A stretch of DNA of 64,000 nt. It comes from Desulfolutivibrio sulfodismutans DSM 3696. Lineage in GTDB: Bacteria; Desulfobacterota; Desulfovibrionia; Desulfovibrionales; Desulfovibrionaceae. The notes below the pieces were generated by a model that searched no databases, was not told the DNA's origin, and worked only from the letters and a program-made list of their open reading frames with translations. The stretch's first letter is position 1; every line of letters begins with the position of its first letter. The position numbers and the translations under genes were made by a program. The stretch covers positions 3,865,001-3,929,000 of the forward strand of contig NZ_CP045504.1 in assembly GCF_013376455.1 (NCBI RefSeq). The letters are read 5' to 3'. This document shows positions 1 to 64,000 of the stretch, in pieces.

Positions 1-1161
1 GCCGTAGAACAGCCCGGCCACGGTCCCGTAGTCCGGGCTGGCGAACAGGCCCACGCACAGGGTGCCGAACGCGCCGCACACGCCATGGACCGAGATGGCG
101 CCCACGGGATCGTCGATTTTGAGCACCTTGTCGATGAATTCCACGGCCAGGACCACGAGGATGCCGGCCATGACGCCGATGATCATGGCGGCCATGGGGG
201 AGACATTGGCGCACCCGGCGGTGATGGCCACAAGGCCGGCCAGGACGCCGTTTAGGCTCATGGACACGTCGGGCTTGCCGTAGCGCAGCCAGGCGGTGAA
301 CATGGCCGACAGACCGGCCATGCAGGCGGCCAGGTTGGTGGTCACGGCGATAAGGCCGATGGTGCCGTTGGCGGCGGTGGTGGAGCCGGGGTTGAATCCG
401 AACCAGCCGAACCACAGGATGAACACGCCCAGGGCCACCAGGGGCAGGTTGTGGCCGGGGATGGCCCGGGCCACGCCGTCCTTGGTGTACTTTCCGATGC
501 GCGGCCCAAGCAGCATGGCCCCGGCCAGGGAGATCCAGCCGCCCACGGAGTGGACCACGGTGGACCCGGCGAAGTCGATCATGGGCGCGTCAAGCTTGGA
601 CAGCCAGCCGCCGCCCCATATCCAGTGGCCGGAGACGGGATAGACCAGGGCGGTGACCAGGGCGCTTAAGATGAGATAGGCCACGAATTTGGTGCGTTCG
701 GCGATGGCCCCGGACACGATGGTCACGGCCGTGGCCGCGAACACGCACTGGAAGAACCAGAAGGTGTACTTCCACAGCCCGTCGGCGTCGGCCGTGCTGG
801 CCTCGGACAGGCCGAAGTTGGAGAAGCCGACGAAGCCGCCCACGTCGTCGCCGAACATCAGCGCGAAGCCGATCAGGAAAAAGGCCGGGCTGCCCGCCGC
901 GAAGTCGAACATGTTTTTCATCAGGATGTTGCCGGCGTTTTTGGCCCGGGTGAGCCCGGTCTCGACCATGGCGAATCCGGCCTGCATGAACATGACCAGG
1001 ATGCCGGCGATGAGCGTCCACATGACGTTGCCGTTTTGCTGGGACAAAAATTCAGGCGCCGAATCCTGGGCGAAACCAGCGCTGGGGAGAACCAGCGCGA
1101 CCAGCGCCGCCAGACCCACGACCGTCAGCGCCTTTGTGGAGAGTGTCCATCTCCGTTTCAT
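1..1161 (-). CDS. amt: Ammonium transporter Amt (3' end outside window)
   Basis: Integral inner-membrane channel for ammonium uptake. The 387 codons in the window start at an ATG at 1161 behind a strong AGGAGG ribosome site. The translation opens with a cleavable-type signal peptide ending near SAGFAQ, then the Amt pattern of hydrophobic helices with family motifs such as QAGFAMVETG, the conserved SGHWIWGGGW segment, the DFAGSTVVH pore segment and WFGWFGFNPGS. The C-terminus runs off the left edge, so any downstream glnK cannot be seen. A sigma-54 type promoter lies about 110 bases upstream, which fits nitrogen control, and glnA lies next upstream on the same strand behind its own terminator. 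Family assignment is very secure. Confidence 0.95.
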   Translation of the reverse strand, partial: MKRRWTLSTKALTVVGLAALVALVLPSAGFAQDSAPEFLSQQNGNVMWTLIAGILVMFMQAGFAMVETGLTRAKNAGNILMKNMFDFAAGSPAFFLIGFALMFGDDVGGFVGFSNFGLSEASTADADGLWKYTFWFFQCVFAATAVTIVSGAIAERTKFVAYLILSALVTALVYPVSGHWIWGGGWLSKLDAPMIDFAGSTVVHSVGGWISLAGAMLLGPRIGKYTKDGVARAIPGHNLPLVALGVFILWFGWFGFNPGSTTAANGTIGLIAVTTNLAACMAGLSAMFTAWLRYGKPDVSMSLNGVLAGLVAITAGCANVSPMAAMIIGVMAGILVVLAVEFIDKVLKIDDPVGAISVHGVCGAFGTLCVGLFASPDYGTVAGLFYG

Positions 1162-1270
1162 AAACCCTACCTCCTCGAAAAATTGTTTTCCCGCTCAACC
1201 GGGCCACCACACGCCGCTCCCCGAAGGGCGCGCGCCGCATACGCGCGGGCAATCGAACAGTCCATTAAAA

Positions 1271-1285
1271 GCAAGAATGAAGCCA
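1271..1285 (-). promoter_or_regulatory. Sigma-54 (-24/-12) promoter of amt
   Basis: On the minus strand this reads TGGC-N7-TTGC, with the GG and GC dinucleotides exactly 12 bases apart as in the TGGCACG-N4-TTGC consensus. Transcription would begin near 1259, leaving a leader of about 98 bases before the amt ATG. RpoN control of ammonium transporters is common, so sequence and context agree. No activator site was identified. Confidence 0.65.
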
Positions 1286-1422
1286 ATTCGTAACAATATA
1301 AAATAATGAGATAATTCTTTTACATGGTGGCGTTTCCTACAATAACGTAGCAAGCGTGGCCTTTCGTCCTACATTTTTGTCTGGAGGGGGGGTGTTTCCG
1401 GGCAACCGCGCCCTGCGCCAGG

Positions 1423-1513
1423 GGAAACGCCGCGCTTCCGAGGCTGGAAAGGTATCCACCTGATTCAGGACCGTTTTGCCGACGGAAACGCCACGCTCCC
1501 GAGGCTGGAAAGG
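1423..1513. repeat. 30-bp direct repeat pair
   Basis: Two copies of a 30-base sequence beginning GGAAACGCC and ending GAGGCTGGAAAGG occur at 1423-1452 and 1484-1513, 61 bases apart start to start, with about two mismatches. The sequence between the copies is not repeated. The function is unknown; a decayed tandem duplication or a paired binding site are both possible. Confidence 0.6.
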
Positions 1514-1660
1514 GCATTCGCCGGGGGGGGGCGTTGCCGCCGGGCAAAGGAGGCGACACGGCCGCCGTTTTATCGGAATACGGCGTGTCCCCGCCACAGG
1601 TCCGCAGTGCGTGGTCGGCCGGGGCGAGAGCCGCGTTTTTGCCGCCATCGGGGGGCGGCG

Positions 1661-1694
1661 AAAAGAAAAAGGCCGTCCCCCGAAGGAGACGGCC
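1661..1694 (-). terminator. Rho-independent terminator of glnA
   Basis: On the minus strand a GGCCGTC/GACGGCC stem with a GC-rich extension is followed by a TTTTTCTTTT tract, starting about 30 bases after the glnA stop codon. Confidence 0.85.
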
Positions 1695-1722
1695 TGGCAA
1701 CGTCGGATCAGATCCTCGCGGA

Positions 1723-3060
1723 CTACAAAATGGGCAGGTAGCGTTCGATTTCCCATTCGGTGATCTGCATGCGGTAGGCGTCCCACTCGGCCTTCTTGTT
1801 GTCGAGCAGGGCGTTGAACAGGTGGTCGCCCAGAACTTCGCGCATCAGGGCGCTCTTTTCCAGGTTGTCGATGGCTTCGCGCAGGCTGCCGGGCAGGGAG
1901 GAGATGCCCTTGGAGGCCATCTCGGCCTCGCTCATCTTGAAGATGTTCTCTTCGATGGGGGCGGCCAGTTCGTATCCGTCCGCAATACCCTTGAGGCCCG
2001 CGCCGAGCATGGCCGCAAAGCACAGGTACAGGTTGCAGGCGGGATCGGGGCTGCGCAGCTCGATGCGGGTGGCGGCTTCCTTGCCGGGCTTGTACATGGG
2101 CACCCGGATAAGCGCCGAACGGTTGCGGCGGGCCCAGGCGATGTACACCGGGGCTTCGTAGCCGGGCACCAGGCGCTTGTAGGAGTTGACCCACTGGTTG
2201 TTGATCAGGCCGAATTCAGGGGCGTGCTTGAGAAGTCCCGCGATGTAGCTCTTGGCTTCCTTGCTCAGGTGGTACTGGTCGGCGCCGTCGAAGAAGGCGT
2301 TTTTCGAGCCCTTGAACAGGGACTGGTGCACGTGCATGCCCGAGCCGTTCTCGCCAAAAAGGGGCTTGGGCATGAACGAGGCGTAGCAGCCGTGCTTGCG
2401 GGCGATCTCCTTGCACACCACGCGGTAGGTGATGGCCATGTCGGCCATGCTCACGGCCTCGTTGTAGCGCAGGTCGATCTCGTGCTGGCTGGGGGCCACT
2501 TCGTGGTGGCTGTATTCCACGGCGATGCCCATGCTCTCCAGGGCGAAAATGATGTCGCGGCGGACGTCATTGGCCATGTCGCGGGGCGGGGCGTCGAAGT
2601 AGCCGCCGAGGTCCAGGATTTTGGGCTCGTTGGCGTTGGCGAACAGGAAAAATTCCAGTTCCGGGCCGACGTAGTAGGTGTAGCCCAGGTCGGCGGCCTT
2701 TTTGGCCATCTTTTTCAGGATGTAGCGGGAATCGGCCACGAACGGGGTGCCGTCGGGAAGCTTGATGTCGCAGAACAGGCGGGCGACGGGACGGTCGGAC
2801 GGCCGCCAGGCCACCAACTGGAAGGTGGTGGGGTCGGGGAAGGCGACCATGTCGCTTTCCTGAATCTTGGTGAACCCGGTGATGGACGAGCCGTCGAAGC
2901 CCATGCCTTCCTCGAAGGCGACTTCCAACTCGCGCGGGGTCACCTGGAAGCTTTTGAGCACGCCCAGGATGTCGATGAACCAGAACTGCACGAACGAAAC
3001 ATTGTAATCCTTGACCGCCTTGAGCACGTCATCAGCATTTTTGCAATTGAATACCGCCAT
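1723..3060 (-). CDS. glnA: Glutamine synthetase type I (alpha-like)
   Basis: ATP-dependent ligation of ammonia to glutamate, the entry point of nitrogen assimilation in the cytoplasm. The 445-residue length is that of the short GSI-alpha form. Visible motifs are the beta-grasp FDGSSI segment near residue 55, the GPELEFFLF active-site strand, NGSGMHVHQSL in the ATP-binding region and the KPGKEAATRIELR segment. The position that carries the adenylylated tyrosine in enterobacterial GlnA (NLYDL) reads NIFKM here, so control by adenylylation is unlikely. The ATG at 3060 has a GGAGG ribosome site about ten bases upstream. A terminator follows, so it appears to be transcribed alone. Confidence 0.96.
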   Translation of the reverse strand: MAVFNCKNADDVLKAVKDYNVSFVQFWFIDILGVLKSFQVTPRELEVAFEEGMGFDGSSITGFTKIQESDMVAFPDPTTFQLVAWRPSDRPVARLFCDIKLPDGTPFVADSRYILKKMAKKAADLGYTYYVGPELEFFLFANANEPKILDLGGYFDAPPRDMANDVRRDIIFALESMGIAVEYSHHEVAPSQHEIDLRYNEAVSMADMAITYRVVCKEIARKHGCYASFMPKPLFGENGSGMHVHQSLFKGSKNAFFDGADQYHLSKEAKSYIAGLLKHAPEFGLINNQWVNSYKRLVPGYEAPVYIAWARRNRSALIRVPMYKPGKEAATRIELRSPDPACNLYLCFAAMLGAGLKGIADGYELAAPIEENIFKMSEAEMASKGISSLPGSLREAIDNLEKSALMREVLGDHLFNALLDNKKAEWDAYRMQITEWEIERYLPIL

Positions 3061-3394
3061 ATGTGTGTTCCTCCGTCGCTGTGTGTTTTGGTCCGGAATC
3101 TGAACCGGCCAATGTGCGCGAGGGCGTTATTAAAGGGATTTCCCGGACGAGGCAAGGGAATACAATGTCAATTTTTGACAAAAATGTCACAATTGAATCG
3201 CGGCATATTTGTAACAATTCGGATTTTCAGGGGTTTCACGCCGCGACATTTTTTCATGCGCGAGGATGAATTTGTTAGAGAGAACCTTCCCATCACGGGC
3301 CGTCGGAGGTGTCGGGGCCGGGCGAAAAACGTTTCGCCACGCGTCCCAACTCCCCCAAGCGGGTGACGGAAAAAAACGATGGCTCAATGCGCGC
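3061..3394. other. glnA upstream region with TGTCA/TGACA repeats
   Basis: No gene. Between 3166 and 3189 the pentamer TGTCA/TGACA occurs three times in alternating orientation, forming overlapping inverted repeats (TGTCA-N5-TGACA and TGACA-AAAA-TGTCA). This may be an operator in the glnA promoter region. I could not place a convincing -35/-10 or sigma-54 promoter for glnA here. Confidence 0.4.
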
Positions 3395-4621
3395 CTATTC
3401 CTTGTTGCGCAACACGTCGAGGATCTGCACGGACCCGGCCTGCCAGGCGGGGTAGGCCCCGGCGGCCAGGCCCAGGATGGCCGAACCGGCCAAGGCCTGG
3501 AGGATGAGCCAGGGATCGAAGACATACGGGAAGTCGCCGAAGCGGTAGACCGCCAGCAAAAGGGCCAGGGCGGCCAGGACGCCGCCCGCGCCGCCCACGC
3601 AGGACATGGCCCCGGATTCGATGAGGAACTGGCGCACGATGTCTGCGCGGCGCGCCCCAACGGCCCGGCGGATGCCGATTTCCATGCGCCGCGAGCGCAC
3701 CAGAAGGACCATGATGGACAGGATGCCCAAGCCCCCCACGGCGAACGACAGGCTGGAGCTGATGATGCCCAGGGTCTGCACCAAGTCCAGGGCCTGCTGC
3801 TTGAGGCGCATGGTGTCCTTGGCCGTGAGCACGGAGAAGTCGTCGGGCTTGGGCGTGCCTGGTCCCACGCCGTGCTGCCGCCGCAGGATGGTTTCGGCGA
3901 CGGCCTTGGCGTCCTCAAAATCCGCGCCGTCGGCAAGCTGGATGTAGACCCCGGAGATGTGCCACCGGTTGTCCAGGCGGCGCATGAGGGTGGACAGCGG
4001 CACGAACACCTGCTCGTCCTGATCCGATCCCGAAAGATCCGCCCCCTTTTCCTCCATGACCCCGATGACCGTCAGCCCCGCCCGGTAAAGAAACACCCGC
4101 TGGCCCATGGCCGCTTCCGGCTCGCCGAAAAGCCGCCTGGCGATGGTGCGCCCCAGCACGCAGACCATGGCCCGGGAATCCTCCTCCTCCTGGGTGAAAA
4201 AACGTCCGAATTCCGGCACGAAGGCCCGCACCTGGGGATAGTCGGGCCAGGTGGCCACCAGTTGGCAGGCCACGCGGGTGTTCCCGGCCCGGATATGTTC
4301 GGTCTTGGAGATGTAGGGCACGCCGCGCGCGGCTGCGGGCAGGCCGCGCATAATGGCCAGGGCGTCGGCCACCTTGAAGTTCTTATGCGAGGGCTGGGTG
4401 CGGGAGTCGCCCCGGGAAAAGCGCAGCTTGCCGGACATGGCCATGAGCAGGTTGGGGCCGAGCTTTTCCGTCTCGATCTCGGCCTTGCGCACCATGGCCT
4501 CGGAGACGTGGCGCACGCCGGTCAGGGCCAGGGCGCCCAAGAAGACCCCGAGCATGGCCAGCACCGTGCGCAGCTTGTGCGTGGAGAGCGAGGAGAGGGC
4601 GATGCGCAGGCTTAAGGGCAT
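3395..4621 (-). CDS. MacB/FtsX-like ABC transporter permease
   Basis: Inner-membrane permease of the MacB-PCD/FtsX type (408 residues). One membrane segment lies near residues 20-40, followed by a large periplasmic domain and three membrane segments in the last 150 residues with the typical MVLLVRSRRMEIGIRRAVGAR loop before the second. I place the start at 4621, where the ATG overlaps the TGA of the preceding regulator gene (TGATG), indicating translational coupling; a longer upstream reading adds 16 residues that overlap the regulator. No ATPase or periplasmic adaptor gene is adjacent, so the substrate is unknown and the partner ATPase must be encoded elsewhere. Confidence 0.85.
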   Translation of the reverse strand: MPLSLRIALSSLSTHKLRTVLAMLGVFLGALALTGVRHVSEAMVRKAEIETEKLGPNLLMAMSGKLRFSRGDSRTQPSHKNFKVADALAIMRGLPAAARGVPYISKTEHIRAGNTRVACQLVATWPDYPQVRAFVPEFGRFFTQEEEDSRAMVCVLGRTIARRLFGEPEAAMGQRVFLYRAGLTVIGVMEEKGADLSGSDQDEQVFVPLSTLMRRLDNRWHISGVYIQLADGADFEDAKAVAETILRRQHGVGPGTPKPDDFSVLTAKDTMRLKQQALDLVQTLGIISSSLSFAVGGLGILSIMVLLVRSRRMEIGIRRAVGARRADIVRQFLIESGAMSCVGGAGGVLAALALLLAVYRFGDFPYVFDPWLILQALAGSAILGLAAGAYPAWQAGSVQILDVLRNKE

Positions 4622-5028
4622 CAGGCGCGGCGGGGTTTTTCCGGATCGCCGGGGACATCCGCCGGACACGGTTCGTCAAAGGGTTCGATGGGCCAGGGAA
4701 AGGTCTGCCGGGCGCGCGTCAGGGCATATGCCTCCACCTCGGCGTGCCAGTCCCGGAACCGCTGCACAAGGTCGCGCCCCAGCTCCGTCAGGCGAAAGCC
4801 CTGCTTGGGGCCGGTTTTTTCCACCAGGGCCGCGCCAAGCACGGATTCCGAACGTTTCAGCCTGCCCCAGGCCGCCCGGTAGGACATGCCCATGGCCTGG
4901 GCGGCCTTGTTCAAGGAACCGAATTCCTCCACGCGCTCCAAAAGCTGGACCCGGCCAAGACCCAAAAACATGTCTCTGCCGGATTCAAGCCATAGGTGCA
5001 GGCGCTGGGTGGGGACTATGTCGTGCAT
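4621..5028 (-). CDS. ModE-like winged helix-turn-helix regulator
   Basis: DNA-binding protein related to the N-terminal domain of the molybdate regulator ModE: the segment from LGRVQLLERVEEFGS through AAQAMGMSYRAAW matches the winged-helix of that family. It lacks the C-terminal TOBE/molybdate-binding domains of full ModE, so the effector is unknown. The ATG at 5028 is preferred because GGAG lies six bases upstream; an in-frame ATG at 5097 would add 23 residues. The 3' end is coupled to the MacB-like permease by a one-base overlap, suggesting that the regulator and permease form one unit. It is divergent from cobL. Confidence 0.75.
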   Translation of the reverse strand: MHDIVPTQRLHLWLESGRDMFLGLGRVQLLERVEEFGSLNKAAQAMGMSYRAAWGRLKRSESVLGAALVEKTGPKQGFRLTELGRDLVQRFRDWHAEVEAYALTRARQTFPWPIEPFDEPCPADVPGDPEKPRRA

Positions 5029-5195
5029 GCCGGTCTCCGCGATAAAGGTGCGATGGTTGTGCGCCGGAGCGGGAACCAGCGGCGCATTGCTCTTCATCTT
5101 CCTGCATACCCCGGGAAGCCCCGGGACGCAAACATCCAGACGCCGGCCTCACGGAAAACGGCAGACACCTGCCTTTTGACCCCGGCCGTCCGGGC

Positions 5196-6566
5196 ATGTA
5201 CACCAGCGCCATGGGCAACACGACACATCCCCTGCTCGTTGTCGGCGTGGGCATCGGCGCGCCGGACATCCCCTCCCAGGCGGCGGACGGCGTGAAAAAC
5301 GCCACGGTGCTGGCCGCAGGGAAGCGCATCCTGGCCGCCTTTGCCGGGCATCCGGCCGAAAAAATTCCGCTGCGCGCCCCCCTGGCCCCCATTCTGGGCA
5401 CCCTGGCCGAACGCCGGGCCGCAGGCGGCCGGGTGGTGGTCCTGGCCGACGGCGACCCGCTTTTTTTCGGCATCGGCCGCACGCTGCTTTCCCGCTTCGC
5501 CCCGGGAACCCTGCGTTTCGTTCCCAACGTGACCGCTGTCGCCGCCATGGCCGCGCGGCTGGGCAGACCCTGGCAGGACATCCCCGTCGTCAGCCTGCAC
5601 GGCCGCAGCGACCACACGGCCCTGTATCAGGCCCTCATGCGGGCCGGACAGGCCGCCGTCTATACCGACGCCGTCAACACCCCAAGCGCCCTGGCTCGGG
5701 CCGTGCTGCACCGGGCCGGGGACGCCTTTGCCCTGCACGTCTTTGAAAACCTGGGACTTGCGGATGAAAACCACACCTCCCTGACGCTGCCCGTGGCCGC
5801 CAATCTCCCGGACGACGCCTTCTCGCCCCTGAATCTGGTCTTTCTCGAACGCCTGGGGCCCCCGGAAATCCCCCTGACCCTGGGGCTCTCCGATGCGGCC
5901 CTGTCCCGCGATGACACCGTGTTCACCAAGCTTCCGTCCCGGGCCGTGGCCCTGGCCCTGCTCGGCGTCCGCGTTGGCGACGTGGTCTGGGATCTCGGCG
6001 CGGGAACCGGCTCCGTGGCCCTCGAAGCCTCCAGGCTGTGCCCGGCAGGACGCGTCTTCGCCGTGGAAAAACACCCCGGACGGTTCGAACACCTGCGCCG
6101 CAACATCCAGAAAACAGGGGCCCTCACCGTCACCCCCATCCTGGCCGCCCTGCCCGACGCCCTCGAAAGCCTGCCCGATCCGGATCGCATCTTCATCGGC
6201 GGCGGACTTTCCCAAAACCCGGATATCCTGAACGCCGCCGCCAAACGCCTCGCGCCGAACGGCCGCATCGTCGTGGCCGCCACGCTCCTGGCCACCCTGG
6301 AACACGCCCGGACCTTCTTCGCCCAGCACGCCTGGACCTGCCGGACCACCCACATCCAGACGTCCACCGAAACCCCCCTGGGCCGCCACCACCGCCTCAC
6401 CCCCGACAACCCCGTGTTCCTCGTGGCCGGGGAACGGGAATGTGGGGAGAGGGCTTCGCCCCCTCCCCACACCCCTCCCCCACCAGGGGGACACTGTCCC
6501 CCTGGACCCCCGAACGGCATCGCCTGCGGCAAAGCCGCAGGCGATGCGGATGATGGGAGGGAGTAA
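5196..6566 (+). CDS. cobL: Precorrin-6Y C5,15-methyltransferase (decarboxylating), CbiE-CbiT fusion
   Basis: Cobalamin (corrin ring) biosynthesis enzyme that methylates C5 and C15 and decarboxylates the C12 acetate side chain. The N-terminal half is a CbiE tetrapyrrole methylase domain (VVGVGIGAPD, LADGDPLFFGIG), and the C-terminal half is a CbiT SAM methyltransferase (VWDLGAGTGSVALEA, FIGGGL). The last 30 or so residues are encoded by GC-rich hairpin sequence and resemble no enzyme domain. The start could be 5196 or the ATG at 5211; neither has a strong ribosome site. cobM follows four bases after the stop, so the two are co-transcribed. Confidence 0.92.
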   Translation: MYTSAMGNTTHPLLVVGVGIGAPDIPSQAADGVKNATVLAAGKRILAAFAGHPAEKIPLRAPLAPILGTLAERRAAGGRVVVLADGDPLFFGIGRTLLSRFAPGTLRFVPNVTAVAAMAARLGRPWQDIPVVSLHGRSDHTALYQALMRAGQAAVYTDAVNTPSALARAVLHRAGDAFALHVFENLGLADENHTSLTLPVAANLPDDAFSPLNLVFLERLGPPEIPLTLGLSDAALSRDDTVFTKLPSRAVALALLGVRVGDVVWDLGAGTGSVALEASRLCPAGRVFAVEKHPGRFEHLRRNIQKTGALTVTPILAALPDALESLPDPDRIFIGGGLSQNPDILNAAAKRLAPNGRIVVAATLLATLEHARTFFAQHAWTCRTTHIQTSTETPLGRHHRLTPDNPVFLVAGERECGERASPPPHTPPPPGGHCPPGPPNGIACGKAAGDADDGRE

Positions 6567-6652
6567 AGGTATGGCCGAAGAAACCCGCCAAAAGTTTTCG
6601 GGGAGGGAGGGTTCGGGAGGGAACCCCCTTTTTCAAAATGGGGTTCCCTCCC
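6441..6652. repeat. Cluster of four perfect GC-rich hairpins at the cobL/cobM junction
   Basis: Four inverted repeats lie in 212 bases: 6441-6471 (GGGGAGAGGGC type, slightly imperfect), 6483-6505 (perfect 11-bp stem), 6517-6547 (perfect 14-bp stem, AAA loop) and 6615-6652 (perfect 13-bp stem). The first three sit in the 3' end of cobL and the fourth in the 5' end of cobM, so they are translated. They resemble dispersed intergenic palindromes that have entered coding sequence. Confidence 0.75.
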
Positions 6653-7413
6653 GATTTCCCTCTTCCCCCAAGGTCTTCTTCATCGGCGCGGGGCCGGGCG
6701 ATCCGGGTCTATTGACGGTCAAGGCGGCGCAGGTGATCGCCGGGGCCGGGCTGGTGCTTTTTGCCGGGTCGCTGGTGCCGCCGGAGGTGGTGGCCGGGGC
6801 CGGTGAGACGGCGCGGGTGCTCGATTCCTCGGGCATGACCCTGGAGGAGACGCACGCGCTTTTGGTTGCCGCGGTGCGGGGGGGGCAGGTCGCCGTCCGG
6901 GTGCATACCGGCGATCCCGCCCTGTACGGGGCCGTGGCCGAGCAGGCGCGGCTTCTCACGCGCGACGGCGTGCCCTGGGAGATCATCCCGGGCGTGACCT
7001 CGGCCTCGGCGGCGGCGGCGGCGCTTGGGGTGTCGTTCACCATGCCCGAGGCCACCCAGACGCTCATCCTGACCCGGCTGGCCGGGCGCACGCCGGTGCC
7101 GGAGGCCGAGAGCCTGCGCGCCCTGGCGGCGCATCAAAGCTCCATGGCCATCTACCTTTCAGCGGGCGATCCCGAGGGACTTGCCCGCGAACTGCTTGCC
7201 GCCGGTCTTTGCCCGGATACGCCCGTCGGCGTGGCCTGCCGCGTGGGCTGGCCGGACGAGCAGACCTTTTTCACCACCATCGCCTCGCTTCCCGCCGACG
7301 TCCATGCCCACGACATCACCCGGCAGACTCTCTTCCTGGTGCTGCCGCACCACGACGCCGAGGCCCGCTCCAAGCTCTACGATCCCGATTTCACGCATGG
7401 CTTTCGCCCCTGA
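6571..7413 (+). CDS. cobM: Precorrin-4 C11-methyltransferase
   Basis: Cobalamin biosynthesis SAM-dependent methylase acting on C11 of precorrin-4 (CobM/CbiF family). The core begins at VFFIGAGPGDPGLLT, continues with LFAGSLVP, VHTGDPALYGA and IPGVTSASAAAAALG, and ends normally. I choose the ATG at 6571 because a GGGAGGGAG tract lies just upstream. Between this start and the core are about 30 residues rich in Gly, Pro and Ser that are encoded by a 13-bp-stem hairpin, unusual for this enzyme; translation could also begin further downstream at a non-ATG codon. Located four bases after cobL. Confidence 0.9.
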   Translation: MAEETRQKFSGREGSGGNPLFQNGVPSRFPSSPKVFFIGAGPGDPGLLTVKAAQVIAGAGLVLFAGSLVPPEVVAGAGETARVLDSSGMTLEETHALLVAAVRGGQVAVRVHTGDPALYGAVAEQARLLTRDGVPWEIIPGVTSASAAAAALGVSFTMPEATQTLILTRLAGRTPVPEAESLRALAAHQSSMAIYLSAGDPEGLARELLAAGLCPDTPVGVACRVGWPDEQTFFTTIASLPADVHAHDITRQTLFLVLPHHDAEARSKLYDPDFTHGFRP

Positions 7414-7581
7414 CGGAAGGGGGGGAAACCCCATACGCTCTTAGTGAGCGCGTATGCCCCGGCCCCCCCCGACTCGGGCCAAGACACCTGGAAAAGCGGG
7501 GGATGACGGCCGGAAAGGCAGGGCGGCGCGATCTTTGGAGCGGGAGAAGGGCAGGCGCAGACATGAGGACATGACGTGGCG

Positions 7582-7614
7582 CAAAAAACGCCGCCCCCCC
7601 GAAGGAGGGCGGCG
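7582..7614 (-). terminator. Rho-independent terminator of the secreted Cys-rich protein gene
   Basis: On the minus strand a CGCCGCCC/GGGCGGCG stem with a CTTCG-containing loop is followed by TTTTTTG, about 30 bases past the stop codon at 7643. Confidence 0.9.
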
Positions 7615-7642
7615 CGGCGTCTGCGGGGAGACGACGGAAGAA

Positions 7643-9277
7643 CTATTGGCCAAGCAGAAGCAGGCCCGTCGCAGGCGTGTCACCGGCATTGAGCTTTCCC
7701 GTCTGCTGGCACTGGGAGCTCTGGCACGCCGCCAGACTCACTCCGGCGGCAAGCTGGCTCGGCGTCACCGAAGCCGGATCGAGCGGTTTGCAGTAGTTGA
7801 GATAGGCCAATGCGATATAGCCAGGATTGTCTGCGTCAAGCTTCGAAACGGACTCCGTGCCGCAGCCGTACTTGCCGTTGGCCGCCATGCAGGAAATCTG
7901 CGTCGCATACGAACCGCCCGAGTCCACCACGCATCTGTTGCTCGTGGAATTGTAGGACCACTTCTGATTGGCTGTGTCATACGGCTTCTGTCCGGCCTGC
8001 CCCGGGCACAGCGTCACCGTGACCGTGGAGCCCCATGTGTCGCACTGCAATGTCCCCACCCCGTCGTCGAACATCCAGGTATACACCTCGTTTCCCGTGG
8101 CCTTGAGCATCTTGACGTAGTTCATGTACGGCACGCCCTTCCCCTGGGCCACCTTTGACGTGGCGTACACGCCTTCCGTGCCGTCCGGTCCCACGGCGCA
8201 CTGCGGCCCGCCGCACCCGGGCGTCAGGCACTTTTGGGCGTAGGCATCCCAGCCTGCAAACGGGAGAAGCGAGCAGGCGTAATAGTCCGCGACATTGGGA
8301 GTGGGGCTGGCCGTGCCTGCCGGGGTGGTGGACAAGGCCACGTTGCAGCCTCCGCCGATTTGCCATCCGAAAAGCGCCATCCATTTGTCGAAGGCGATGC
8401 AGGCCGTGGAGTAGCTTCCCCATCCCGAGTTCTGGTTGGCGAGCCGCAGGTTGAAGGCGTTGGAGCTCGGCGGGGTGCAGACGCTTGTGTATTCGGTGGA
8501 GATGGTGGTCGTGTCCTCCGAGGGGCAACTGGCCAGGTCCGCAATCAGGGTCCGTCCGGAATACGAGCAGTTGAAGGACTGCCAGTTGGCGATGGTGACG
8601 CCCATGGGGATGCTGTAGGCCGTGACCGCGCTGGTGTCGAAATAGTCCACTCCCTCGAGCCGTTGCGTTGGCGCGGAGGGGTTGTAGGTGCATTCGCTCT
8701 GGCGCGCGCCGCCCCAGTATTCGCAACCCGGGCTGTATTCGAAAAGGGTGTCCATGCCGTTGTTGTTCGTGCCAGGGTCGGAGCCGATCAGGCAGTTGTT
8801 GGGCAGGCCGGTGTTGCCGGTGTCGAAACCGGTGCAGCCGAAGACGAACTTCAGACTGCCGCTGCCCGCGCCGGCGTCCGGCAGGCAGAACTGCTCCGTG
8901 GCCCCGGAGGCCACGGTGTAGGCCGTGGGCACGCCGCTGACGACGTTGGCCACCAGGACGAAGGTGTTGGCGTCGGTATTCGACGCCAGGAATGTCTTGT
9001 TCGGGAAACCGGCCGATGTGGTGTAGGATTTGGCTAAAAGCGCCCGGGACAGGGGGTCGTCGGAGGTGGTCAGGAGCACCTGGGCCGAGTCGGCGCAGTT
9101 GTTGATGACGTTGACGCGCTGGGTGTAGCTGAAGGTCTGGCCGGGGTTGATGCCCCATTGGGGATCATTGTTCGTGGTGAAGGACTGGCATTGTTGCGCC
9201 TGCACCAGTGCGGGCATCACGGCGACAGCAATGAAGGCCATGAGCAGCTTGAGAAGAGACGTTCTTGCTGGGCGCAT
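7643..9277 (-). CDS. Secreted cysteine-rich protein of unknown family
   Basis: 544 residues with a clear Sec signal peptide (positively charged start, hydrophobic core, cleavage expected after LVQA near residue 28). The mature part is rich in Ser, Thr, Asn and Gly with some 30 cysteines spread along its length, suggesting a disulfide-bonded extracytoplasmic protein. I recognise no domain. The last residues read TGLLLLGQ, a short Leu-rich tail also seen in the NHL-repeat proteins at 54-60 kb. The start at 9277 is set by the signal peptide and a GGAGGGAAC ribosome site; upstream in-frame codons have no such support. It is a single-gene unit with its own terminator. Confidence 0.8.
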   Translation of the reverse strand: MRPARTSLLKLLMAFIAVAVMPALVQAQQCQSFTTNNDPQWGINPGQTFSYTQRVNVINNCADSAQVLLTTSDDPLSRALLAKSYTTSAGFPNKTFLASNTDANTFVLVANVVSGVPTAYTVASGATEQFCLPDAGAGSGSLKFVFGCTGFDTGNTGLPNNCLIGSDPGTNNNGMDTLFEYSPGCEYWGGARQSECTYNPSAPTQRLEGVDYFDTSAVTAYSIPMGVTIANWQSFNCSYSGRTLIADLASCPSEDTTTISTEYTSVCTPPSSNAFNLRLANQNSGWGSYSTACIAFDKWMALFGWQIGGGCNVALSTTPAGTASPTPNVADYYACSLLPFAGWDAYAQKCLTPGCGGPQCAVGPDGTEGVYATSKVAQGKGVPYMNYVKMLKATGNEVYTWMFDDGVGTLQCDTWGSTVTVTLCPGQAGQKPYDTANQKWSYNSTSNRCVVDSGGSYATQISCMAANGKYGCGTESVSKLDADNPGYIALAYLNYCKPLDPASVTPSQLAAGVSLAACQSSQCQQTGKLNAGDTPATGLLLLGQ

Positions 9278-9779
9278 GTTCCCTCCGGTGGGGTAGTGGT
9301 TTCTCCAGGAGACGATATTGAAAATGCCGGTGATGAGGCATTGCTGAAAAGAATAGTGATTCCGAGCTGTTGCCCCAATATCCCTGCAGCTGCATAGAGA
9401 TTTGGCAAGCGCGAGCATTGGAATACGCTTTCCCTGATTGTTGATCTGCCTCTGTGGCGGATTCCGGTGGCTACCTATGGCTTGTGCTTACCCCATCCGT
9501 ATTCTGTGTCAAGGCGGTGTGGCGTAGCGCGCTGGGCGCAAACCCGCATTGCAAATATGAATATCAGGGAATCTCAATGGTTAAGTGGTATTCCCCAGGA
9601 AGGAAGGCGAGGAGGTCCAGGGCGAAAATCCTGTTGGGCCGGTGTGGGTTATGGCCTGTCGCGAAGCCGGTCTGGTCCAAGCGCAGATGTAGCTACCGCG
9701 AAAGGCATGGCGATGATGTTTGGAACCGGACATGCGCCCCGAAAGTTGCATACTCGAGGCTGCCCTGTTGCGGGAGTCC
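9278..9779. other. Intergenic region, no gene recognised
   Basis: About 500 bases, somewhat lower in GC than its surroundings, upstream of the secreted protein gene and downstream of the flavoprotein gene. The overlapping short ORFs have no recognisable product. The promoter of the gene starting at 9277 must lie here but could not be assigned. Confidence 0.4.
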
Positions 9780-10973
9780 TCAGGCAAGGGGCTGCGCCGT
9801 TGCGGCGGCCTGGGCCGAGGCGAAGGCCCAGTGGAGATTCAGGCCGCCCAGGCGGCCGGTGACGTCCAGGGCCTCGCCGATGAAAAAAAGCCCGGGCACG
9901 GCCAGGGCCTGCATGGTTTTGGAGGAGATGCGGGATGTATCCACGCCGCCGAGGGTGACCTCGGCCTTGGCGTAGCCCTCGGTCCCGGCAGGGGTGAAGG
10001 GGAAGGCGTGCAGGGCGTCGAGGAAGGCCAGAAGCCGTTTGCGGGGGATGGCGGCCACGGTTCCGGACAGGCCCCCGCGTTGGCACAGGGCCGTCGCCAG
10101 CCGGGAAGGCAGGACACGGGCCAGGGCGTTTTTGATGTCCTGGCGGGGCGAGTCGTCCGGCAGCGTGGCCAGGTCGCGCCCCGGGGCGAGGTCGATGGAC
10201 AGGGCGTCTCCCGGCCGCCAGTACAGGGAGGCGTCGAGCACGGCCGGGCCGGAGAGGCCCTTATGGGTGAAGAGCATGTCGCCGTGGACCTCGCGTGGGG
10301 CGGACGAAACGGAGATGCCCACGGGCAGGGCGGTTCCGGACAGGCCATGGCAGAAGGGGGTGAGCTCGGGCGGGGCCAGCAGCGGCGCCAGCCCCGGCCG
10401 GGTCGCAACCACGGGGAGTCCGAAGCGCCGGGCGATGCGGTATCCCAGATCCGATGCGCCCAGGCGCGGCCAGGACAGCCCGCCCGTAGCCACCACCAGG
10501 CAGTTTGCGGTGTGCGGGTCGGTCGGCGTGGTCACGGCGAACCGTTCGGACGGTGCGCCGTCGTCCTGGCGGACGTCGAGGATCGGAGTCTGGGCCAGGA
10601 TTTCGGCCCCGCTGGTCCTGGCCTTGTCCACCAGAAATTCCGCCATGGCCTGGGCCCCCTGGCGGCAGAAGATCTTGCCGTGGTCTTCCTCGGCGGTGTC
10701 CAGGCCTGCGGCGTGGACGGCGTCCAGGAGATCGGCCGGGGTGAAGCGGGCCAGGGCGGATTTGACGAAATGGGGGTTTTGTCCCAGGTAGTCGGAAGGC
10801 GCGACGTGGGCGTTGGTCAGGTTGCAACGGCCGCCGCCGCTGATGCGGACCTTCTGGGCCGGTTTTTTGGCATGGTCCAGGACCAGGGCGGACAGCCCCC
10901 GGGCGGCGCACCGGGCGGCGCACCACAGGCCCGAGGCCCCGGCCCCGAGGATGATCACGTCATGGCGGCTCAT
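9780..10973 (-). CDS. BaiN/HI0933-family NAD(P)/FAD-dependent oxidoreductase
   Basis: Flavoprotein of the HI0933/BaiN family (397 residues). The N-terminal dinucleotide-binding GAGASGLWCA is followed by the family hallmark SGGGRCNLTN near residue 45, a second motif VVATGGLSWP and the C-terminal FIGEALDVTGRLGGLNLHWAFASA segment that closes the FAD site. Members are broadly annotated as aminoacetone oxidase or bile-acid reductase, but the substrate in this organism is unknown. I start at the ATG at 10973; an ATG at 11063 would overlap the divergent alcohol dehydrogenase gene by 32 bases. Confidence 0.88.
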   Translation of the reverse strand: MSRHDVIILGAGASGLWCAARCAARGLSALVLDHAKKPAQKVRISGGGRCNLTNAHVAPSDYLGQNPHFVKSALARFTPADLLDAVHAAGLDTAEEDHGKIFCRQGAQAMAEFLVDKARTSGAEILAQTPILDVRQDDGAPSERFAVTTPTDPHTANCLVVATGGLSWPRLGASDLGYRIARRFGLPVVATRPGLAPLLAPPELTPFCHGLSGTALPVGISVSSAPREVHGDMLFTHKGLSGPAVLDASLYWRPGDALSIDLAPGRDLATLPDDSPRQDIKNALARVLPSRLATALCQRGGLSGTVAAIPRKRLLAFLDALHAFPFTPAGTEGYAKAEVTLGGVDTSRISSKTMQALAVPGLFFIGEALDVTGRLGGLNLHWAFASAQAAATAQPLA

Positions 10974-11031
10974 GGCCGGTGTTGTGCCGCTTTCGGGGGC
11001 GGGACGCAACTGTCTGGACAAAGGAGCGGAT

Positions 11032-12225
11032 ATGCGGTTCACGTTTGCGGGACCGGGTCGCATTGTGTTCGGCCCAGGCGTCGTTTCGGAGTTGCCGGGG
11101 ATTGTGGCCGGATTCGGGGAGCGGGTCTTGCTGGTGACCGGCGGGCATCCCGGGCGGGTGCAGGCTGTCGTGGACGGCCTTGGCGCGGCGGGGCTTTGCG
11201 TGACGGCCTACGCCGTGACCGGCGAGCCCACGGTGGCCATGGCCGAGGCCGGAGCCCGACTGGCCCGGGCCGAAGGATGCCAGGTGGTGGTGTCGGTGGG
11301 CGGGGGCAGCGTCATGGATGCGGGCAAAGCCGTGGCGGCGCTGACGACCAATCCGGGCGATCCTTATGATTATTTGGAGGTGGTGGGTCGGGGGCTGCCC
11401 CTGAAGCATGCGCCCCTGCCGCATGTGGCCGCGCCCACCACGGCCGGGACCGGGGCCGAGGCCACAGCCAACGCCGTGCTGCTGTCGCCGGAGCACCAGG
11501 TGAAGGTGAGCCTGCGCTCGCCGGGGATGTTGCCCGACGTGGCCCTGGCGGACCCGGAACTGACCTACGGGTTGCCTCCGGAGATCACGGCGGCCACGGG
11601 GCTTGACGCCCTGACCCAGCTTTTGGAGGCCTTCGTCTCGGGATACAAAAATCCCATGACCGACGCCCTGTGCCGCCAGGGGCTTCACTGCGCCGCGCGG
11701 TCCCTGGAACGGGCCTTTCAAAACGGCTCGGACGCGGCGGCCCGGGAGGACATGTCCCTGGCGGCGCTTCTCAGCGGCCTGGCCCTGGCCAACGCCAAGC
11801 TCGGGGCGGTGCACGGCCTGGCCGCACCCCTTGGCGGGGAATTCCCCGCGCCGCACGGCTTTGTGTGCGCCCGGCTTTTGCCCCTGGTCATGGCGGCCAA
11901 CGTGCGGGCGCTTGGCGCGCGCGATCCGGATTCGGCGGCCCTGGCGGCCTTTGCCGAGGCCGGTCGCATCCTGACTGGGGAGTCCGCCGGGACGGACGCG
12001 CCAGACGCGCCAGACGCGCCAGACGTGACAGACGCGGCCGCCGGGGTGCGCTGGGTGAAGGGGCTGTGCGACAGGCTGGGCACGCCGCCCCTGTCGGAGT
12101 TCGGCATGACGGCTGCCGCCGTGCCGGGCATTGCGGCCAAGGGGCTTGCGGCCAGCAGCATGCGGGGCAATCCCGTGCAGCTTTCGCAGGGGGAACTTGA
12201 GGCGATTTTGCGGGCGGCGTTGTAG
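11032..12225 (+). CDS. Iron-containing alcohol dehydrogenase family protein
   Basis: NAD(P)-dependent dehydrogenase of the group III fold (397 residues). The nucleotide-binding SVGGGSVMDAGKAVA, the AAPTTAGTGAEATANAV segment and the metal-site region are visible. Of the usual Asp-His-His-His metal ligands, Asp in GLDAL, His in AVHGLAAPLG and His in PHGFVC are present, but the first His (GLDALTH in FucO-type enzymes) is Gln here, so metal content and activity may differ. The start at 11032 has AAGGAG eight bases upstream. A 9-base tandem repeat adds Asp-Ala-Pro repeats near residue 325. Divergent from the BaiN-like gene. Confidence 0.88.
   Translation: MRFTFAGPGRIVFGPGVVSELPGIVAGFGERVLLVTGGHPGRVQAVVDGLGAAGLCVTAYAVTGEPTVAMAEAGARLARAEGCQVVVSVGGGSVMDAGKAVAALTTNPGDPYDYLEVVGRGLPLKHAPLPHVAAPTTAGTGAEATANAVLLSPEHQVKVSLRSPGMLPDVALADPELTYGLPPEITAATGLDALTQLLEAFVSGYKNPMTDALCRQGLHCAARSLERAFQNGSDAAAREDMSLAALLSGLALANAKLGAVHGLAAPLGGEFPAPHGFVCARLLPLVMAANVRALGARDPDSAALAAFAEAGRILTGESAGTDAPDAPDAPDVTDAAAGVRWVKGLCDRLGTPPLSEFGMTAAAVPGIAAKGLAASSMRGNPVQLSQGELEAILRAAL
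11995..12030 (+). repeat. 9-bp tandem repeat inside the alcohol dehydrogenase gene
   Basis: GACGCGCCA occurs three times in succession, followed by the variant GACGTGACA, encoding Asp-Ala-Pro units in a surface-loop position. Because the unit is a multiple of three, slippage would change length without frameshift. Confidence 0.8.
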
Positions 12226-12685
12226 GGGCCACCGGTGAAACGACGCGACCCATCCCGGGCTTCTGGCCGCAGTGACATGGCCCTGACAGGGCAGATGGGC
12301 AGCGGCATCGAAAAAATACGCAATGCGGGATCATGGCGTCCGAATAACAGGCAAACCGCATTGGTTTGTCGGGTTTTACTCGCCAGAGGTGTTGTGTCGT
12401 TTTAATATATCTATTATCTATTTCGAAATCCCGTGGGTATGCGATCCAGGGATCAGCGGATCACATATTCCTGTCGCATGGCATTGAGGGAAGGGGAGCC
12501 ACGGTTTCTTCGGTCTCTGCGGGAGACTGGTCGCCGGTCTGCATCTTTTTCCCTTCTCCCTGGATGCCTGGGGGACATGCCGCCAGCGGGCGCGGGGATT
12601 GCTTCCGCCGCGTCCCCGGCGGTGGCGTGATGGATGGTGTGGGGTGGAAATCGTCCTGTACTGTTTACAGCGGAGGTCCATTCGC
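12226..12685. other. Intergenic region, no gene recognised
   Basis: 460 bases between the alcohol dehydrogenase and the low-GC secreted protein. Base composition falls from about 70% GC to near 50% across it. No ORF with a recognisable product and no clear promoter were found. Confidence 0.4.
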
Positions 12686-13579
12686 ATGGTGACGTTCTGG
12701 TTTGATGTCATTCGACGGTCGTTTGTGACGGCGGTATGGGCTTCTCTGGCGGGTGTTTTTCTTGTGGCTCACGATGCGTCAGCCATGAAAGTTGACGAAT
12801 ATATTGCCGCGCATGGCAACAAGAACATCAAGGTTACCGATAAGTCTTTTGTTTTTGGTGACTTGTCTGTGGAAAACTACGATATTCCTGATAGTCCCAT
12901 GGAAAGCAGCTCAAAATATTTTTACAAGGGAAAGTTGATTCTAACCGATGAATTTGGGGCTCCAGTATACGACTTGATTGAGATTGCCGATGATTATCCA
13001 ATGCCAGGAATGAAGACGATAGTCATTGCGGCGCATAGTGGATTTACAGCTCACGGGTGGTCATATCATATTTTTGTAATGTCTAGTAATGCTTTGTACT
13101 ATACAGGTATTGAAACAGATCTTAGTGGACCGGATACGACAATCGTTGGAAATGGCTTGTTGGATATAACGCATCATTCCGGTAACAGTCCTTCAGCACA
13201 AAACGGTGATATGATTGTTTCATTTTATACGGCGACGCATCCCAGATATACGAGGTATGTCCTCTTTGAAAACGGCAAATGGAGGACGGGAAGGTATGGA
13301 GAGCTAAAAGAAAGCTATGATTCCCGCTTCAGGGAGGCGTCGGCACGTAATATCGATATAAATATGGCCGAAGATGGTGCGCAGGATCAAATAGCTTCTA
13401 ATGTTGCTGAAGAAACATACTATTGTATCATGAGTGGTAGGGGAGATGGAGAATGCAAAAAATATATGAACAACAGATTGCCAAAGAAATTAAGATGGGT
13501 GACGAATTCTCTGTATGTCATGGTGAAAGAGGATGTCGACACCTTCAACGGAGACTTGGAGACAAAAATCTATAAATAA
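12686..13579 (+). CDS. Low-GC secreted protein of unknown family
   Basis: 297 residues starting at the ATG at 12686 behind GGAGG. The first 35 residues form a Sec signal peptide (basic start, hydrophobic run, cleavage likely after DASA). The rest is a soluble domain with several beta-rich stretches and no motif I recognise. The coding sequence is clearly AT-richer than its neighbours and uses many codons ending in A or T, which suggests acquisition by transfer. The gene at 47213-48325 shares this style (signal peptide, low GC, domain opening with calculated-output-like strands) but no convincing sequence similarity. Confidence 0.75.
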   Translation: MVTFWFDVIRRSFVTAVWASLAGVFLVAHDASAMKVDEYIAAHGNKNIKVTDKSFVFGDLSVENYDIPDSPMESSSKYFYKGKLILTDEFGAPVYDLIEIADDYPMPGMKTIVIAAHSGFTAHGWSYHIFVMSSNALYYTGIETDLSGPDTTIVGNGLLDITHHSGNSPSAQNGDMIVSFYTATHPRYTRYVLFENGKWRTGRYGELKESYDSRFREASARNIDINMAEDGAQDQIASNVAEETYYCIMSGRGDGECKKYMNNRLPKKLRWVTNSLYVMVKEDVDTFNGDLETKIYK

Positions 13580-13921
13580 TAGATGAATTGTCGACTTGTG
13601 TGTTCGATTGCGATTTGCCGCTACAAGGGGCCATCGCACGCCATAGCGATTCACAGAACTTGGCGCATTGGTTCAACGCACGACAAAACTTCGGAGCGCG
13701 TCGCGAGAGTTCAGCTGTCCCGCCATGCGTAAAATCGCTGCGTCAACGCGTTGGAAAGAATACGACGTTTGATTCTAAGCAACAGCGAGATCGGCGGGAG
13801 CCCCGCCTGTGGCCGGGCTATCTCGCCAGCTTGAGCACCCGCTCAGCCATCACGTTGAAAAAATACGAAGTATTTTTTCATAAATAACAGTTTGATCGTG
13901 GGATGACCCGCAGGAATCCGG
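13580..13921. other. Intergenic region with AT-rich hairpin
   Basis: No intact gene. A perfect inverted repeat GAAAAAATAC-GAA-GTATTTTTTC lies at 13857-13879 and could act as a weak bidirectional terminator. Just beyond it, the minus strand of 13821-13857 reads VMAERVLKLAR followed by a stop, resembling the C-terminus VVADRLLRMAG of the neighbouring gene; it may be a remnant of a duplicated copy. Confidence 0.4.
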
Positions 13922-14380
13922 TCATCCCGCCATGCGCAAAAGCCTGTCAGCCACCACGGCCGGGGCGATGGCCTCGCGCAGCGCCGGGCGCAGTTCCAGT
14001 TCGCCGCGAAGGTGCATGGGCGCGCTGTCGTGGGCGCTGGCCAGTTCGGCCTCGAAGGCGGCCCGAAGCGCCGCAAACGACGCCTCCACCTCGGGGTAGC
14101 GGTTGTCCGGCCGCCAGGGCAGGCGCAGTTCGGCCCCGCCGGATTTGCGTTTGTGATTGGGCGTCTCCAGGTCGTAGCAGCCCGTCGAGGGCAGTCCGGC
14201 CCGCTCGAACTGGCCCGGATAGCAGAAGGCCTGCCAGGACGAGGGCGGCTCGGGAATGGTGGAGGCGATGCGCACCATGGGCAGGGCCAGGTGTTCCTCG
14301 TGGCGTTCCAGGATGACGCGATAGCGCAGCACGGGCCGCAGGTTGCCGCGTTTTTTCTCGATGCTCCATTCCATGCGCAT
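13922..14380 (-). CDS. Conserved hypothetical protein
   Basis: 152 residues, soluble, no signal peptide. The N-terminus is strongly charged (MRMEWSIEKKRGNLRP), the middle holds a hydrophobic segment typical of a mixed alpha/beta fold, and the C-terminal third is helical. I do not recognise a family. The start at 14380 is chosen because GGAG lies six bases upstream and the extension further upstream is low-complexity sequence running through a dispersed hairpin. It follows the MoxR/VWA genes on the same strand with about 290 bases between, so a shared role is possible but not shown. Confidence 0.65.
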   Translation of the reverse strand: MRMEWSIEKKRGNLRPVLRYRVILERHEEHLALPMVRIASTIPEPPSSWQAFCYPGQFERAGLPSTGCYDLETPNHKRKSGGAELRLPWRPDNRYPEVEASFAALRAAFEAELASAHDSAPMHLRGELELRPALREAIAPAVVADRLLRMAG

Positions 14381-14604
14381 GGCGAACTCCGCGTGTCGGG
14401 TTTGATGTTGGGACGCGGCCAGCGTTGGCGACCGTTGCCGTTGATTGGCCGGGCTCGGGGTCGACGGCAAACGTCCGGCTGCGACGAATTGCGCTACGCT
14501 CCACGTCGCCGCCGTCCGTTTCCGGCGACCCGTCGCCCGGCCCGGTCGGCTTGGCCCGTGGCGGCAGGCCTGAAAAACGTCTGATGACCGGCGTCCCTCG
14601 TTAC

Positions 14605-14642
14605 GGGATTCCAAAGGGCGAAGCCCTTTGGCCGCCGGAGGC
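14605..14642. repeat. Dispersed hairpin element, copy A
   Basis: GGGATTCCAAAGGG, a short loop and CCCTTTGG followed by CCGCCGGAGGC. The same element occurs at 23904-23945 and 36351-36393, each time between genes and with a variable inner stem but fixed flanks (TTCCAAAGG and CCTTTGGCCGCCGGAGGC). Confidence 0.8.
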
Positions 14643-14667
14643 TTCCCATGCCCCGCCTCCCCGCGCA

Positions 14668-16032
14668 TCAGCCCCCTATCCACACCACCTCGCCGAACGG
14701 CGGCGCGTCCGCCGTCCCGGCGCCGCCCGGGCCGTAGGCGGCCCACAGGACCGGATAGTCCGGCCGGGCCGGAAACCGGTCGCATTCCAGGTCCGTCAGA
14801 TAGATGAGGCAGGCCGGGCGCAGGCCCAGTTCCGCCACTTTGGCGAAGGCCGGGCGGAAATCCGTGCCGCCGCCGCCTTCAGGGTCGAGGCGCAGGGGTA
14901 GGTCGAGCCGGGTGAAGCGTATGGCCTGGCGCACCTCGGCGTCGCAGAAAAGCACGGTGATCCGGGTGTCGAAGTCGGCCAGGATGGCTGACAGCTCGGC
15001 GCAAAACAGCGACAGCGCGTCCCGGGAAATCGATCCCGAGCTGTCGATGGCCAAAACGATCTCGGGAAGCTCCTGGTTTTTGAGCGAGGGCAGGATCAGT
15101 CCCAGATGGACATAGCGCCGGTTGGGCGGCAGCCAGGAATAGTCGCTGACCGCATTTTGTTCGATGAAGCGGCGCAGCAGATGCCTCCAGTCGAGGCGGG
15201 GGCGGATGACCTCCTCCACGAGGCGGACGAGTCCGGCAGGCAGATCGCCCATGCCCCCGGCCTGCCCGGCCTGTCCGGCCTGACTGAGGGCCTGGGCCAG
15301 GGACACCCGCAGTTCGCGCTCCCAGTCCTCCCGGTCGCGCGGGGAGGGCGCGCCGTCCGTCCGGGGATGGTCGCGCACCTCGCCCAAAAGCGCCGGGTCC
15401 GGAGTGCCGGGAGCGTCCGGGGATTCGGTGTCGCCCGAGGCCGGGGCCTTTTTCCCCGCCGCGGCGTCCAGATCCATGTCCGGCGGCGCGGCCTGGGGTT
15501 TTTCCGCCGTGGCCTCGGGGTTGTCCACGGCCTGCCCGGCGTCGTTGCTTCGGCCGTCGCCGCCCGGCGCGGTTTCGGCCGTCGTTTCCTCCCGGCCGCC
15601 GTCGCCAAGACCCCCGCCCCGGCGTTTTTCCTCTTTTTGGCGCAGCAGGGCGGCGAAGATGTCGTCCACGCTGCGGTCGGCGTAGGCGGGATCGAGAAGC
15701 GCCCCCGAGGGCAGGACGAACCCGGCGTTTTTCAGGATGCCGTTTACCGCATAGTCGCAAGCCCGGTTCCATAGGGCCTCGTCGCGACCCAGGCGGCGCA
15801 GGTGGTGGGAGCAGACGATGTGCAAGACCTCGTGGGCCAAAAGCCCCACGGCCGTGTCCACGGCCATGGCCTCGACCAACGCCGGGCGGTAGCCCAGGGT
15901 GCGGCCGTCGGTCCACATGCCCGTGCAGGCCGGGTCCGGGGCCATGTGCAGCCGAAGCGCCAGGGAGCCGAAGAAGGGATGGTCCATGACCAGTTCGGCC
16001 CGGGCCCGGGCCATTTTTTCATCCGGGGTCAC
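14668..16032 (-). CDS. VWA/metallopeptidase-like protein (DUF2201-type)
   Basis: 454 residues. The N-terminal part carries HEVLH preceded by a helix (near residue 70), the zinc-binding pattern of DUF2201 putative metallopeptidases. A low-complexity acidic and Pro/Ala-rich linker follows. The C-terminal part is a VWA-like domain with the MIDAS start DSSGS and the later TDLE segment. Such proteins pair with MoxR AAA ATPases and are thought to act in metal insertion or complex assembly. The GTG at 16032, eight bases after the moxR stop, fits the operon; an ATG at 16014 is an alternative. Confidence 0.8.
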   Translation of the reverse strand: MTPDEKMARARAELVMDHPFFGSLALRLHMAPDPACTGMWTDGRTLGYRPALVEAMAVDTAVGLLAHEVLHIVCSHHLRRLGRDEALWNRACDYAVNGILKNAGFVLPSGALLDPAYADRSVDDIFAALLRQKEEKRRGGGLGDGGREETTAETAPGGDGRSNDAGQAVDNPEATAEKPQAAPPDMDLDAAAGKKAPASGDTESPDAPGTPDPALLGEVRDHPRTDGAPSPRDREDWERELRVSLAQALSQAGQAGQAGGMGDLPAGLVRLVEEVIRPRLDWRHLLRRFIEQNAVSDYSWLPPNRRYVHLGLILPSLKNQELPEIVLAIDSSGSISRDALSLFCAELSAILADFDTRITVLFCDAEVRQAIRFTRLDLPLRLDPEGGGGTDFRPAFAKVAELGLRPACLIYLTDLECDRFPARPDYPVLWAAYGPGGAGTADAPPFGEVVWIGG

Positions 16033-16039
16033 GGCGGCC

Positions 16040-17023
16040 TCAGACCAGCACGTGGGCGTTGTCCCGGGCCCAGGCGGCGAAGGCCTCGGTGTGGGCCATG
16101 GTTTTGTCCTGGCGCAGGGCGTCGCGCATGAGCAGCACGCCGAACTCCACGGGCAGCCTGGCGGCGTATCCGGCCAGGGCGGGCATGGTGTCCCGGGCGG
16201 CCTTGCGGGCCAGGGCCTCGCAGATGGCGTAGACGGCGGCCGGGTCCGAGGGAACGGGGGCCGAATGCGGCGCGCCAAGGACCGCATCCGTGTCCGGCAG
16301 CTCCCGCCACACCCGCAAAAAGCCGGTGAATTCGGCGGCCGCGCCCTCGCCCACCGTGCCGCGCAAAAGATCGTATTCCACCTCGGCCGGGGGCGCGGCG
16401 CAAAGGATGTCCGAGACGAACTGCCAGGTGCGCGGCGAGGGAAAGGCCCGCTCGGCCCGGGCCGGGTCGAAGTCGTGCAGAAGGGCTGGCCGAAAGCGCA
16501 CAAAGGCCGTGACCTCGGGTCGCAGGGCGGCCTTTTTGGCCCAGGCCAGCCAGTCCTCCAGGCAGGTTTCGAAATCCAGATGCACCATGCGGTTGGCCAG
16601 GGCCGTGGGCATGCGGTGGGTCACGGCCCGGTCCTGCTCGCGGTTCCCGGCGGCCACCACGCTCCAGCCGTCCGGCAGGGCGTATTCCCCCAGGCGGCGG
16701 TCCAGGATGAGCTGGTAGCAGGCGGCCTGAACCAGGGGCGGGGCGGCGTTGAGCTCGTCGAGGAAGAGCACGCCCTGGCCGCGTGTGGGCAAAAATGCGG
16801 GCGGTCGCCAGTGGCAGCGGCCGTCGTCGCCGATGGCGGGTAGGCCGCGCAGGTCCACGGGGTCCAGCAGCACGGCCCGGATATCCGTCAGTTCGCGGCC
16901 CAGGGCGGCGGCCGCCTGGGCCACCACCTGGCTTTTGCCCACCCCGGGCGGTCCCCACAAAAACACCGGGCGGCCGATGGGGATAAGCGACAAAAGGGCG
17001 GTGGCGATATGGGAAGGGATCAC
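16040..17023 (-). CDS. MoxR-family AAA+ ATPase
   Basis: 327-residue cytoplasmic ATPase with Walker A GPPGVGKS near residue 24, Walker B VLFLDELN near residue 88 and the sensor-1 AAGNRE. MoxR proteins act with VWA-domain partners in assembling or activating metalloenzymes, and a VWA/metallopeptidase gene follows directly. Translation starts at GTG 17023 with AAGGAGA seven bases upstream. The target complex is unknown. Confidence 0.88.
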   Translation of the reverse strand: MIPSHIATALLSLIPIGRPVFLWGPPGVGKSQVVAQAAAALGRELTDIRAVLLDPVDLRGLPAIGDDGRCHWRPPAFLPTRGQGVLFLDELNAAPPLVQAACYQLILDRRLGEYALPDGWSVVAAGNREQDRAVTHRMPTALANRMVHLDFETCLEDWLAWAKKAALRPEVTAFVRFRPALLHDFDPARAERAFPSPRTWQFVSDILCAAPPAEVEYDLLRGTVGEGAAAEFTGFLRVWRELPDTDAVLGAPHSAPVPSDPAAVYAICEALARKAARDTMPALAGYAARLPVEFGVLLMRDALRQDKTMAHTEAFAAWARDNAHVLV

Positions 17024-17602
17024 GGCGTCTCCTTGGGGGATGTGTCGGCCCGGGACGGTTCTGGCCGGGGGTCGTGGCCGTAGCGTCGTCCAGGGCAGGT
17101 GATGAGCGAAAAATGTCTCCGACGTGGCCCGTCCCCGGGCGCCGGGTCGGTGGTTCTTCGAGGCGGCGCGTCATGCGCCATGGGGATGAGCGTGAATCGC
17201 ACGGTATCTCCTTGGCGGGGAGGGAGGCGGCCGTTTCGGGCGGTCGGGAAGGGGAAAAGCGCGCCGGGGGCGGGGTGGGGTCGATGTCCCCGCCCGGCGA
17301 CGCGTTCCGGTTCGCCGCCACCATGGCGGACGCCCCGTATCCGGCAAAAAAGCCCGGCGGGATCGGCACAGATGACCGCCTGCAAGGGCGCGGATCGGCC
17401 GATCCGCCGAACTACCCCGTGCCGGGCACATTTCTGATATTGAAAATGAGAATGGTTGTCAACAATGGGGGGGCGCCGGGGACGGGGCCGGGCCGACGGG
17501 GAAGGCGTATGGCCAAACCGGGAGCTTTGGTGTAGCTCTCGCCGGGGCCGCACCGGGCGAAGCAAGCCGGGAGGCCGACAGTTTTTGGGGGGAAGACGCC
17601 GC
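17024..17602. other. Intergenic region between moxR and purU
   Basis: About 580 bases, divergent promoters expected. It holds a Fur-box-like hexamer array at 17436-17453 and no convincing gene; the ORFs that cross it are GC-rich shadow frames. Confidence 0.4.
17436..17453. promoter_or_regulatory. Possible Fur box
   Basis: Three adjacent hexamers GATATT, GAAAAT and GAGAAT match the GATAAT-repeat model of Fur binding sites and sit in an AT-rich patch of an otherwise GC-rich spacer. The flanking genes (moxR and purU) are not typical iron-controlled genes, so this is tentative. Confidence 0.3.
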
Positions 17603-18457
17603 ATGTCCCATATCGCCAGACTGCTCATCACCTGTCCGGATCGCCCGGGCATCGTGTCCGCCGTGACCACGTTCTTGTATACCCACGGGGCCAACATCAT
17701 CGACCTGGACCAGCACTCCACGGACCCCGAGGGCGGCACGTTCTTCCTGCGCCTGGAGTTCCATGCGCCGGTCCTGGACATGTCCCGGACGGCGCTTGAG
17801 ACGGCCTTCGGCGAGGTGGTGGGGGAGCGATTCGGCATGGACTGGCGGCTGAGCTATGCCGACGATGTGAAAACCGTGGCGGTCCTGGCCTCGCGCCAGG
17901 ACCACTGCCTGATGGAGTTGTTGTGGCGCTACAGCCGCAAGGAACTGCCCTGCCGCATTGCAGCGGTGATCAGCAACCACCCTGATGTGCAAAAAAGCGT
18001 GGAGTCGTTCGGGGCGCCCTTTTTCCATGTGCCCGTGACGGACGGGGACATGGAAAAGGCCGAGGCGACCATGCTGGAGATCGTTCGGGACGCGGATCTG
18101 GTGGTGCTGGCCCGGTACATGCGGGTGCTGTCCGGGAATTTCGTGTCCGCGTTCCCCGACCGGATCATCAACATCCACCATTCGTTTCTGCCCGCGTTCG
18201 TGGGCGCGGACCCCTACCGCCAGGCCCACGACAAGGGCGTCAAGCTCATCGGGGCCACGGCCCATTACGTGACCGCAGAGCTCGACGCCGGACCCATCAT
18301 CGAGCAGGACACGGCCCGGGTGAACCACCGCTTCGGGGTGGCGGACCTCAAGACCACCGGCAGCGACCTGGAGCGCACGGTCCTGGCCCGGGCCGTGACC
18401 TGGCACCTGCAGGACCGGGTCATCGTCCACGGCAACAAGACCGTGGTCTTCCGCTAG
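17603..18457 (+). CDS. purU: Formyltetrahydrofolate deformylase
   Basis: Hydrolyses 10-formyl-tetrahydrofolate to formate and tetrahydrofolate, balancing one-carbon pools for purine synthesis. 284 residues: an N-terminal ACT domain (ITCPDRPGIVSAVTTFL) and a C-terminal formyltransferase domain with the catalytic Asn-His-Asp set in NIHHSFLPAFVGADPY and TAELDAGPII. The ATG at 17603 follows a G-rich ribosome site. An in-frame extension upstream has no family similarity. Single-gene unit. Confidence 0.95.
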   Translation: MSHIARLLITCPDRPGIVSAVTTFLYTHGANIIDLDQHSTDPEGGTFFLRLEFHAPVLDMSRTALETAFGEVVGERFGMDWRLSYADDVKTVAVLASRQDHCLMELLWRYSRKELPCRIAAVISNHPDVQKSVESFGAPFFHVPVTDGDMEKAEATMLEIVRDADLVVLARYMRVLSGNFVSAFPDRIINIHHSFLPAFVGADPYRQAHDKGVKLIGATAHYVTAELDAGPIIEQDTARVNHRFGVADLKTTGSDLERTVLARAVTWHLQDRVIVHGNKTVVFR

Positions 18458-18509
18458 CGGCCTGCGCCGACAGGCGTCCTTTCCAGGTCTGCCCCGGTTC
18501 GCGTCGGCC

Positions 18510-18549
18510 TTGACGCCGGGCCTCGGCGCATCTATGTGGACATATATGT
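18510..18549 (+). promoter_or_regulatory. Candidate vapBC promoter and operator
   Basis: TTGACG at 18510 and TATGTG at 18533 with a 17-base spacer form a plausible sigma-70 promoter. The perfect 10-base palindrome ACATATATGT at 18540-18549 overlaps the start region, as expected for autorepression by a VapB-type antitoxin. Confidence 0.45.
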
Positions 18550-18569
18550 ATGCCATGCGGGAGGACGCC

Positions 18570-18800
18570 ATGGGACAGATCACCTTCTACCTCGACGAGG
18601 CCACCGAGGCCAGGCTGCGGGTCGCCGTCAAGCAGTCCGGCGGCTCGGTCAGCGCCTGGATCGCCGCGTTGGTCCGGGACAAGACCGCCACCCAGTGGCC
18701 ACCGGGCGTGGCCGCCCTGGCCGGGGCCTGGCCGGACTTCCCCGAGGCCCCGGATGTGCGCCGGGAGCAAGGGGCGGATACCCCCAGGGAATCGTGGTGA
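18570..18800 (+). CDS. vapB: VapB-type antitoxin
   Basis: 76-residue protein whose first 40 residues (ITFYLDEATEARLRVAVKQSG and following) have the look of a ribbon-helix-helix DNA-binding fold, with an acidic disordered C-terminus suited to binding a toxin. The ATG at 18570 has GGAGG upstream; an ATG at 18555 is less likely because it would precede that site. The stop overlaps the toxin start by one base, typical of toxin-antitoxin pairs. Confidence 0.75.
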   Translation: MGQITFYLDEATEARLRVAVKQSGGSVSAWIAALVRDKTATQWPPGVAALAGAWPDFPEAPDVRREQGADTPRESW

Positions 18801-19192
18801 TGTTCGTCCTGGACACCAACACGGTCATCCATTTTTTCAAAGGCGCGGGAAACGTGGCAACCCGGCTTTTGGCCACGCCGCCGTCCCAGGTGGGCGTGCC
18901 CGCCGTGGTGGCCTACGAACTGGAGACGGGGTTGGCCAAATGCGGGTATCCCGTCCGCCGCGTCCAGGAGTTGGGCCTTTTTTTGTCCGCCGTGTCGCTT
19001 CTTCCCTTCGGGGTTGACGAGGCCCGGGCAGCAGCCGGGGCGCGTGCCCGCCTGGAGGCCCAGGGAACGCCCATCGGCCCCATGGACATCCTGATCGCCG
19101 GGACGGCCCTGGCGCGCGGCGCGATCCTGGTGACCCGGAACGTGCGGGAGTTCTCCCGGGTTTCGGGCCTTGTCGTGGAAAACTGGTATTGA
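18800..19192 (+). CDS. vapC: VapC-type PIN-domain toxin (RNase)
   Basis: 130-residue PIN-domain ribonuclease. Acidic catalytic residues are visible in FVLDTNTVIHFF (Asp5), in YELETG (Glu) and in the C-terminal PMDILIAGTAL (Asp), followed by the TRNVREF segment characteristic of VapC. Expected to cleave tRNA or rRNA when not bound by VapB. Overlaps vapB by one base (TGATG). Confidence 0.9.
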   Translation: MFVLDTNTVIHFFKGAGNVATRLLATPPSQVGVPAVVAYELETGLAKCGYPVRRVQELGLFLSAVSLLPFGVDEARAAAGARARLEAQGTPIGPMDILIAGTALARGAILVTRNVREFSRVSGLVVENWY

Positions 19193-19610
19193 TTTGTTGC
19201 GGCCGCCGGATCGTGACGGCGCAGGGTGGCCGCCTCTTTCCTTGATGCGACGGATGAGGCCTGCCCGGACCCTGCGATGAAGGGCGTGTGACCCGCCTGG
19301 TATGGATGCGCCCCTGCGGCCCGCTTCGAGATGAACGCGCAGGCGTGGTCGCTGCAAAGAACTTGCTTTTTCCCATGGCCTGCCCTATGCGACGACGCAT
19401 GGGCGTACACTTTCCACACTGCGGTTTTTCCCGGCCGAAAGCCTCCTTCCCCGGTCTTGCCGGAAAAGTCCATGTCGCTACGTCCCTAGGTGCGTCTTTA
19501 CCCCTCCTCAGGAACTTCCATTCCAGCCGAACGGCGGCAAAAAAGCTGCTTTCGGACAAACGCACGCATGCTCCCGTCCACTGTAGATACTTTACAAAGG
19601 AGAGATGGGA
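19193..19610. other. Intergenic region upstream of the porin gene
   Basis: 418 bases, no gene recognised. The promoter of the porin must lie here but no -35/-10 pair stands out. Confidence 0.4.
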
Positions 19611-21035
19611 ATGCGTGACGTATCGAGAATCGTTTGTTTGCTGGCGGCATGGCTTGTCGTAACGGCGGTTCCGGCTTGGTGCCTTGAGGTGCGCATGGCC
19701 GGGGACGGGCGTATTTACGGCAATTTCTTTTTGCATCACAATTATACCGGCTGGAACGCCGACGGAACGCAGACCGAAGACCCGGTGAACTTCTACCAGC
19801 GGTTCCGGTTGCGCACGGATTTCGTGACCCACGAAAACCTGTCGTTCCGCCTGGGATTCCGGGTGGACGACGAGAACTGGGGCCACGGCACCTTCACCGT
19901 CGACGCCCCGGAGGTCTCCATCGAGGTCTATCTGGCCTACCTGCAGTTCAAATGGCCGGATACGGACATCCAGGTCACCGCCGGATATCAGCCCGTGTCC
20001 ATGCCCGCCACCGAGGCCTTCTACGATTCCCTGATCATGGCCAACGACGACGGCGACCAGTCCACCTCGGCCCTGGTCCTGACCGCGCCCGTCTTTGGCG
20101 ACGTGGCCTCGCTCAACGCCGGGTTCACCCGGTTCATCGACACCAACGGGGCCTTCGACACGGACACCACCCAGGTGGCCGACGAGTTCGACGCCTTTTT
20201 CCTCACCGCCCCCATCACCCTCGATGCCCTGACGTTCACCCCCTGGGGCATGGCGGGCATTATGGGCAAGGGCTCGGACCTGGGCGACATGGACACCGGC
20301 CTGCGTTCGGCCGGGAGCTACCTGCCGCCGGACAGCCGGGAATACAACCAGACCGCCTATTGGTGGGCGGGAACCACGCTTGAGGTCAAGGCCTTCGACC
20401 CGGTCAAGATCTCCATGGACTTCGCCTACGGCTCCTCGGCAAACGCCCTGCAATCCTCCCGGCGGCGGGGCTGGTTCGCGGATGCGGCCATCGAATACAC
20501 GGGGCTGTCGTTTATGACCCCCGGCATCTACGGCTGGGCGGCCAGCGGCGAGAACGCCAGCCTGTCCGACGGCAGCGAGCGCATCCCGGTGGTCATGCCC
20601 AAGTGGGGCCCGGCCACCTCGTTTCTTTTTGATTGCGACCAGGCCCTGTCCGACGCCGCCATGGAAACGGACGCCACGGGCACCATGGGCTTCGCCCTGG
20701 CCTTAAAGGACATCTCCGTCATCGAGGATCTGACCAGTCGCCTGACCTTCGCCATGGTGTTTGGCGCAAACAGCGCGGCGGGCATCCGGCGCGCCCTGGC
20801 GGTCACCGGCGGCAACGGCGGCTACATGACCATGGGCCAGACCCTGGCCGTGGGCGAGCAGCTCGTGGGCGTCAACTTCGATCACTATTACGATCTCTAC
20901 GAAAACCTCACCCTGACCCTGGAGACGGGTTACGCCCAGGGCATCGGCTTCCAGAGCAACATCTGGGGGCATCGCTTCGCCGCAGCCGCCTCCCCGGCCT
21001 GGAAATGCGGCCTGGGCATGACGTATACGTTTTAG
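19611..21035 (+). CDS. Outer membrane homotrimeric porin
   Basis: 474-residue beta-barrel porin of the type abundant in Desulfovibrio outer membranes. A Sec signal peptide covers about 25 residues (cleavage after the VPAWC region). The mature protein begins EVRMAGDGRIYGNFF, contains alternating amphipathic strands throughout, and ends in an aromatic strand with C-terminal Phe (GLGMTYTF), the outer-membrane assembly signal. The ATG at 19611 is chosen over 19605 because AGGAG lies eight bases upstream of it. A bidirectional terminator follows. Confidence 0.9.
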   Translation: MRDVSRIVCLLAAWLVVTAVPAWCLEVRMAGDGRIYGNFFLHHNYTGWNADGTQTEDPVNFYQRFRLRTDFVTHENLSFRLGFRVDDENWGHGTFTVDAPEVSIEVYLAYLQFKWPDTDIQVTAGYQPVSMPATEAFYDSLIMANDDGDQSTSALVLTAPVFGDVASLNAGFTRFIDTNGAFDTDTTQVADEFDAFFLTAPITLDALTFTPWGMAGIMGKGSDLGDMDTGLRSAGSYLPPDSREYNQTAYWWAGTTLEVKAFDPVKISMDFAYGSSANALQSSRRRGWFADAAIEYTGLSFMTPGIYGWAASGENASLSDGSERIPVVMPKWGPATSFLFDCDQALSDAAMETDATGTMGFALALKDISVIEDLTSRLTFAMVFGANSAAGIRRALAVTGGNGGYMTMGQTLAVGEQLVGVNFDHYYDLYENLTLTLETGYAQGIGFQSNIWGHRFAAAASPAWKCGLGMTYTF

Positions 21036-21056
21036 CGTCTCGGACCCGAACCCCAT

Positions 21057-21093
21057 AAAAAACGCCGTCCCGGAAGGCCGGGACGGCGTTTTT
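21057..21093. terminator. Bidirectional terminator between porin and HdeA-like genes
   Basis: AAAAAACGCCGTCCCGG-AAGG-CCGGGACGGCGTTTTT: a perfect 13-bp stem with A tract before and T tract after, serving the converging genes on both strands. Confidence 0.92.
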
Positions 21094-21120
21094 CATATGT
21101 TGTTTGCGGAATGCGGCTTC

Positions 21121-21444
21121 CTATTCGATACCCACGGCCTTGGCCACATCCAGAACCTTCTTTTTCGGGCTCTTGGCGCAGGTTTCGGCCAGGGCGGTGG
21201 AGAAGGACTCGAAGCCTTCCCAGTTGAGTTCCGTGTCGCCGGACACGCCGCTTAAATAGCCGTCGAGCCACATCAGGATCATGCCGACACTGGCCTCATC
21301 GCCCTTGGCCACGCCCTGCAGGAACTCCTGGCAGCTGAGTTCGCCGAATTCGATGTTCCCCTGGTTTTTCCCTTTGGCCATGGCCGTGGTGGAAAAAGCG
21401 AAAAGCAATCCGATGACCGCGCAAAGCCCTACGATTTTTTTCAT
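21121..21444 (-). CDS. HdeA/HdeB-family periplasmic protein
   Basis: 107 residues with a signal peptide cleaved after TTAMA (about residue 23). The mature 84 residues contain two cysteines, in LSCQEFLQG and ETCAKSP, spaced as in the acid-stress chaperones HdeA/HdeB, together with the conserved LDGYLSG segment. Likely a small periplasmic chaperone or stress protein. The start at 21444 has GAGGAGGG upstream. Longer upstream frames are not supported. Confidence 0.8.
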   Translation of the reverse strand: MKKIVGLCAVIGLLFAFSTTAMAKGKNQGNIEFGELSCQEFLQGVAKGDEASVGMILMWLDGYLSGVSGDTELNWEGFESFSTALAETCAKSPKKKVLDVAKAVGIE

Positions 21445-21958
21445 AGCGAAAGCCCTCCTCGCTGGCGTATAACAACAATGCAGCATGCTGTAAAAGGGAG
21501 ATTTGCGACAGGCTGCACCAAGGAACGCGAGGTGTGCCGTGGGGCCCTTCCGGCCGCAAAGACGTCGGCTGATGCTTTGGCGGGCGGGCGGGCATCCTTT
21601 CGTCGTGTCCGATGACTTCACGTAGGCGAATTGTATGGCGGATATGGAAAAAGGGTGTTCTATTATTTTGAAGACAACTGCGTCTTGGGGGACGGACAAC
21701 GTGATGCCCTATGCAGACGGATTTTCCGGGGCCGACACGGATCGTGCTCCGGGCGGCGGGTAAAAAATGGCTGCGGGCGTTGCCTCATGGTCGCGAATGT
21801 CTTACCTTGTGCAGAATGTGCCGCCTGCCCGCAACGGACAGGCCTTCGCCAGGGCAAAGACGCCTTCCCCCGCCTTCCGGCCTCACAGCGGCGTGGATAC
21901 GGGTCGAGGCATTGCAAAGAAACAAAGGAATTTTCGCAACACCAACGTGGAGAACGAC
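21445..21958. other. Intergenic region, no gene recognised
   Basis: 514 bases between two divergent small genes. Short frames occur on both strands without ribosome sites or recognisable products. Confidence 0.4.
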
Positions 21959-22315
21959 ATGGACGAGAACGCCTGCCGTCAGTGGCTCAACGAAGTCAAC
22001 TGGGATATGATTCATGAGGATGCCGTGACCATGTATCTGGAGTGGGGCAACAACAACTTCAAGGACACCCTGCGGCCCCCGGTGACCAGCAGCAAGGAAT
22101 ATTCCATCTATTTCGTGGTGGACACCTGGGGCGAGCCCAAGGTGGTGTTGAACAAGATGAACAATTACGGCAGCACGTCGTTGTGTGAAAAAAAACTGCC
22201 CCCGGACATGGCGGCCCGGTACATGAAAGAGATCGGGGGACTTCGCGGCATCCATGAGCTTTCCGCCGAGGTCAAGGCCTGGGTCATAAAGGAAATGGGC
22301 ATGGAACAGGCCTAG
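21959..22315 (+). CDS. DVU0772-like conserved protein of sulfate reducers
   Basis: 118-residue soluble protein. The segment AVTMYLEWGNNNF and the following beta-rich VVDTWGEPKVVLNKM look like the small Desulfovibrio family named after DVU0772; I make this assignment from memory of that family and hold it with moderate confidence. No catalytic motif is visible. The ATG at 21959 has GGAG six bases upstream; an in-frame extension of 64 codons upstream is GC-skewed and unsupported. Confidence 0.7.
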   Translation: MDENACRQWLNEVNWDMIHEDAVTMYLEWGNNNFKDTLRPPVTSSKEYSIYFVVDTWGEPKVVLNKMNNYGSTSLCEKKLPPDMAARYMKEIGGLRGIHELSAEVKAWVIKEMGMEQA

Positions 22316-22492
22316 GGGGGGACGTCTCTTCAATGCCACAGCCGTGGTGTTGAAGAAAAAACCGTGCGCGCCATATGCCGGGCGTTCTCCTTGCGGCCGT
22401 TTCCGGAACGGCGCAGAAAGGGGCGTCGGCCTTTCGGGATGATCAGGGGATGCGGCCTTCGGGCCGTGTCCCCTCGTTTTGCGGTTTCGCTC

Positions 22493-23854
22493 TCACGGCT
22501 CGCTTAAGCTTTCGTGCAGGCCGGTCAGCAGCGGATCGAGGAGGTATTCCGCCACCCGGCGCTTGCCCACCAGGATCTCGGCGTCCAGGGACATGCCCGG
22601 CAACAGTCGGAAATCGTCGCCCACGTCGCGCAGGGCATGCGAGGTCAGGCGGATGCGGCAGGCGTAGTACGCCCCGCCGTCGGCCGCCTCGCCCGCGCCC
22701 TGGCCCTCGGGCAGAAACACGTCCGGGCTGACCATGCGCACCACGCCGTCGAGAAAGCCGTGGCGCTGGAAAGGGAAAGCGGAAAGCTTCATGCGCACGG
22801 CGTTGCCCACCCGGATATGGCCGATGTCCTTTGCCGGGATGGCGACCTCGGCCTCCAGTTCCCCGCCCTTGACGTCGATGGGGATCAGCGTGAACAGCGT
22901 CTCGGCCTCGCGCACCACCGACCCCTCGGACACCCGGGCCATGTCCTTGACCACGGCGTCGGACACGGCGGTCATCTCCACCAGTTCCGTACGCCGGGCG
23001 GCCTTGGCCAGGGTATGCTCCACCTCGGTCAGCTCCTGCTGGGCCTCCACGATCTTGGTGGCCGTCTGGGTCCGCCAGCCGCCGATGAACGACAGCCGCT
23101 CGGCCCTGGCCTGGGCCAGGCGCTCCCGGATCTGGGAATTTTTCTCGGCCGCGCTGGCGTACAGATCCTCCACGCGCAGCTTTTCGCGCAGGGCGTTGAT
23201 GTATTCGAGACGGCTGGTTTGGTCCCCCTCCCACAGCTTGCGGTACATGGACTCGATCTCCGCCGTCAGGGCGAACTGGCCCTTGAGTCGCTCCTGTTCG
23301 TTGACGTTGGCCGTAAGCATCTCCTCATAGGAGGCGATCTCCTGGTCCTTGGCGTCGACGCTGGCCCGGTACTCCTCCTTGCGCTTGAGGAAAAGCGCCA
23401 TCTGGGCCCGTTGGTCCGGGTCGGCGGCGTCCTTGTCCAGGTCGGCGGTCGGGCGGTCCTCCAGCTCGGCCAAAAGCCGTTCGATCCAGGCCGCGAGGAA
23501 CCGCTTGCGTCCCGTGAGCTGCCCCAGGTCGGCGGAGGCGAAGGTGGGGTCCAGGGTGGCCAGAAGCTGCCCCTTTTTGACCACGTCGCCTGGCCGAACG
23601 GCCAGGGTGCGGATGATCGAGGTTTCAAGGGGCTGGACCACGATGGCCGGGGCCAGGGTGGCCAGCATGCCCCTGGCCGTGACCACCCGGTCCACCTTGG
23701 ACAGCCAGGCCCAGGCCCCGCCGCAGGCCAGGGCGGCCAGGATCACGTAGACCGCGAACCGGGCCTGCCAGGGCAGCCGCCCAGCCTCCACGGCCACGGC
23801 GTCGGGCTGGAATTCCATGGCCTCGCGGCTGATTTTTCCGGGTTTGCCTTTCAT
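22493..23854 (-). CDS. HlyD-family type I secretion periplasmic adaptor
   Basis: 453-residue membrane fusion protein linking an inner-membrane ABC exporter to an outer-membrane TolC-like channel. One membrane segment at about residues 34-50, a lipoyl half-motif around VVQPLETSIIRTLAVRPGD, a long alpha-helical hairpin (about 115-300) and the closing beta-barrel with GMSLDAEI near the C-terminus. The ATG at 23854 has GGGAGAG upstream; the ORF could be read 39 codons further back, but that part is encoded by a dispersed hairpin element. The exporter ATPase gene lies directly upstream. No TolC gene is in the window. Confidence 0.92.
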   Translation of the reverse strand: MKGKPGKISREAMEFQPDAVAVEAGRLPWQARFAVYVILAALACGGAWAWLSKVDRVVTARGMLATLAPAIVVQPLETSIIRTLAVRPGDVVKKGQLLATLDPTFASADLGQLTGRKRFLAAWIERLLAELEDRPTADLDKDAADPDQRAQMALFLKRKEEYRASVDAKDQEIASYEEMLTANVNEQERLKGQFALTAEIESMYRKLWEGDQTSRLEYINALREKLRVEDLYASAAEKNSQIRERLAQARAERLSFIGGWRTQTATKIVEAQQELTEVEHTLAKAARRTELVEMTAVSDAVVKDMARVSEGSVVREAETLFTLIPIDVKGGELEAEVAIPAKDIGHIRVGNAVRMKLSAFPFQRHGFLDGVVRMVSPDVFLPEGQGAGEAADGGAYYACRIRLTSHALRDVGDDFRLLPGMSLDAEILVGKRRVAEYLLDPLLTGLHESLSEP

Positions 23855-23903
23855 CCGCTCTCCCGCCCCTTCACCATCCCCGGGCGACCATCCCCCCTCG
23901 CCC

Positions 23904-23945
23904 GGGGATTCCAAAGGAGGCGCGCCCCCTTTGGCCGCCGGAGGC
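23904..23945. repeat. Dispersed hairpin element, copy B
   Basis: GGGGATTCCAAAGGAGG, GCGC centre and CCCCCTTTGGCCGCCGGAGGC, between the ABC exporter stop and the HlyD start. See copies A (14605) and C (36351). Confidence 0.8.
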
Positions 23946-23980
23946 GTTCCCCCGGCCGCATTTGCGCCCATCCCCCGCCA

Positions 23981-26134
23981 TCACCGCATCCCCCGGGTCT
24001 GCTTGTCCCACAGGTTGCGGTAGATGTCGCAGCGGGCGACCAGTTCCGAATGGGGGCCGATGTCCGCCACCTTTCCCGCGTCCAGGACCATGATCCGGTC
24101 GGCGTGGCGCAGGGTGGACAGGCGGTGGGCCACGATGATGGTGGTGCGGCCCTTGGAGATGGCCTCCATGTTTTCCTGGATGCGCGACTCGCTGTCCGGG
24201 TCGAGCGCCGAGGTGGCCTCGTCGAAAATCATGATCCGGGGGTTTTTGAGGAGCGCCCGGGCGATGGCCAGCCGTTGCCGTTGGCCGCCCGAGAGGTTGG
24301 CTCCGTTTTCCTCCAGCACCGTGTCGAAGCCCGACGGCAGGCGCTCGATGAACTCGTCCGCCCCGGCCAGGCGCGCGGCGTGGCGCAGTTCCTCGAAGTC
24401 GGCCCCGGGCCGGGTCAGGGCCAGGTTGTCTTTGAGCGCCCCGTGGAAGATGAAATTTTCCTGGAGCACCACCCCGATGTTCTGGCGCAGGTGCAGGATG
24501 TCCAGGTCGCGGATGCTTGTCCCGTCGAACAGGATGCGGCCCTGGGAAAGCGGGTAGAGGCCCTGGATGAGCCGGGTCAGGGTGGTCTTGCCCGAACCGC
24601 TTTTGCCCACCACGCCCAAGACCTCGCCCGGCGCGATGCGCAGGCGTATGCCGTCCAGGGCCGGAGGGTCGCCGGGGTTGTAGGAAAAGCGCACGTCCTC
24701 AAGGACGATCTCGCCCAGGATTTCGGGCCGCACCCCGCCCCGGGCGAACCCGGCCTCGGGTTTTTTGTTCATGACCTCGCCCAGCATGGCCACGGCCAGA
24801 TGGACCTTCTGGTATTCGTGAATGAGTTCCACGATGCGGATCAGGGGCATGGTCACGGACTGGGAGAGCATCTGGAAGGCGATGAGTTCGCCCACGGTGA
24901 GTGAGCCGTCGAAGACGCTTTTGGCCCCGAAAAAGATCACGGCCACGGTCATCAGCCGCTCCAGGGTCTTGATCAGGCTTTGCCCGGCGGCGGCCATCTT
25001 GCGCACGTCGAAGTTGCGAAGGACCGCCGTGGCCGAGCCCTCTTCCCAGCGGTTCTGGCGGTCGCCCTCCAGGGCCAGGCTTTTGATGGTGCTCATGCCG
25101 TGGATGGTTTCGACCAAAAGGGCCTGCCGTTTGCCCTCGGCGGCGTACAGGGCCGTCAGCCTGCGCTGGAAAGGGCCGATCATGAGCGCGATGATCCCGG
25201 CCGTGAACAGGGCGAAGACCAGGACGATGAGGGTCAGTTGCGTGCTGTAGAAAAAAAGCACCGGCAAAAAGACCAAAAGCGACGAGGCGTCGAGCAGGGC
25301 GTTTAAGAGGTTGCCGGTCAGAAACTCACGTACCTGGTCGGTCTGCTGCATGTGCTTGATGATCACCCCGGCGAAGCTGCGCTCGAAAAAGGATAGCGGC
25401 AGCCGGATCATATGGGCGAAGGTCTCCATGGCCAGGCGCAGGTCGATGCGCGAGGTGGCGTAGCGCAGGAGGTATTCGCGAAGGAAACGCAACACGCCCT
25501 CGAAGACCAGGGCCAGGGTCACGCCGATGGCCAGGACGTTGAGCGTCGCCAGGATGTGGTGGGCCAAAACCTTGTCCACCACGGCCTGGAAGAAAAGCGG
25601 CACGGCGAAGGCCAGGCCGTGCATGAAAAAGGCGATAGCCGCGATCTCGATGAAGATGCGTTTTTCCCGGGCCACCTGGGGCAGAAACCAGCCCAGGCTG
25701 AAATGTTTGGCGTCGCCTGCGTCCAGGCGTTTTTTGCGCAGAAGCAGCACCTCGCCGGTGAAGCGGCCCGCGATGTCGCCTGGGGACAAAAAGACGAAGG
25801 GCGAGGTTCCGGGGGCGGCCCGCAGGTCATAGAGGACCAGTTGGGCCTCGCCGTCCGGGGAGGTGCGCACCCCGGAGAGCATGGCCGCGCCGCCGTCGCG
25901 GGTTTTGGCCAGGGCCGGATAGGACTCGCCCAGATCCAGCAGCCGCCTGGGGGAAATCCGCTTGCGCGCGGCGAAAAAACCCATGTTTCCGGCCATGCGG
26001 GCCAGGGTGGAGAAGGTCAGGGTGCGGCCGGATAGGCCGTGGCGGCTGATGAGGGCCTCGGGCGTGGTCTGGACCCCGTGGTGGCGCAGGATGGCCACGA
26101 AGTCGTGCAATACCGTGGCCGGCAGGGCGGTCAT
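23981..26134 (-). CDS. Type I secretion ABC exporter (C39-like domain, TMD, NBD)
   Basis: 717-residue fused exporter of the HlyB/LapB type. Residues 1-130 form a C39 peptidase-like domain without the catalytic Cys (the N-terminal segment reads HGVQTTPEALIS), so it binds rather than cleaves the substrate. Six membrane segments lie in about 160-430. The C-terminal ATPase has Walker A GKSGSGKT, signature LSGGQRQRLA and Walker B IMIFDEATSALD. A start at 26134 follows GAGGCAGCC; ATGs further upstream overlap less conserved sequence. Pairs with the downstream HlyD adaptor. The sigma-54 activator gene lies 85 bases upstream on the same strand. Confidence 0.93.
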   Translation of the reverse strand: MTALPATVLHDFVAILRHHGVQTTPEALISRHGLSGRTLTFSTLARMAGNMGFFAARKRISPRRLLDLGESYPALAKTRDGGAAMLSGVRTSPDGEAQLVLYDLRAAPGTSPFVFLSPGDIAGRFTGEVLLLRKKRLDAGDAKHFSLGWFLPQVAREKRIFIEIAAIAFFMHGLAFAVPLFFQAVVDKVLAHHILATLNVLAIGVTLALVFEGVLRFLREYLLRYATSRIDLRLAMETFAHMIRLPLSFFERSFAGVIIKHMQQTDQVREFLTGNLLNALLDASSLLVFLPVLFFYSTQLTLIVLVFALFTAGIIALMIGPFQRRLTALYAAEGKRQALLVETIHGMSTIKSLALEGDRQNRWEEGSATAVLRNFDVRKMAAAGQSLIKTLERLMTVAVIFFGAKSVFDGSLTVGELIAFQMLSQSVTMPLIRIVELIHEYQKVHLAVAMLGEVMNKKPEAGFARGGVRPEILGEIVLEDVRFSYNPGDPPALDGIRLRIAPGEVLGVVGKSGSGKTTLTRLIQGLYPLSQGRILFDGTSIRDLDILHLRQNIGVVLQENFIFHGALKDNLALTRPGADFEELRHAARLAGADEFIERLPSGFDTVLEENGANLSGGQRQRLAIARALLKNPRIMIFDEATSALDPDSESRIQENMEAISKGRTTIIVAHRLSTLRHADRIMVLDAGKVADIGPHSELVARCDIYRNLWDKQTRGMR

Positions 26135-26219
26135 GGCTGCCTCGCGGCCGGGACGGCGGGCGCACGGACCACCTGGCGCTTCATGGCGCGGCATGCGTGT
26201 GCGACGCCGCCGGGCACAG

Positions 26220-27581
26220 TCACGACGGGAACTCTCCGGCGACCGGGACGCCTGCCCCCGAGTCGGCCGTATCCGGGGTTTCGCCGTCAAGGGCCTCTGA
26301 GGCGCTGTCCCCGTTGCCTTTGAGCTTTCGGCGCAGGCTTTCCCGGCTGATGCCGAGCATTTTGGCGGCCTTGGTGCGGTTGCCGCCGCATTCGGCCAGG
26401 CAGGACAGGATGGCGTCGCGTTCCAGGCGTTTGAGGCGTCCGGCCGAGGCCAGGGGCGTGGCGCTCAAGGCCGGATCGGTCAGGTGGACCGAACTGGACT
26501 TGCGGCGGATTTCTTCGGAGAGGTCGTCCAAATAGATCTTGCTGGAATAGGCCAGGGCCACGGCGCGCTCCACCTCGTTTTCAAGCTCCCGGATGTTGCC
26601 CGGCCAGGGGTATTCGCGCAACGCCTCCCGGGCGGCACGGGAAAAGGTCATCCGGCCCCGGCCCATGCCATGGGCGAACGTGGTCAGAAAACTTTCGGCC
26701 AAAAGCAGGATGTCGTCCCGGCGTTCGCGCAGGGGCGGCAGGTCGAGATGCACGACCTTGATGCGGTAATAGAGGTCGCGGCGGAAGCGGCCGTCCTCTA
26801 TGTCCTTGGCCAGCTCCCGGTTGGTGGCGCACACCAGCCGGACGTCCACGGGCACGGTTTCCCGGCCCCCCACCGGGGTGACCTCGCCAAGCTCCAGGAC
26901 GCGCAGGATCTTGGCCTGGGTGGCCAGGCTCATGTCGCCGATCTCGTCCAGAAAAAGCGTGCCGCCGGTCGATCCCTCAATGAGTCCCCGGCGCTTTTCC
27001 ACGCCCGTGGCCACGCCTTTTTCGATGCCGAAAAATTCGCTCTCGAACAGGGTGTCCGGCACGGCCGTGCAGTTGACGGCCATAAACGGCCCGTGGCGTC
27101 TTTGACCCGAATAGTGGACCACCTTGGCCACCATCTCCTTGCCCGTGCCGGTCTCGCCGGTGATCAGCACGTTGACCGTGGTCTCGGCCACGCGCTGGGC
27201 CAGACGCAGGATGTTGGCCATCTTGGGGCTGGCGCCGATGACCTTGCCCACGGAAAAACGGTGGCGCAGCTGCTGCTTGAGGGCGGAGTTCTCCTTTTTC
27301 AGGCGCAGCTCCAGGTTTTTGAGTTCGGAGTGGGAGGCGTCCAGGCGGTCCACGGTCTCGCCCAAAAGCCTTTCGCGCTGGCGCACGCCAAGGACCATCA
27401 GCTCCAGCTTTTCGAATAAAACCAGAAATTCGTTGCGGCATCCGGGCTGGGTGGCCTCAAAGATGCGCTTGAGGTCGCCAAGGACGGTGATGGCGTTGGC
27501 GTAGTCGCCCTGGCTGACCAGGGTGGAGAAGTGGACAAGCTTGTGGGCCAGCCCGGGCGGCAGGGCGCTCATGAGGGTCAT
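26220..27581 (-). CDS. Sigma-54-dependent activator with variant GAFTGA loop
   Basis: 453-residue enhancer-binding protein. The N-terminal 115 residues are helical with a coiled coil (LDASHSELKNLELRLKKEN) and contain no PAS, GAF or receiver domain. The AAA+ domain has Walker A GETGTGKE and Walker B TLFLDEIGD. The sigma-54 contact loop, normally GAFTGA, reads GVATGV here. A Fis-type helix-turn-helix (GNRTKAAKMLGISRESLRRKL) follows. The start at 27581 has GGAG six bases upstream. It lies between the type I exporter genes and a divergent gene with a sigma-54 promoter, so it probably controls that gene and possibly the exporter. Confidence 0.88.
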   Translation of the reverse strand: MTLMSALPPGLAHKLVHFSTLVSQGDYANAITVLGDLKRIFEATQPGCRNEFLVLFEKLELMVLGVRQRERLLGETVDRLDASHSELKNLELRLKKENSALKQQLRHRFSVGKVIGASPKMANILRLAQRVAETTVNVLITGETGTGKEMVAKVVHYSGQRRHGPFMAVNCTAVPDTLFESEFFGIEKGVATGVEKRRGLIEGSTGGTLFLDEIGDMSLATQAKILRVLELGEVTPVGGRETVPVDVRLVCATNRELAKDIEDGRFRRDLYYRIKVVHLDLPPLRERRDDILLLAESFLTTFAHGMGRGRMTFSRAAREALREYPWPGNIRELENEVERAVALAYSSKIYLDDLSEEIRRKSSSVHLTDPALSATPLASAGRLKRLERDAILSCLAECGGNRTKAAKMLGISRESLRRKLKGNGDSASEALDGETPDTADSGAGVPVAGEFPS

Positions 27582-28019
27582 GCATGCTCCGATCCGGCCG
27601 CACGGCCGAAGTGGTCGCCACAAGACGGCAAGTGGCCGATATTATGACCAACCCTACATATCCCATTTTACATCCCTCGGCAATTCTCGGTCCATGGCAA
27701 GGTGGGCGCCGGGCCACGGCAGCCGCTCCGGGGCATGTATCCTGGCCAGGCGGGTGGGCCGGTTGGTCGTTCCCGGCGCGGCCGGGGCCGCAGGCCGTGA
27801 AGCAGGGCCGACCGGGACATGCCGACCCGGCGGCCATGGCGGCAGGGGATGGACTGCCACAATTCAGGGCGCAAGCGGCACGATTCGAGGCGGTCTGGTG
27901 TGATTCGGAAATACGTATCCTGCTTGAATTTCATGGGATGATGCATTGGCATGATCCTGGCTAAGGGGAAAGCCAGGGAGAGTATTGTCGGTTCAACGCA
28001 CAACGCAGGAGGAAGGATC
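27582..28019. other. Divergent regulatory region with sigma-54 promoter
   Basis: 438 bases between the activator and the divergent amphipathic protein gene. It contains a GTGG-TCG-CCAC inverted repeat at 27611-27621 that could be an activator site, and the -24/-12 promoter at 27947-27962. No gene was recognised. Confidence 0.5.
27947..27962 (+). promoter_or_regulatory. Sigma-54 (-24/-12) promoter of the amphipathic protein gene
   Basis: TGGCATGATCCTGGCT matches TGGCACG-N4-TTGCW at 10 of 12 defined positions with correct GG to GC spacing. Predicted start near 27973, 47 bases before the ATG at 28020. A sigma-54 activator is encoded divergently. Confidence 0.75.
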
Positions 28020-28541
28020 ATGAGTTTCAAGTCGTTTTTTTCCAAGGTGGCCAAGGTCGTGTCCGCTGTGGTGGAAAAGACCGCCGAAGCCGCGTCGCTC
28101 ATCAGCAAGGTGGGAGAAGTGGTCAGCTTCGTGTCCAGCACTATTTCCAGCGTGGCGAGCTTCGTGTCCGAGACGGTAAGCACCGCCGTTTCCTTCGTCC
28201 AATCCACGGTGTCCACCGTACAGTCCATCGTTTCCAATGCCTCGACCTCCGTGGTCGACAAGGTGGTGCAGACGGCCAGCTACGTGATCGAACAGGGCGT
28301 CACCGCCTACAACTGGGCCGTGGACAAGGTGGAGACCGCTGCGAATTTCATCGGCAATACCGTCGCCACGGGCACGGCATTGGTGAACGAGACCGTGGGG
28401 TTGGCCGAGGAATTGGCCAACGCCCCGGACGGCTCCACCGGTTCCCTGGCCTATAATGACTATACCGGCCTGTCCTCGTCCTCGACGTCCTCGGCAGGAT
28501 TGGCCACGGACGCATCCCAGAAGACCCTTTTGGCCGCCTAA
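28020..28541 (+). CDS. Amphipathic-repeat protein, possible type I secretion substrate
   Basis: 173 residues with no recognised domain. From residue 1 to about 130 it is a continuous helix predictor: runs of Val, Ser, Thr, Ala and Phe with a 7 to 11 residue periodicity (SSTISSVASFVSETVS and similar), resembling phasins or apolipoprotein-like helices. The C-terminal 40 residues are rich in Ser, Gly and Thr and end in hydrophobic LLAA. There is no Sec signal peptide. GGAGGAAGG precedes the ATG. The sigma-54 promoter, divergent activator and nearby type I exporter make it a candidate exported or surface-active protein; that link is inference. A terminator follows. Confidence 0.75.
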   Translation: MSFKSFFSKVAKVVSAVVEKTAEAASLISKVGEVVSFVSSTISSVASFVSETVSTAVSFVQSTVSTVQSIVSNASTSVVDKVVQTASYVIEQGVTAYNWAVDKVETAANFIGNTVATGTALVNETVGLAEELANAPDGSTGSLAYNDYTGLSSSSTSSAGLATDASQKTLLAA

Positions 28542-28566
28542 CGCCTCTCGCGGCAGCCTCGCGCGT

Positions 28567-28598
28567 CCCCGCCGGTTTCGCGACCGGCGGGGTTTTTT
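28567..28598 (+). terminator. Rho-independent terminator
   Basis: CCCCGCCGGT-TTCGCG-ACCGGCGGGG followed by TTTTTT, 25 bases after the stop of the amphipathic protein gene. Confidence 0.93.
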
Positions 28599-28800
28599 CA
28601 TGCGTCCGGGAGCTGCCTTGACGTGAACCGGCGGATAGCGTTGGAAATGGCGGCGGCCTGCCGCACAAAAGGGCGTTTTGCGTCGTGATCGTCGGGTGGG
28701 CGGCGCCGGGGATGGCTTGCTCCGCGCCAAGGGCCTGCCGAAATGGCGGCGGCCCGCATCCGTGGAGGAACGCGGGCCGACAGGCAGGGACACAGGCCGA

Positions 28801-29151
28801 CTAATCGAATTCCAAGACCAGCCCCTTCTCGCAAAAATCGAAAACCACCGGCTCGGATTCCGAGCCGTCGGCGAAGACCGCTTTGAAATATTGCTCGCAG
28901 TCCTCACCTTCAGAACTTGCATCCCAGACCAGGGTCTCTGTGGCGCCAACTGCAATGCCCTTGCCGATGTCGAAAAATCCCCAGGTCTTTCCGTCTTCCG
29001 AAACGAGGATCTTGGTGATCTTCGATCCGGAATTGTTAAAGACAGCAAACTTGTAGGAAGAAGAAAAGGCCGCACTACAGAGAAACATGACACAAATTAC
29101 ACAAAGCATGGCCGATTTGAACAAAAAGAAAGTTTTTTGATGTCCGCGCAT
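28801..29151 (-). CDS. Small secreted protein of unknown family
   Basis: 116 residues with a signal peptide or N-terminal anchor (FFLFKSAMLCVICVMFLCSAAFS, cleavage about residue 30). The mature part reads as a small beta-sandwich (SYKFAVFNNSGSKITKILVSEDG) with two cysteines. The start at 29151 has AAGGAG seven bases upstream. Its GC content is lower than that of its neighbours. I do not recognise the family. Confidence 0.7.
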   Translation of the reverse strand: MRGHQKTFFLFKSAMLCVICVMFLCSAAFSSSYKFAVFNNSGSKITKILVSEDGKTWGFFDIGKGIAVGATETLVWDASSEGEDCEQYFKAVFADGSESEPVVFDFCEKGLVLEFD

Positions 29152-29638
29152 GTCCACTCCTTGTACACCATAAAAGTGTTTGAGAGGAAAATCTCCATGT
29201 CCGTACGGCCAGGGAAAGATGTTCCCCGGGCCATGTGAAGCTGGGCCAAGCACCCCTTATCTGCCTAAAAAAGGGAGAATGTTCAACGAAGAAATGTCGC
29301 AAGCGGCGTGTGTCGGCAATTGAATCGACAGTACGGGCATTGGGCGGATGGGTTGCGGGCGTGCAGAGGGCTTGACAGGGCCATCGTCTTGCCGTTTTCC
29401 TCTCCGTTGCACCCTGAAGCGGCTGCGTACGGGAAGACGCCTGAATAAAGGATGGACGCTGGTTTTTTATAGAGCGGGACATCTCTTCCGGAATACGGTA
29501 CGGGAAGGCGTCATCGCGTATCCCGGTCGCCGGATGCGTCTCGTGCTGATGATTTGAATGCGTTTGCAAAAGTGTTCGCATGCGTCGATATCCGGGAAGC
29601 GACGCAAGCCTTCCGGTCGTCTGCGCCAAAGGCCCGGC
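29152..29638. other. Intergenic region, no gene recognised
   Basis: About 490 bases between divergent genes. The short frames inside have neither ribosome sites nor recognisable products, and the upstream 27 codons of the glycosyltransferase frame look non-coding. Confidence 0.4.
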
Positions 29639-31270
29639 ATGGATTACGAGACCCCCTTGCGCATCTGTCTGGTGGACGGTCCCTTCCGGCCGTTTCTGAT
29701 TTCTCGCGGGCATGAAGTGCTGCATCTGGCCCCGCCCCAGGGCGTGCATGATATTGCGGCCCTGCTTGCAAAGCACGGCTTTACGCCGGATATCCTCCTG
29801 CATACGGAAACCCTCGGCCGCAAGGTCATCCTGCGCGGCGTGGAAAACCTCTCCTGCCAGACGGCCTTCTGGTCCGTGGACACCCATGTCAACAGCCACT
29901 GGCAGGTCCACTACGCGGCGCTTTTCGATGCGGCGTTCACCACCCAGAAACATCTTGCCCCCCTGTTCGCCCGGGGCGGCCGTGAGGCCTTCTGGCTGCC
30001 ATGGTTCGGCACGGCGCGGCCGTTTCGGCCCTTTGCCGGGCGGGGCACGGAGGTTGGGTTCGTAGGCCGCATGGGCGAGGGGCGACCCGTGCGCGAACAG
30101 TTCGCCACCCTGCTGCGCCGCCGCTTCGACGCCCGCCTGGCCAGCGAGCTGTCCTTTACGGCCATGCAGGACTTCTACGACGATACGCGTCTGGCCCCCA
30201 ACGAGGCCCTTTTCGGGGAGCTCAATTTCCGCCTGTTCGAGGCCGTGTCCAGCGGCAGCCTGTGTTTCACCCCCCGCACGCCCGGGTTGGGCGATCTGTT
30301 TTGCGACGGCCGGGAGGTCGTGGGCTACGACAATGGCTGTGAGCTCGCACAGCGCCTGCGGTTTTACCAAGGCCATCCGGATCTGGCGCAAGCCCTGGCC
30401 CGGGCCGGGCATGCGGCCCTGGCCGCCCGGCATCTGGCGGAGCACCGGGGGGAGGCCTGGCTCGCCGCCCTGCCCGAGGCCCCTGGGCGGGCGCGCGGCG
30501 ACGCGGCTCGTTTGTCCTTTGCCCTGGCGCTATTGGGGCTTTTCGAGACAGGACTTTTCGGGGGCCTGGTTCCGGAGGTGGAGGCTGATCTGGCCCGGCT
30601 GTCCACGGACACGGCCGCAGCCGGGGGGCTGGTGCGCCTGTGGCGGCTTGGCGGGCGGCGCGACCGCATGCTGACCCTGTGCGCGGGCATGGCGGCCAAC
30701 CGCATCGATGACCCGCTTCTTCTGGCCACGGCGGCCATGGCGGCGCTTTCGGCCGGGGCCTTTCCTCTGGCCCGGGCCCTGGCCCGGGGAAAGGTCCGCC
30801 CGTTCGCCGGGGCAGGCCAGGGGGGCGATCCACGCCGGGCGGTGGACTCCCCGCGCGACATCTGCCTGTTTGCGGCCGGGATATTTCGCGAGGCGGGCCG
30901 GGTGGTTCGGCCCGGGCTGGTTTTTGAGGCCGACCGGCTGGTTCCCCAGACGGTGGTGGAGGCCTTGATCGTGGCCCACACCCTTGACGAGCGGGACACG
31001 GGCATCCTCGTCGCCCTGGATGCGGCCCTAGAGCCCTTCCGGGGCACGGAACCGACGCGCCTGGGGATTTTATCCTCCCTGTCCCTGCAAAGCGGCAGGA
31101 ACTGGCGCTGGCCGCTGCGGCTGGCCCTGGTCAACGCCCGCATGTTCCGGCTGGATGAGGCGGCTCAGGAGTTGGCCCTGGCCCGGACCCTGGCCGAGGA
31201 GGCCGGGGAGGGGAAACGTTTTGCCGCCATGCGCGACAGGCTTTTTCCCGAAGCGGTCCCGGAGATGTGA
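29639..31270 (+). CDS. CgeB-like glycosyltransferase
   Basis: 543 residues. The first 300 resemble CgeB/DUF3880-type glycosyltransferases found in Desulfovibrio surface-polysaccharide or flagellar-glycan loci: an N-terminal Rossmann-like segment (RICLVDGPFRPFLISRGHEVLHL), FWSVDTHVNSHW, TEVGFVGRMGEGRP and NFRLFEAVSSGSLCFTPRTPGLGDLF near the sugar-nucleotide site. The C-terminal 240 residues are Ala/Leu-rich helices of TPR-like character. The ATG at 29639 is used because the upstream in-frame extension is unlike the family. No other glycan genes are adjacent. A bidirectional terminator follows. Confidence 0.82.
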   Translation: MDYETPLRICLVDGPFRPFLISRGHEVLHLAPPQGVHDIAALLAKHGFTPDILLHTETLGRKVILRGVENLSCQTAFWSVDTHVNSHWQVHYAALFDAAFTTQKHLAPLFARGGREAFWLPWFGTARPFRPFAGRGTEVGFVGRMGEGRPVREQFATLLRRRFDARLASELSFTAMQDFYDDTRLAPNEALFGELNFRLFEAVSSGSLCFTPRTPGLGDLFCDGREVVGYDNGCELAQRLRFYQGHPDLAQALARAGHAALAARHLAEHRGEAWLAALPEAPGRARGDAARLSFALALLGLFETGLFGGLVPEVEADLARLSTDTAAAGGLVRLWRLGGRRDRMLTLCAGMAANRIDDPLLLATAAMAALSAGAFPLARALARGKVRPFAGAGQGGDPRRAVDSPRDICLFAAGIFREAGRVVRPGLVFEADRLVPQTVVEALIVAHTLDERDTGILVALDAALEPFRGTEPTRLGILSSLSLQSGRNWRWPLRLALVNARMFRLDEAAQELALARTLAEEAGEGKRFAAMRDRLFPEAVPEM

Positions 31271-31298
31271 CCCGGAGCGGTCGCCGGGGAGGGACGAA

Positions 31299-31340
31299 AA
31301 AAAACGGCGGACCTGGGGCAACCCTGGTCCGCCGTTTCGG
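31299..31340. terminator. Bidirectional terminator between the glycosyltransferase and tmcA
   Basis: AAACGGCGGACC and GGTCCGCCGTTT form a 12-bp stem with A tract on one side and T-rich sequence on the other; it serves the converging genes. Confidence 0.85.
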
Positions 31341-31367
31341 TTTTACGGCAAAGCGCCAAAAACCGGT

Positions 31368-31766
31368 CTACTTGGCCTTGGGTGCGGCGGCGTCCACATG
31401 GCATTGGCCGCAGGCCGCCGGGCCGGCCTTCTTTTCCAGATGGCAGCCGATGCACTGCTGATGATAGGCGCGCATAAGCGGGGTTCTCCCAGGCGCGGCG
31501 ACCACGGGGTGGCAGTCGGCACAGGGCACGCCTTCGCTGGTGGCTTTGGGGTCGCGCACGCCGTTTTCCCCGCCGTGGTGGCAGGCGGCGCAGTCGTCGA
31601 TCTTGGCCTTCTCGTTGTGGGCGTCGTGGGGAAACACGGCTGGCGGACGCCGGGGCGCAGTGAAGGCCTCAGGCTTGATCACCAGCATGTCCCCCTGGGA
31701 AAAGGCCAGGGGGGCTCCGCACAGGACCGCCGTCAAGGTCAGGGCAAGGATAAGGTATCTGGTCAT
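31368..31766 (-). CDS. tmcA: Tetraheme cytochrome c3, TmcA
   Basis: Periplasmic electron carrier (132 residues) with four CXXCH haem sites: CAACH, CADCH, CIGCH and CGQCH, and extra histidines for bis-His ligation. A signal peptide covers about 24 residues (cleavage after LAFSQ). TmcA is the acidic type II cytochrome c3 of the Tmc complex, which exchanges electrons with periplasmic hydrogenases through type I cytochrome c3. The ATG at 31766 is fixed by the signal peptide. It is the last gene of the tmcDCBA transcription unit, 29 bases after tmcB. Confidence 0.92.
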   Translation of the reverse strand: MTRYLILALTLTAVLCGAPLAFSQGDMLVIKPEAFTAPRRPPAVFPHDAHNEKAKIDDCAACHHGGENGVRDPKATSEGVPCADCHPVVAAPGRTPLMRAYHQQCIGCHLEKKAGPAACGQCHVDAAAPKAK

Positions 31767-31795
31767 GATCGGATTTCTCCCGTGACGGCGGGCCG

Positions 31796-33118
31796 TCAGG
31801 ACGCGCCTTTTTTTTCCATGCATTCGTAGATGATGTCGCCAAGGAACTTCAGTTCGATGCCGAGCCCGTATTTGTGGATGATGTCTTCCAGGCCGCCGTG
31901 GCAGTTGTGGCAGGGGGCGATGCAGGTCTTGACCCCGGTGGCCTTGAGCTGGTCGGCTTTGACGGAGTTGCCCACGATACGCACGTTTTTGAAGGGAGGC
32001 CCGCAGTTGATGACCCCGCCGCCCGCGCAGCAGCAGTAGTTGTGCTCCCGGTTGGGGGTCATCTCCACCACGCCGTCGCAGATGGCGTGCACCACCTCGC
32101 GCAGCTTGTCCATGAGCCCCCGGCCGCGAATGACGTTGCAGGGGTCGTGGATGGTCACCGGGCCAGGGTACTTTTTGGCCATGCGGATCTTTCCGGAATT
32201 CAAGAGATCCCAGAAAAACTCGATGGAATGCACCACGGGCACCGGGTGCATGCCCCAGCCCAGCCAGCGGTTGCCCACGTCGTAGATGGCCCGGAAGGCG
32301 TGTCCGCATTCGCCCATGACGATGCGTTTGACGCGCAGGCGCTGGGCGGCCTCGAAGTGGGCCATCTCCACCCGGCCCATGATCTCCATGTCGCCGGAGA
32401 ACATGGCCATGTTGCTGTTGTCCCAGCCCGGGGTGGCGGGCATGGTCCAGTTAAGCCCGGCCTGGTTGAAGATGAACGCAGCCTGATAGATGAGCTGGGT
32501 CCGGAACTTGGGTTCCGGGGCGATGACCGAATACATGAAGTCCGCGCCTTCCACCTCAAGCGGGATGCGCAACTCGGGCATTTCGTCCCGGGCCTCGTCT
32601 TCTTGCCATTTGAGGGTGTCGATCCACTCGTCGTCCTTGACCCACATCTGGTTCATGGTGGCGGAGTGGCTGTGGGCCGTATCCTGGATGTACTGCGGGG
32701 TGACCCCGAGCTTATGGCAGATGCGGCGCACGAACGACATGATGTAGGCGGTGTCGATGCCCAAGGGGCAGTAGTGCATGCAGCGCCGACACAGGTTACA
32801 TTCGGTGTAGGCGATCTGGGCGCACTGGTGAATGAATTCCGGGCTCACCAGCCCCTTGTGTTTGAGGATCTCCCACATGGTCTGGCGGACCTTGGCCACC
32901 GGGGCGTAGGAGGGATCCTTGTGGGACATGTAGTAGTGGCAGGCCTTGGCGCACATGCCGCAACGCACGCAGGTCTCCACGTAGGTTTTGAGTCTGGCCC
33001 CGCCTTCCCCTTCCAGGACGGCGAGAATGGTTTTTTGAATCTTCTCCGGGGTTAGCCGGGCAATCCCGGCTTCAAGCCCCGCATCTTCTATGCGCCTGTC
33101 GGCAATGGTGGTCGTCAT
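31796..33118 (-). CDS. tmcB: Tmc complex iron-sulfur subunit TmcB
   Basis: 440-residue HdrD-like protein on the cytoplasmic side of the Tmc complex. Two [4Fe-4S] motifs are visible (Cys50/53/56/60 and Cys107/110/113/117). The C-terminal half has two CCG-type regions: a first ending GECGHAF and a second with DPCNVIRG, YCCCAGGG and APCHNCHGG, the cysteine pattern that binds the noncubane cluster in heterodisulfide reductase. Start at 33118 behind GGAGG, 13 bases after the tmcC stop. Close relative of the selenoprotein at 44127-45428, where the GECGH Cys position is UGA. Confidence 0.94.
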   Translation of the reverse strand: MTTTIADRRIEDAGLEAGIARLTPEKIQKTILAVLEGEGGARLKTYVETCVRCGMCAKACHYYMSHKDPSYAPVAKVRQTMWEILKHKGLVSPEFIHQCAQIAYTECNLCRRCMHYCPLGIDTAYIMSFVRRICHKLGVTPQYIQDTAHSHSATMNQMWVKDDEWIDTLKWQEDEARDEMPELRIPLEVEGADFMYSVIAPEPKFRTQLIYQAAFIFNQAGLNWTMPATPGWDNSNMAMFSGDMEIMGRVEMAHFEAAQRLRVKRIVMGECGHAFRAIYDVGNRWLGWGMHPVPVVHSIEFFWDLLNSGKIRMAKKYPGPVTIHDPCNVIRGRGLMDKLREVVHAICDGVVEMTPNREHNYCCCAGGGVINCGPPFKNVRIVGNSVKADQLKATGVKTCIAPCHNCHGGLEDIIHKYGLGIELKFLGDIIYECMEKKGAS

Positions 33119-33131
33119 GTGTCCTCCGGTA

Positions 33132-33791
33132 TTACCAGTCCTTGGCCCGCCGCACGCCGCCGAACTCGGAGCCGATGTAGCCCCGTGCGAAGAATCCGAA
33201 CAGCATGTGGCTGAGTCTGGTGAAGGGGATGGCGATGAGCATGGCCTCGCCGCACAGGACGTGCAGGGTGGTGAGGGTCAGGCTGTCGCCGATCTGGTGA
33301 TAGGCCAAAAATCCGGTCGAAAAGGTGCAGAAGACCAGAACCAGGACCAGCCAGTCGTGGTTCGAGGTCACAAAACGCACCTCCGGCAGGCTCAGGCGCC
33401 GCCAGGCGAAAAACAGGCAGACGACCATGACCGCCACGGTCAGTCCGTCGGCCAGTCCGTCGGGCAGGGCGGCGTAGGTGAAGCCGAATGAGGTGTCCCA
33501 CATGACGATGTGGGACATGAGGAAGATGGGAACCAGGAACAGACAGATGTGGAACACATAGGTCGCGACCGTCAGGGCCGGGTTTTCCCGCCAGCCCAGG
33601 GAGCCGAAGGGGATGAGCCAGTGGAAAATGGAACGCAGGGAATAGCGCCAGGTCATGTAGCTCAAAAAGGCCGCGTCTTTTTTCTTGGCCAGGGAATACA
33701 TACTGAAAAGACGCGCCAGGGAGCCGATGACGAACACGCCGAAGGCCAACCAGGCCAGCGGTCCCACGGCCAGGGCGTAGAGTTCGAGCAT
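33132..33791 (-). CDS. tmcC: Tmc complex membrane cytochrome b subunit TmcC
   Basis: 219-residue inner-membrane protein with about five or six hydrophobic helices and conserved histidines (FHW, YVFHIC, LHVLC) suited to b-haem ligation; related to HmcE/NarI-type subunits that connect periplasmic cytochrome c3 with the cytoplasmic Fe-S subunit and the quinone pool. Start at 33791 is supported by GGAGG six bases upstream; an upstream ATG at 33836 has none. Between tmcD and tmcB on the same strand. Confidence 0.92.
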   Translation of the reverse strand: MLELYALAVGPLAWLAFGVFVIGSLARLFSMYSLAKKKDAAFLSYMTWRYSLRSIFHWLIPFGSLGWRENPALTVATYVFHICLFLVPIFLMSHIVMWDTSFGFTYAALPDGLADGLTVAVMVVCLFFAWRRLSLPEVRFVTSNHDWLVLVLVFCTFSTGFLAYHQIGDSLTLTTLHVLCGEAMLIAIPFTRLSHMLFGFFARGYIGSEFGGVRRAKDW

Positions 33792-33899
33792 GGGAACCTC
33801 CAAGGAACCTGTTGAAAGGGCCAGGGCCTCGATCAACGTTTTTGTGCTTGTCCGTTGCCGGATGCGCAGGGGGAATGCCCCGGCGCGCGCCCGGGGCCG

Positions 33900-35168
33900 C
33901 TATCCCGTGAAGGCCGAAACCGGGGCCACGATGCGCTTGTACGCCTTGCCGCTTATGCCCCGCAAAAGCACCTTTGCGCCGTCGGGGGAAAAGATCGGAT
34001 CATAGGCCCGGTCGAAGGTCGCGGGATGGGCCTTGCCGTCTAGGACAAAGGCCTTTTTGCCGTCCTTTTCCACCCGGATGGCCACCTGCCCGGTAGTCGG
34101 ACAGATCACCGGCCCATAGGCCATGTCGTAGACGCCGGGCCACACGGACCCATTCACCAGCACCCGGAAGGCGGTGTTGTCGGTGCTGGCCTGGGCGGCC
34201 ACGGTCTTGCCGTCGGGGGAGACGCGCAGGTCGGTGACCACCGGGAAGGTGGCGGACCAGGGCGCGGCGTTCACGGCCACGGTGAATTTGCCGAAGCTTG
34301 TGGCCACGATGGCGGCCAGGGTGGCGCCGTCGGCGGAGAATTGCGGATGGTGGCACTGGACGAAGGCCGGATTCCATACGAATCCCGCGTCCCCGGCCAT
34401 GCCCCAGAGGCCTTTTTTGCGCACCGGGGCCAGCACCTGGCCGTTTCCGGGATGGAAGACCGGGCCCCAGGCGCAGTCGTAGGCCGCTTCCCAGGCCTTG
34501 CCGTCCACGGCCACGGAATAGTCGTACAGGGAGCGGCGGATGGTGGCGGCCACGCGGCCGGTCTTGACTTCGATGGCCGGATCGAAACAGTTGACGAAGG
34601 TGGCGTCCCAGGGCTCGCCGTCCACGGCCACGCTGAAGATGCCCTTTTGGAAGGTTTCGATGTCCGCCTGCCCCATGGACTTGACCTGCACGGCGGCCGC
34701 AGTGTGCGCCCCGTCGGCTGCGATGCGGAAGTGGTTGGCGTTGTCGTGCAGGGTTTCCCAGGGCGCGCCGTCCACGACCATGCCGTAGCGGCCGTCGCTC
34801 TGGATGCAGGCCGCAATGACCCCGCCGTCCGCAGAAAAGGTGGTTCCCCAGGCGAAGTCGAAGCTTTCCTCCCAGGACTCCCCGTCCACGGACACGGTCC
34901 ACATCCCGTCCTCCATGGTCACGGCCGAAAGTCTGCCGTCGGGGGAAAACCTGAGATACCAGGCTTTTTCAAAATCCGTTTCCCAGGGCTCTGCGTTGAC
35001 GCACACGGTAAACCGGCCGTCCCCGAGATTGGCCACTGCGGCCAGGCGCTCCCCGTCCGGGGAGGACTCGGGCTCCTCCGTCCATTCGTGGGGGGCAGCG
35101 CAGGCCGTCGCGTCTTCGAGCACGGTCCGCGCTCCGGGCTCCCAGTCCCAGGCTTGATCGGCTTGCAT
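33900..35168 (-). CDS. tmcD: Tmc complex subunit TmcD (WD-like repeat protein)
   Basis: 422-residue Trp-rich protein composed of about eight repeats with the pattern W-x(3)-F...AW/C...FS-DG--A (for example WETDFEKAWYLRFSPDG), consistent with a beta-propeller. There is no signal peptide. TmcD co-purifies with the Tmc complex in Desulfovibrio and its role is unknown. The start has AAGGAGCC upstream. It is the first gene of this transcription unit. Confidence 0.9.
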   Translation of the reverse strand: MQADQAWDWEPGARTVLEDATACAAPHEWTEEPESSPDGERLAAVANLGDGRFTVCVNAEPWETDFEKAWYLRFSPDGRLSAVTMEDGMWTVSVDGESWEESFDFAWGTTFSADGGVIAACIQSDGRYGMVVDGAPWETLHDNANHFRIAADGAHTAAAVQVKSMGQADIETFQKGIFSVAVDGEPWDATFVNCFDPAIEVKTGRVAATIRRSLYDYSVAVDGKAWEAAYDCAWGPVFHPGNGQVLAPVRKKGLWGMAGDAGFVWNPAFVQCHHPQFSADGATLAAIVATSFGKFTVAVNAAPWSATFPVVTDLRVSPDGKTVAAQASTDNTAFRVLVNGSVWPGVYDMAYGPVICPTTGQVAIRVEKDGKKAFVLDGKAHPATFDRAYDPIFSPDGAKVLLRGISGKAYKRIVAPVSAFTG

Positions 35169-35557
35169 GCGATGGCTCCTTGAAGAAGGGTTTTCCGCGC
35201 GGGTCTGCTTATGACCGCGCGCGGGTCGCGCCCGTCAGCCGGCGCGTCGGCGTCCGCCCCGTCCGGCGTGTCCTGTCTGCGGGAAAAATCCCGTAGCAAC
35301 GCACGGATACCGGCGCGGAAGATAAGGGCCTCCCGGTATGTCTCGATACATACTTGGGGTGATTGTCCCTATCACGAAAAGCGATGGCATCAAAAGACAA
35401 ATTTGACGCCGAAGTTGAAGAATTTTTTCACAAGCCGTGGCCCCCGGCCCCCCCGGCCCGCCAAGTGCTGCGGCGGCGGGCCGGATGAAGCCGGACCCTG
35501 GAGGAGACGGCCGGGGCGGGCAGGTCGCCGCGGCCGAAGGGGTCGGAGGGGAAAATC
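35169..35557. other. tmc upstream region with inverted repeat
   Basis: 389 bases without a gene. The inverted repeat GTATGT-N6-ACATAC at 35336-35353 lies about 170 bases upstream of tmcD within an AT-richer patch and could be an operator. No convincing promoter could be fixed. Confidence 0.4.
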
Positions 35558-36025
35558 TCACGCACGGGACCGCTGCGAGGCGTCCTGAAGAGCCTGCCTG
35601 AGCGCCTCGGCGGCCAGGAAGGCGCAATGCGTCTCATCGGCCGGAAATCCCGGCAAAACGGCCAGGATCTGGGCGTCCGTGATATCGTAGGCCGCGTCCA
35701 CGCTGGTCCCGATGGCCAGTTCCACGGCCACCGAGGCGCACACCTGGCTGGCCCCGCAGCCATCCGAGAAAAAGGCTCCGGTGACGATGCGGTCGGCGTC
35801 GATGGTCAGGGAGATCTCGATGGTGTCGCCACAGGCGCCGGTCAGCCGACCCACCCCGTCGGCCTTGGGGACGCGGCCCATGGCCGGAAGCGTCTTCCAG
35901 CGCCGGAAGGCCTCGGGGCCGTAATGCGACAGGGCCTGGTCGTCGATGCCCGCCTGCAGCTCGCTTGCCCAGTCGTCCAGGGAAGCGGCCGGGCGGGCCG
36001 GTTCCTCGTCATGTTCGTCAGCCAT
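35558..36025 (-). CDS. NifU/IscU-like Fe-S cluster scaffold protein
   Basis: 155 residues with the three conserved cysteines of the NifU_N/IscU scaffold: GACGDTIEISL, FFSDGCGAS and THCAFLAAEAL, in the normal order. It probably assembles transient [2Fe-2S] clusters for proteins encoded nearby. No NifS partner is adjacent. The ATG at 36025 has AGGAGG nine bases upstream. It ends the ORP operon (mrp, fmdB-like, this gene) with short gaps, extending the D. vulgaris orp arrangement. Confidence 0.88.
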   Translation of the reverse strand: MADEHDEEPARPAASLDDWASELQAGIDDQALSHYGPEAFRRWKTLPAMGRVPKADGVGRLTGACGDTIEISLTIDADRIVTGAFFSDGCGASQVCASVAVELAIGTSVDAAYDITDAQILAVLPGFPADETHCAFLAAEALRQALQDASQRSRA

Positions 36026-36049
36026 GGTGTGGCGCCTCCTTGGTCCGGG

Positions 36050-36304
36050 TCAGGCCTTGCCGCAACAGGTTCCCGGGCGGCAGGAGCGCTCGGCAGGGCG
36101 CGACCCGCAACAGCCGTGGTCCGAAAATCCCGGCAGGGACGTGCGTTCCCGGCCGGTCAGGGAGGACACGGCGGCCAGTTGGCGTACGGTTGCGGCGTGT
36201 CCGCAGGCCGGACAGGGGGGGGAGACCGCCTCCCCCTCCCGCACGGTCGTCAGTTCCTCGAAGACCTGCCCGCAGGCCGGGCACACGAAGTCATACAGGG
36301 GCAT
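36050..36304 (-). CDS. FmdB-like zinc-ribbon protein
   Basis: 84 residues starting MPLYDFVCPACG, the standard opening of the FmdB/CxxC_CxxC_SSSS family. CPACG and CPACG form the zinc ribbon; the C-terminus carries extra cysteines (DHGCCGS, SCRPGTCCGKA). Function unknown, regulatory in the family name. Start at 36304 has GAGGAAG upstream. It lies 24 bases upstream of the NifU-like gene and is separated from mrp by a dispersed hairpin. Confidence 0.85.
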   Translation of the reverse strand: MPLYDFVCPACGQVFEELTTVREGEAVSPPCPACGHAATVRQLAAVSSLTGRERTSLPGFSDHGCCGSRPAERSCRPGTCCGKA

Positions 36305-36350
36305 GATGCGTCTTCCTCGCGTTGTCGCATTCGCAGCGTCGTTTCCGCCC

Positions 36351-36393
36351 GGGGTTTCCAAAGGGGGCGGCGTCCCCTTTGGCCGCCGGAGGC
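36351..36393. repeat. Dispersed hairpin element, copy C
   Basis: GGGGTTTCCAAAGGGG, GCGG centre and CCCCTTTGGCCGCCGGAGGC, inside the ORP operon between mrp and the fmdB-like gene. Same flanks as copies A and B. Confidence 0.8.
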
Positions 36394-36419
36394 ATTCCTC
36401 CAGCCGAATCCCCTCCGTC

Positions 36420-37682
36420 CTAATGGTCGCAGGTGTTTTCGCCGGTCACCAGGCAGCCGCGCAGATAATCGGCCACGATGGCCTCGGGCGAGTCGGCCTT
36501 GGCCCCCACCACCACCTTGACGCCTTTTTCCGTGAAGAGATCCCGGGCCTTCTGGCCCATGCCCCCGGCGATGACCAGATCCACCCCCAGGGTGGCGATC
36601 CAGGCCGGGATGACCCCGGGCTCGTGGGGCGGCGGAACCTCGTGGCGGGTTCCCATGATCTTGCCCGTGGCCGTATCCACGTCCATGACCGCAAAGGTTT
36701 CGCAGTGGCCGAAGTGGGCGCACAGCGTCCCGCCCGCCGTGGGCACGGCCACGGTGAGCTTGGACCCGGCCGGGCCGTCGGCCACGGCATGTCCCGAGGC
36801 CGGGGCGGAGGCCGGGGCCTCCGGGCTCATGCGCGGCATGTCCACGGCCGGAGCCCGCTTCATGGCCTCGGCCACGATGTCCTTGAAGGCCAGGGCCGAG
36901 GGGCTTTGGCCCTTGACGGCCAAAAAGGCCTCGCCCGCGTCGCCGGAACTGGCCACGGCGGGGTCGATGGGGATGCGGCCCAGAAAGGCCACGCCCATGT
37001 CCTTGGCCAGGGCCTCGCCGCCGCCGGAGGAAAAGATGTTATGCACGCTGCCGCAGTCCGGGCAGACGAATCCGCTCAAATTCTCCACAACGCCCAGGAT
37101 GGGATTGCCCAGACGATGGCAGAAGGTCACCGAGCGGCGCACGTCGTCCACGGCCACGGCCTGGGGCGAGGTGACGATCAGGGCCTGGGCCTTTTCCCCC
37201 AGAAGCTGCATGACCGAAAGCGGCTCGTCGCCGGTTCCCGGAGGGCAGTCCACCACCAGATAGTCCAGGTCGCCCCAGGCCACGTTCTCCAGAAACTGCT
37301 TGATGACCCCGCCCTTGACCGGGCCGCGCCAGATGACCGCCTCGTCCGAGTCGGGCAAAAGAAATCCCAGGGACATGACCTTGAGGTTCCAGTTCCACTC
37401 CACGGGCAGCATCATGTCGCCCTCGAGCCCGGGCTGGATGCCCGTGAGCTTGAGCAGCCGGGGGATGCTCGGGCCGTGGACGTCCACGTCCAAAAGCCCC
37501 ACCTTCTTGCCCTCAAGGGCCAGTCCGGCGGCCAGGTTGGCGGCCACGGTGCTCTTGCCCACCCCGCCCTTGCCGGAGAGGACCACGATTTTCTGCTTGA
37601 TGCGGCACAAGGCCTGATTCAGACGCTTGTCATCCTCGCATTTGTCTTTGTCGGCACAACCCGAACACGCGCTCTCGCTCAT
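36420..37682 (-). CDS. mrp: Mrp/NBP35-type ATPase fused to a NifX/ORP-like domain
   Basis: 420-residue cytoplasmic Fe-S carrier ATPase. N-terminal cysteines (Cys6, Cys9, Cys15) are followed by the deviant Walker A GKGGVGKS (37-44), DVDVHGPSIPRLL, and the CPDC metal site of Mrp. Residues from about 308 onward (KLTVAVPTAGGTLCAHFGHCETFAVMD) form a dinitrogenase-cofactor/ORP-like domain. In D. vulgaris, Mrp (DVU2109) belongs to the orange protein complex implicated in cell division. Located 35 bases after the ORP-like gene. Confidence 0.93.
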   Translation of the reverse strand: MSESACSGCADKDKCEDDKRLNQALCRIKQKIVVLSGKGGVGKSTVAANLAAGLALEGKKVGLLDVDVHGPSIPRLLKLTGIQPGLEGDMMLPVEWNWNLKVMSLGFLLPDSDEAVIWRGPVKGGVIKQFLENVAWGDLDYLVVDCPPGTGDEPLSVMQLLGEKAQALIVTSPQAVAVDDVRRSVTFCHRLGNPILGVVENLSGFVCPDCGSVHNIFSSGGGEALAKDMGVAFLGRIPIDPAVASSGDAGEAFLAVKGQSPSALAFKDIVAEAMKRAPAVDMPRMSPEAPASAPASGHAVADGPAGSKLTVAVPTAGGTLCAHFGHCETFAVMDVDTATGKIMGTRHEVPPPHEPGVIPAWIATLGVDLVIAGGMGQKARDLFTEKGVKVVVGAKADSPEAIVADYLRGCLVTGENTCDH

Positions 37683-37717
37683 ATGTCCTTCCTTTTCCGC
37701 CCGATGGCGTAAGAATG

Positions 37718-38077
37718 TTACCAGTGTCCGTCCTTGTCCGCCGCCCCGGCCGGGGTCAGCGTTCCGGCCCGGAAGGCCTCGATGGCCTGGCCCACGGTGA
37801 CGTCCTGGGCCAGATAAATGGCGATGCCGCCCCGTTGCAAGGCGGAAAAGGCCTTGGGGCCCACATGGCCGGTGATGACCGCGCCCACCCCCAGCCCGGC
37901 CACGGTCTGGGCCGACTGGATGCCCGCACCCTGGGGCAGGGACAGGTTCTGGGCGTTTGCGGCGAAGGTGCTCTCCCCGGTGTCCATGTCGTGGACGAAA
38001 AATCCGGCCGCCCGTCCGAAACGGGGGTCCAGGGGGCTGTCAAGCGAGGCCTTCTCGGTGGTGATGGCGATTTTCAT
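37718..38077 (-). CDS. orp: Orange protein (ORP), NifX/MTH1175-family
   Basis: 119-residue protein of the dinitrogenase iron-molybdenum cofactor family (MKIAITTEKASLDSPLDPRFGRA through GPKAFSALQRGGIAIYLA). Its Desulfovibrio homologue DVU2108 non-covalently binds a Mo-Cu sulfido cluster. Start at 38077 has AAGGAG eight bases upstream. Second gene of the leftward ORP operon. Confidence 0.9.
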   Translation of the reverse strand: MKIAITTEKASLDSPLDPRFGRAAGFFVHDMDTGESTFAANAQNLSLPQGAGIQSAQTVAGLGVGAVITGHVGPKAFSALQRGGIAIYLAQDVTVGQAIEAFRAGTLTPAGAADKDGHW

Positions 38078-38121
38078 ATGCGTCTCCTTGCGTGGGTGTT
38101 GCCGTGACGGCGTACACGGCG

Positions 38122-38526
38122 CTATTGGCGGCCCCTGCCCCCGCGTCCGCCTGCCGCCCGGCGCGGACAGATCCCCGGGGCGCGCAGGGCGGCCACCCGG
38201 TCGTGGACCACGGCCTCCAGGACCTCGTCCACCTGTCCGGCGATCCAGGGGTCCATGCGGATTCCGGCGGCCAGAAACATCTCCACGCACCGGCAGGTGG
38301 CCCCGCCGCAGACCAGCCTGTTCACCCCGGCCCGGCGAAGCGCCCCGGGCAGTCCGGGCAGCCCTTCCCCGGGCATGAGGCATTCCCCGGCAAAAATCGC
38401 CCGGCCGTCCGCCACCCGGTACAGGCGCAGGCTGGCGGCGGTTTCCAGAAGCGATGCCAGACGGTCCTCGTAGCAGGCCAGGCAGACCAGGCAGGGGCGG
38501 GGTGCGACTGGCGTTTTTTCATTCAT
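38122..38526 (-). CDS. ORP operon first gene, DVU2107-like Cys-containing protein
   Basis: 134 residues with cysteines in CLVCLACYEDRL, GECLMPG and GGATCRCVEMF, followed by a basic Gly/Arg-rich tail. The middle resembles the NifX/NifB C-terminal fold. Its place (directly before orp and mrp) matches DVU2107 in D. vulgaris. I start it at 38526: the sigma-54 promoter at 38567-38582 predicts transcription from about 38556, so the upstream ATGs at 38571 and 38565 cannot be in the mRNA from that promoter. Confidence 0.75.
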   Translation of the reverse strand: MNEKTPVAPRPCLVCLACYEDRLASLLETAASLRLYRVADGRAIFAGECLMPGEGLPGLPGALRRAGVNRLVCGGATCRCVEMFLAAGIRMDPWIAGQVDEVLEAVVHDRVAALRAPGICPRRAAGGRGGRGRQ

Positions 38527-38566
38527 AGTGGGTACATGGCATCGTACGTGTTTCACGACAACCATT

Positions 38567-38582
38567 AGCATTTGCCGTGCCG
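38567..38582 (-). promoter_or_regulatory. Sigma-54 promoter of the leftward ORP operon
   Basis: On the minus strand CGGCACGGCAAATGCT matches the -24/-12 consensus (GGCACG-N5-TGC) with correct spacing. D. vulgaris orp operons are sigma-54-dependent, which supports the call. Predicted start near 38556. Confidence 0.75.
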
Positions 38583-38659
38583 TTGAATAATAGCGTGCTA
38601 TATCAAAGAGATGGTGAAATGCAGCGGGGGGCTGGCGGTTGGCGGGGGCGAAAAATACG

Positions 38660-38675
38660 CCATATCGGGATATGG
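38660..38675. promoter_or_regulatory. Candidate upstream activator site (palindrome)
   Basis: Perfect inverted repeat CCATATC-GG-GATATGG, about 80 bases upstream of the leftward ORP promoter and 17 bases from the end of the OrpR-like gene. Position and symmetry suit an enhancer site for the dimeric activator. Confidence 0.45.
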
Positions 38676-38691
38676 TGGGCGAGTTTTTTGC

Positions 38692-40017
38692 CTATGGCCC
38701 TGCCTCCAGGATGCGCCGCAGGGTGTCCTTGGTGATGCCGAGCTCCCGGCAGGCGGCCATGCGGCGGCCCTGGCGCCTTTCCAGGGCGGCCATGACGGCG
38801 GCATGCTTGGCGGCGCGCATGGTCGGGGCGGCCGGGGGCTGGTCCCCGGCCGCCGGGGAACCGGCCGGGCGCAGATAGTCCGGCAGATGCTCCAGGCCGA
38901 TCTGGCCGCCCGGGCACAGGATGAAGGCGTATTCCAGGATGTTTTGCAGTTCGCGCACGTTGCCGGGGAAGTCGTGATGCAACAGCAGGCGCATGACCTC
39001 CTGGCTGGCCCCCAGCACGTTTTTGCCCTGCACGGCGTTTTGGCCCGCGATGAAGTGGTCGGTCAAAAGGGCGATGTCCTCGGGGCGTTCGCGCAAGGGG
39101 GGCAGGACCAGGCGCACCACCCCCAGCCGGTAGAAGAGATCGCGGCGGAAGGTTCCCTCGGCCACCATGGCCTCCAGATCCCGGTTGGTGGCCGCCACCA
39201 CCCGGGCGTCGGCGGCCTGCGGGGCATCCGACCCCAGGGGCTCGAAGATCTTTTCCTGGAGCACGCGCAGAAGCTTGACCTGAAGCGCCAGGGGCATGTC
39301 CCCGATCTCATCCAAAAAGATGGTGCCGCCCCTGGCCGAGGCGAAGCGGCCCTTGCGCGCGGTCTTGGCGTCGGTGAAGGCCCCCTTGGCGTGGCCGAAA
39401 AGTTCGGATTCCAGAAGCTCGCCCGGGATGGCCCCGCAGTTGACGGCCACGAAGGGGCCGGCCTTGCGCGGGCTTTGGGTGTGGATGGCCCGGGCGAAAA
39501 GCTCCTTGCCCGTGCCGGATTCGCCAAGGATCAGCACGGTTGAGCCGCTGGCTGCGATCTTGGGCAGAATCTCCAGCATCCGGGCCATGCGGCGGCTTTT
39601 GGTCACGATGTCGTCCAGGGTGGCGATGCCCTGAAGCTCCTTGCGCATGCGTTGCAGTTCGGAGATGTCCCGAAAGGTCTCCACGCCGCCCACGATGTCT
39701 CCGGCGGCGTCGCGTAGCGGCGAGGCGCTGATGCTGATGGGGATTTTCTCCCCGTCGGGGCGCACGATGAAAATGGAGGTGTTGGACAGGGAGTCGCCCG
39801 TGGCGATGCATTGCTTCAGGGCGCAGGCCCCGTCGCAGATGCTGGAGTGGAACACGTCCCAGCATTTGCGGCCCACGGCGGCCTCGGGGGCGATGCCGAT
39901 GATCTCTCCGGCGGCCCGGTTGAAATAGGTCACGGTCCAGTCCCGGTCCACGGTGAACACGCCGTCGGCCAGGGACTCCATGATGGCTTGACAGGGGATG
40001 TTTTTGGGGAACTGCAT
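38692..40017 (-). CDS. orpR: OrpR-like sigma-54-dependent activator (PAS-AAA-HTH)
   Basis: 441 residues. N-terminal PAS domain (about 10-125) carrying Cys52, Cys61, Cys65 and Cys70; AAA+ domain with Walker A GESGTGKE (165-172), sigma-54 loop GAFTDA (212-217) and Walker B FLDEIGD; C-terminal Fis-type helix-turn-helix. It sits between the two divergent ORP operons, as DVU2106 (OrpR) does in D. vulgaris, and should activate both. The start ATG at 40017 is followed by good PAS homology within 15 residues; its ribosome site is weak. Confidence 0.88.
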
Positions 40018-40123
40018 GGCGGTCTCGCGCGGGCTTGGGCTGAAAATGCGTCGGGTGTGGGGCCTGACGTGGGCGAGAAATTCGTCCGATTCGGGCTCTG
40101 TCCTACACCGATTTTTTCAACTT

Positions 40124-40138
40124 GTCCAAATTCCGGAC
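40124..40138. promoter_or_regulatory. Candidate activator site upstream of the rightward ORP operon
   Basis: Inverted repeat GTCC-N7-GGAC about 10 bases upstream of the -24 element. Close spacing makes it a weak candidate for an enhancer, and it does not match the palindrome at 38660. Confidence 0.25.
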
Positions 40139-40148
40139 CATTTTTCCC

Positions 40149-40164
40149 TGGCATGCGAAATGCT
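40149..40164 (+). promoter_or_regulatory. Sigma-54 promoter of the rightward ORP operon
   Basis: TGGCATGCGAAATGCT matches TGGCACG-N4-TTGCW at all but two positions with correct spacing. Predicted start near 40175, 36 bases before the first start codon. Confidence 0.8.
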
Positions 40165-40210
40165 TTTTAAGAGCCGACACGACAACACAAAACACCAAGG
40201 AGGCATGAAC

Positions 40211-40552
40211 ATGCCAGGATTCAATGGAATGGGACCGCAGGGCAATGGACCGTTCACCGGCGGGGGGCGCGGCATGTGCGCCCAACCCGGCACGGGGATG
40301 GCAGTCGGACGCGGCATGGGCCAGGGACGCAGATGCGGCATGGGCCGTCGCGGCGCAGGGGGCCAGGGTATGGGCCAAGGTATGGGCCAGGGCCAGGGTA
40401 TGGGCCGGGGCATGGGGATGTCCCAGGGGGTGGCGCAAAGCGTCGGCCAGGGCCCGGCCGAGCCCGGGGCCGCCATGTCCCCCGAGGAATATGTGGCCTG
40501 GCTCGAGGCCGAGCTGGCCAAAACCCGCGCCAAGACGGGTCAGGGGAGCTAA
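40211..40552 (+). CDS. Small Gly/Met/Gln-rich ORP operon protein (DUF5320-like)
   Basis: 113 residues: MPGFNGMGPQGNGPFTGGG opening typical of DUF5320, a middle of repeated GQGMGxG units, and a short helical C-terminus. Matches the position of DVU2105 in the D. vulgaris orp2 operon. The ATG at 40211 is preferred over 40205 because AAGGAGG is seven bases away from it and only one from the other. Confidence 0.8.
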   Translation: MPGFNGMGPQGNGPFTGGGRGMCAQPGTGMAVGRGMGQGRRCGMGRRGAGGQGMGQGMGQGQGMGRGMGMSQGVAQSVGQGPAEPGAAMSPEEYVAWLEAELAKTRAKTGQGS

Positions 40553-41514
40553 TGGGCGCCACAGCCGATGAAACCCCGGTTTCCGGGAGCGCGTCTCCCG
40601 GGAACCGGCAACAGGACGGTCCGGTTATGAAAATCGCCATCGCCAGCGGCAAGGGCGGGACGGGAAAAACCACGGTGGCGGTCAACCTGGCTGTGCTTTT
40701 GGCCGATTCGGGCCGGGAGGTGGCCTTTGCCGATTGCGACGTGGAGGAACCCAACGCCCATGTTTTTTTGACCCCGGTCTGGGAGACCGAGGAACAGGCG
40801 TTCATGCCCATCCCCCGGTTTGTCCAGGAGCGGTGCCTGGGCGAGTCCTGCCGGGCGTGCCTGGATCTGTGCCGGTTCAAGGCGCTCATCCGCATGGCCG
40901 GGGAGATCATGCTTTTCCCGGAACTGTGCCACGGCTGCGGCCTGTGCAAGCTGGCCTGCCCGGCCGGGGCCGTGGCCGACGACGTGCGCGAGCTTGGCGT
41001 GGTGCGCAGCGGCGTCTCCGGAGGCATCCGCATGGCCGGGGGGCTTTCCCGGGTGGGCGAGGCCATGTCCACGCCCCTGATCAAGGCCGTGAAGCAAAAC
41101 GTGCACACTGCGCCATTGCAGATATGGGACTGTCCGCCGGGAACGGCCTGTCCGGTCATCGCGGCCGTGTCCGGGGCCGATTACGTGGTCCTTGTGGCCG
41201 AGCCCACGGCGTTTGGCCTGCATGACCTGAACCTGGCCGTGGAACTGGTGCGGGCCCTCGGGTTGCCCCACGGCGTGGTCATCAACCGCGACGGCATGGG
41301 CGACGACCGGGTGCTGTCCTACCTTGAGCGGGAAGGCATCGAGCTTTTGGGGCGCATCCCCGGCAGCCTGGAGGCCGCCCGGGCCTCGGCCCGGGGCGGG
41401 CTTTTGGCGCGGACGTTCCCCGAGATACGGGCCGTATTGGAAACCGTCCTGGCCACGGTCCAGGACCGGATCCGGGCCAGCGCCGGACAAAAGGAAGCGT
41501 CATGCGTGAGATAG
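40552..41514 (+). CDS. ParA/MinD-type ATPase with ferredoxin insert (ORP complex)
   Basis: 320 residues. Deviant Walker A GKGGTGKT (33-40), a ferredoxin-type insert with two [4Fe-4S] cysteine sets (ESCRACLDLC, ELCHGCGLCKLACP), and the DCPPGTACP switch region. Homologous to DVU2104. The ATG overlaps the preceding stop (TAATG) with GGGGAG upstream. It probably acts with its neighbour in loading metal clusters or in the division-related function proposed for the ORP complex. Confidence 0.9.
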   Translation: MGATADETPVSGSASPGNRQQDGPVMKIAIASGKGGTGKTTVAVNLAVLLADSGREVAFADCDVEEPNAHVFLTPVWETEEQAFMPIPRFVQERCLGESCRACLDLCRFKALIRMAGEIMLFPELCHGCGLCKLACPAGAVADDVRELGVVRSGVSGGIRMAGGLSRVGEAMSTPLIKAVKQNVHTAPLQIWDCPPGTACPVIAAVSGADYVVLVAEPTAFGLHDLNLAVELVRALGLPHGVVINRDGMGDDRVLSYLEREGIELLGRIPGSLEAARASARGGLLARTFPEIRAVLETVLATVQDRIRASAGQKEASCVR

Positions 41515-42377
41515 TGGTGTTAAGCGGCAAGGGCGGCACGGGAAAAACCAGCGTCACGGCGGCCCTGGCCGTGTGCGCGGCGAAAAGCGATCTCCCGGGC
41601 GGCCCGCCGGTCCTGGCCGATTGCGACGTGGACGCCGCCGACCTGCATCTGGTTCTGGCCCCCGCCATCCGGGAGCGCCACGAATTTATGGGCGGGGACA
41701 AGGCCGTTATCGACGCCGAAGTGTGCCAGTCCTGCGGCCTGTGTCGCGAGGCCTGCCGTTTCGGGGCCATCGACGAGGCTTTCCGGGTGAACGAGGCCTC
41801 TTGCGAGGGCTGCGGGGTCTGCGCCTACGTCTGTCCTGCCGGGGCCGCGACCCTTGGCCCGCGCGTGTCCGGGGACTGGTTTGTGTCCGAGACCCGGGCC
41901 GGGATCATGGTCCATGCGGCGCTGCGCATGGGCGAGGAGAATTCCGGCAAGCTCGTGTCCACGGTGAAAAAGGCGGCCCGGGCCGAGGCGCAGCGGCTCG
42001 GCCGGGACATCCTGCTGGTGGACGGTTCCCCGGGCATCGGCTGTCCGGTCATCGCCTCCCTGGGCGGGGCCTCCACGGTGCTCATGGTGGCCGAGCCCAC
42101 GCTTTCGGCGGTCCATGACATAAAAAGGGTCCACGCCCTGGCCCGGCATTTCGGCATCCCCTGCGCCGCCATCCTCAACAAGGCCGACGTCTGCCCGGAA
42201 CTGACCCGGGAGCTGGCGGGCTTTTGCGGGGAATCGGGGATCACCGTCCTGGGCGAGCTCCCCTTTGATCCAGCCTTTGTCGCGGCCCAGCTGGCCGGGC
42301 AAAGCGTTGCGGAAAACGCCCCGGAAAGGTACGAAAGGCTTTTTTCGGATATCTGGCGACGGCTTGCGGCATCGTAA
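41502..42377 (+). CDS. ParA/MinD-type ATPase with ferredoxin insert (ORP complex)
   Basis: 291 residues, paralogous to the preceding gene, with which it overlaps by 13 bases. Walker A GKGGTGKT (9-16), DCDVDAADLHL, [4Fe-4S] sets EVCQSCGLCREAC and ASCEGCGVCAYVCP, switch GSPGIGCP. Homologous to DVU2103. The two ATPases probably form a heterodimer. Confidence 0.9.
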   Translation: MREIVVLSGKGGTGKTSVTAALAVCAAKSDLPGGPPVLADCDVDAADLHLVLAPAIRERHEFMGGDKAVIDAEVCQSCGLCREACRFGAIDEAFRVNEASCEGCGVCAYVCPAGAATLGPRVSGDWFVSETRAGIMVHAALRMGEENSGKLVSTVKKAARAEAQRLGRDILLVDGSPGIGCPVIASLGGASTVLMVAEPTLSAVHDIKRVHALARHFGIPCAAILNKADVCPELTRELAGFCGESGITVLGELPFDPAFVAAQLAGQSVAENAPERYERLFSDIWRRLAAS

Positions 42378-42490
42378 GCGTTCCCCCCCCTTGAAATAGA
42401 AGGCCTCCAGGGGGGTTCGAAATCCCGATGCCGGGATCTCGGGGACGCGGCAGTCGCGATGCGCCGGGCCGTGCCGACGGGGAGCCCTTC

Positions 42491-43828
42491 ATGCCGCAGG
42501 ACGGCGACGACGCGATGTCACGGGAAAATCTGGCCCGGGTGCTTGACGACATGGGCCTGGGCGTCTTCACCGTGGACGAGGACTGGAACATCCGCTTTTT
42601 CAACCGGGAGGCCGAGCGCATCACCGGCTATTCCCGGGACGAGGTGTTGGGGAAAAAGTGCCACGAGGTCTTTTATACCCAAAATTGCCATGAGCGGTGC
42701 CAACTGCGGCAGGCCATCCAGACCGGCCGCAAGAGCGGCAAGACCCGGCTGGACATCAGGGACAAATCCGGCCGCCGTCTGGCCGTGGAGGTCTCGGCCG
42801 CGCCCCTGACCGACGCTGCGGGCGCGGTGGTGGGCGGGGTGGAGACCTTTCTGGACGTGTCCGGGACGAACGCCGTGCGCCCGGCGGCCGGACGGTCCCA
42901 CGGCCTGGACGAGTTCGTGGGCGCAGACGACGCCATCCTGCGCCTGTTCGAAACCCTGACCCTGGCCGCCGGAACCACCGCCCCCATCCTGCTCCTGGGC
43001 GAGACGGGCACGGGCAAGGATCTGCTGGCCCGGGCCGCCCACAGCCTGAGCCATCGCCGGGACGGCCCCTTCGTCAAGATCAACTGCGCCGCGCTGCCCG
43101 AAAACCTGCTGGAATCGGAGCTTTTCGGCTACAAAAAAGGGGCCTTCACCGACGCCCGAGCCGACAAGCCGGGCATCTTGCAGACCGCCGAGGGCGGCAC
43201 GGTCTTTTTCGACGAGATCGGCGAACTGCCCCTGTCGCTTCAGGCCAAGCTGCTCCAGGTCATGGAGGAAAAACGTTTCCACCCTCTGGGGGCCACCTCC
43301 CCGCGCACCGTGGACGTTCGCCTGGTGGCGGCCACCAACCGCAGCCTCAAGACCCTGGCCGCGGAGGGCAAATTCCGCGACGATCTGTATTTTCGCCTGC
43401 GGGTGTTGGAGCTGGAGATTCCCCCCTTGCGCAAACGGCGCAGCGACATTCCCCTTTTGATCGAACATTTCCTCAAACACATCGGCGAGATGTACCACAA
43501 GCGGATCGCCGGGGCGGACCCGGCGGTGATCAAGATCCTGTACCGCCATGACTTTCCAGGCAACGTGCGCGAACTGTTGCATGTGGTGGAGCACGCCGTC
43601 ATCCTGGCCAAGGACGACATGCTGCATACCGGCGACCTGCCGCCCTATCTGGCCCAGTCCGCCCCCCGCAAGGCCGTAGCGGACGATCCCGGCCCCCTGG
43701 CCCGCAGCGAGCGGGACTGCCTTGTGGAGGAATTGGCGGCGCATGGTTGGAACATGGCCCAGACCGCCAAAACCCTTGGCGTCAACCGCTCCACCCTGTG
43801 GCGCAAGATGAAAAAATACGGCCTCTAG
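42491..43828 (+). CDS. Second PAS-AAA-HTH sigma-54-dependent activator
   Basis: 445 residues, same architecture as the OrpR-like protein: PAS domain with Cys57, Cys66 and Cys70, AAA+ domain with GETGTGKD, GAFTDA and FFDEIGELP, and a Fis-type helix-turn-helix. The ATG at 42491 has GGAG seven bases upstream; 42428 and 42515 are in-frame alternatives. It follows the rightward ORP operon, but lies directly upstream of the selenoprotein gene, which has a sigma-54 promoter and a 16-base palindrome; control of that gene is the more economical reading. Confidence 0.88.
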   Translation: MPQDGDDAMSRENLARVLDDMGLGVFTVDEDWNIRFFNREAERITGYSRDEVLGKKCHEVFYTQNCHERCQLRQAIQTGRKSGKTRLDIRDKSGRRLAVEVSAAPLTDAAGAVVGGVETFLDVSGTNAVRPAAGRSHGLDEFVGADDAILRLFETLTLAAGTTAPILLLGETGTGKDLLARAAHSLSHRRDGPFVKINCAALPENLLESELFGYKKGAFTDARADKPGILQTAEGGTVFFDEIGELPLSLQAKLLQVMEEKRFHPLGATSPRTVDVRLVAATNRSLKTLAAEGKFRDDLYFRLRVLELEIPPLRKRRSDIPLLIEHFLKHIGEMYHKRIAGADPAVIKILYRHDFPGNVRELLHVVEHAVILAKDDMLHTGDLPPYLAQSAPRKAVADDPGPLARSERDCLVEELAAHGWNMAQTAKTLGVNRSTLWRKMKKYGL

Positions 43829-43947
43829 GGCTGGTTCCGGCGAATATTTCCCGGAAACTCCGCCCGTTGCGCCGTCGCCTTGGAGAATGTCCCCGCTCCG
43901 GAGATAATGGGCGGCGTTGCAGAATTGCGACATATCTTGCAACAGGT

Positions 43948-43963
43948 GTTGCATGCATGCAAC
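43948..43963. promoter_or_regulatory. Palindromic upstream activator site GTTGCATGCATGCAAC
   Basis: Perfect 16-base palindrome, 74 bases upstream of the sigma-54 promoter. A second, gapped pair of the same half-site (GTTGC at 43916 and GCAAC ending 43943) lies just before it, which suggests two bound dimers of the activator encoded immediately upstream. Confidence 0.6.
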
Positions 43964-44036
43964 GCGAGCACCTGCCCGGTCGCCACGTTTCCTTTCCAAA
44001 CAGCCAAAATACATCGGAAAACCCGATTTGAAAAAG

Positions 44037-44052
44037 CGGCACGGCTTTTGCC
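44037..44052 (+). promoter_or_regulatory. Sigma-54 promoter of the selenoprotein gene
   Basis: CGGCACGGCTTTTGCC matches GGCACG-N4-TTGC exactly; only the first base differs from the consensus. Predicted start near 44063, about 64 bases before the ATG. Confidence 0.8.
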
Positions 44053-44126
44053 TAAATCATGCCGTTCCACACGATAGCCGCTGGCGGAGGACCGGGCATC
44101 GGCGCCGCAGCCAAAAGGAGAAGACT

Positions 44127-45428
44127 ATGGGTGATTCGGTGTATACCTTTGAAGGAAAAAAACGGCCCTCGTTCATGGCCAAGGTCAAGGAGCTTTTGCC
44201 CGAAGGGGGCAACCTTGACATGTGCCTGACCTGCGGCCTGTGCGCCTCGGGGTGTCCGGCCTCGGGACAGGCCGGGGGCATGGACCCCCGCAAGTTCCTG
44301 CGCATGGCCGCCCTGGGCATGGACGACGAGGTCACCTCTACGGAATGGGTGTGGCACTGCACCATGTGTCAGCGCTGCATCTACGCCTGCCCCATGAAGA
44401 TCGACATCCCGCAGCTGGTCTTCAACGCCAGGCAGGCCTGGCCCCGGGACAAGCGTCCCAAGGGCATCCTGGGCTCCTGCGACCAGGCGCTTCGCACCGA
44501 AGGCAACAGCGCCATGGGCGCGTCCTCCGAGGACTTCGCCTTCGTGGTCGGCGACGTGCTGGAGGAGGTTCGCGAGAACCAGCCCGGGCAGGAAGACCTG
44601 GAGGCCCCCGTCAACAAGGTCGGCGCGGAATACTTCCTGAACCAGAACTCCCGCGAGCCCGTGACCGAGCCCGACGAGATGGTTCCCTTGTGGAAGATCC
44701 TCAAGACCGTGGGCGCGGACTGGACCTACGGCACGCGCGGCTGGGCGGCCGAAAACTACTGCATGTTCCTGGCCGACGACGCGGCCTGGGAAAACATCGT
44801 GCGCAACAAGGTCAAGGCTGTGGAGGACCTTGGGTGCAAATACTGGCTGAACACGGAGTGAGGCCACGAACTCTTCGCAGTCCGGGCCGGACTGAAAAAG
44901 TTTGGGATCACGCCGAAGTTCGAGATCGAAAGCATCATCCGCCTTTATGCCCGCTGGATTCGTGAGGGCAAGCTCAACGTCTCCTCCGACTGGAACAAGG
45001 ACCGCAAGGTCACCTTCACCGTACAGGATCCCTGTCAGCTCGTGCGCAAGAGCTATGGCGACCCTGTGGCCGACGACCTGCGTTTTGTGGTTAAGTCCGT
45101 GGTCGGTGAGGAAAATTTCATCGACATGTGGCCCAGAAAGTCCAACAACTACTGCTGCGGCGGCGGCGGCGGATTCCTGCAATCCGGCATGCCCGAAGCC
45201 CGTCGGGCCTACGGCAAGCTCAAAAACGACCAGATCATCGAGACCAAGGCGCACTATTGCATCACCCCGTGCCACAATTGCCACTCCCAGATCCACGATC
45301 TCTCGGGATACTACGAGGGCGGCTACCACGCCGTGCATCTGTGGACGCTGATCTGCCTGTCCATGGGCATGCTCGGAGAGAACGAGCGCGAATACCTGGG
45401 CGACGACCTGAAGGACGTCGGCCTGTAG
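44127..45428 (+). CDS. Selenocysteine-containing HdrD/GlpC-like iron-sulfur oxidoreductase (UGA read as Sec245)
   Basis: 433 residues if the in-frame TGA at 44859-44861 is read as selenocysteine; a frame-perfect continuation of 188 codons follows it. Two [4Fe-4S] sites (Cys33/36/39/43 and Cys78/81/84/88), then a first CCG-like region ending LNTE-U-GHEL, then a second with DPCQLVRKS, YCCGGGGG and TPCHNCHSQ. In the related TmcB the UGA position is Cys (GECGH). A hairpin CAGTCC-GGGCC-GGACTG starts 16 bases after the UGA, with the loop G about 22 bases from it, as expected for a bacterial SECIS. AAAAGGAG precedes the ATG. Likely a cytoplasmic electron-transfer enzyme acting on a disulfide or other substrate; partner unknown. 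Confidence 0.87.
44859..44894 (+). promoter_or_regulatory. UGA codon and SECIS-like hairpin
   Basis: UGA at 44859-44861 followed by CAGTCC (44878-44883), loop GGGCC and GGACTG (44889-44894). The stem is perfect, the loop starts with GG, and the distance from UGA fits the window known for bacterial SECIS elements read by SelB. Confidence 0.75.
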
Positions 45429-45495
45429 CAGGACATCCCGGTCCCGGACGGCCCCGCCGCGAGGCAGGCCGCCCGGACCGGTCCTTGGAATCGCC

Positions 45496-45533
45496 GGGCG
45501 GCGGGACGCATCATGCGCCCGCCGCCCTTTTTT
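45496..45533 (+). terminator. Terminator of the selenoprotein gene
   Basis: GGGCGGCGGG, a 12-base loop and CCCGCCGCCC followed by TTTTTT, about 70 bases after the stop codon. Confidence 0.92.
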
Positions 45534-45646
45534 GCGTCTGCTTTTTGCGTCTGCGTGTTGCATCTGCGTGTTGTGTCCGTCCCGTTGCATCTTGCTGATC
45601 GCGGCGCGCGGCGCTACCTTGCCTGGCAGGAAAGGAGCCGCCGCCC

Positions 45647-46516
45647 ATGCGCCGCATTGTGGAGGGCGTGAACCGGTGGATGTCCGACCGGACCCACAAC
45701 GCCCTGTTTCCCGGGTCGGACCAGCCCGCCTTCGACCAACCCCTTCTCGGCCACGCCCGGGGGGACGATCCCCTTTTTGCCTGGATCAAACAGGACATCG
45801 GGCCGGATTTTTTCTGGACGCCGCTTGAGGCCTATCAGGCGGCCTTCCCCGGGGATGCGGCCCAGCCGGAAGAGCTTTCGGTCATCGCCTGGGTGCTGCC
45901 CCAGACCGCAGCCACCCGGGCCGCCCAGGCCCGGGCCACCCAGACGCCGAGCCTGGAATGGACCATGGCCCGGCATCACGGCGAGGCGGTCAACGAGGCC
46001 TTGCGGCGGTTCGTGGTGGAGCATCTGGCCGGGCGCGGGATTGCGGCCGTGGCCCCGGTGCTTCTGCCGCAGTGGCGAAAGGATCTGTCGGCGCGCTACG
46101 GGTTCGCCTCCAGTTGGTCCGAGCGCCACGCCGCCCATGTCTGCGGCTTGGGCTGTTTCGGCCTGTCCGACGGCCTGATCACGGCCCTGGGCAAGGCCGT
46201 GCGGGTGGGGTCCGTGGTGGCCCGCATGGTCCTGCCGCCGGTGGCGCGGCCCTACGACCGCCATGACGCCTGGTGTCTGCGGGCCGTGGGCGTAGACTGC
46301 CGGGCCTGCATGAAACGCTGTCCGGCCGGGGCCATCACCGAGGCCGGGCACGACAAGGCGGTCTGCCAGGCCTACCTGCGGGAGGTGACGGAACCGTATG
46401 TGGCCCGGGAGCAGATGGGTTTCGCCGTGTCCAGTTGCGGGCTGTGCCAGACCGGTGTGCCCTGCGAAAAGACGAACCCCACGGCAAAACGCACACGCCG
46501 CGCCGCCAGGGAGTGA
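45647..46516 (+). CDS. QueG-like 4Fe-4S protein
   Basis: 289 residues. The central AAHVCGLGCFGLSDGLITALGKAVRVGSVV and the two ferredoxin-like sites (DCRACMKRCPAGAIT and SSCGLCQTGVPCEKTNP) place it among epoxyqueuosine reductase-like iron-sulfur proteins. The N-terminal part differs from true QueG, so it may be a family member with another corrinoid- or Fe-S-dependent reductase role. AAAGGAG precedes the ATG at 45647. It follows the selenoprotein after a terminator. Confidence 0.82.
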   Translation: MRRIVEGVNRWMSDRTHNALFPGSDQPAFDQPLLGHARGDDPLFAWIKQDIGPDFFWTPLEAYQAAFPGDAAQPEELSVIAWVLPQTAATRAAQARATQTPSLEWTMARHHGEAVNEALRRFVVEHLAGRGIAAVAPVLLPQWRKDLSARYGFASSWSERHAAHVCGLGCFGLSDGLITALGKAVRVGSVVARMVLPPVARPYDRHDAWCLRAVGVDCRACMKRCPAGAITEAGHDKAVCQAYLREVTEPYVAREQMGFAVSSCGLCQTGVPCEKTNPTAKRTRRAARE

Positions 46517-46561
46517 CCCCCGGGGCGCGGCGTTGCGGCGATGCGCGGCCTTTCGCCAGGC

Positions 46562-46819
46562 CTAGTGCTGGTGGTCGTGGGCCTCGTGTTCGTGTCCGGC
46601 GTGCTCATGGTCGTGGGGGCCGTGTTCGCCTGCGTGGGCATGGTCGTGGGCGGCGTCGGCATGGTCGTGGGGATGCTTGTGCTCATGGACGTGATCGTGG
46701 GCATGGGTATGCGCATGGGGATGGGAATGCGTGCCGATGCCCGGATGCTCGTGCTCATGCTCGTGTTGGTGGGTGTGCTCGTGGACATGGTCGTGGCGGT
46801 GTTCGTGGTCGCCCTTCAT
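46562..46819 (-). CDS. Histidine-rich metal-binding protein
   Basis: 85 residues, about 35 of them His, mostly in alternating His-Glu, His-Asp, His-Ala and His-Pro units. There is no signal peptide or conserved domain. Such composition is seen in nickel/zinc storage proteins (Hpn-like) and in His-rich tails of metal chaperones. GGAGG precedes the ATG at 46819 by six bases, arguing that it is translated. Both antisense frames are also open because of the repeat, but without a ribosome site. A palindrome lies about 100 bases upstream. Confidence 0.75.
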   Translation of the reverse strand: MKGDHEHRHDHVHEHTHQHEHEHEHPGIGTHSHPHAHTHAHDHVHEHKHPHDHADAAHDHAHAGEHGPHDHEHAGHEHEAHDHQH

Positions 46820-47212
46820 GATATGCCTCCGTGGAGTGTTGTTTTCGTATGGCCTTGGGAAAAACCGTTTCCCGTTGCTTTCAAGATAACCCGTTGTCAT
46901 TCAAAGTAAATACGGCAATATCATTTTTTTGATATACACAGCTCGGGCAGTATGCAACCGGACATCGCACACTGTGCCCTGCCTTTTGCGAGGCTGAACA
47001 CGTCCGATTCGATGTTTGGACGTGACGGCCTGCGGCGTGGCATGATCCCGGGGATCAGGCATGCCGCGCGGACATGGCCGAGATACGCCGCATGACGTGT
47101 TGCTTAAGTTTTTTTCCGAAGGGCGGCAGGAACGTGAGGATGGAACCTGCCTCCCAAACATTCCCTTTGTATGGAAGTGTAATGCAATTTCGAGCATGTA
47201 ATGAATGTCGGA
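46820..47212. other. Upstream region of the His-rich gene, inverted repeat
   Basis: 393 bases without a gene. An AT-rich inverted repeat ATATCA-N6-TGATAT at 46918-46935 could be a metalloregulator operator for the His-rich protein; it does not clearly match the Fur, Zur or NikR consensus. Confidence 0.4.
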
Positions 47213-48325
47213 TTATCGCTTGTCTATGTAGTCTACGATGGCGTTGTTGATGTTTACAGGTTGAAGCTCCTGCACATAGCTCCTTCCGTTCGGTCCATTC
47301 GCCAAACTGAGAAAGGGATTTGCTGCAATATCGATGTAGTACAAGAAATCGTTTGCTGACAAGCTGGATCTTCCTGCGAGATAGCTATTGAATCTTTCCT
47401 GGTCGATAACGATGGTGTAGCTGTATTTTTGTGAAAACTCTCCAAGGGATGCACCGATGAATTCTGCGAGTTTCGATGTCATTTTCCTTGATGAGCCAGA
47501 ATTCCTGCTGTTACGGGATCTGACCATGTCGATATCAACCATCGCAGCGAATTTAGTCGAGCTTTCAAGTATATGGGAAATGTCAACGATGGCGACTTTT
47601 ATTGGAACATTTTTGTTGGTTGGTGTCTGATTGAGGAGGGGGGTACTGTTATTGGTTGGACTGCCGTCGCTTTTTGCATGTGCAATGTCGAGGATTTTTG
47701 CAGCCTTCCCTGACTTGTCCCGAACAATTTCAACCAGTTCACCGTTGCGCATTTGCAATTCAAGGGATCCTTTTTGTGAAGGGCAACAGGCAGGATCTTT
47801 TGGGCCTCTGAACATTACATCAAGGATAATGGTCTCGTTGGCGATTTTAATGGATTTTAAATGAATCCCACGCGAAGACAATAATACCTGATTGACGTGG
47901 TATGCATCTTGATCGTGCGTGATGACACACAAATGTTCTTCGCCATGGTTTGCACCGTCAAAGGCGGATAAAAGGAATGCCCCACCTGTTTTCCCATCGT
48001 CAGAGAGTTTCCCAAGGGAGATAAGTTGGATTTCAGAGTCCTGCTTCTCGCCTTTCCCGTTGTTGAATTTTACAAAGCTGTATGGCGCATTTTCAATATA
48101 AGTGCCATCCATGAAATGTCCATAAACATGTATTTTGTAGCTCAGATTGTTTATAAGCTGCTTCGATATGGGTTCATTTCCGTCAATGGTGTACGATGTC
48201 TGTTCCCAAAAATATCTTCCCACGTCTGGGCGTCCGGCAATGGCCGAATCGGCATTGCAAAATATTAATGTAATCCATGTTAATAAGCAAAAATTTAATG
48301 TTGTTTGACGGAAATAGCGTTTCAT
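47213..48325 (-). CDS. Low-GC secreted protein of unknown family
   Basis: 370 residues starting at 48325 with AAGGAG upstream. A signal peptide covers about 30 residues (ending NADSAIA). The middle is beta-rich with two adjacent cysteines (DPACCPSQ), a linker rich in Asn, Pro and Thr follows, and the C-terminal 130 residues (KVAIVDISHILESS and onward) faintly resemble OmpH/Skp-type sequences without certainty. The gene is markedly AT-richer than its surroundings. Probably acquired; no mobile element is visible. Confidence 0.72.
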   Translation of the reverse strand: MKRYFRQTTLNFCLLTWITLIFCNADSAIAGRPDVGRYFWEQTSYTIDGNEPISKQLINNLSYKIHVYGHFMDGTYIENAPYSFVKFNNGKGEKQDSEIQLISLGKLSDDGKTGGAFLLSAFDGANHGEEHLCVITHDQDAYHVNQVLLSSRGIHLKSIKIANETIILDVMFRGPKDPACCPSQKGSLELQMRNGELVEIVRDKSGKAAKILDIAHAKSDGSPTNNSTPLLNQTPTNKNVPIKVAIVDISHILESSTKFAAMVDIDMVRSRNSRNSGSSRKMTSKLAEFIGASLGEFSQKYSYTIVIDQERFNSYLAGRSSLSANDFLYYIDIAANPFLSLANGPNGRSYVQELQPVNINNAIVDYIDKR

Positions 48326-49036
48326 AGTGTGCTCCTTGGTGTGAAATAGAGATATGATGCTGTGTTTTTTTAAATATACAAATAGGTGTCGGTTGTTATC
48401 GTTTAAAATCTAGTATCTTTACTCTGGTTTTGGACGGAAAGCGTTCATGTCGCAGTTGTGTTTGTTTTCGCTGTCATACCTGTCTCGAGCCGCTCCCTGT
48501 TTTTCAAGGTTTCGCCGAAGTCTACGGATACTCGGCAGCTCAAGAAAGCAAGCACGTTCTTCAAGAACCCAATGGCTGGGAAATCTGCCCCGTCTATATC
48601 TTTCCCGGAGTATACTTGCAAGGATGTTGCCTGTGTCTCCGGGAAATAGAATCTGAGGCGTAAAAATATACAGATTCGGTATTTTCCGAGAGGGCTCGTT
48701 TTTACGGGCACAAGCGTGATACCGGAAAAGCTGTACCCAGAGCAAACGGATTTTAATATTTGGTAAATGCCACGAAATATCGTCGCCAGCCTGCGTAATG
48801 GCTTGGAAATCGTAGAGAGTTGTCGGGGAGACAGTGCAACAACCAGCCACCGGCGTCGGCACATGGCGCCGCCCCGGCCAGCAAAAGAATCTGCCATGAA
48901 ATATGAAGCGTATTTCCGCATGTCGGGAGCAAAGAGAGGACGCCGGATGACCACCGGACTTGACATCCCGGCCGCAACCTCCGAGGACAGACCGTACCTG
49001 CACAACATGAGCACGTCACGGGTACATGGAGAGAGC
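48326..49036. other. Low-GC intergenic region, no gene recognised
   Basis: 711 bases. Two long overlapping frames on the minus strand and several on the plus strand exist but lack ribosome sites, start motifs or recognisable products. It may hold decayed sequence linked to the low-GC gene next to it. Confidence 0.4.
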
Positions 49037-50197
49037 ATGAAGCACTGTTTCGCCGCCGTCATTCCCGCCGCCGGGCTGTCTTCCCGGCTTCCGGCCTTCA
49101 AGCCCCTTTTGCCCCTGGGAGACGCCTCCACCCTGGGACGGGTGGTGCGGGCCTGCCGTCAGGCAAAGATTCGCGAGATCATCGTGGTCACCGGGCACCG
49201 GGCTGCCGAGGTCGGGGCCGAGGCCGTGCGGCTGGGAGCCCGCGCCGTGCACAACCCCGATTTTTTACGCGGCATGTTTTCCTCGGTGTGCGCCGGGCTG
49301 GCCGCCGTGTCCGGCGACGCGCAGGGCGTGTTCGTCCATCCCGTGGACATTCCCCTGGTCCGCTCTCATGTGCATATGCGGCTTACGGACCGCTTCGCCA
49401 GCTCCCCCGCGCCGGTCCTTTTCCCCACATACGGCGGGCGCAGGGGGCATCCGCCGCTTCTGCGGGCCGCGATGATCCCCGAGGTGCTGGCCTGGGACGG
49501 GGACGGCGGGCTTTGCGGGGCGCTTACCGCCCTGGACGGCGAGGATGTGGAGGTGGCCTGCGCCCAGATCCATTTCGACATGGACGACGACGCGGCCTAT
49601 TTCAAGGCCCTGGGACTTTTGGCCCGCCTGGATGTGCCAGGCCCCGACGAGGCCCGGATCATGCTCACCTCCTATTTCGGCGTGCCGCCGCGCGGCCGCG
49701 CCCATGCCGAGGCCGTGGCCCGGGCGGCGGTGGCCCTGGCCCGGGCCCTGAACCGCCTGGGGGCCGGACTCGACGTGCGGCTGGTGGAGTCGGCGGCCCT
49801 TTTGCACGACCTGGCCAAGGGCCGACCGCAGCACGAGGCCGAGGGAGGCCGGGAGCTTCTGCGGCTGGGGTTCCCGATCCTGGCGGACATCGTGGCCTGC
49901 CACCGGGATACCAACCTTGGCGAGACCGACCCCTTGACTGAAAAAGAGATCGTCTATCTGGCGGACAAGCTGGTGCGTTGCGACCGCTTTGTAGGCCTGG
50001 AGGCCAGGTTCCGGGAGAAGCTGGACATGTTCGAGGGCGACGCCGCCGCCCAGACGGCCATACGCGGCCGCCGCCAGCGGGCCCGGGGCGTGTTGGCCCG
50101 GGTGGAGCGCGAGGCGGGCATGGATGCGGCGGCCATCCTGTCCCTGGCCGGGATGGTCGTGGGGGCGGGCGAGGCGGGCGGGGCGTGCGCCGGGTAA
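49037..50197 (+). CDS. DVU1551-type NTP transferase with HD domain
   Basis: 386 residues. N-terminal MobA-like nucleotidyltransferase (AAVIPAAGLSSRLPAFKPLLPLGD, then VHPVDIPLVR), C-terminal HD phosphohydrolase (ESAALLHDLAKGRP and ACHRDTNLG). This fusion is named after DVU1551, encoded beside a molybdenum aldehyde oxidoreductase in D. vulgaris, where it may produce a modified molybdopterin cytosine or guanine dinucleotide. Start at 49037 has GGAG upstream; the upstream in-frame extension is non-homologous. The next gene overlaps by 13 bases. Confidence 0.86.
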   Translation: MKHCFAAVIPAAGLSSRLPAFKPLLPLGDASTLGRVVRACRQAKIREIIVVTGHRAAEVGAEAVRLGARAVHNPDFLRGMFSSVCAGLAAVSGDAQGVFVHPVDIPLVRSHVHMRLTDRFASSPAPVLFPTYGGRRGHPPLLRAAMIPEVLAWDGDGGLCGALTALDGEDVEVACAQIHFDMDDDAAYFKALGLLARLDVPGPDEARIMLTSYFGVPPRGRAHAEAVARAAVALARALNRLGAGLDVRLVESAALLHDLAKGRPQHEAEGGRELLRLGFPILADIVACHRDTNLGETDPLTEKEIVYLADKLVRCDRFVGLEARFREKLDMFEGDAAAQTAIRGRRQRARGVLARVEREAGMDAAAILSLAGMVVGAGEAGGACAG

Positions 50198-50862
50198 GGG
50201 TGTGGCTTTTCCGGCACGGGGAGTTGCCCCAGGTTTCCCCGCGCCGGTTCGTGGGCCAGTCGGACATCGCCCTGTCGGAGGCCGGACGGCGGCAGGCCGG
50301 GTATTGGGCCTCGGCCTTGGCCCGGATTCCCTTTGCCCTGGCCGTGGCCTCGGACCTCTCCCGCTGCCTGGAGACGGCCCGGATCATGCTTGCGGGCCGC
50401 GACATTTTCTTGCGCCGGGAACCCCGGCTGCGCGAGATCGCGCTCGGGGACTGGGAGGGGCTGACCGTGGCCGGGGTGCGGGAACGGTTTCCCGGACATT
50501 ACGAGGCCAGGGGGGCGGATCTGGCCGGGTTCCGTCCGAGCGGGGGCGAGAGCTTCGCCGACGTGCAGGCCCGGGCCGGGGCGGCCCTGGAGGCCCTCAT
50601 TTCCGAGGCTGGCCAGGTTCGGGAGGCCGGGGGGGCGGATGCGGCCTTGGGCGACCGGGACGGAGGCTGGGCCGAGGTGCTGGCCGTGGCCCACGGCGGG
50701 GTCAACCGTACGCTGTTGTGCGGGCTGTTGGACATGCCCCTGGGAAATCTCTTCCGTCTGGGCCAGGACTACGGCTGCCTCAACCTGCTGGAATTTACGG
50801 ACGGCGGCCCGGGCGTGGCGGCCGTGAACATCCGGCCCGAATCGGCGTTCGGCCCGGTCTGA
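50185..50862 (+). CDS. Histidine phosphatase family protein
   Basis: 225 residues. Phosphohistidine motif FRHGE near residue 10, ASDLSRCLETAR and a second His in VAHGGVNRTLL, the catalytic set of the phosphoglycerate mutase-like superfamily (CobC/GpmB group). Starts at GTG 50185, overlapping the NTP transferase gene by 13 bases, so the two are probably translated together; the substrate is likely tied to the cofactor made by that enzyme. Confidence 0.82.
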   Translation: MRRVRVWLFRHGELPQVSPRRFVGQSDIALSEAGRRQAGYWASALARIPFALAVASDLSRCLETARIMLAGRDIFLRREPRLREIALGDWEGLTVAGVRERFPGHYEARGADLAGFRPSGGESFADVQARAGAALEALISEAGQVREAGGADAALGDRDGGWAEVLAVAHGGVNRTLLCGLLDMPLGNLFRLGQDYGCLNLLEFTDGGPGVAAVNIRPESAFGPV

Positions 50863-50878
50863 GCCCCGTAGGGATCGG

Positions 50879-51379
50879 TCACAGGACAAGTTCCATGCGC
50901 AGGCAGTCCCGGGGCAGGGTGTAGCGGTCGTCGGGACAGCATTCCGCCACCCGGAACCCGGCTTTCTCGTACATGGCCCGCGATGCGGGCAGGTTGTCCA
51001 CGGTCCACAAAAAAATTCCGGCAAAACCGTGTTCCCGGCTCCAGGAAAGCCCCCGGCGCAGCATGGCCTTGCCCGCTCCCCGGCGATGGCAGGCCGGGTC
51101 CACGATGACGAAGCGCATCTGGGCCCAGCCTGGGCGGGCCGTGCGGCCGACCATGGCCAGGGAGCCGATCATGGCCTCGCCCAGATGGGCGGTGACCAGC
51201 AGGTCGTGGGCTACGTCGTAGCCTTCCAGAAATTCGCCCACCTCTCGGGCGATCAACAGCTCAAACGGCGCGCCCGAGCCCCATTCCCCGGCATAATACC
51301 GGCCGTGCAACTCCACGATGCGGCCCACCGCCCCGGGCTCGTAGCCCTCGCGCAATTCCACCTTTCGCGTCGAATCCAT
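50879..51379 (-). CDS. GNAT-family N-acetyltransferase
   Basis: 166 residues. Acetyl-CoA-binding motif A is seen in MRFVIVDPACHRRGAGKAMLRRG, with motif B in FLWTVDNLPASRAMYEKAGF. The substrate cannot be inferred. GGAGG lies upstream of the ATG at 51379. Converges with the histidine phosphatase gene. Confidence 0.88.
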   Translation of the reverse strand: MDSTRKVELREGYEPGAVGRIVELHGRYYAGEWGSGAPFELLIAREVGEFLEGYDVAHDLLVTAHLGEAMIGSLAMVGRTARPGWAQMRFVIVDPACHRRGAGKAMLRRGLSWSREHGFAGIFLWTVDNLPASRAMYEKAGFRVAECCPDDRYTLPRDCLRMELVL

Positions 51380-51496
51380 TGCTTCCTCCCGATAACGTCT
51401 CGTGGCGCGTCCCCTGGAAAATACGGTTTTTTATCCATGCTCATGCGTTCACGTTTTTGTCCGCAGAAAGCCTTGTGCGCTTTTCACGGACGCGAG

Positions 51497-52297
51497 TTAG
51501 CCGACATAGGGCCGGGCGGACTCCCACAGATGCTCGAAAGCCAGGTTCATCATGGCCACCATGCCCCGGTTGCGGATGACGACGGCGGTGAACCCCGGTT
51601 CGCCCGCCGTGGGATCCTGCATGGACACGAGCACCACTTCGTCGTCGAAGGCCTGCATCTTGAGCGGCAACTCGCGGATCAGGCGCACCACAAGGCCCCG
51701 GCCCGAGAGATCGTCGATCCACCCCCGCAGCAGGGGGTCGTCCAGGGCGGCCTCCTCGTACAGCGCCCGGTAGCAAAGCCCCCGGGCCAGGGGAACCTCC
51801 ATGAAGGCCGTGTTCTGATCGGGGCTTAAGATCAGCGGCCGCCGCACGCAGGAGTTCACCCGCGCCCTGGCCGCCCCGGCCAGCAGCAACGCCCTGTGGC
51901 CGATGCGGGCCGCCCCGGCCAGCACCTCTACATAGGCCAGGGGGTCGTTTTGGCCTTTTCCGGCCAAAAAAATCGGTCCCAGTTCCTCGGTAAGCGCCGT
52001 CACGGCGGCCCGGGTCCGGGCCCGCTCCCGCTCAAGCTCCGTGAGCCGCTCCTGGCCGAGCATCTCCAAGGCCTGCCCCGGCTCCAGGGCCGCGTAGCTT
52101 TTGGGCGAGTCCTCCCGGATCAGGCACAGGCCCTTGGCCGTAAGCGACTCCAGCACGTCGTAGACCCGCTGCCTGGGAATCTTGGCCAGGGCCGCCACCT
52201 CGGCCGGGGAGAGTCGGGGGCGGCCCAGAAGGGCCAGGTAGGCCTGGGCCTCGTAGGAGGTCAGCCCTAAAAGGGCCAGGGACGCAGGGTCGGGCAT
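51497..52297 (-). CDS. TrmB-family transcriptional regulator
   Basis: 266 residues. N-terminal winged helix (LLGLTSYEAQAYLALLGRPRLSPAEVAALAKIPRQRVYDVLESL) followed by a coiled coil and a TrmB-type C-terminal effector domain. Divergent from the sulfotransferase gene, with two copies of an inverted repeat in between, so it probably represses that gene and itself. Confidence 0.87.
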   Translation of the reverse strand: MPDPASLALLGLTSYEAQAYLALLGRPRLSPAEVAALAKIPRQRVYDVLESLTAKGLCLIREDSPKSYAALEPGQALEMLGQERLTELERERARTRAAVTALTEELGPIFLAGKGQNDPLAYVEVLAGAARIGHRALLLAGAARARVNSCVRRPLILSPDQNTAFMEVPLARGLCYRALYEEAALDDPLLRGWIDDLSGRGLVVRLIRELPLKMQAFDDEVVLVSMQDPTAGEPGFTAVVIRNRGMVAMMNLAFEHLWESARPYVG

Positions 52298-52611
52298 GTG
52301 TCACCACCTTGTTGTGGCGGCATAGTGTCACCACTGGATGGTGGTGTCAAGCGTCGATTTGGCGGCCCAGCCGTCGCGGCGGGGTTTGCAGTCGAAATGC
52401 CGCCCTGGAAACCTTGTGCGCCGCCCGGCCCGGCCTCGGAGGGCGCGGGCTGGAGGCCTGCTTGGGTTGGAACGGGATTTGCTGGAAATCTCCCCGGATG
52501 GTACGGCCGACAACGCGGTGACGCCCGGCCTGCGTGGCCGGGAAGCCCGGGCATGTCCCGGACGTTCACGCCTGACCGGGCTCGTCCGTCCCTTCGGAGG
52601 AAAGACGCCTC
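52298..52611. other. Divergent region of the TrmB regulator and sulfotransferase
   Basis: 314 bases with two operator-like inverted repeats next to the regulator start and no gene; frames crossing it are shadows. Confidence 0.5.
52302..52346. promoter_or_regulatory. Two operator-like inverted repeats CACCAC-N6-GTGGYG
   Basis: CACCAC-N6-GTGGCG at 52302-52319 and CACCAC-N6-GTGGTG at 52329-52346, spaced 27 bases start to start, 5 bases upstream of the trmB-like ATG. Likely binding sites for the TrmB-family protein. Confidence 0.6.
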
Positions 52612-53502
52612 ATGGCCGAGCCTTTTTTCTTTTTGCATCTGCCGCGCACCGCCGGGACGACGGTCAACGACATCCTGCGGGGCAATTTTCGGCCAGGTGA
52701 GATGCTGTCCCTGTACCGGGACAGCGACTTTATGCGTTTGGAGGGCTGCGACGCCACGGCCCTGGAGGGCATCCGCCTGATTCAGGGCCACACCCTGCTG
52801 CACAATTACGATCCGCCGATGATGTATTCCCGGCCGGTGCGGGTGTTCACCTTCCTACGCCATCCCGTGGAGCGGCTGGTCTCCGAATACGTCTTCCTGA
52901 AAACCTGGCCGGAGACCGCGCTGTACCGGTTTTTAAACGACAACGCCGTCACTTTCCAGGATTACGTGACCAGTATGCGCCGGGAATTGAAGTATCGCGG
53001 CAAAAATCCCATGACCCGGCTTGTGTCCGGGTGTGATTTCGATCTGGACGGCTTTCCGCGCCAGGCCCTGGACACGGCCAAGCGGCATCTGGAGACGGTG
53101 TTTTGCTGCTTCGGCCTCAAGGAGCGTTTTGACGAGAGCCTGCTTTTGATCGGGGACGTTCTGGGCCTGCAAAACGTCTCTTACGAGCGGCGCAACGTGT
53201 TGGCCAAGGGGGTCAAGGAGGACATAAGCGAGGCGGACGTCCACCTGGCCCTGGAGAAAAACGCGGCGGATATGGAACTGTACGCCTTTGCCTGCGACCT
53301 GTTTGCGGCCCGGACGGCGGAAAAAGGACCGGGCTTTGCGGCCCGGGTGCGGCGGTTTCGGGCCGTCAACGCCAGATACGCCAAGGTCTGCTCGCTCATT
53401 GCCCAAAAGACCGGGGCGGTCGGAACCGGGGACATTGAAAATCCCAAGGACGCCTTCCTGTTTCCTGACCGGCCTCCCAAAGAAAACGGCGGCCCGGAAT
53501 AG
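52612..53502 (+). CDS. Sulfotransferase family protein
   Basis: 296 residues. The PAPS-binding signatures are visible: 5'-phosphosulfate loop HLPRTAGTT near residue 9 and 3'-phosphate site FTFLRHPVERLVSEY near residue 77. Similar to sulfotransferases acting on polysaccharides or lipids. GGAGGAAAG precedes the ATG. It is divergent from the TrmB regulator. The acceptor is unknown. Confidence 0.85.
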   Translation: MAEPFFFLHLPRTAGTTVNDILRGNFRPGEMLSLYRDSDFMRLEGCDATALEGIRLIQGHTLLHNYDPPMMYSRPVRVFTFLRHPVERLVSEYVFLKTWPETALYRFLNDNAVTFQDYVTSMRRELKYRGKNPMTRLVSGCDFDLDGFPRQALDTAKRHLETVFCCFGLKERFDESLLLIGDVLGLQNVSYERRNVLAKGVKEDISEADVHLALEKNAADMELYAFACDLFAARTAEKGPGFAARVRRFRAVNARYAKVCSLIAQKTGAVGTGDIENPKDAFLFPDRPPKENGGPE

Positions 53503-53576
53503 GACGGCCGTTTACAGCGGGTCGCCTACCGGATATGCAGCGGATCGCGCCTGCCGCGCGGTAAGGAGAAACGGCC

Positions 53577-53960
53577 ATGACCATGGAGAAGATCATCATC
53601 CCGCACCAGGCGGTGAAGCTGCGCAAGAAAAAGCCGCCGCCAGCGGTGGCGCATCGCGACCGCCGCGTCTATAACCGAAAGGCCAAACACAAAAAAAAGG
53701 CCCTGGAGCAGTCCGGGGCCTTTTTCTTGGTGCGCCAGGGGCGACGGCGGACCTGCACAAGGGATTGCCTTTCCGACGGTGTCGACAGATGCGCAGGGCT
53801 GTCGAAAGGTGACGGGAGAAGAGGTCGCAAATGGTGTAATGGCGGGTCGAGCGGTGGGGATGGGAAATTCGTCATGATGCGGTGCAATAAAGTCGTCGTG
53901 GCGCTTGCTGCCTGCCGTACGCATCATTATTTTGACCTAGAATATCGCTGTAAGTGTTGA
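53577..53960 (+). CDS. Small basic conserved protein, copy 1 (terminator inside frame)
   Basis: The first 48 codons encode a Lys/Arg-rich sequence (EKIIIPHQAVKLRKKK, then HRDRRVYNRKAKHKKK) with GGAG upstream of the ATG. The same DNA recurs at 56814-56966 with a one-base frameshift and at 60192-60258 truncated. A rho-independent terminator hairpin lies within the frame at 53697-53726, so codons beyond about 50 are probably not transcribed or not meaningful. I recall similar small basic proteins in Desulfovibrio but cannot name a function. The true 3' end is uncertain. Confidence 0.45.
   Translation: MTMEKIIIPHQAVKLRKKKPPPAVAHRDRRVYNRKAKHKKKALEQSGAFFLVRQGRRRTCTRDCLSDGVDRCAGLSKGDGRRGRKWCNGGSSGGDGKFVMMRCNKVVVALAACRTHHYFDLEYRCKC
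53697..53726 (+). terminator. Terminator in small-ORF element, copy 1
   Basis: AAGGCCCTGG-N6-CCGGGGCCTT followed by TTTC. Identical hairpins follow copies 2 and 3. Confidence 0.8.
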
Positions 53961-54168
53961 TGGATGTCATCGATTGCGCGACAGGTATGACGCATCTGTT
54001 CGTGTCTGAGGCGGTATCAAATTCATGATGCGGCAATTAAAAAATATTGCGGGAAGCCGATGCCTTCTGTAGAATATGCACACGGCCATTCGGCCGCTCG
54101 TACTCCGAGGCCCAGGCGGACCCTGCCGCACATGCCGCCGGGATCATCTCCCCCTGTTGGAGGCCCTC

Positions 54169-56811
54169 ATGCGTAAAGGGAATGCCTTTTCCTGTCTGTC
54201 AGTCCTTGTCGTGTGTCTTCTCCTGCCTGTCGCCTCCCCGGCCGCCGAATCCTTCCAGTTCAGCCGTTTCGCGCCGCAGGATACGGGGCAGTTCGCCTAT
54301 ACGGATCTGAATATGCCAAGCGGGGTCGCGGGCGACGCCGCAGGCAACATCTATGTGGCGGACACCGGCAACGACCGGGTCCGAAAGTACTCAGCGGCAG
54401 GCGTCCTGCTCGCCGAATGGGGGACAAGCGGGACCGGGGACGGACAGTTTTCCGGGCCGGCCGGCATCGCCGTGGACGGGGCCGGGAACGTCTATGTGGC
54501 GGACACCGGCAATAACCGCATCCAGAAATTCTCGTCAAACGGGGTTCTTACGGCCAAATGGGGCGGCCTGGGGAATGGAGACGGCCAGTTCGCGTCCCCG
54601 CGCGGCGTGGCCGTGGACGGGTCCGGAAACGTCTATGTGGCGGACACCGGCAATAACCGCATCCAGAAATTCGCCCCGAACGGAACCTTTGCGGCCGCAT
54701 GGGGCTTGCCCGGATCGGGGGACGGGGAGTTTTCGGATCCGCGCGGCGTGGCCGTGGACGCCTCGGGAAACATCTATGTCGCGGATTCGGGGAACAACCG
54801 CATCCAGGAGCTCTCGCCGGAGGGCTTCTGCATCACGATTTGGGGGGAGGCGGGTTCCGGAATCGGGCAGTTCAATGTGGTCCATGGGGTGGCCGTCGAC
54901 ACGCAGGGTCACGTTTATGCGGCGGATTACAACAACAGCCGCGTTCAGGTATTCACCTCCGAAGGCGACGTTTTGGGGAATTGGGGCGGCTATGGCGTAG
55001 GCGACGGCCAGCTCGAATATCCGACCGGAGTCGCCGTGGCCGCCTCGGGCGACATTCTCGTCGCCGACACGCTCAACAACCGGATCGTGAAATATTCCGC
55101 GGCGGGAAATTTCCTGATGAAGCTCGGCTCCGTCGGAAACGCCAGCGGCCAGTTGAACATGCCGCAGCACCTGGCCATGGACGCCTCCGGGAACGTCTTC
55201 GTCGCCGAATGGGGCAACAACCGCATCCAGAAGTACAATGCCGATGGCGAGACCTCGCTTTTGTTCGGCTTTTCCGGATCGGGCAACGGACAGTTCTCCA
55301 GACCGTGCGGGGTGGCCGTCGACGCCGCGGGCAACATCTACGTCGCGGACACCTACAACCATCGCATCCAGAAATTCGACTCGACCGGCGGCTTTGCGGC
55401 CAAATGGGGGTCGAACGGCACGGGCGACAGCCAGTTCTCTTTTCCCGAGGATCTGGCCGTGGACAGCGGCGGGAACGTCTATGTGGCCGATAAAAGCAAC
55501 AACCGCATCCAGAAATTTGCTTCCGACGGAACCTTTGCGGCCAAGTGGGGGACAAGCGGCGCCGGGAACGGGCAGTTCAACAGGCCCTCCGGCGTGGCCG
55601 TCGGCCCGGGCGGCGTCGTCTACGTCGCGGACACCTACAACCATCGCATCCAGAAATTCACGGCGGACGGCGTTTTCGCCGCAAAATGGGGGACAAGCGG
55701 CACGGGCGACGGGCAGTTTGCGTACCCGACCGGGGTGGCCGTGGACGCCTCCGGCAACGTCTTCGTGACGGACAACAGCAACTCCCGGGTGCAGAAGTTC
55801 ACCTCCGCCGGGGTCTTTGCAGCCAAATGGGGCAGCGCAGGGACCGGCGACGGGAAATTCAACGCGCCTGTCGGCGTGGCCGTGGACGCCGGGGGAAACC
55901 TCTTTGTGTCCGACGGCGGCAACCGCATCCAGAAGGGGACGCCCGTCGCCATGGCGGCGCAGCTCGAATCTCCGCCGCCTGCCGCCACGACCCAGACCGG
56001 CTATTCCCTGACAGTCGGCGGGACTGGTGTTGTGCAATACCGCTACCGCCTCGACGGCGGGGCCTGGAACGCCGCCGTCCCCGTGGCCACGCCCCTCGCG
56101 CTGACCCTGGCCGAGGGGAGCCACACCCTGGAGCTTGTGGGCGGGGATACATGGGGCAACTGGCAGGCAACGGATTCGCCCACCACCTACACCTGGACCA
56201 TCGACGTCACGGCCCCCACGGCGGAACTGACCGGGGTTCCCGTGGGCAGCGTCAACACCACCGCCGCCGTCGTCACCGTGGGCGGCCAGGGCGCGGTGTG
56301 GTATCGCTATCGCCTGGGGGCCGGATTCTGGACTCCGTCGTGGTCCGTGGAGCGGCAGATCATTCTGAGCGATATGGCCGAGGGCGCGCACACCCTCTCC
56401 GTGGTCGCGGCCGACGCCCTGGGCAACTGGCAATCGACGGATGCGCCGACCAGCGCCACGTGGACCGTGGACCTGACCGCCCCGGGCGATCCGGTCATCC
56501 CGCCGGGCGACAATCCCGGCACCCAGACCACCGCCCGGCCGACCCTGCGCTGGACGGCCGCGACCGGGGCCACGCAATACCTGATCGAGGTCAGCGACTC
56601 CGCCGACTTCTCGTCGCCGCTCGTCAGCCGCGTGGTGTCCGGAACCTCCTATACCCTGGCCGACATCGAGGCCCTGGTGCGCACCGGCGTCTGGTATTGG
56701 CGGGTGCGCGCCCTGGACGCGGCCGGGAACCAGGGGAGCTGGGTCACGGGTTCGTTCGAATACAAGGCTGCGGCAGCCGGAGGGATGATCCTGCTGTTGC
56801 TTCAGGAATAG
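54169..56811 (+). CDS. Secreted NHL-repeat protein 1
   Basis: 880 residues. Signal peptide (MRKGNAFSCLSVLVVCLLLP, cleavage about residue 29). Residues about 48-590 hold 12 NHL repeats of 47 residues (G-x-GQF-x(2)-P-x-GVAVD-x-GNVYVADT-x-NNRIQKF), suited to two six-bladed beta-propellers. Then two Ig-like repeats (about 598-770) ending in GNWQ, a fibronectin III-like domain, and the tail AAGGMILLLLQE. The start at 54169 has GGAGG upstream; the frame is open further but lacks support. Extracellular or surface protein, binding function inferred only. First of three tandem paralogues. Confidence 0.85.
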   Translation: MRKGNAFSCLSVLVVCLLLPVASPAAESFQFSRFAPQDTGQFAYTDLNMPSGVAGDAAGNIYVADTGNDRVRKYSAAGVLLAEWGTSGTGDGQFSGPAGIAVDGAGNVYVADTGNNRIQKFSSNGVLTAKWGGLGNGDGQFASPRGVAVDGSGNVYVADTGNNRIQKFAPNGTFAAAWGLPGSGDGEFSDPRGVAVDASGNIYVADSGNNRIQELSPEGFCITIWGEAGSGIGQFNVVHGVAVDTQGHVYAADYNNSRVQVFTSEGDVLGNWGGYGVGDGQLEYPTGVAVAASGDILVADTLNNRIVKYSAAGNFLMKLGSVGNASGQLNMPQHLAMDASGNVFVAEWGNNRIQKYNADGETSLLFGFSGSGNGQFSRPCGVAVDAAGNIYVADTYNHRIQKFDSTGGFAAKWGSNGTGDSQFSFPEDLAVDSGGNVYVADKSNNRIQKFASDGTFAAKWGTSGAGNGQFNRPSGVAVGPGGVVYVADTYNHRIQKFTADGVFAAKWGTSGTGDGQFAYPTGVAVDASGNVFVTDNSNSRVQKFTSAGVFAAKWGSAGTGDGKFNAPVGVAVDAGGNLFVSDGGNRIQKGTPVAMAAQLESPPPAATTQTGYSLTVGGTGVVQYRYRLDGGAWNAAVPVATPLALTLAEGSHTLELVGGDTWGNWQATDSPTTYTWTIDVTAPTAELTGVPVGSVNTTAAVVTVGGQGAVWYRYRLGAGFWTPSWSVERQIILSDMAEGAHTLSVVAADALGNWQSTDAPTSATWTVDLTAPGDPVIPPGDNPGTQTTARPTLRWTAATGATQYLIEVSDSADFSSPLVSRVVSGTSYTLADIEALVRTGVWYWRVRALDAAGNQGSWVTGSFEYKAAAAGGMILLLLQE
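56461..56811 (+). repeat. 351-bp exact repeat (copy 1) at the 3' end of NHL gene 1
   Basis: Identical base for base to 59837-60187 as far as I could compare by eye, including the stop codon, whereas the sequence immediately before and the repeats upstream differ. Indicates recent duplication or gene conversion. Confidence 0.85.
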
Positions 56812-56813
56812 CG

Positions 56814-56966
56814 CATGCGGCGGCGGGAAACGATCGTCATCCCGCACAAGGCGGTGAAGCTGCGCAAAAAAAGCCGCCGCCTGCTGCGGCGCATCGCGAC
56901 CGCCGCGTCTATAACCGAAAGGCTAAGCATAAAAACAAGGCCCTGGAGCAGTCCGGGGCCTTTTTC
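56814..56966 (+). pseudogene. Small basic protein element, copy 2 (frameshifted)
   Basis: Copy of the element at 53577-53726, two bases after the stop of NHL gene 1. One base is missing in the poly-A stretch after the LRKK codons (AAGAAAAAG in copy 1, AAAAAAAG here), so the reading frame breaks. The same terminator follows at 56937-56966. Could also be phase-variable. Confidence 0.65.
56937..56966 (+). terminator. Terminator of NHL gene 1
   Basis: AAGGCCCTGG-N6-CCGGGGCCTTTTTC hairpin with T tract, 126 bases after the stop codon. Confidence 0.85.
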
Positions 56967-57562
56967 GTTGAGGAGGATCTGAAGTCAAGGCCGAAGATGC
57001 GTGGCGCGTCAAACTGGACGGGTCTGATGCAGACCTGAATAGTGTCTATATGTGCATGTGCAAGAGATAATAGACTGCCTAATATATCAGAGAAATATGA
57101 TAGAGTGGTTTGGGGTACAAATGGCATGGCGTGTTTTGAGGGAATCCGTCTGTGTCTGGATTGGCGGATATACGACGCTATTTCATGATATATGGACCCT
57201 GCTTTGACATGGAATGTGGTAATACATCATTCATGGTGCGACAGTGTCGTGTCGGTGGATGGCAGAATGGTTTTCAGTAGTGTGCGCCGCTCGCTTTCGG
57301 TCTGCGACCATCGAGATTGTTTTGTGGATACGTATGAAATAGAAAAATACTTTGATATTTTTCGTATTTATATGCATGCTTGCGACGAACGCAAAGAAAG
57401 TGCTTGTCGTGCGTCCGTGTATTCGGTAATGATTAAGAAAATTATACTTTCTGCCGATATCATTGCAGATTTTTCACAGCACCCCTCCGTCCGCGCCAGG
57501 AGGTTTTGTGACCGGGGCGTCGATACCGACGCCCCGGTCTACATTTCCCAAGGAGCCACGCC
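56967..57562. other. Low-GC intergenic region between NHL genes 1 and 2
   Basis: About 600 bases, AT-rich for most of its length. It includes a perfect hairpin ACCGGGGCGTCG-ATAC-CGACGCCCCGGT at 57511-57538, just upstream of the ribosome site of gene 2. A 128-codon frame from 57192 overlaps the start of gene 2 and has no recognisable product. Confidence 0.5.
57511..57538 (+). promoter_or_regulatory. 5'-leader stem-loop of NHL gene 2
   Basis: 12-bp perfect GC-rich stem with ATAC loop ending 24 bases before the ATG at 57563 and directly before AAGGAGCC. No T tract follows, so it is not a terminator; it may stabilise the mRNA or control initiation. Confidence 0.45.
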
Positions 57563-60187
57563 ATGCGTCACGGGATAGCCTTCTTGCGCCTTCTTGCCCT
57601 CCTGCTTGGGGTTGTCCTGCCGACGGCGGCATTTGCCGCCGACATCTTCCAGTTCAGTCATTTTGTTCCAACAGATTCGGCGCAGTTCACGTATGCAAGT
57701 CTCAGTTCTCCCAGTGGTGTTGCTGTTGACGCCTCCGGAAATGTCTATGTGGCGGATACCTTTAACCATCGCATCCAGAAATTCTCATCCAGCGGCGAGT
57801 TCCTGACCACGTGGGGAAGTTCTGGCTCAAATGACGGGCAGTTCGCCTATCCCGGTGGTGTCGCTGTTGACGCCGCCGGAAATGTCTATGTCGCGGATAC
57901 CAATAACAGCCGCATCCAAAAATTTTCCTCCAGCGGGATGTTCGTGACCACGTTTGGAAACCATGGCTCAGGCGACGGGCAGTTCATTTTTCCCCATGGC
58001 GTCGCTATAGACGCCTCCGGAAATGTCTATGTGGCGGATTTCTTTAATCACCGCATCCAGAAATTTTCTTCCGACGGCACCTTCCAGACCACATGGGGAA
58101 GCAATGGGTCAGGAGAAGGGCAGTTCGTATATCCTCGCGGCATCACGGTCGATACCTCAGGAAACGTCTATGTGGTGGATACCAACAACAGCCGCATCCA
58201 AAAATTCTCCTCCAGCGGGGCCTTCTTGGCCATGTGGGGAAGTACTGGCTCAGGAGACGGACAATTCAAGAGTCCACACGGCATTACGGTCGACGCCTCC
58301 GGAAACCTCTTTGTCGCAGATCAGAGTAATCACCGTATTCAGAAATTTTCCTCCGACGGCACCTTTCAAGCCACATGGGGAAGTTCTGGATCAGACGATG
58401 GACAATTCAAGAGTCCCCACGGCATCACGGTCGACGCCTCCGGAAACGTCTATGTCGCGGATAATAGTAATCACCGCATTCAGAAATTTTCTTTCGACGG
58501 CACCTTCCAGGACAAGTGGGGTAGTTCTGGATCAGGCCTCGGGCAATTCATCTATCCTGCAGGAGTCACCGTAGACGCATCCGGAAACATCTATGTGGCG
58601 GACAAGGATAACCACCGTATCCAAAAATTCGCTTCTGACGGTGCCTGCCTGGCCACGTGGGGAAGTTTTGGCTCAGGTGACGGGCAGTTCTCCTACCCTC
58701 CTGGCGTCACGACCGACGCCTCCGGAAACGTCTATGTCGCGGATTTCGGTAACTACCGCATCCAAAAATTCTCCTCCAGCGGGGCCTTTCTGACAAAATG
58801 GGGAAGTTCTGGCTCCGGCGACGGACAATTCAACATACCCCAAGGCATCACGGTCGACGCCGCTGGAAACGTCTATGTTGCGGATACCGCTAACCAACGC
58901 ATCCAGAAGTTCTCCTCCAGCGGCACCTTTCTGACCAAGTGGGGAAGTTCTGGCCAACCCCAGGGCATCACGATCGACGCCTCCGGAAATATCTATGTGG
59001 CGGATTCCGGTAACCACCGCATCCTGAAGTACTCCTCCGACGGCGACATCCAGGCCCGGTGGGGAAGTTCTGGCTCCGGCGACGGGCAATTCAATGTACC
59101 CCAAGGCATCACGGTCGACGCCTCCGGAAACGTCTATGTCGCGGATTCCAATAACCAGCGCATCCAGAAGTTCTCCTCCAGCGGAGTGTTCCTGGCCAAG
59201 TGGGGAAGTTCTGGATCAGGTGACGGGCAATTTTTTCACCCCCGGGGAGTCACCGTCGACGCTGCAGGAAACATCTATGTGGCGGATACCGAAAACCACC
59301 GCATCCAAAAGGGGCTGCTGGTCCCTCTGGCTGCGACGCTCGAATCTCCGCCGCCTGCCGCCACGACCCAGACCGGCTATTCCCTGACGGTCGGCGGGAC
59401 GGGGGTCGTGCAATATCGCTACCGCCTCGACAGCGGGGTCTGGAACGCCATCACTCCCGTGGCCACGCCCATCGCGCTGACCCTGGGCGACGGCAGCCAC
59501 ACCCTGGAGCTTGTGGGCGGTGACACATGGGGCAACTGGCAGGGAACGGACTCGGCCACCACGTATACCTGGACCATCGACGCCACGGCCCCCACGGCGG
59601 AACTGACCGGGATCCCCGTGGGCAGCGTCAACACCACCGCCGCCGTCATCACCGTGGGCGGCGAGGGCATGACGGAGTACCGCTACAGGCTGGATGCCGG
59701 ATCCTGGAGCGCGGCGCGGCCCGTGGCGCAGCAGATCCTCCTGAGCGATCTGGCCGAGGGCGCGCACACCCTGTACGTGGTCGTGGCCGACGCCCTGGGC
59801 AACTGGCAGTCCACGGATGCGGCGACCAGCGCCAGTTGGACCGTGGACCTGACCGCCCCGGGCGATCCGGTCATCCCGCCGGGCGACAATCCCGGCACCC
59901 AGACCACCGCCCGGCCGACCCTGCGCTGGACGGCCGCGACCGGGGCCACGCAATACCTGATCGAGGTCAGCGACTCCGCCGACTTCTCGTCGCCGCTCGT
60001 CAGCCGCGTGGTGTCCGGAACCTCCTATACCCTGGCCGACATCGAGGCCCTGGTGCGCACCGGCGTCTGGTATTGGCGGGTGCGCGCCCTGGACGCGGCC
60101 GGGAACCAGGGGAGCTGGGTCACGGGTTCGTTCGAATACAAGGCTGCGGCAGCCGGAGGGATGATCCTGCTGTTGCTTCAGGAATAG
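57563..60187 (+). CDS. Secreted NHL-repeat protein 2
   Basis: 874 residues with the same plan as protein 1: signal peptide (to about residue 26, AAFAAD), 12 NHL repeats (about 46-580) of 47 residues, two Ig-like repeats, fibronectin III-like domain and identical C-terminal 116 residues. Repeat 10 is about eight residues short (GSSGQPQGITI), a deletion of the linker. The DNA of the NHL units is more uniform than in gene 1. AAGGAG lies eight bases upstream of the ATG. A terminator element follows. Confidence 0.86.
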   Translation: MRHGIAFLRLLALLLGVVLPTAAFAADIFQFSHFVPTDSAQFTYASLSSPSGVAVDASGNVYVADTFNHRIQKFSSSGEFLTTWGSSGSNDGQFAYPGGVAVDAAGNVYVADTNNSRIQKFSSSGMFVTTFGNHGSGDGQFIFPHGVAIDASGNVYVADFFNHRIQKFSSDGTFQTTWGSNGSGEGQFVYPRGITVDTSGNVYVVDTNNSRIQKFSSSGAFLAMWGSTGSGDGQFKSPHGITVDASGNLFVADQSNHRIQKFSSDGTFQATWGSSGSDDGQFKSPHGITVDASGNVYVADNSNHRIQKFSFDGTFQDKWGSSGSGLGQFIYPAGVTVDASGNIYVADKDNHRIQKFASDGACLATWGSFGSGDGQFSYPPGVTTDASGNVYVADFGNYRIQKFSSSGAFLTKWGSSGSGDGQFNIPQGITVDAAGNVYVADTANQRIQKFSSSGTFLTKWGSSGQPQGITIDASGNIYVADSGNHRILKYSSDGDIQARWGSSGSGDGQFNVPQGITVDASGNVYVADSNNQRIQKFSSSGVFLAKWGSSGSGDGQFFHPRGVTVDAAGNIYVADTENHRIQKGLLVPLAATLESPPPAATTQTGYSLTVGGTGVVQYRYRLDSGVWNAITPVATPIALTLGDGSHTLELVGGDTWGNWQGTDSATTYTWTIDATAPTAELTGIPVGSVNTTAAVITVGGEGMTEYRYRLDAGSWSAARPVAQQILLSDLAEGAHTLYVVVADALGNWQSTDAATSASWTVDLTAPGDPVIPPGDNPGTQTTARPTLRWTAATGATQYLIEVSDSADFSSPLVSRVVSGTSYTLADIEALVRTGVWYWRVRALDAAGNQGSWVTGSFEYKAAAAGGMILLLLQE
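59837..60187 (+). repeat. 351-bp exact repeat (copy 2) at the 3' end of NHL gene 2
   Basis: Identical to 56461-56811; see that entry. Confidence 0.85.
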
Positions 60188-60191
60188 CTCA

Positions 60192-60258
60192 GACGGCGCG
60201 TGTATAACCGAAAGGCCAAACACAAAAAAAGGCCCTGGAGCAGTCCGGGGTCTTTTTT
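60192..60258 (+). repeat. Small basic protein element, copy 3 (truncated), with terminator
   Basis: Only the last third of the element remains (from the codons for VYNRKAKHKK), followed by the hairpin at 60226-60259 with a longer T tract, which terminates NHL gene 2. Confidence 0.7.
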
Positions 60259-60259
60259 T

Positions 60260-60916
60260 GTGGTCGCGCAACCTGCAGGGGCGTTTGGGCTGCGGCTGGA
60301 GAAGCTTCTTCCCATGACGGTATGGGAGGTGCTTGGGGTTGGAGCGGCATGCAAAAGGAACATGTGCATCCTCTTTGGAAAGTTGCAGCGGGCCAGGGGA
60401 TGGCTGTCGGCATGGCGTGGTGGCATTCCGTTGGGCCTCCGCGTCGTTCAATCAAATTGTCTGGTTCCGATATGACGTATGTCGCACAGTCGTTCAGTGG
60501 TGTTCTTTTGTCGCTGTATCTCGATATGCATTGATGGTTGTATTTCAAACGCAGGGTGACTGGAATTCATGTGGAATAATCGCGCAGTCATTTATGCTGC
60601 TGTGTTTGTATAAATTATTGGAAATATTGAAATATGCATGAATTGTAACATTTCTTTAATACTCCGCAAAAAGTGTCGCTTTATCGAGCGTGATGGCGAG
60701 AGAAGGCAAGCAATTGTTCTTGGATGCGATGCAAGTGATTTGTGCTGCAAAGAAATTGCTTGCATCGAGGCGCTGTGTTCGATAATTTTTTCTCAGTATA
60801 TATTGCCGTTCAGAATCGCCGCAGGCTTTCGACAACCCCTTCGTTCCTGCCGGGAGGGGGGTGTCCCCCGGGCCGCCGTTTGTGCCGCCCTGGTCACATT
60901 CTCCAAGGAGCCCGCC
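60260..60916. other. Low-GC intergenic region between NHL genes 2 and 3
   Basis: About 660 bases, AT-rich, no recognisable gene. A GGGGG-TGT-CCCCC hairpin lies near 60855-60870, in the place comparable with the leader hairpin of gene 2. Confidence 0.4.
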
Positions 60917-63900
60917 ATGCGTCACGGTGTCGCCGTCTCGCGCCTTTTTGTCGTTCTGCTTGGGCTTATGCTGCCGGTGGCGGCGTTGGCCGCCGACACC
61001 TTCCAGTTCAGCCGTTTCGCCCCGCCGGATTCGGCGCAGTTCACGTATGCGAGTTTCAATAATCCCCATAGCGTCGCCGCCGACGCCTCCGGCAACGTCT
61101 ATGTGGCGGATACCAATAACCACCGCATCCAGAAATTCTCCTCAAGCGGCGCACTCCAAGTCCAATGGGGGAGCCACGGGTCAGCAGACGGTCAGTTCCA
61201 GTCTCCATTTGGCATCACCGTCGACGCCTCCGGCAACATCTATGTGGCGGATAGAGACAACCACCGCATCCAAAAATTCTCATCAAGCGGCGCGTTCATT
61301 ACCAAATGGGGGAGCGAAGGGTCAGCAGACGGGCAGTTCTCTTCTCCACGAGGGGTTGCTGTTGACGCCTCAGGAAACGTCTATGTCGCTGATTTCACCA
61401 ACCACCGCATCCAAAAATTCTCCTCCGACGGCGTGTTCCAAACCAAATGGGGGAGCCAAGGGTCAGCAGATGGGCAGTTGAACCTCCCACAAGACATCAC
61501 CGTCGATGCCTCCAGCAACGTCTATGTGGCGGAAGGGAATAATCACCGCATCCAGAAATTCTCCTCAGACGGGGCGTTCATCACCAAATGGGGGAGCCAA
61601 GGGTCAGCAGACGGGCAGTTCAGGTATCCAGATGGCATCACCGTCGACGCCTCCGGGAACGTCTATGTGGCGGATACCTCTAACCACCGCACCCAAAAAT
61701 TCTCCTCAGACGGCGTTTTCCAGGCCAAATGGGGGAGCGAAGGGTCAGCAGACGGACAATTTTCCTATCCAAATGGCATCACTGTCGACGCCTCCGGGAA
61801 CGTCTATGTGGCGGACAGCCAGAATCACCGCATCCAGAAATTCTCCTCAGACGGGGCGTTCATCACCAACTGGGGGAGCCAAGGGTCAGCAGACGGGCAG
61901 TTCCAGTATCCGTATGGCAATGCCGTCGATGCCTCCGGGAACGTCTATGTGGCGGATACCCGTAACTTCCGCATCCAGAAATATTCTTCCGACGGCACGT
62001 TCTTGAATAAATGGGGGAGCTACGGATCAGCAGACGGGCAGTTCAAAGATCCATATGGCATCGCCGTGGACGCCTCCGGAAACGTTTATGTCGCGGATAC
62101 CTATAACCATCGCATTCAGATATTTTCTTCAAGCGGCGCGTTTATTGCCACATGGGGGAGCTACGGGTCAGCAGACGGGCAGTACGCCTATCCACGTGGC
62201 ATCACCGTCGATACCTCCGGGAACGTCTATGTGGCGGATACCTCTAACAACCGCATCCAGAAATTCTCCTCAGACGGCGTATTCCAATCCAAATGGGGGG
62301 TCGGCGGGACAGCAGACGGACAGTTCATCCAGCCATTTGGCATCGCCGTCGACGCCTCCGGAAACGTCTATGTGGCGGATAGAGACAACAACCGCATCCA
62401 GAAATTCTCCTCAAGCGGCGTGTTCCAAGCCAAATGGGGAAGCTTCGGATCAACAGACGGGCAGTTCTTCTATCCATTTGGCATCACCGTCGACGCCTCC
62501 GGAAACGTCTATGTGGCGGACACCAGTAACCATCGTATCCAGAAATTTTCCTCAAGCGGCGTGTTCCAAGCCAAATGGGGGAGCAACGGGTCAGCAAACG
62601 GGCAGTTCAGCTCTCCAGTCGGCATCGCCTTCGACGCCTCCGGCAACGTCTATGTGGCGGAAAGCGCGAACAACCGCATCCAGAAAGGGACTCCAGCGGC
62701 CTTGGCGGCAACGCTCGAATCCCCGCCGCCTGCCGCGACGAACCAGACCAGCTATTCCCTGAGCGTGGACGACACGGTCGTCACCCAATACCGCTACCGC
62801 CTCAACGGCGGGGCCTGGAGCGCCATCACCCCCGTGGCCACGCCCCTCGCGCTGACCCTGGCCGAGGGGAGCCACACCCTGGAGCTTGTGGGAGGCGACA
62901 CGTGGGGCAACTGGCAGGCAACGGACTCCCCCACCACCTACACCTGGACCATCGACACCACGGCCCCAGGCGATGGCGAGGGCCAGATCACCGGCCAGCC
63001 CGGGGAGAGCACCAACGCCACCGGCACGGACATCACCATCGGCGGCGCGGGGATTACACAGTATCGCTATTCCCTGGACGGCGGCCAGACCTGGAGCGGC
63101 CCCTACGGTGTGGGCACGCACCTGACGCTTGCGGGCCTTGGCGAGGGACAGCACGTCCTGTGGATCCAGGTCCAGGACGCGGCCGGGAACTGGCAGACCA
63201 CCTACACCCCCATCGTCTGGACGGTGGACACCACGCCGCCGGTCATCCACGTGACCGCCGCCCCGCCGACCCCAACCAACCAGACCGCCCTGACCGTCAA
63301 CCTCGTATCCGGCGAGGACTCGACCCATTACCGCTACGATCTGGACGGATCAGGCTACGGCTCGTCCACTCCGGTAGGCACAGCCATCAACCTGTCAAAC
63401 CTCACCGACGGAAGCCACACGCTTTCCATCATCGGCCAGGACGCGGCCGGGAACTGGCAGGCCACCGCCTCGGCCACGACCCTGGCCTTCGTGGTGGACA
63501 CCCAGTCCCCCCTGGCCACGGTGGGCCAGACTCCGGATGATCCGACCTCGGCCACGGCCATCGATATCATCGTCGGCGGCGAGGGCGTGGTCGCCTACCG
63601 GTATCGTCTGGACAGCGGCGAATATGGCGCGGAAACCCCTGTGGCCACCCATGTGGTTGAGAGCGGCCTCTCGGACGGGACCCACCACGTGTTCGTCATC
63701 GGCCGCGACACCGCCGGGAACTGGCAGTCCGAGTCCGGCCCGACCACCGTTTCCTGGACCGTGGACACCCTTTCGCCCATCGCCACGGTCACCGGCGTGC
63801 CGTCTTCTCCCACGAACAACGACGCCGCGACCCTGACCGTGGCCGGGGACGGCGTGACCCACTATAAGTACAGCCTTGACAGCGGCGAGACCTATTCGGC

Positions 63901-64000
63901 CCAGACCCCCGTGGCCACGCCCATCGTCCTCGAAAACCTGCCCGACGGTGGCCATTCGGTCTGGGTCTTGGGCCGCGACGAGGCCGGCAACTGGCAGCCC
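60917..64000 (+). CDS. Secreted NHL-repeat protein 3 (runs off window)
   Basis: At least 1028 residues, open to the window end. Signal peptide (to about residue 26, ALAAD), 12 NHL repeats (about 45-590), each 141 bases and strikingly similar at DNA level, then at least five Ig-like units of about 85 residues, each with a YRYxLDxG core and ending in a D-x-x-GNWQ motif. It differs from proteins 1 and 2 by extending this region instead of ending after two units. AAGGAGCC precedes the ATG at 60917. The first 15 residues nearly match protein 2 (MRHGVAVSRL versus MRHGIAFLRL). Confidence 0.87.
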   Translation, partial: MRHGVAVSRLFVVLLGLMLPVAALAADTFQFSRFAPPDSAQFTYASFNNPHSVAADASGNVYVADTNNHRIQKFSSSGALQVQWGSHGSADGQFQSPFGITVDASGNIYVADRDNHRIQKFSSSGAFITKWGSEGSADGQFSSPRGVAVDASGNVYVADFTNHRIQKFSSDGVFQTKWGSQGSADGQLNLPQDITVDASSNVYVAEGNNHRIQKFSSDGAFITKWGSQGSADGQFRYPDGITVDASGNVYVADTSNHRTQKFSSDGVFQAKWGSEGSADGQFSYPNGITVDASGNVYVADSQNHRIQKFSSDGAFITNWGSQGSADGQFQYPYGNAVDASGNVYVADTRNFRIQKYSSDGTFLNKWGSYGSADGQFKDPYGIAVDASGNVYVADTYNHRIQIFSSSGAFIATWGSYGSADGQYAYPRGITVDTSGNVYVADTSNNRIQKFSSDGVFQSKWGVGGTADGQFIQPFGIAVDASGNVYVADRDNNRIQKFSSSGVFQAKWGSFGSTDGQFFYPFGITVDASGNVYVADTSNHRIQKFSSSGVFQAKWGSNGSANGQFSSPVGIAFDASGNVYVAESANNRIQKGTPAALAATLESPPPAATNQTSYSLSVDDTVVTQYRYRLNGGAWSAITPVATPLALTLAEGSHTLELVGGDTWGNWQATDSPTTYTWTIDTTAPGDGEGQITGQPGESTNATGTDITIGGAGITQYRYSLDGGQTWSGPYGVGTHLTLAGLGEGQHVLWIQVQDAAGNWQTTYTPIVWTVDTTPPVIHVTAAPPTPTNQTALTVNLVSGEDSTHYRYDLDGSGYGSSTPVGTAINLSNLTDGSHTLSIIGQDAAGNWQATASATTLAFVVDTQSPLATVGQTPDDPTSATAIDIIVGGEGVVAYRYRLDSGEYGAETPVATHVVESGLSDGTHHVFVIGRDTAGNWQSESGPTTVSWTVDTLSPIATVTGVPSSPTNNDAATLTVAGDGVTHYKYSLDSGETYSAQTPVATPIVLENLPDGGHSVWVLGRDEAGNWQP

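Follow-up and report, generated by a model that had tools for sequence, protein, structure and literature searches.

The gene at positions 44127-45428 (plus strand) of the Desulfolutivibrio sulfodismutans DSM 3696 DNA analysed here, a stretch of 64,000 nucleotides hereafter called the window, almost certainly encodes one intact selenoprotein, with the UGA at codon 245 read as selenocysteine (Sec). Judged from its frame and homologues, the 433-residue product would be an iron-sulfur subunit of the HdrCB (HdrD-like) type, and it is probable that the full-length selenoprotein acts as an exchangeable electron-transfer subunit whose selenol lies beside its single noncubane cluster. The selenoprotein reading, already proposed in the initial annotation, is borne out by a codon that is either UGA or Cys across the family, a covarying hairpin, synonymous constraint, the presence of selA, selB, selD and tRNA-Sec in the genome, and the Cys codon of a relative, G010.

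UGA and cysteine at codon 245

The frame that opens at 44127 contains a single in-frame TGA, codon 245 (44859-44861, plus strand), and comprises 433 codons in all before a TAG. On re-reading, its start, the position of the TGA and the 188 codons beyond it were all as first described. A Shine-Dalgarno-like AAGGAG (44115-44120, plus strand) lies 6 nt 5' of the ATG.

The family search covered 59 genomes, the window's own included, from which 40 stretches were fetched. The alignment comprises 43 full-length members, among them the window gene with two paralogues from its own genome; partial matches in G050 and G057 were left out. Residue 245 is encoded by UGA in 35 of these members and by a Cys codon (TGC or TGT) in eight, and no other residue occurs, which excludes chance. 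The initial annotation had held that UGA replaces a conserved Cys and had suggested an alignment as the check; the 35:8 division supports this, and TmcB (31796-33118, minus strand) does read GECGH at the aligned position.

A second set, from named contigs, consists of the best 80 of at least 566 loci ranked by similarity, and so leans to the Sec clade. Its 81 copies each have TGA at the expected place and 80 of them align at residue 245; L135 (228 aa) has an earlier stop and hence no residue there. At least two contigs of this set seem to recur from the first set, as two pairs of loci (L099/L064 and L155/L063) are on contigs of equal length that appear to be the same, so the 124 rows of the combined set are not all independent. 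Named carriers include Desulfonema magnum, Desulfopila aestuarii, Salidesulfovibrio brasiliensis, Halodesulfovibrio spirochaetisodalis and Desulfospira joergensenii.

The window genome has one Sec copy and two Cys paralogues (66% and 62% identity). In order of position, the paralogue loci are G000:C1:1663824 and G000:C1:3985528. Sec and Cys paralogues adjoin in L061 and L072, and L137 has two Sec copies. Three distant relatives (G035:C8:381772, G052:C439:1326 and G025:C10:40620; 32-35% identity) have one TGA inside the match, which perhaps marks further selenoprotein branches or terminal stops.

Were the window sequence considered alone, its TGA could be a nonsense mutation, a sequencing error or a true stop, leaving a broken gene or two proteins, and taken singly the hairpin described below has an energy only modestly lower than that of shuffled sequences (z -1.28). 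The probability of this is negligible given that 35 of the 43 members and 80 named-contig copies share a UGA at this codon, followed by an intact remainder of the protein, and that the hairpin covaries. The first in-frame ATG, GTG or TTG at which translation could restart is the GTG at 45042 (codon 306), which loses C303. Nonsense mutation, split gene and restart were rejected on the conservation of the UGA and this loss.

SECIS-like hairpin and synonymous constraint

A hairpin, CAGUCC-GGGCC-GGACUG, begins at 44878, 16 nt past the UGA, and the perfect 6-bp stem with a GGGCC loop noted there earlier is confirmed. The element (44878-44894, plus strand; 6-7 bp, GG in the apical loop) is called SECIS-like against the bacterial SECIS consensus, with a G in the apical loop, and both the location just 3' of the UGA and the apical-loop G are found. 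RNA folding was a check proposed in the initial annotation. Over 42 nt of this sequence alone RNAfold chooses a GGC triloop closed by a stem of 7 bp (-13.1 kcal/mol), but a z-score of -1.28 is weak for one sequence, and covariation was used instead. In many other members the stem gains an outer pair (44877/44895).

Covariation was assessed in 34 distinct sequences, which represent the 35 UGA genes since the window and L050 are identical there. Across the 7-bp helix 97.5% of cells are paired, and both sides have changed in six cells. Not one shuffle in 500 is as high as the real alignment in paired cells, double-change cells, pair types or covariation score, but 54 of 500 reach the observed number of pairs with both sides changed. 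One pair of the helix is seen as G-C, A-U, U-A and G-U, with one C-A mismatch. At least six of the seven pairs are kept in register in 114 of 115 aligned UGA genes, compared with two of eight Cys genes; a free search finds stems of 5-8 bp 3' of the Cys codon in all eight Cys copies, so this contrast rests on the fixed register.

The hairpin also coincides in part with the region where synonymous constraint on the gene is strongest, as codons 247-255 are its top 9-codon window for synonymous identity (0.76 vs a mean of 0.50). GGA is used for Gly at codon 255 in 31 of the 35 UGA genes, in which it makes up 220 of 1279 Gly codons overall. A scan of the window with Rfam, which may hold no general bacterial SECIS model, gave no match. 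In the mechanism that these comparisons strongly support, SelB-bound Sec-tRNA would decode UGA 245 as Sec, aided by the hairpin 16 nt downstream.

Selenocysteine machinery

Matches to selA (602 bits), selB (372 bits) and selD (339 bits) are found in the window genome, as is a tRNA-Sec with anticodon tca. All four genes whose search had been proposed at the outset (selA, selB, selC, i.e. tRNA-Sec, and selD) are thus there, including selB and tRNA-Sec, whose absence had been named as grounds for abandoning the selenoprotein. The genome's own selD match (G000:C1:238403-239329, L092) contains one in-frame TGA, so SelD is itself likely to be a selenoprotein.

Within the 59-genome set, selB is found in 28 of 30 genomes with a full-length UGA copy, the window's own included. 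The two exceptions are G016 (430 contigs), which has selA and tRNA-Sec even so, and G024 (67% complete, 520 contigs), which has no selB, selA or tRNA-Sec match above the cut-off. With G091 and G331 they make four UGA carriers without a selB match, all drafts of 290-740 contigs. G010 (95% complete, 3 contigs) offers the best natural experiment: it is the one well-assembled carrier with no selA or selB match, its best tRNA-Sec match is a tRNA-Ser, and its family member has Cys (TGC) at codon 245. At the level of the phylum, selB occurs in 35 of the 37 carriers among 297 genomes (family match at E <= 1e-120, counted from matches alone), which is uninformative because 263 of the 297 carry selB.

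Insertion of another residue at the UGA, or leaky readthrough, is very improbable. Cys is the sole replacement, on three branches, the genome has the full Sec machinery, and most Cys copies form a weaker hairpin in that register, all of which argue for Sec.

Evolution of residue 245

The tree comprises 83 rows, i.e. TmcB and 82 of 123 family rows after thinning at 85% identity, with all eight Cys rows retained. Residue 245 requires three changes on it, and the Cys rows, of which six form one clade and the others are L059 and L087, are nested within Sec groups. The simplest reading suggests three Sec-to-Cys replacements, although we infer the direction, because the tree is rooted on a single long outgroup branch and the fork that leads to L059 has weak support. 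Table 1 of an earlier survey, which has five members, gives two Cys-to-Sec events and no Sec-to-Cys event (PMC1794560), whereas the larger set used here suggests three changes from Sec to Cys.

Domains and fold of the protein

Pfam identifies 4Fe-4S dicluster and CCG (PF02754) domains in the window protein. The HdrC-like part has two [4Fe-4S] motifs by Pfam and alignment, C33 C36 C39 C43 (44223-44255, plus strand) and C78 C81 C84 C88 (44358-44390, plus strand). Alignment, fold and profiles place the N-terminal CCG domain, CCG1, at 44616-45002 (plus strand); it is degenerate, and has an extra Cys, C212, that is invariant in the 43 members. The C-terminal domain, CCG2 (45003-45371, plus strand), is complete, with C303, C343-C344 and C382xxC385. 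As the initial annotation had it, the second CCG domain (residues 303-385) lies wholly downstream of the UGA. The UGH motif stands within a protein of Fer4 and CCG domains, as in the Fe-S oxidoreductase-like selenoprotein (PTHR43551).

The first description of the protein as HdrD/GlpC-like agrees with the fold, but the curated NCBIfam cut-offs are missed for GlpC (TIGR03379, 35.8 vs 279.9 bits; NF008369, 44.2 vs 278 bits), HmcF (NF045711, 150.2 vs 750 bits), TmcB (NF045724, 134.3 vs 735 bits) and DsrK (NF045796, 109.9 vs 400 bits), so that none of these names should be used.

An AlphaFold model of the protein without cofactors, made with 48 sequences from the window and the named-contig set, has a pLDDT of 84.5 and a pTM of 0.84. 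Its top VIA-align match is EtfD of Mycobacterium smegmatis (9ojn; Z 25.1, 373 residues, rmsd 3.1), followed by HdrB chains (Z 20.4-21.3), LutA (20.2) and 3kwl (19.6). Dicluster rows of HdrC and CODH were also among the structure matches. Kinship with the matches ranked lower than all of these (racemases, periplasmic binding proteins) was rejected, the likeness being taken as a common arrangement. The HdrB-like fold, together with matches to HdrC by sequence, points to an HdrC-HdrB fusion, i.e. an HdrD-like protein. An HdrC-like dicluster part and an HdrB-like double CCG part are found in one chain, as in the HdrD type, but unlike HdrB the protein has a full Cys set in CCG2 and not in CCG1.

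Predicted position of Sec245 beside the iron-sulfur clusters

The UGH motif (residues 245-247; 44859-44867, plus strand) contains an invariant His, His247, which by alignment corresponds to EtfD His583. With a profile over residues 65-433 that includes TmcB, U245 falls on EtfD Cys581 and HdrB Cys78, H247 on EtfD His583, and E248 on EtfD Cys584 and HdrB Cys81; in the EtfD alignment all three are in the highest posterior class. A shallower profile placed U245 on HdrB C81 instead of C78. In the model U245 lies just ahead of a helix, like C382 in CCG2, and this register agrees with the later alignment (U245 on HdrB C78). Profiles of CCG1 against CCG2, and of the family against HdrB, were too shallow, the latter aligning CCG2 alone. 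U245 as the second Cys of a CC pair was dropped, since model and profile give the first Cys of CxxC.

EtfD is homologous to HdrBC, and according to the available text on its structure the ligands of its noncubane cluster, D2, are Cys637, 672, 673, 709 and 712 together with His583, which is said to render it non-catalytic, and those of the linear [3Fe-4S] cluster, D1, are Cys503, 538, 581 and 584 (PMC13083937). The D2 set is complete in the window protein (C303, C343, C344, C382, C385 and H247). From the D1 set the position of Cys581 alone is kept, as Sec, the other three being G166, Y201 and E248, with a low posterior for the Y201/Cys538 column. One noncubane cluster would be expected from a complete D2 set and a D1 set reduced to Sec. 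Sec245 is expected to lie two residues from the predicted His ligand of this noncubane [4Fe-4S] cluster, and the original suggestion that it takes part in cluster or thiol chemistry, now better placed, is plausible.

Gene neighbourhoods and candidate partners

We compared 124 neighbourhoods, many of which end at contig edges and a few of which are duplicated. Neighbours were named from one representative per cluster, matched by Pfam or best family and mostly under NCBIfam curated cut-offs. Within the stretches fetched, 52 neighbourhoods contain an HdrA-like gene, 35 an MvhD-like gene, 24 a MetV-like and 24 a MetF-like gene, and 15 an HdrC-like and 15 an HdrB-like gene; VhuG- and VhuA-like hydrogenase genes are found in ten each, GlpB-like genes in ten and GlpA-like genes in nine. 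Three gene orders recur: hdrA-mvhD-[Sec gene]-metV-metF, hdrA-[Sec gene]-frhB-vhuG-vhuA and hdrA-hdrC-hdrB-usp-[Sec gene], in the last of which "usp" is a cluster with no NCBIfam match, named from a reading of its sequence. glpAB adjoins the Sec gene in some relatives. One Cys paralogue of the window genome (L048) is near hdrA and mvhD, and no hdrA-type partner was found in positions 30001-60000 of the window. MetFV-HdrABC-MvhD is a known complex in Moorella, according to the available text of PMC5861303.

Proposed role of Sec245

Taken together, the protein would be an HdrC-HdrB fusion with two N-terminal cubane motifs and a complete CCG2 holding one noncubane [4Fe-4S] cluster, in which CCG1 has presumably lost its cluster ligands save one, Sec245. 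The Sec is predicted to sit in the UGH turn, whose His247 has a counterpart in EtfD that caps the noncubane cluster. The noncubane cluster may relay electrons between the cubane chain and a partner that is either of the HdrA/MvhD type or a flavin dehydrogenase, and the selenol or selenolate near this cluster could be a reversible ligand, a redox switch or a nucleophile on a disulfide-type partner.

Sec245 might instead be a substrate-facing nucleophile that reduces a disulfide, trisulfide or persulfide together with the noncubane cluster. The window protein is homologous to HdrB and HdrC, and HdrB acts on heterodisulfide; an exchange limited to Sec and Cys also suits redox catalysis, and Cys stands in the same ECGH motif in DsrK and TmcB of this genome. 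DsrK is proposed to act on the DsrC trisulfide. We nevertheless consider such catalysis rather unlikely. His247 aligns with the cluster-completing His583 of EtfD, termed non-catalytic, and E248 occupies the place of Cys81, the displaceable bridging residue of HdrB (available text of PMC13083937); the His cap counts against direct substrate chemistry if His247 acts alike. The metVF-, glpAB- and hydrogenase-like neighbours have no obvious common disulfide substrate. For these reasons, the neighbours and the match of His247 to an EtfD ligand, an adaptor role is preferred over a dedicated disulfide reductase.

Sec245 could also serve purely as a cluster ligand, its selenolate binding an iron, either in the noncubane cluster or in a small cluster of CCG1, and tuning the potential, with no substrate chemistry. 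This too is rather unlikely: the aligned Cys581 of EtfD is a ligand of the linear [3Fe-4S] cluster (available text of PMC13083937) and the invariant C212 is an extra Cys in the same domain, but the other three EtfD D1 ligands are gone (G166, Y201 and E248, with the low posterior at Y201/Cys538 noted above).

Beyond the preferred reading, an exchangeable subunit with a selenol beside one noncubane cluster, we put forward only tentatively that the HdrD/DsrK superfamily includes a selenium-dependent branch, in which a single Sec, facing the remaining noncubane [4Fe-4S] cluster, replaces one of the two HdrB noncubane clusters to give a Se-Fe/S module shared among different redox enzymes. If so, those sharing it would be methylene-tetrahydrofolate reductase, F420-non-reducing-type hydrogenase, HdrACB and glycerol-3-phosphate dehydrogenase. 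Such a branch would also have a biological Fe-S/Se site of a type for which no description was found in the open-licence literature searched.

Relation to known proteins

The initial annotation's statement that Fe-S oxidoreductase (GlpC-type) selenoproteins occur in Deltaproteobacteria is in print (PMC1794560, PMC13188914). "Fe-S oxidoreductase (GlpC)" selenoproteins were described with five members, one of them from Desulfovibrio vulgaris, and with a glpC-hdrA-frhD-frhG-frhA operon of Syntrophobacter (PMC1794560), and a readthrough cluster "Fe-S oxidoreductase" includes DP1009 (PMC1914089). An "Fe-S oxidoreductase-like protein" with the motif UGH is credited to Kryukov and Gladyshev 2004 in PMC13188914, which cites RefSeq WP_174406253.1 and PANTHER PTHR43551 for the family, and a table entry in PMC9312934 gives the same credit. 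In UGA, UGH motif and occurrence in Deltaproteobacteria the window gene is like this family, and nothing sets it apart. HdrD4 of Desulfobacterium autotrophicum, also from a sulfate reducer, is by its description alike in its HdrC- plus HdrB-type composition, its Sec and its lack of transmembrane parts (available text of PMC2702500).

EtfD (9ojn) shares two cubane clusters, CCG1 and CCG2, and a His two residues past the CCG1 Cys, but EtfD is a heme-containing membrane protein whose CCG1 carries a linear [3Fe-4S] cluster, and three of the four ligands of that cluster are missing from the window protein (available text of PMC13083937). HdrB and HdrC of HdrABC (5odc, 8rvu, 7bkb) share their domains and a complete set of CCG2 ligands with the window protein; there are two noncubane clusters in HdrB, whereas CCG1 of the window protein lacks the ligands needed for one. 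At the Sec site, TmcB and DsrK of this genome have ECGH, i.e. Cys rather than Sec, and TmcB, which is 25% identical to the window protein, has the complete CCG2 Cys set.

Sequences of the family have been known since 2004, and what is new here is where the Sec is placed in the structure, together with the survey of gene neighbourhoods; we found no earlier account of either in the available parts of the open-licence literature. The available text of a 2026 review says that nearly all the selenoproteins it lists, this family among them, "remain largely uncharacterized" (PMC13188914). Placing the Sec two residues from an aligned noncubane ligand of EtfD, and listing the neighbours, takes the family from "function unknown" to specific tests, and bears on the conserved ECGH Cys of two sulfate respiration proteins, DsrK and TmcB. 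Annotation of the gene needs to continue through the UGA.

Genomic context and regulation

In the genus of the window genome, the Sec gene lies 3' of a sigma-54 activator gene and appears to be monocistronic. In the window the latter is a PAS/sigma-54 activator gene (42428-43828, plus strand), identified from domain matches and neighbourhoods, and is a possible regulator of the Sec gene. A sigma-54 (-24/-12)-like site, CGGCACGGCTTTTGC, at 44037-44051 (plus strand), 90 nt 5' of the start codon, is a weak lead: such a site is also at -90 in L050 and L051, from two other genomes of the genus, and 2.33 one-mismatch matches are expected per window by chance. Downstream of the gene is a strong intrinsic-terminator-like hairpin with a U run (45496-45533, plus strand; z -3.35, 60 nt folded), absent from the list of a simple terminator scan.

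Several other genes of the window were identified. A pair of MinD/ParA-type ATPase genes with ferredoxin domains is at 40276-42377 (plus strand), and in the neighbourhood clustering its cluster contains the three loci of the genus and no others. A DVU_1551-family NTP transferase gene with an HD domain is at 48767-50197 (plus strand), and two large genes at 54076-60187 (plus strand) match ScyF (NHL) models. The Tmc electron-transfer complex genes tmcB and tmcD are at 31796-35168 (minus strand).
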